From Firmicutes bacterium UBA3871 (GTDB taxonomy: Bacteria; Bacillota; Clostridia; Peptostreptococcales; Anaerovoracaceae): 14,360 nt of DNA. Where the stretch lies: NCBI GenBank assembly GCA_002392265.1, contig DGGP01000073.1:1-14360 (forward strand), in the 5' to 3' direction. Positions 1-14,360 of this stretch are shown piece by piece. The position numbers were made by a program, and so were the translations under genes. Each line of letters starts with the position of its first letter. Position 1 is the stretch's first letter. The notes below the pieces were generated by a model. That model worked only from the letters and a program-made list of their open reading frames with translations, searched no databases and had not been told where the DNA came from.

Positions 1-1
1 G

Positions 2-1981
2 GGAAATCAGAACTGCGGAAAGACTACGCTTTTTAACCAGCTGACCGGTTCAAATCAGCACGTCGGGAATTTCCCGGGCGTGACTGTCGACCAGAAGAGC
101 GGACAGATAAAAGGTCAGCCGGGAACTCTGGTTACAGACCTGCCGGGAATTTATTCGCTGTCTCCTTACACCTCCGAGGAGGTTGTTTCGAGACGATTCA
201 TTCTCGATGAGCATCCTGCCGGAATTATAAACATCGTTGATGCGACAAATATCGAAAGAAATCTGTATTTGACGCTGCAGCTGATGGAGCTCAATGCGCC
301 TATGGTTCTGGCACTCAATATGATGGATGAGGTTCGCGGAAACGGCGGAACCATAAAAATTAACGAGATGGAGGAGCTGCTCGGCATACCTGTCGTTCCG
401 ATTTCGGCTTCAAAAAACGAAGGTGTTGACGAGCTGATCAGACATGCGGTGCATGTGGCAAAGTACCAGGAAACACCGGTGATTACCGACTTTTGCGGGA
501 AAGACCACAAGGGCGGTGCGGTTCACAGAGCACTTCACGGCATCATGCAGCTGATTGAAGACCACGCGGAGCTTGCAGGTATCCCGGTAAGGTTTGCAGC
601 AAGCAAGCTTATCGAGGGCGACAGGTTGCTTTTCGAAGAGCTGAAGCTGACTCAAAACGAAGCCGAGATGATAGAGCACATCATCATCCAGATGGAAGAA
701 GAAAGCGGCATGGACAGAGCTGCTGCCATAGCAGATATGAGATTTTCGTTCATCAGGCGCGTCTGCAGGGCCAGCGTTGTAAAGCCGATGGAGAGCAAGG
801 AGCACCGTCGCAGCCGTCATATAGACGAGTTCCTGACGGGTAAGTTCACTGCCATCCCGGCATTTATATGCATCATGGCACTGGTGTTCTACCTGACCTT
901 TAACGTCATTGGTGCATGGCTTCAGGACTTGTTCGCCGAGGGGGTCGAGCTGGTTACCGGGGCAGTAGCCGGGGCTCTTGAAAACGCAAACGTAAACGGT
1001 GTTTTGTACGGTCTGATTATTGACGGAGCCTTTGAAGGAGTGGGGGCTGTAATCAGCTTCCTGCCTATAATTCTGTGCCTGTTTTTCTTTCTGTCGCTGC
1101 TTGAAGACAGCGGATATATGGCAAGAATTGCTTTTGTAATGGACAAGCTGCTGCGAAAAATCGGCCTTTCCGGGCGCAGTATAGTGCCGATGTTGATAGG
1201 CTTTGGGTGCTCCGTGCCGGCGATTATGGCATCGAGGACTCTGCCTTCGGAGCGAGACAGAAAGATGACCATAATGATGACTCCGTTTATGAGCTGCACC
1301 GCAAAGCTGCCTATATACGGGTTTTTCTGCAATATGTTTTTCCCGGACCGGGCAGGACTCATAATGGTAGGGCTGTACTTCCTGGGAATCATCACGGGAA
1401 TACTGCTGGCGCTGATATCAAAGAGCACTGTGTTCAGGGGCGAGGCGGTTCCTTTTGTGATGGAGCTGCCAAACTACAGACTGCCGGGAATCACCAATGT
1501 TGCGCATCTGCTTTGGGATAAATCAAAGGATTTTCTGCAGCGCGCGTTTACAATAATCTTTATAGCATCAATTGTCGTATGGGCTCTTCAGACCTTTGAC
1601 TTTTCACTCAACATGGTGTCCGATTCAAAGGACAGCATGCTCGCTGCGATTGCGGGCTTCCTCGCACCGCTTTTCAAGCTTCAGGGCTTTGGCGACTGGA
1701 GAATTGTGACTGCACTTGTTGCGGGCTTTATGGCAAAGGAGAGCGTGGTTTCAACGCTTACCGTACTGTTTGGCGGAGATGCGATTCTGGCGGTGCTGTC
1801 AGGTACTGCTGCGGCATCGCTGCTTACATTCTGCCTGCTCTATACACCTTGTGTTGCGGCAATTGCTTCGGTCAGGAGAGAGCTTGGCAGAAAGTGGGCG
1901 CTTGCCATGATTCTGCTGCAGTGCGGCGTGGCTTGGGCGGTGTCGCTTGTCGTTGCTCTGATAGGGGGTGCAATGCTATGA
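2..1981 (+). CDS. feoB: Ferrous iron transporter FeoB (5' end cut by window edge)
   Basis: FeoB imports Fe2+ across the cytoplasmic membrane; an N-terminal G-protein domain controls a membrane channel domain. The reading frame is open from base 2, giving 659 visible residues. It begins inside the P-loop (GNQNCGKTT, residues 1-9), so only about the first ten codons are missing. The other G motifs follow: G2 region NFPGVTV (23-29), G3 DLPG (46-49), G4 NMMD (106-109) and G5 SAS (135-137). The membrane half carries the two FeoB gate motifs, GFGCSVPA (about 400-407, Cys403) and CTAKLPIY (from Cys432), and then MAKESVVSTL, all typical of the family. Length is normal for a clostridial FeoB. The stop codon overlaps the next start as ATGA, so the two genes are translationally coupled. 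A feoA would be expected upstream, outside the window. Identity is very secure. Confidence 0.97.
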   Translation, partial: GNQNCGKTTLFNQLTGSNQHVGNFPGVTVDQKSGQIKGQPGTLVTDLPGIYSLSPYTSEEVVSRRFILDEHPAGIINIVDATNIERNLYLTLQLMELNAPMVLALNMMDEVRGNGGTIKINEMEELLGIPVVPISASKNEGVDELIRHAVHVAKYQETPVITDFCGKDHKGGAVHRALHGIMQLIEDHAELAGIPVRFAASKLIEGDRLLFEELKLTQNEAEMIEHIIIQMEEESGMDRAAAIADMRFSFIRRVCRASVVKPMESKEHRRSRHIDEFLTGKFTAIPAFICIMALVFYLTFNVIGAWLQDLFAEGVELVTGAVAGALENANVNGVLYGLIIDGAFEGVGAVISFLPIILCLFFFLSLLEDSGYMARIAFVMDKLLRKIGLSGRSIVPMLIGFGCSVPAIMASRTLPSERDRKMTIMMTPFMSCTAKLPIYGFFCNMFFPDRAGLIMVGLYFLGIITGILLALISKSTVFRGEAVPFVMELPNYRLPGITNVAHLLWDKSKDFLQRAFTIIFIASIVVWALQTFDFSLNMVSDSKDSMLAAIAGFLAPLFKLQGFGDWRIVTALVAGFMAKESVVSTLTVLFGGDAILAVLSGTAAASLLTFCLLYTPCVAAIASVRRELGRKWALAMILLQCGVAWAVSLVVALIGGAML

Positions 1982-2142
1982 ATTTTGCCAGCTGGGTTGT
2001 GTTAGTCATCCTTGCGGCGGCAGTAATTGCAGCCCTTAGGATATATATAAAAACGGGCAGCTGCGACTGCGGACAAAAGGGCTCGGAATGTTCAAAAAAC
2101 TGCGCATTTCAGAATTGTTGCAAGGCTCAGAAAAACAAATAA
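1978..2142 (+). CDS. FeoB-associated Cys-rich membrane protein
   Basis: This 54-residue protein has one hydrophobic segment (about residues 5-24) and then a short tail with six cysteines (29, 31, 38, 42, 47, 48). That matches the small Cys-rich membrane proteins found directly after feoB in many Firmicutes. The start is the ATG whose last two bases form part of the feoB stop (ATGA), with a purine-rich AGGGGGTG seven bases upstream inside feoB. A longer frame reaching back into feoB exists but lacks this site and would lie wholly inside feoB. The cysteines could bind iron or take part in redox or metal transfer at the FeoB exit; this is inference from position and composition. No function is experimentally settled that I can cite. 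Confidence 0.9.
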   Translation: MNFASWVVLVILAAAVIAALRIYIKTGSCDCGQKGSECSKNCAFQNCCKAQKNK

Positions 2143-2192
2143 ATACAATTAAAAACATACAATCTTTTCATGAATAATAACATACTGTACTA

Positions 2193-2222
2193 TTGTCTTT
2201 TATTTTGCGAGTATGGTATAAT
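2193..2222 (+). promoter_or_regulatory. Sigma-A-like promoter of the HD-GYP / J-domain operon
   Basis: A perfect -10 box TATAAT (2217-2222) is preceded by TGG, giving an extended -10. TTGTCT (2193-2198) lies 18 bases upstream as a -35 (4 of 6 consensus). Transcription would start near 2229, leaving a leader of about 55 bases. A good AAAGGAG ribosome site lies before the ATG at 2285. No FliA-type GCCGATAA box is seen here, so this operon seems to be housekeeping-driven rather than under the late flagellar sigma factor. Confidence 0.65.
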
Positions 2223-2284
2223 CAAATAGTGTTTTATTATCCCGAAGCACACTACAGGCAATTATCATAAAGGAGAAGAATCAT

Positions 2285-3358
2285 ATGAGATTCGTACCAA
2301 CCAACTGCTTGAGGGTAGGCATGGTTGTGGGTGAAAACCTATATAACCAGGCCGGTGACCTATTACTCTCAAGAGGTACACCGCTCACTGATGATTACAT
2401 ATATTCCATAGAACGGCTGAAATATAATGGAATATATATCGAAGACGATATTTCCAGAGATATCGACATCATCAACATAGTAAGCGACAAGGTACGCGCT
2501 AAAACGGTTAGCGGTATCAAAAACGCATTCGTTGATGTCAGCAAAAACTCGGGCGACGCAGTCAAAAGCCTCGCAGAAGCCAAAGAGCAGGTTGAGCAGA
2601 TTGTTGATGAAATCTGCAACAACCCGAGTCTGATGATCAACATGGTGGACATGAAAGTGTTTGATGACTACACTTACTATCATTCGGTAAATGTAGCTAT
2701 CTTGTCCATTGTAATAGGTGTAGCGCTCGGAATGGAGCGTGAAGAGCTTTGTAATTTAGGCTATGGAGCATTGCTTCACGATATCGGCAAGGTGTTTATC
2801 GATAAAGACCTGCTGAATAAAAAGGGCAAGCTCACTGCAGCCGAATTCCAGATATTAAAAAATCACTCCTTGCTTGGGTATGAACATATAAAGAAAGGCT
2901 ACGGAGTTTCAAAAACCTCCTGCATGGCCATACTTGACCACCACGAAAGGTACAGCGGCGGTGGGTATCCTAACGGATTATCGGGAAACAACATATCACT
3001 TTACGGCAGAATCATTTCGGTAGCGGACGTATACGATGCGCTGACCTCCGACCGTCCTTACAGAAGGGCGATGATTCCGGCCGAGGCAATCGAATATATT
3101 ATGGCATCGACCGAAACGCTCTTTGATCCAAAGATTGTAGCGGTATTTGTCAAGAAGATATCACCTTATCCTATCGGCACCTGCGTAAAATTATCGGACG
3201 GTAACACAGGCATCGTTCTCGAAAACAGAGAAGAGCTCTGCCTGCGTCCAAAGCTCAGAATATTCAAGGACAAGGACGGGTTCCTCGACGAACCTTATAT
3301 TATGGATTTAGCGGATTTCGAATCCCTCAATGTAACAATTGTTGACGTAGTTTCCTAA
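2285..3358 (+). CDS. HD-GYP domain cyclic-di-GMP phosphodiesterase
   Basis: HD-GYP proteins hydrolyse the second messenger cyclic-di-GMP with a di- or tri-iron centre. This 357-residue protein has an N-terminal region of about 110 residues that resembles the segment preceding many clostridial HD-GYP domains; no receiver, PAS or membrane segment is visible. The catalytic domain spans about 125-295. Key features are H133 (YYHSVNVA), H165-D166 (LLHDIGK), H194, H219-H220-E221 (DHHER), the signature GGGYP ending at 227-229, and the downstream SVADVYDALTSDRPYR (245-260). All expected metal ligands and the GYP motif appear present, so it is probably active. A short C-terminal part (about 296-357) reads as a small beta-rich extension. 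An AAAGGAG ribosome site precedes the ATG. It is first in an operon; the next gene starts 11 bases after its stop. The substrate is assigned from the family. Confidence 0.93.
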   Translation: MRFVPTNCLRVGMVVGENLYNQAGDLLLSRGTPLTDDYIYSIERLKYNGIYIEDDISRDIDIINIVSDKVRAKTVSGIKNAFVDVSKNSGDAVKSLAEAKEQVEQIVDEICNNPSLMINMVDMKVFDDYTYYHSVNVAILSIVIGVALGMEREELCNLGYGALLHDIGKVFIDKDLLNKKGKLTAAEFQILKNHSLLGYEHIKKGYGVSKTSCMAILDHHERYSGGGYPNGLSGNNISLYGRIISVADVYDALTSDRPYRRAMIPAEAIEYIMASTETLFDPKIVAVFVKKISPYPIGTCVKLSDGNTGIVLENREELCLRPKLRIFKDKDGFLDEPYIMDLADFESLNVTIVDVVS

Positions 3359-3369
3359 CGGAGAAGGGC

Positions 3370-4503
3370 ATGAACAAATTCACCGACTATTACAAGGTCT
3401 TACAAGTTCATTATGAAGCAGACAGCAAGATGATTGAGTCGGCGTATAAATGCCTTTGCAAGCAATATCATCCGGATATAAATACGGCAGCGGATGCGGC
3501 GGATCGCATGAAGGAGCTCAATGAAGCCTATGCGGTCCTCAGTGATCCCGATGCCAGGAGAGAATATCACAAGGAATGGTACCGGATTACTTCAAAACCC
3601 GGTTCTGCAATGATGAGTGAGGAAGACTACCGCAGAGAGCTGGCCACCTCAGTGTTGGACAGCTTTTTTCGTGATATGGTCACGGAAAACTGGGATGCCG
3701 CTTATTCAAAGCTGACCGAGGTGGATCACAGGAATGTGCCTGTCTCGGATTTCCGCGAGTGGAAGGTGGCTGTTGCAAAGCTGCACAAGCTGGCAGATTA
3801 CAAGATTAAATACGAAAAGTCATTCAAAAACTGCGATTACGGCGGTCTGATCTTTAGCGAAATATTGATGTTCACCGTAGAGATGACTGTCCTCGAGATT
3901 GCCAGCGGTCAGATATCGCATGAAAAGTCAAAGAAGTACATGGCTCATGTAGACGATTCGTGGAAGCTGTGCCTCGGCTATGCGGATTTAAAGCCGGTTA
4001 TCGCAAAGTTCAACTATTTCTCGCTTTTAAAAGCACAAAATATGCAGACAGAACGCCTGCATATGCTGAATTACTACGAGCTCCTCGACCAGAGCAAGCG
4101 TGAGCTTGCCAGGTCCCGCAGATACGGAAACAAGATGACGCTGATAATGCTGACATTAAAGTGCAAGCCGAGTGACATGGTGGTTTCGGAGGAATCATAT
4201 CTCGAAAAGTGCATGTCCTATGTCAGCAAGGTTATCTGCCAAACTATCAGACAGACCGATATTGTCGGCAGATACCACGAGGCCAGCTTTGCAATCATAC
4301 TGACGGAAACTCCGATAGAAGCGGGGCGCGATGTTATGGCAAAGCTGATTCAGGCGGCCCGCAGACCGAAGAACCTGAACTACTCTCTGACCGCAGCCTG
4401 CACAGACTGCAAGAGCGATGCTCCTATGGAAGACATATTAAAGGCAGTGCTCAGAAAAGCAGCGCCCGATCAAATAAAAAACGAACTGTCCTACTTTCTG
4501 TAG
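3370..4503 (+). CDS. J-domain protein with C-terminal degenerate GGDEF domain
   Basis: This 377-residue protein combines parts rarely seen together. Residues 4-70 form a J-domain with intact HPD (34-36) and the typical AYAVLSDPDARREY end, so it could stimulate a DnaK ATPase; the zinc-finger and C-terminal domains of true DnaJ are absent. Residues about 85-225 are an unrecognised region; its pattern (ENWDAAYSKL, DFREWKVAV, DDSWKLCLGY) hints at an NTF2-like fold, which is a weak inference. Residues about 235-365 follow the GGDEF pattern (RELARSRRYGNKMTLIML, then GRYHEASFAIILTET), but the active-site GGDEF is replaced by HEASF (303-307) and the usual DxDxFK segment reads LTLKCKPSD. Diguanylate cyclase activity is therefore unlikely. 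The RxxD inhibitory-site signature (R294, D297) sits at the canonical five-residue distance. GGAG lies upstream of the ATG. It is co-transcribed with the HD-GYP gene, which supports a cyclic-di-GMP role. The last codons and stop lie inside the terminator stem. Confidence 0.85.
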   Translation: MNKFTDYYKVLQVHYEADSKMIESAYKCLCKQYHPDINTAADAADRMKELNEAYAVLSDPDARREYHKEWYRITSKPGSAMMSEEDYRRELATSVLDSFFRDMVTENWDAAYSKLTEVDHRNVPVSDFREWKVAVAKLHKLADYKIKYEKSFKNCDYGGLIFSEILMFTVEMTVLEIASGQISHEKSKKYMAHVDDSWKLCLGYADLKPVIAKFNYFSLLKAQNMQTERLHMLNYYELLDQSKRELARSRRYGNKMTLIMLTLKCKPSDMVVSEESYLEKCMSYVSKVICQTIRQTDIVGRYHEASFAIILTETPIEAGRDVMAKLIQAARRPKNLNYSLTAACTDCKSDAPMEDILKAVLRKAAPDQIKNELSYFL

Positions 4504-4514
4504 GACAGTTTTTT
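4484..4514. terminator. Bidirectional intrinsic terminator between convergent operons
   Basis: A perfect 11-base stem, AACTGTCCTAC (4484-4494) with GTAGGACAGTT (4500-4510), has a five-base loop. A T run ends at 4514 on the plus strand, and an A-rich stretch just before the stem (4472-4481) gives a T run when read on the minus strand. It can therefore end both the J-domain operon and the fliD-fliS-fliT operon. The stop codon of the J-domain gene (4501-4503) lies inside the right arm. Confidence 0.88.
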
Positions 4515-4554
4515 AGTTTATGTCTTATTCAGTTGTAAACATATACATGTATTC

Positions 4555-4962
4555 CTACTTTTTTGTGTCCAGATAAACGCCTGTAGTTTGCGCGGAGCCT
4601 ATCTTGTAGCCACCGAGGATATTTCTCTCGTTGTGGTCGGTCTCCATACCTCTGAGGGCGATTTCGCGCTCCTCATAGATACGCTTGACCACATCCTTGT
4701 CAAAGGCTTGAATCAGGTTAACCTTTTCGTTAATCTGCTGCCTCTGCTGCGGTGAAAGCTCTTTGTCAAAGATGAGTCTATGAGCGTCTTCAAGCGCGTT
4801 AATACGTTCAATTACTTCTACTCGTTTATTTCCAAGGCGCTCATAGTCCTCCCATTTGTCCTGGTTGAGGCTGCTCATGATTTCTTCAGAGCAGGAGAGC
4901 AGCTCGGAGAGCATACCCAGCTTTGCGTCAAAATACTCTTGTGAATTTGTTATGTTCATCAT
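4555..4962 (-). CDS. fliT: Probable FliT-like flagellar export chaperone
   Basis: This 135-residue, mostly helical and charged protein lies directly after fliS, where fliT is normally found. Its pattern of a first helix (YFDAKLGMLSELLSCSEEIM), a DKWEDYERLGNKRVEVIERINAL-like second helix and a third helix ending near residue 80 resembles FliT/FlgN-type small export chaperones, which hold FliD or hook-associated proteins before secretion. The C-terminal 40 residues (from about 95) do not recall a known motif. Two adjacent ATGs are possible (4962 and 4959); the AAAGG site at 4973-4977 fits the first better. It is the last gene of the operon, 30 bases after fliS, and ends just before the shared terminator. 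Assignment rests mostly on position and helical pattern, so the symbol is tentative; sequence similarity in this family is always weak. Confidence 0.68.
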   Translation of the reverse strand: MMNITNSQEYFDAKLGMLSELLSCSEEIMSSLNQDKWEDYERLGNKRVEVIERINALEDAHRLIFDKELSPQQRQQINEKVNLIQAFDKDVVKRIYEEREIALRGMETDHNERNILGGYKIGSAQTTGVYLDTKK

Positions 4963-4992
4963 CTGCGTTCATCCTTTGAATTAGGCCACAAA

Positions 4993-5385
4993 TTAACCCA
5001 CAGACTTTTTTTGTGAACGGGAAATCTTGTCAGCTTCCTTGAAAGCATCCTTCAGGTTATCGAGAATGCCGGATAATCTCTTCAGAGTTTCGGTATCCTT
5101 TGCAACTAAAGCTCTGCCGAGTTCATCGTTCACGAACAGATAGATATCTGCCAGATTGATTGAAATAGCATAGTTCATATCCAGAGAGTTTCTCAGAGTG
5201 GATACGATTTTCTGAGCCTTTGCAACGCAGTTGTACGCACCTACAGCGTCATGCTTTTCGGTCAGTAAACATGCGAAGTTAATCTGCTTGCTTGCTTCCT
5301 CGAATAACTTTACGAGAATTTCACCTTTTGTTAATGTCTGTAATGATTGGTTCTTATAAACCTGGTATGGGTTGCTATACTGCAT
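4993..5385 (-). CDS. fliS: Flagellin export chaperone FliS
   Basis: FliS binds the C-terminus of flagellin in the cytoplasm and prevents early polymerisation before export. The protein shows the FliS pattern: NPYQVYKNQSLQTLTKGEIL at the N-terminus (the NxYxxxxVxTxxP-like start), VKLFEEASKQINFA, AQKIVSTLRNSLDMNYA, INLADIYLFVNDELGRA and a final helix near LKDAFKEADK. I choose the ATG at 5385 (130 residues). The AAGGA site at 5396-5400 is ten bases from it, whereas the upstream in-frame GTG at 5394 is almost touching that site. The gene lies between fliD and the fliT-like gene on the minus strand, with a UUCG hairpin in the preceding gap. Identity is secure. Confidence 0.93.
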   Translation of the reverse strand: MQYSNPYQVYKNQSLQTLTKGEILVKLFEEASKQINFACLLTEKHDAVGAYNCVAKAQKIVSTLRNSLDMNYAISINLADIYLFVNDELGRALVAKDTETLKRLSGILDNLKDAFKEADKISRSQKKSVG

Positions 5386-5395
5386 ATTTGTCACA

Positions 5396-5400
5396 TCCTT
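5396..5400 (-). promoter_or_regulatory. Ribosome binding site deciding the fliS start
   Basis: Read on the minus strand this is AAGGA. It lies ten bases from the ATG at 5385 but only one base from the alternative GTG at 5394, so it selects the ATG. An overlapping out-of-frame ATG at 5396 is followed at once by TGA and is not a usable start. Confidence 0.7.
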
Positions 5401-5458
5401 GCTTCAAAATTATTGTAGTAGCTTACAATCTGTGTAGTTATAACTTATTGTTTATTGA

Positions 5459-5472
5459 AAGCCCGAAGGCTT
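5459..5472 (-). repeat. UUCG-capped hairpin between fliD and fliS
   Basis: On the minus strand the RNA reads AAGCC-UUCG-GGCUU, a five-base stem closed by C(UUCG)G, an exceptionally stable tetraloop. It begins four bases after the fliD stop codon. There is no proper U run after it (UCAAUAAACAA), so it is more likely an mRNA-stabilising or partial attenuation element than a full terminator. Confidence 0.55.
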
Positions 5473-5476
5473 AAAA

Positions 5477-7471
5477 TCAGCCGCCGCTTGTGTAGGTACC
5501 GATCAGTGAAGAATAAGCGTTCATGTTGGAAACCAGCGACTCCAGAGCGGAGAACTTTTTCCACCAGTACTGCTGTCTTTCTTCGAGACGATCCTGCAGG
5601 GTTTCGATATATTTCTTTATATCTTTAATCTTGCTCGAAATGTTGTTTTCCGTGTCGGAAGCGGTGTTGCCGATTCCGGCCTTTTCAATCAGGGAACCGC
5701 GCGAGCCCTTTGGACCGCTGGTCTTGATAGCGGAGTTTACGGCTTCCTTTAATGCGTTGCCAAAGCCGGTCTCACCGAGGAAGAAATCCTTTACCTGCTC
5801 GCTCTTTGTTGAGAGTGCGCTGTCAAGCTTTTCTTCGTTTATGGTAAGCTTGCCGTTCTCGGTCCAGCCCGCCGACTGAACACCCATCTCGTACATTGAG
5901 AAACCGTTGTAGCTCGTGTACATCATGGTACTCAGCTTTGAGGAAATGCTGTTCAGTGTGGTGTCGTTTCTGAGTATGCCTGCCTTTGCCTTTTCTTCCC
6001 ACTTTTCAATCTCGCTGTCGGTCATTTCCTTCTTTTGAGCATCGGTCAGAGGGGCGTAGTCTTTAGCTCTTTCCTCTTTTCTGTATTTATTTATCATCTC
6101 TATCATTTCATTGTAGTCGTTTACAAAACCTACTACCATGTCCTTGACAGAGGATGTATCTGAGCTGGTTTCAACCTTTATTGCCTCATTTGTAGTGCTT
6201 TCGAGAGTCAGGAACATTCCGTTTACGGAGATGTTTTTGTTGCTTTCTCTTTCAACGCGCTCGCCGTCTACATAAAAGACCGCGTTCTGACCGGAGGTAA
6301 CTTCCGGAGCATTTGCACTTTCATTTGTGAGTCCGAGCGATGCAAGGAAACCATCTTCGTCCTTGATATCGATGGTGCTTGCTGCGCCTGTAGCACTGCT
6401 TGTGAGAGTAAATGTATCGCTAACCTCAGAGTAGGATAATGTCACACCTGCCTTTGAGTTATTAATCTGATTCATTACGCTTCTGAGCGAAGTGTTGTTC
6501 TTTATGCTAAACTCCACGCCGTTAATTTCAATCTTGTAGGTTGTAACGCCTTCTTCATCGGTGTTTCCGCCGTCTGCGGCCTTTGCAAAAGCGCCGCTTT
6601 CCTGAAGTGAGGAGATCTGCTTGTTCAGCGCGATCTTGTTTGTGGAGCCGTTTGTGATTCCGAGTGCTTCGAGTGGGGCATTGTCATCGCCAACCGCATA
6701 GATTGAAAGGGCAGAGCTCTTTGCAGTGTTGAACTGAAGCTTGCCGTCATCCGTGTAGGATGTGCTTACGCGGCCCGCGCCGAATGCTTCGTCGAGCTTT
6801 TTGTCGAGAGCCGAAGTGAAGGCCTTGCTTGCCAGCTCCGGATCGGAAGGATCCTCAGCTCTTGCGGCATTGTAAGCATTGTAGAAATCCGCAACAAAGT
6901 CGCCGTCAAAGCTTACTGTCTTTGTGCTGCCGTCGAGTGTGAACGAAAGGCTCTTTCCCGCGAGGGAACCCACGAGCGTTTGGTCGAGGTAATCTGCGTC
7001 CTCATAATTCTGGCCGTTTAACAGAGCCTGAATGTCGATGCTGCCGATAATCTTTCCCGAAACAGCGCCGGATTTAATTGTCATTCCGCTTGCAAGCTGC
7101 TCAATGCTGTTAACGGTGAAAGATGTTGAATAGCTTTCAGCATTTGTAACAAGCGAAATCGCACTGCCTGATGCTGTAGCGCTGATGGTGTTGAAGGAAG
7201 AGGACTTCGTGATATTTGTGCTCGATGTAATATCCAGATACTTTGACTGGAAGGCTTGCATCTTTGTAATAATCTCACGATAAGCTTCCTGCTGCCATTC
7301 AAGCTTTTGCACCTGCTGATTCTGCTTATTAATTTTTGTCTGCTCGGTGTTGGTGAGGCTTTCTACGAGAGCATCCGTATCGATTCCGGACGCCATTCCG
7401 CCAAAGCCCTTTACGCCGCTGAGCGTCGATGCACTGTTTGTGCTGCTTGAAGTTGAATTAACCGATGACAT
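5477..7471 (-). CDS. fliD: Flagellar filament cap protein FliD
   Basis: FliD caps the growing filament and guides flagellin folding after export. The 664-residue protein has the FliD N-terminal domain (about 17-115: GGMASGIDTDALVESL, then a coiled-coil-like EQTKINKQNQQVQKLEWQ and YREIITKMQAFQSKYLD). A long variable middle follows, including a flagellin hook IN-like segment (about 311-375: YKIEINGVEFSIKNNTSLRSVM). The C-terminal domain spans about 395-655 (SVKDMVVGFVNDYNEMI; MYEMGVQSAGW; KLTINEEKLDSAL; a final coiled coil; SSLIGTYTSGG). The ends look complete for assembly into the pentameric cap. The start ATG has an AAGGAGG ribosome site seven bases upstream (7477-7484). It is first in fliD-fliS-fliT and is preceded by a sigma-D-like promoter. 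The middle surface-exposed region is the part expected to vary between strains. Confidence 0.96.
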   Translation of the reverse strand: MSSVNSTSSSTNSASTLSGVKGFGGMASGIDTDALVESLTNTEQTKINKQNQQVQKLEWQQEAYREIITKMQAFQSKYLDITSSTNITKSSSFNTISATASGSAISLVTNAESYSTSFTVNSIEQLASGMTIKSGAVSGKIIGSIDIQALLNGQNYEDADYLDQTLVGSLAGKSLSFTLDGSTKTVSFDGDFVADFYNAYNAARAEDPSDPELASKAFTSALDKKLDEAFGAGRVSTSYTDDGKLQFNTAKSSALSIYAVGDDNAPLEALGITNGSTNKIALNKQISSLQESGAFAKAADGGNTDEEGVTTYKIEINGVEFSIKNNTSLRSVMNQINNSKAGVTLSYSEVSDTFTLTSSATGAASTIDIKDEDGFLASLGLTNESANAPEVTSGQNAVFYVDGERVERESNKNISVNGMFLTLESTTNEAIKVETSSDTSSVKDMVVGFVNDYNEMIEMINKYRKEERAKDYAPLTDAQKKEMTDSEIEKWEEKAKAGILRNDTTLNSISSKLSTMMYTSYNGFSMYEMGVQSAGWTENGKLTINEEKLDSALSTKSEQVKDFFLGETGFGNALKEAVNSAIKTSGPKGSRGSLIEKAGIGNTASDTENNISSKIKDIKKYIETLQDRLEERQQYWWKKFSALESLVSNMNAYSSLIGTYTSGG

Positions 7472-7545
7472 GTCGTACCTCCTTGTACTAATGGGAGCTA
7501 ATTACTTATATATAAAGTCTGTGTTTTCTTAACTTCTCAATATTA

Positions 7546-7571
7546 TTATCGTCATCTGCAGACAAAACTTA
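7546..7571 (-). promoter_or_regulatory. Sigma-D (FliA-type) promoter of fliD-fliS-fliT
   Basis: Read on the minus strand, TAAG (7571-7568) is followed after 14 bases by GACGATAA (7553-7546), one mismatch from the flagellar sigma consensus GCCGATAA. The bases after TAAG are TTTT, similar to the extended -35 of enteric class 3 promoters. Transcription would start near 7539, about 68 bases before the fliD ATG. This is the expected control for a late flagellar operon. Confidence 0.72.
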
Positions 7572-7590
7572 AGCGAAAAGAAAAGAAAAA

Positions 7591-7621
7591 ATTAAAAAAC
7601 CGGGGAAGAAATATCCCCGGT
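7591..7621 (-). terminator. Intrinsic terminator after cheR
   Basis: The stem CCGGGGA (7600-7606) pairs with TCCCCGG (7614-7620), with one further A-T pair outside and a seven-base loop. On the minus strand it is followed by TTTTTTAATTTTTT. It begins 13 bases after the cheR stop and separates cheA-cheR from the fliD promoter. Confidence 0.9.
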
Positions 7622-7633
7622 CAAAATCCAAGA

Positions 7634-8437
7634 TTATTCTTTGCGGTAAACAGAAGGACATACATAAGTGAACTTGTGATTACAGCCCGACAGGGATTCA
7701 CTGTGACCTATGAAGAAATATCCGCCCGGAAGCATCGCATTGTAGCATTTGTTTACGATAGCTTCTTTGGTAGGCAGGTCAAAGTATATCATTACATTCC
7801 TGCAGAATATAGCCTGGAAAGGCTTTTTGAAATTAAAGTCGTCGAGGAGATTGAAATATCTGTAGGCGACCTTTGCCTTTAGTGCATCGACAACCTGGTA
7901 ATGGTTGTCATCAACCTTTTTGAACCATTTTGAAACCCATTCAGGCGGCATTTTTTCGATGTCAGTTGCATCGTAGATGCCTTGTTTTGCCTGGGAAAGA
8001 ACCTTCATCGAGATATCCGAAGCCAGAATTGTGGAATCCCAGCTGCTCGCCTTTGAACCGAGATAATTCTGGGTAATCAGTGCGATTGTATAAGGTTCCT
8101 GACCTGACGAGCAGGCCGCCGACCATACACGAAGGTCTGTGGATTTCAGAGTATGATCAATCCACGGAAGCACTGTGTCCTGATAGAACTGGAAGTGCTC
8201 ATTTTCTCGCATGAAGTAGGTATGGTTTGTCGTAAGCTTGCTGACGATATTTACAAGCTCTTCCGGTTGAGTCTGAAGATACTTGAAATAATCCATGTAG
8301 GTTTTGTATCCGTGCTCGGTAACAAAGTTGCCGAGGCGACCCTCGATGAGAGGGCGCTTTTGGGAAAGGTTAACTCCGTAGGAGTCCTTCATCAGCTTTA
8401 CTATAAAGTTAAATTCTTCGTCTGTCAAATAGAGCAT
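7634..8437 (-). CDS. cheR: Chemotaxis protein methyltransferase CheR
   Basis: CheR methylates glutamates of chemoreceptors using S-adenosylmethionine, which sets adaptation against CheB or CheC/CheD. The 267-residue protein has the small N-terminal helical domain (about 1-68, binds the receptor), then LTTNHTYFMREN (68-79), SAM motif I WSAACSSGQEPYTIA (105-119), acidic D141 in LASDIS, FCRNVMIYFD (211-220) and GGYFFIGHSESL near the C-terminus. No receptor-tethering extension is visible; length is normal for a Gram-positive CheR. The ribosome site AAAGGG lies eight bases before the ATG. The gene follows cheA by 61 bases on the same strand with no hairpin between, so the two are likely one transcript, ended by the terminator at 7591-7621. 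Confidence 0.96.
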   Translation of the reverse strand: MLYLTDEEFNFIVKLMKDSYGVNLSQKRPLIEGRLGNFVTEHGYKTYMDYFKYLQTQPEELVNIVSKLTTNHTYFMRENEHFQFYQDTVLPWIDHTLKSTDLRVWSAACSSGQEPYTIALITQNYLGSKASSWDSTILASDISMKVLSQAKQGIYDATDIEKMPPEWVSKWFKKVDDNHYQVVDALKAKVAYRYFNLLDDFNFKKPFQAIFCRNVMIYFDLPTKEAIVNKCYNAMLPGGYFFIGHSESLSGCNHKFTYVCPSVYRKE

Positions 8438-8498
8438 TGAAATAACCCTTTCTAAAATTAAATTTTCAAATCACAACAATTTCTGTAAAACACTAAAA

Positions 8499-10589
8499 TC
8501 AGTAATTTGCAAGGATATTCGGAACGTCGAGAATCAGGCTGATGGAACCATCGCCCATGATTGTACAACCGGAGATTCCGATATCTCTGCCGATGAGCTG
8601 CGTAATGAACTGAGGCATAGGTTTTACTACTACCTGATGCTTTCCGATGAGTTCATCCACAAAGAGGCAGGCGAGACGGTCACCCGTATCAACCAGCATC
8701 AGAATACCTTCTTCGATGTTCTGAATGCAACCGTCAATGTGGAAAATATTGCCCACTCTGATGATAGGGTAGCAAGCTCCTCTGATCATAATCATCTCAC
8801 GACCTGCAGGATCTGTGAAAGGCTGATCCGCAGTAGGCTTGAAGGATTCGCGAATGTTGGAAATAGGCACTGTGTAGATGTGCTGTCCGATTCGGATATC
8901 CATACTGTCGATGATGGCGAGTGTCAGAGGAATCTTGAAGTATACGGTCATGCCGGCACCGAGTGTGGACTCGATGGTAATGGTACCGCCGACCTTTTCA
9001 ATATTCTGCTTTACAACGTCCATACCAACGCCTCTGCCGGAGTACTCGGTAACTTTTTCCTTTGTGGAGAAGCCCGGAGCCATCAGCAGGTTGAAGATTT
9101 CTTTTTCACTGTATTCGCTCTCTGCCTTTGTAAGGATTCCCTTTTCCTTTGCCTTGTTCAGGAGCTTTTCAGGATTCAGTCCGCGACCGTCGTCGGAGCA
9201 GGCGATGATGATATCGCCGCCCAGGTTCTGTGCGGAAAGAATAATCTGTGCTGTCTTGTTCTTGTCTGTCTTTTCACGCTCTGCTCTGTCCTCGATACCG
9301 TGGTCCATGGAGTTACGAACTACGTGCATGAGAGGGTCTGCAATGGCATCGATGATGGTCTTGTCAACTTCGGTAGTTTCGCCCATGAGAATGAGCTCTA
9401 CATCCTTGTCAAGCTTTTTGCCCATGTCGCGTACGATACGACGCATCTTCTGGAAAGTAGGTGCGATAGGTACCATTCGGAGAGACATGGAGATGTCCTG
9501 CAGCTCGTTTGTGAGCTTGCGGAGCTGGGAAGCAGCCTTTTCAAAGTTCTCAAGATGGAGTCCCTCTAAATCCGGGCTGCCGGAAACCATCGATTCCGAA
9601 ATAACTATTTCGCCGACGAGGTCGTTTAATGCAACGAGCTTGTCGAGATCTACATTTATCAGATTCTGTTTTACGCCACCGCCACCGGTAGGTGCTGCCG
9701 CACCACCCTGTGCAGCAGGAGCCGCGCCACCGGCCGCAGCCTTTGGAGCATCGTCAGCCTTTGCAGCGTCAGCCTTTGGAGCATCGCCGGCTTTTGCAGC
9801 AGCCTTTGCAGCAGCTTGTGCCGCAGCCACAGCTTCGTCACCGAGAGTATCGGTGAAGCTGACATTAGCTACGCAAGGTGAGCCCTTTGCAACCGAAAGA
9901 ATTTCATCCTGCGGCTTGTCGGAGGTCAGCTTGCAGTAGAAGCCTTTTTCTACGATTACAGCGCTGGCGTCAGGATTGCCGTCCAGGCTGGCAGGGCTGG
10001 TCTGGAGAACCTTGCCGATTGCGTTAAGCTTGTTAACCAGCATGAACGCGCGGATGTTTTCCATTTGGCAGCCTTCGTCAAATTGTGCGTAGAGGTAATA
10101 AACCTGTCCGTCTGCCGGAGCCTCCTCTGCAGGAGCAGGAGCTGCCGCCGGCTTTTCAGCAGGCGCCTCGCCGCTATCCTCTTTAAGCAGATTGAGGAAG
10201 TCCAATATTTCATTTACGAGAGCATCATTCTCTTCGCAAAGAGGCTGTTCCGTCTGAATCTTTTCAACTTCTTCTTTTAGGAAGTCGGAAACTCTGAGTA
10301 CCAGGTCAAACAGGTCTTCAAAGTGTTCCTGAGAAAGACCGTTATCTCTGATTACGAAGAATAAATCTTCGAGTTTGTGAGAAACGGAAGCGATGATGTT
10401 GAACTCCATCATTGCGGAAGAGCCTTTGACGGTATGCATGATGCGGAAAATCTCGTTGATATTTTCTTCGGAAAGGGCGCCGTTCTTTTCGGCATCCAGA
10501 AGGATATCATCGAGCTGGTTTAACATCTCGGTAGTTTCAAACAAATAAACGCTAAGCATTGAGTTGTTGCTGTTGTCAAAATCACTCAT
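8499..10589 (-). CDS. cheA: Chemotaxis histidine kinase CheA
   Basis: CheA autophosphorylates in receptor arrays and passes phosphate to CheY. With the ATG at 10589 it has 696 residues. P1 (HPt, about 8-110) carries the phosphorylated H52 in MHTVKGSS. A CheY-binding-like P2 spans about 162-246. An Ala/Pro/Gly-rich linker (about 252-305) with repeated APKADAAKAD-like units follows. P3 dimerisation starts near 310. The P4 kinase has the N box DPLMHVVRNSMDHGIE (418-433), DDGRGL (466-471), APGFSTK and GRGVGMDVV (518-526). The CheW-like P5 occupies about 557-690. All catalytic motifs are intact. The start is chosen because AAGGTGG ends nine bases from this ATG; the upstream in-frame GTG at 10601 overlaps that very site and has none of its own. 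It is first in cheA-cheR. Confidence 0.96.
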   Translation of the reverse strand: MSDFDNSNNSMLSVYLFETTEMLNQLDDILLDAEKNGALSEENINEIFRIMHTVKGSSAMMEFNIIASVSHKLEDLFFVIRDNGLSQEHFEDLFDLVLRVSDFLKEEVEKIQTEQPLCEENDALVNEILDFLNLLKEDSGEAPAEKPAAAPAPAEEAPADGQVYYLYAQFDEGCQMENIRAFMLVNKLNAIGKVLQTSPASLDGNPDASAVIVEKGFYCKLTSDKPQDEILSVAKGSPCVANVSFTDTLGDEAVAAAQAAAKAAAKAGDAPKADAAKADDAPKAAAGGAAPAAQGGAAAPTGGGGVKQNLINVDLDKLVALNDLVGEIVISESMVSGSPDLEGLHLENFEKAASQLRKLTNELQDISMSLRMVPIAPTFQKMRRIVRDMGKKLDKDVELILMGETTEVDKTIIDAIADPLMHVVRNSMDHGIEDRAEREKTDKNKTAQIILSAQNLGGDIIIACSDDGRGLNPEKLLNKAKEKGILTKAESEYSEKEIFNLLMAPGFSTKEKVTEYSGRGVGMDVVKQNIEKVGGTITIESTLGAGMTVYFKIPLTLAIIDSMDIRIGQHIYTVPISNIRESFKPTADQPFTDPAGREMIMIRGACYPIIRVGNIFHIDGCIQNIEEGILMLVDTGDRLACLFVDELIGKHQVVVKPMPQFITQLIGRDIGISGCTIMGDGSISLILDVPNILANY

Positions 10590-10598
10590 CGTCTTTTC

Positions 10599-10605
10599 CA
10601 CCTTT
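10599..10605 (-). promoter_or_regulatory. Ribosome binding site deciding the cheA start
   Basis: On the minus strand this is AAGGTGG, placed to serve the ATG at 10589. It contains the GTG at 10601, which would otherwise extend the protein by four residues; that GTG has only AT-rich sequence upstream and is unlikely to be used. Confidence 0.6.
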
Positions 10606-10681
10606 TCAATTAAAATACTGTTAGCTAAAAATTATGTTTATTATTCATTTCGTTCGCCGCGTCACAACACGACCGCGCGAA

Positions 10682-10708
10682 CTATCGGCAGTAAATATAT
10701 GTTATATA
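10682..10708 (-). promoter_or_regulatory. Sigma-D-like promoter of cheA-cheR
   Basis: On the minus strand GCCGATAG (10689-10682) matches the flagellar sigma -10 consensus in seven of eight positions. TATA (10708-10705) lies 15 bases upstream as a -35 (three of four against TAAA). Transcription would start near 10675, about 85 bases before the cheA ATG. The -10 is strong and the -35 is average. Confidence 0.58.
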
Positions 10709-10742
10709 GCATATAGACATAATATACACCTATACAACATAG

Positions 10743-10772
10743 ATTATAACACATAGTGCAACAAATACGCAA
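10743..10772 (-). promoter_or_regulatory. Possible extended -10 sigma-A promoter upstream of cheA
   Basis: On the minus strand TATAAT (10748-10743) is preceded by TGT (an extended -10). TTGCGT (10772-10767) lies 18 bases upstream (three of six as a -35). It could give basal transcription of cheA-cheR in addition to the flagellar sigma promoter. The surrounding region is very AT-rich, so chance matches are possible. Confidence 0.4.
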
Positions 10773-10875
10773 ACATATTTCATGATTTTTTCACAATTAT
10801 CACACAATTTTTTAGCAATTCGCCCAAATTATATGCCTACATATTTATTATGCCCCGTATTATGCCCCGAGAGAG

Positions 10876-10945
10876 CCGCACCCGTGCTGCTCCATTTCCG
10901 GCCTGCCCCGCCGCACCCGTGCAGTTCCGTTTTCGGCCTGCCCCG
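10876..10945. repeat. Two tandem 35-base GC-rich repeats
   Basis: Unit 1 covers 10876-10910 and unit 2 covers 10911-10945 with no spacer. They agree at 31 of 35 positions (differences at positions 13, 15, 19 and 23). Both begin CCGCACCCGTGC and end GGCCTGCCCCG. The GGCCTGCC part is also present inverted at 11014-11021 as GGCAGGCC. Confidence 0.85.
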
Positions 10946-10958
10946 AGTGAGCCGCGCT

Positions 10959-10987
10959 GCCGCGAGCCCTCTTGCAGCTCGGGCGGC
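10959..10987. repeat. Hairpin inside the GC-rich island
   Basis: GCCGC plus GAGC (10959-10967) can pair with GCTC (10977-10980) and GCGGC (10983-10987) around a nine-base loop, leaving a two-G bulge. There is no T run, so it is not a terminator. Confidence 0.6.
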
Positions 10988-11021
10988 AGCTATGAGGCGA
11001 GCTCTCTCGGCTTGGCAGGCC

Positions 11022-11048
11022 CGGGGCGTCAAAAAGAACGACGCCCCG
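11022..11048. repeat. Perfect 9-base hairpin at the right side of the GC-rich island
   Basis: CGGGGCGTC (11022-11030) pairs perfectly with GACGCCCCG (11040-11048) around the loop AAAAAGAAC. Neither strand has a T run after the stem, so a terminator role is unlikely. It could be the 3' stem of a structured RNA or the end hairpin of a small mobile element. Confidence 0.7.
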
Positions 11049-11143
11049 CATGCACACCGCACGTACAAACACTCTCTGCGCTTCTCTTCGATTATGCCCT
11101 GACAGATAACAGAAAATCGGCTGTCAAAAAATTACAATTATGC

Positions 11144-11172
11144 TTGCATTATACAATTTACTGGTATATAAT
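11144..11172 (+). promoter_or_regulatory. Promoter of the PD-(D/E)XK-like gene
   Basis: TTGCAT (11144-11149) is followed after exactly 17 bases by a perfect TATAAT (11167-11172). Transcription would start near 11179, which leaves a leader of about 280 bases before the ATG at 11459. There is no other equally good promoter closer to the gene. Confidence 0.55.
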
Positions 11173-11178
11173 TACAAT

Positions 11179-11458
11179 TGTCTCACAAAATTCCATAAAA
11201 ATGTTTTTGGTAGTGGTATGTTCGCAGAAATGAATCAATTTTTACCACTGAAATTGCTAGAAACGTGCGGATTTTAGAAAATAATGGCGCTTGCAAAGAA
11301 AAGTAAGGCTTGCATGGGTGGTTAAGTGAGAAGAAAAATCATCTTTTGCCACAAGAATTTTCCAAAACGCAAAAAATCGAGAAAAACGAGTGGCAAACAA
11401 AAAGGGAAAGTGATGTTTTTACCACATCGGCAACTTTCATAAACAAAGGAGATTAGAG
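11179..11458 (+). promoter_or_regulatory. Long putative 5' leader of the PD-(D/E)XK-like gene
   Basis: No gene is visible here beyond minute frames of 13-15 codons without ribosome sites. The stretch alternates complementary short motifs: GTGGTA (11213), TACCAC (11243), GTGGTT (11318), TTTGCCAC (11345), GTGGCAAA (11390) and TACCAC (11420). AGTGGTA/TACCACT (11212-11218 with 11243-11249) and TTTGCCAC/GTGGCAAA (8 bases) can form stems, and TTTTTACCAC occurs twice. The final copy is about 20 bases before the AAAGGAG ribosome site (11445-11451). Alternative folding that controls translation is possible but unproven. It matches no riboswitch I know. Confidence 0.35.
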
Positions 11459-12259
11459 ATGTACAGAATACAGAACATAATTAACATGCGTGTGGAGGCA
11501 TTGGAACGCGCAATTAAAATGGCGAACAAGGAATTAAAGAGAGCGCCCGAAGGCTGGCTGCGCATTTCAAAGAGCGGGAACCGTGATAGGTTTTACAGAG
11601 TTACGGAAAAGCATGAGATGAAAGGGCAGTATATCCCCAAAGACAACATGCAGGCAGTTAAAGCACTGGCGCAAAAGGACTACGCTGAAAGATTCCTAAA
11701 GGCAGCTACCGCAGAGCGTGACTACTGGGGAAAGGTTTTGGCAAAGCTCACAGTCTTTGGCACCGACACCGCCTATGAAAACCTCTCCGATAAGCGCAGG
11801 GCATTGGTGAACCCATACATACTGCCGGACGATAAGTACGCACAGCTTTGGCAAGCGGTGGACTACGATGCATCCCCATACAATGCGGAGAACAAGAAGC
11901 TTCCGACGCGCAGGGGCGACTTCGTACGCTCAAAGTCAGAGGTTATGATTGCAAATGTCCTTGACGATTTGGGCATCCCTTATAGATATGAGCAAGGCAT
12001 CAGAATGAAAGATGGGCATATATACTATCCCGATTTCACATTGCTGGATATATGTAAGAGGGATGAAGTCTATCTAGAGCATTTCGGAATGATCGATGAT
12101 TCGCAATATCTTATGCGGGCATGCAAAAAAGTGCACGATTATGAGAGAAACGGCATATTTTTCGGAGTAAATCTTTTAGCAACATTCGAAACTTCAACCA
12201 TGCCACTCAACGCCGAACTCACAAGAGAAATGTTGCGCAGGTTCTTCAAAATCAGGTGA
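11459..12259 (+). CDS. Orphan protein with PD-(D/E)XK-like nuclease fold
   Basis: This 266-residue protein matches no family I can name with certainty. The N-terminal half (about 1-110) is basic and helical (coiled-coil-like MRVEALERAIKMANKELKRA) with a WLRISKSGNRDRFYRV segment. The C-terminal half (about 155-248) has the layout of a PD-(D/E)XK nuclease core: RSKSEVMIANVLDDLGI with E161, YRYEQGI, YYPDFTLL with D192, and EVYLEHFGMIDD with E207-H208, then a helix and NGIFFGVNLLATFET. The ExHFG variant recalls the nuclease-like domain attached to some UvrD-type helicases. The classic catalytic Lys is not at the usual place, so activity is uncertain. It has a good ribosome site (AAAGGAG), its own promoter and its own terminator. 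It is alone between motility genes and may be a recently acquired defence or DNA-processing gene. Confidence 0.7.
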   Translation: MYRIQNIINMRVEALERAIKMANKELKRAPEGWLRISKSGNRDRFYRVTEKHEMKGQYIPKDNMQAVKALAQKDYAERFLKAATAERDYWGKVLAKLTVFGTDTAYENLSDKRRALVNPYILPDDKYAQLWQAVDYDASPYNAENKKLPTRRGDFVRSKSEVMIANVLDDLGIPYRYEQGIRMKDGHIYYPDFTLLDICKRDEVYLEHFGMIDDSQYLMRACKKVHDYERNGIFFGVNLLATFETSTMPLNAELTREMLRRFFKIR

Positions 12260-12333
12260 GTCATTACATTTATCTGTAAATAAGCTGATAGATTTGCAAA
12301 TCAAGCCATTCACGACCACAAGTGACTGCTTTT

Positions 12334-12361
12334 AGACTGCTTTTCGTCGGTCTCTTTTTTA
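12334..12361 (+). terminator. Probable terminator after the PD-(D/E)XK-like gene
   Basis: AGACTG (12334-12339) pairs with CGGTCT (12348-12353; one G-T wobble) around an eight-base loop and is followed by C and six T (12355-12360). The stem is short, so termination may be moderate. A near-tandem duplication of GACTGCTTTT (12324-12333 and 12335-12344) overlaps it. Confidence 0.6.
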
Positions 12362-12381
12362 TTCCAATTTGTTTGTACATA

Positions 12382-12390
12382 TGATATAAT
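12382..12390 (+). promoter_or_regulatory. Extended -10 promoter of the FliK-like gene
   Basis: TGA followed by TATAAT (12385-12390) forms an extended -10 element; the matching -35 (TTCCAA, 17 bases upstream) is poor. Transcription would start near 12397, about 42 bases before the GTG start. GCGATAT at 12394-12400 resembles part of a sigma-D -10 box, but no TAAA lies at the right distance. Confidence 0.5.
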
Positions 12391-12438
12391 TAAGCGATAT
12401 TTGGCGAAACTAAATTAAGAAAGAAAGGAGGCGAGAGC

Positions 12439-14328
12439 GTGGCGGAAATTAATCCGATAATCGGTTCAGTCACAGGGAAAGACCGGTTCAGTAATACAAC
12501 CAGACAAAGCGGCCAGGAGCCGTTCAGCATTACCGGCGAGGTTGAAATTCCGGTCAAAGCGCCCGTTAAAGGCGCAGAGTCCGGCGATACTACCAGACTG
12601 GCTCAGGATCGAAATCAGCTGCTCTCGGACCTTTCAAGCAGCCTTTTAAAGGCGACTCAGGAAAGCACAAATCTCGAGGCAACGCAGATGCGCGACCTCG
12701 TTACGGCGACAAAAATTTTAATGTTTTCTTCGGAAAACATGTCGCCTGAACTGAAAGAAAAAATATTCATTACTCCCGAGGATTTGCAGCAGATGCTGAT
12801 CCAAAAGGACAAGGGGGAAACTTCGTTTTCGGGCGAAGCTTTTGACATACTGAGGCTGATTGCAAAGCTTGGCGGCGGCAAAACCGACATGGCAAGCGCT
12901 ATGAAGGCTCTTGCACAGATGAACCAAAATGCGCAGGCGAATGCCCAAGCGAGCATGCAGACAAACGCCCAGACCATACTTCAGGCCGGCAGCGAGATGC
13001 CCGACTTCGCACAAGGAGCAGTAAGCTTTGAGTTTGGCGGCGCAGCAGCGGCGGAGGGCGAGGAAGCAGGCTACGGGCAGGTCCTTTCCGACGCCATCGC
13101 GAAGGAAACGGGCAAGGCACAGGCCGCAGCAGGCACAGCTGAGAGTGCGGATGCCGCTGCGAGGGCCAAAGGCATGGGCCTGACCGGCTCACTTTCACAG
13201 GCAGTTGCAAGCGGCGAGATGAAAACACTCAGCCCGCAGCTGCAAAACGGCATAGTTAGCGTGCTTCGACACTTTGACTGCTACACAAATCAGGACAGCT
13301 CGCTCGAAGCAATAAAGGGACAGCTGGAAACGCTGAGCGGCAAGGTGTTCAGTACCGACCGTCCTACAATCGAAGGCTTCGCACAAAAGCTGCAGTCGTT
13401 GATGCAGGAAGTAAAGACTGTGTCTGACGGCAAGACGAATCCTTATACGCAGATACAAAGCGAGCTAAGCGGCAAAGATGTGCTGAGCATGGACAGTGCG
13501 GCGGTGGAAAAGACGCAAAGCTTCCTGATGGATGAGGTAATGCCGGAGCTTTCAAAGCTTGTCAGCAAGTACAACCAGGCAGGGGCGGTGCGCGAGCCCG
13601 TAATGTCAATCGTGCACTATGTTGCGCGGTACGACAGGGCTGATGCAGGGAAGCTGACGGGCGCAATTGATGGAATGCTTGATGCGCTGCGATCTATACC
13701 GAATTTGACCGAAACCGATGTAGAGGAGCTGAAAACGCTGCTTCTTGATGCGGCGCGTGACATTCGCGTTCAGCAAAAAACGGAAGGCATGGAAAAATCA
13801 TTCCTCGGGCAGTTCGGCGCAGCGGCTGACGACGGCGACATGCTGAGCTTTATCAGTGATGCGCTGGATAAAGACAGCCCGGCGCGTGTGCAAAAGCTGG
13901 CGATGAATCTGCTTACAACTATGGTGGACAACGAAAGTCCAACGATGCCGCTTGAGCACTTTATGATTCCGATAGACTATAACGGCAGTGAAACTTATCT
14001 CGAAATGTATGTCGACAAGGAATGTGAGGACAGAAAGGGAAAGGCTGACAGTGCTGTCAACATTTTCTTTACTATAGAAAGCGATGATTACGGGACTTTC
14101 GAGGTTGATTTGCTTGAGCGTGACGGGATGATAGATCTCGATATCAAGGCTCCGAAAGAGCTTCAAAAAGAAGTTCGCGGCGCAAAGGCCGGAATCCGCG
14201 AATCAATCGAAGAGGCCGGATTCAAGCTGGCGCTCTATCGCGTGGCGCCTTACGGCAAGAGCACACCGGCTGCCGAGCACTTCAAAGAACTAAAGGCAAA
14301 GCAGTCCGGCCTGGACATAAAAGCATAG
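12439..14328 (+). CDS. FliK-like protein with C-terminal hook-length-control-like domain
   Basis: FliK proteins are secreted rulers that set hook length and switch export specificity through a C-terminal domain that touches FlhB. This 629-residue protein has a low-complexity Gln/Ala/Ser-rich central part (about 155-250), helical regions between 255 and 500, and a C-terminal segment (about 515-600). The C-terminal pattern IFFTIESDDYGTFEVDLLER, then DGMIDLDIKAPKEL and a final helix GIRESIEEAGFKLALYRV, resembles the Flg_hook domain (beta-beta-helix; FxVDLxxxDGxIxxxIxA). The GTG start is supported by AAAGGAGG seven bases upstream. It is not inside a hook-basal-body operon here. It therefore recalls the extra FliK-like gene that in Bacillus (ylqG) precedes an FlhB-C-like gene; such a gene would lie past the window edge. 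The domain call is moderate and the physiological role is inferred. Confidence 0.62.
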   Translation: MAEINPIIGSVTGKDRFSNTTRQSGQEPFSITGEVEIPVKAPVKGAESGDTTRLAQDRNQLLSDLSSSLLKATQESTNLEATQMRDLVTATKILMFSSENMSPELKEKIFITPEDLQQMLIQKDKGETSFSGEAFDILRLIAKLGGGKTDMASAMKALAQMNQNAQANAQASMQTNAQTILQAGSEMPDFAQGAVSFEFGGAAAAEGEEAGYGQVLSDAIAKETGKAQAAAGTAESADAAARAKGMGLTGSLSQAVASGEMKTLSPQLQNGIVSVLRHFDCYTNQDSSLEAIKGQLETLSGKVFSTDRPTIEGFAQKLQSLMQEVKTVSDGKTNPYTQIQSELSGKDVLSMDSAAVEKTQSFLMDEVMPELSKLVSKYNQAGAVREPVMSIVHYVARYDRADAGKLTGAIDGMLDALRSIPNLTETDVEELKTLLLDAARDIRVQQKTEGMEKSFLGQFGAAADDGDMLSFISDALDKDSPARVQKLAMNLLTTMVDNESPTMPLEHFMIPIDYNGSETYLEMYVDKECEDRKGKADSAVNIFFTIESDDYGTFEVDLLERDGMIDLDIKAPKELQKEVRGAKAGIRESIEEAGFKLALYRVAPYGKSTPAAEHFKELKAKQSGLDIKA

Positions 14329-14337
14329 GCGAATCTG

Positions 14338-14351
14338 GTGCCAGTCCCCAA
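14338..14351. repeat. Possible start of a dispersed GGTGCCAGTCCCC repeat
   Basis: The motif TGGTGCCAGTCCCC follows the FliK-like stop by nine bases and runs toward the window edge. From memory, similar GTGCCAGTCCCC / GGGGACTGGCAC words occur in dispersed palindromic repeats linked to REP-type transposases in Firmicutes. The partner arm, if any, is outside the window, so this is only a flag. Confidence 0.25.
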
Positions 14352-14360
14352 AGTGGAAAA

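Follow-up and report, generated by a model that had tools for sequence, protein, structure and literature searches.

What might a clostridial protein with an intact J-domain at one end and a degenerate GGDEF domain at the other be doing beside a set of flagellar genes? The protein is encoded by Firmicutes bacterium UBA3871 (Anaerovoracaceae; assembly GCA_002392265.1), and by the window we mean the whole stretch of DNA that was analysed: 14,360 nucleotides, positions 1 to 14,360 of DGGP01000073.1. A preliminary description of this stretch had drawn a 377-residue frame with a J-domain at the N-terminus and a GGDEF domain at the C-terminus. The frame was confirmed as an ORF at 3370-4503, preceded by the Shine-Dalgarno-like GGAGAAGG. 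The J-domain is intact (Pfam DnaJ, 67.9 bits, with HPD at residues 34-36), and AF2 structure prediction, a check of the fold that the description had itself proposed, gives a true GGDEF fold in the C-terminal part. The two-domain layout was right about its ends but had missed a middle domain between them, apparently NTF2-like. The features are as follows.

2285..3358, + strand: HD-GYP protein, ending 11 bases 5' of the J-GGDEF gene (Pfam HD_5, 102.5 bits)
3360..3367, + strand: Shine-Dalgarno-like GGAGAAGG before the J-GGDEF gene (sequence reading)
3370..4503, + strand: J / NTF2-like / degenerate GGDEF protein, 377 amino acids (ORF, Pfam, AF2, family comparison)
3385..3567, + strand: J-domain, residues 6-66 (Pfam DnaJ 67.9 bits; PDB match DnaJ2 9dyv_A, E 6.9e-16)
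3469..3477, + strand: HPD motif, residues 34-36 (family conservation)
3619..3984, + strand: middle domain, NTF2-like / MecA_N-like, residues about 84-205 (W131 in 82/82 census rows)
3991..4047, + strand: helix 208-226, running into the GGDEF domain, a possible stalk (AF2 secondary structure)
4054..4476, + strand: degenerate GGDEF fold, residues 229-369
4111..4113, + strand: R248, at the position of PleD R313, the I-site arginine supplied by the neighbouring GGDEF domain (alignment spacing)
4249..4260, + strand: RxxD I-site motif, here RQTD, R294-D297 (family conservation)
4276..4290, + strand: former GG(D/E)EF active-site motif, here HEASF, residues 303-307 (GG(D/E)EF gone family-wide)
4342..4344, + strand: K325, at the position of PleD R390 in the I-site (K/R conserved)
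4484..4514, + strand: stem-loop with a T-run spanning the stop codon, terminator-like, closing the HD-GYP/J-GGDEF pair (by eye)
4555..5394, - strand: fliT-like and fliS genes, convergent with the J-GGDEF gene (FliS 80 bits; FliT 22.3 bits, below the cut-off of 29.5)
5477..10601, - strand: fliD, cheR and cheA (Pfam)

The placement of the domains relative to each other is unsure in the AF2 model (pTM 0.50). We infer that helix 208-226 could act as a dimer stalk.

The protein belongs to a divergent clostridial family that is present in several families of the class. We scanned a single genome for each species and kept the best 80 of 246 candidate relatives; all 80 had a matching ORF. Our census covers the window, 78 of the loci, and three proteins, 82 rows in all; two loci were left out because the contig ended before the I-site. 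Identity to the window protein falls to about 23% within the family. A protein search of 99 genomes, the protein's own among them, gave full or nearly full-length relatives in at least 18 among the matches listed (the copy in G009 is in two pieces); the remaining rows among those matches covered only the J-domain or GGDEF parts. Carriers that are named strains are Sinanaerobacter chloroacetimidivorans, Butyribacter intestini, Mobilitalea sibirica, Sporobacter termitidis, and Eubacterium sp. MSJ-13, and the other records are mostly MAGs. A profile search of a protein database found 72 proteins at E <= 1e-30 among 7995 candidates scored. Starting from 59 new proteins, removal of two that were identical to census rows and one that was cut short left 56 extra proteins. 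To judge from their source names, many of these come from one Oscillospiraceae group, so the 56 do not count as independent tests. Relatives carry source names such as "DnaJ domain-containing protein", "diguanylate cyclase (GGDEF)-like protein", and "CbpA/GGDEF domain-containing protein", which means that annotation pipelines had already noticed the J-GGDEF fusion.

We also used a profile of the middle domain to survey larger samples. Among 296 genomes of the order, 47 had a match at E <= 1e-3, and we took the 19 with E < 1e-20 as carriers of the family, having read 10 of the proteins. The 28 weaker matches were dropped; reading of some of these showed lipoproteins, a PBP, and one other protein. 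Across a class-wide sample, 5 of 393 genomes matched at E <= 1e-9, the protein's own genome among them. The match in G345 is a J-GGDEF protein (L277), while that in G587 is a lipoprotein-like ORF (L278) outside the family. The two remaining matches are in G110 and G406; the ORF of G110 resembles the lipoprotein-like L265 and L268 of the same genus in length and score. L277 has 564 amino acids and matches Pfam DnaJ and GGDEF; long low-complexity inserts interrupt both its linker and its GGDEF domain, and RxxD is still present (RAID). As for plasmid-borne relatives, 118 plasmid records matched, none over 80% of the query. We also considered an anti-phage system and rejected it, as the protein has no PADLOC match at E <= 0.01.

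Eleven of the 80 relatives (L037, L039-L045, L047, L051, and L054) end, after a variable linker, in a tail with the pattern GKY..SDILGFN...KNHF, and two more have a variant of it. Members of the window's own clade lack this tail, which resembles a docking peptide. A search for it in the neighbouring ORFs gave no match.

The J-domain is conserved across this family: HPD is kept in 81/82 census rows (L105 is the one member that lacks it) and in 56/56 extra proteins. A class A or B DnaJ was rejected, since the C-terminal domain (PF01556) and the zinc domain (PF00684) are absent from the protein's Pfam hits; they are also absent from the Pfam matches of 64 members at E <= 1e-3. We read the protein as a clostridial Hsp40 of class C, with a J-domain only. 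DjlA is another class C J-domain protein. So is AtcJ (PMC6715715). The window protein is like them in having an HPD J-domain and, by its Pfam scan, neither zinc nor C-terminal DnaJ domains. The window protein differs from other class C proteins in its non-J part, which is an NTF2-like domain plus a dead GGDEF domain.

The middle domain has an invariant tryptophan (W131, 82/82 rows) and may resemble the MecA_N/NTF2-like N-terminal domain of PBP2a/PBP5-type penicillin-binding proteins. In contrast to those proteins, the window's version is presumably cytoplasmic, lies between two other domains, and comes without a transpeptidase. The middle-domain profile also picks up the same domain in lipoprotein-like proteins (L265, L268, L273, and L278), of which L265 additionally matches Pfam MecA_N and TPR. 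The NTF2-like domain is likely to be the client or docking part.

Turning to the GGDEF domain, GG(D/E)EF is found in 0/82 census rows and 0/56 extra proteins, and no row of the 82 has aspartate at position 262, the first metal position. We therefore rejected the idea that the protein is a diguanylate cyclase. The former active-site motif has drifted: its commonest letters are G (25 of 82), D (34), S (16), Q (19), and F (41). Also, the stretch that holds the substrate residues of active GGDEF domains is rewritten and of variable length in the family alignment, so the domain has been remodelled.

What has been kept is the putative allosteric site, or I-site. As given in the portion of PMC7288161 available, cyclic-di-GMP bound at the I-site of GGDEF proteins cross-links two domains, and the I-site of PleD consists of R359, D362, and R390 from one GGDEF domain and R313 from its neighbour. 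In that numbering, the PleD residues are spaced by 46, 3, and 28 residues, which are exactly the spacings of 248, 294, 297, and 325 in the window protein. R248 is present in 82/82 census rows and 53/56 extra proteins (it is lost in three); R294 in 81/82 rows (L098 has lysine); D297 in 82/82; and K or R at 325 in 78/82 rows and 55/56 extra proteins. The RxxD motif as a whole is kept in 81/82 rows and 56/56 extra proteins, and all four positions are kept in 78/82 and 52/56.

Lysine replaces PleD's R390 in 60/82 rows. This is a change, read from sequence alone, that might indicate that the pocket has changed its ligand and senses another nucleotide (cGAMP, ppGpp, or GTP). The four positions and their spacing are the same as in PleD, which binds cyclic-di-GMP, and we consider a different ligand very improbable.

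Another explanation is that the GGDEF fold binds no nucleotide and is only a dimerisation or docking module, with the arginines and D297 serving folding, an interface, or a protein partner. The remodelling of the domain fits this. Also, just six GGDEF positions are conserved at 95% or above (E245, R248, R251, R294, D297, and E313). Three of these are I-site residues, but E245, R251, and E313 are not listed as such and are conserved equally, so part of the conservation could come from an ordinary structural surface. D297 may be kept partly for structure. On the other hand, the four positions kept coincide exactly with the ligand contacts that the excerpted text of PMC7288161 lists for PleD.

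If dead GGDEF domains always kept RxxD, its retention would be trivial, so we made a control from other GGDEF domains. Seven related genomes had 123 GGDEF matches, of which we used 112, setting aside six members of the family and five partial matches; the window's own genome added 18 more. All were aligned to a profile built from the 86 among them that have GG(D/E)EF. We then discarded duplicate rows, the window itself, and a row whose motif was interrupted by a gap. RxxD was found in 55 of the 103 domains with a canonical or nearly canonical motif, or about half, so the motif itself is widespread, and on its own it is common in working cyclases. Among the degenerate GGDEF domains of these eight related genomes, it was found in just 3 of 26. 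Two of these three are near-canonical (GGDEY), and the third is a dead GGDEF domain in a BTAD transcription-factor-like protein.

The difference between the family (81/82) and the degenerate controls (3/26) has a Fisher p of 3e-19, which is indicative only because the rows are related. The family's count comes from a separate alignment; the control profile gives 62 of the 63 rows that it detects and misses 19 of the 82. The hallmark of the family is that RxxD is nearly invariant after the active site was lost. Because other dead GGDEF domains of the same genomes rarely keep RxxD, the fold itself does not need the motif, and we judge a nucleotide-free module to be unlikely.

The BTAD protein (L245:1496-2755, from G095:C36) matches Pfam BTAD at 76 bits. 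Its C-terminal dead GGDEF domain has NDSQF at the active site, scores 22.6 bits (slightly below the cut-off), and keeps RxxD as RKGD. It is possibly another unreported cyclic-di-GMP receptor.

According to the parts of PMC3271064 and PMC4125290 at hand, CdgA and PssE are proven cyclic-di-GMP receptors with a dead A-site and the RxxD signature; PssE, which comes from a Firmicute, carries DKDDA where the GGDEF motif would be (PMC4125290). The window protein resembles these two, as well as PopA and PelD, in having a GGDEF fold, a dead A-site, and RxxD five residues before the former GGDEF motif. To our knowledge, the dead GGDEF domain is not fused to a chaperone part in any of the four. The window protein differs from them in that its output part is a J-domain, so its effector would be DnaK, and in that its binding of cyclic-di-GMP is predicted. 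The preliminary description had proposed a domain that handles cyclic-di-GMP, and the loss of catalytic residues together with family-wide retention of I-site residues, as in known degenerate-GGDEF receptors, supports that proposal at the level of sequence. By analogy with PopA, CdgA, and PssE, the dead GGDEF domain probably binds cyclic-di-GMP.

If so, what would it control? In the window, the J-GGDEF gene is convergent with fliT-like, fliS, fliD, cheR, and cheA genes (Pfam). To examine the other gene neighbourhoods, we could score 75 of the 80 loci; in the other five, a longer overlapping ORF had displaced the gene. Each cluster of neighbours took its name from a single representative scanned with Pfam. 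At 31/75 loci, a cluster with a flagellar or chemotaxis name lies within five ORFs, and at 44/75 none does, in some cases because the flanking sequence is short. The arrangements vary: convergent fliSD together with an HD-GYP gene upstream, an upstream che operon, an upstream MCP gene, an adjoining gene similar to the C-terminal part of FlhB, or CheW and MCP genes downstream. On a tree of 79 rows, the flagellar/chemotaxis label needs 11 changes, at least 8 of them forced by well-supported branches (several long branches were flagged as unsure, and four unscored loci were counted as having no such group). Other neighbours also recur. In a clade of 16 rows, murA is directly upstream in 16/16, and tmk, yaaR, holB, and PSP1 follow in most; at seven Family XIII loci, the gene comes directly after carB. 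Across the order sample, FlhA was found in 18 of the 19 carrier genomes (the exception is G309) versus 143 of the 296 genomes overall. The neighbourhoods and the co-occurrence with FlhA favour a role linked to flagella or chemotaxis that does not run through one fixed partner. Two other proteins in the window have no significant Pfam match. The second half of a 266-residue protein (11459-12259) matches the PADLOC candidates PDC-S68 (E 7.8e-25) and HEAT_CxxC_PDDEXK (E 1.7e-9), and the protein is perhaps a PD-(D/E)XK-type nuclease. A 629-residue protein near the flagellar genes (12439-14328) may be a divergent FliK-like protein, which is a guess. No Rfam family, and hence no cyclic-di-GMP riboswitch, reached its gathering score in the window or in nine of the 80 related loci.

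The preliminary description had paired the protein with the HD-GYP protein encoded just upstream and had suggested a client in motility or the envelope. The recurring flagellar and chemotaxis neighbours fit motility, while no observation points to an envelope client. As a fixed partner, the HD-GYP protein does not hold up: besides the window, an HD-GYP gene is directly upstream at just 13/75 loci (and within five ORFs at 16). In 12 of these 13 pairs, the gap is under 30 bases or there is a small overlap. The HD.GK motif fits 12 of the 13 HD-GYP proteins, and the strict GYP expression fits five; the window's own HD-GYP protein fits both. The HD-GYP protein is a probable operon partner in the window's part of the family. 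Contacts between HD-GYP and GGDEF domains are known for RpfG, so the dead GGDEF domain could dock on the neighbouring HD-GYP phosphodiesterase and bring DnaK to it or tune its activity. The tight pairing in the window and at those loci fits such an adaptor. Given that 62/75 loci have no HD-GYP gene directly upstream (four of these have no upstream ORF in the locus sequence), we consider it improbable.

The chemotaxis and flagellar neighbours would also fit a protein whose J-domain is constitutive and that cyclic-di-GMP places at, for instance, the pole or the flagellar base, so that the nucleotide sets where DnaK is recruited rather than the activity of the J-domain. PopA and CdgA are degenerate-GGDEF proteins with an I-site that are found at the pole, as stated in the portions seen of PMC12564702 and PMC3271064. 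The fold carries no information about position in the cell, and we view such placement as quite unlikely. The alternatives to a gated co-chaperone therefore rank, from most to least probable, as a ligand-free scaffold, placement by cyclic-di-GMP, an HD-GYP adaptor, and another ligand.

As for the DnaK partner, 7 of the 8 other carrier genomes searched have a full HSP70. The 4.9-Mb, single-contig genome G287, which has the J-GGDEF gene, gave no match to a full HSP70, GrpE, or the 378-residue DnaJ of its congeners, which may reflect a stretch missing from the available sequence, an assembly gap, or true loss. The window's own MAG is 70% complete; it gave only MreB-like HSP70 matches and no GrpE match, and its other J-domain match is truncated at a contig start. 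In Pseudomonas, DnaK serves flagellum assembly through FliC export, according to an extract of PMC11816700.

The preliminary description knew of no system in which a second messenger directly gates a DnaK co-chaperone, which is somewhat too strong. Coupling between cyclic-di-GMP and Hsp70 has its nearest precedent in the PilZ-DnaK proteins CsdK1 and CsdK2 of Myxococcus xanthus (PMC10313047, available in part), in which a cyclic-di-GMP-type domain is likewise fused to the Hsp70 system. The same excerpt states that CsdK2 has the full PilZ binding motif and might bind cyclic-di-GMP. Those proteins have PilZ instead of GGDEF and DnaK itself instead of a co-chaperone; neither a PilZ domain nor an Hsp70 domain is among the window protein's Pfam hits. 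We found no description of a J-GGDEF protein in the titles and opening abstract lines of the open-licence PMC papers searched. Every part is known singly, and the combination was not found described in that literature.

Our best reading overall, with a probability of roughly 0.52, is a cyclic-di-GMP-gated DnaK co-chaperone tied to the flagellar/chemotaxis machinery. The computed basis comprises the domains, their folds, the loss of the catalytic motif, retention of the I-site residues, the spread of the family, and its gene neighbourhoods. We propose that the dead GGDEF domain would bind cyclic-di-GMP, probably as an intercalated dimer, at a putative I-site to which one chain contributes R294, D297, and K325 and the adjacent chain R248. 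Two chains would thereby be locked together via their GGDEF domains, helix 208-226 would pass the change on and reposition the NTF2-like domain and the J-domain, and the level of cyclic-di-GMP would decide whether DnaK is delivered to a flagellar or chemotaxis client or kept away from it. A motility client seems slightly favoured, and gating of DnaK by the nucleotide, together with its sign, looks like an even bet. More tentatively, and with somewhat less than an even chance, this might be the first J-domain co-chaperone under direct control by a second messenger, in which cross-linking at the I-site switches DnaK for a flagellar or chemotaxis client.

Control of the stop in swimming by cyclic-di-GMP is known mostly via transcription, riboswitches, and flagellar brakes. 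Members are numerous enough for experimental work (the best 80 of 246 candidate relatives, named strains included), and the conservation of the I-site offers a clear point mutant for testing if a second messenger steers DnaK. If our reading is true, a cyclic-di-GMP-gated co-chaperone would add direct control of the choice of Hsp70 clients, and protein folding or remodelling would join the outputs of cyclic-di-GMP.
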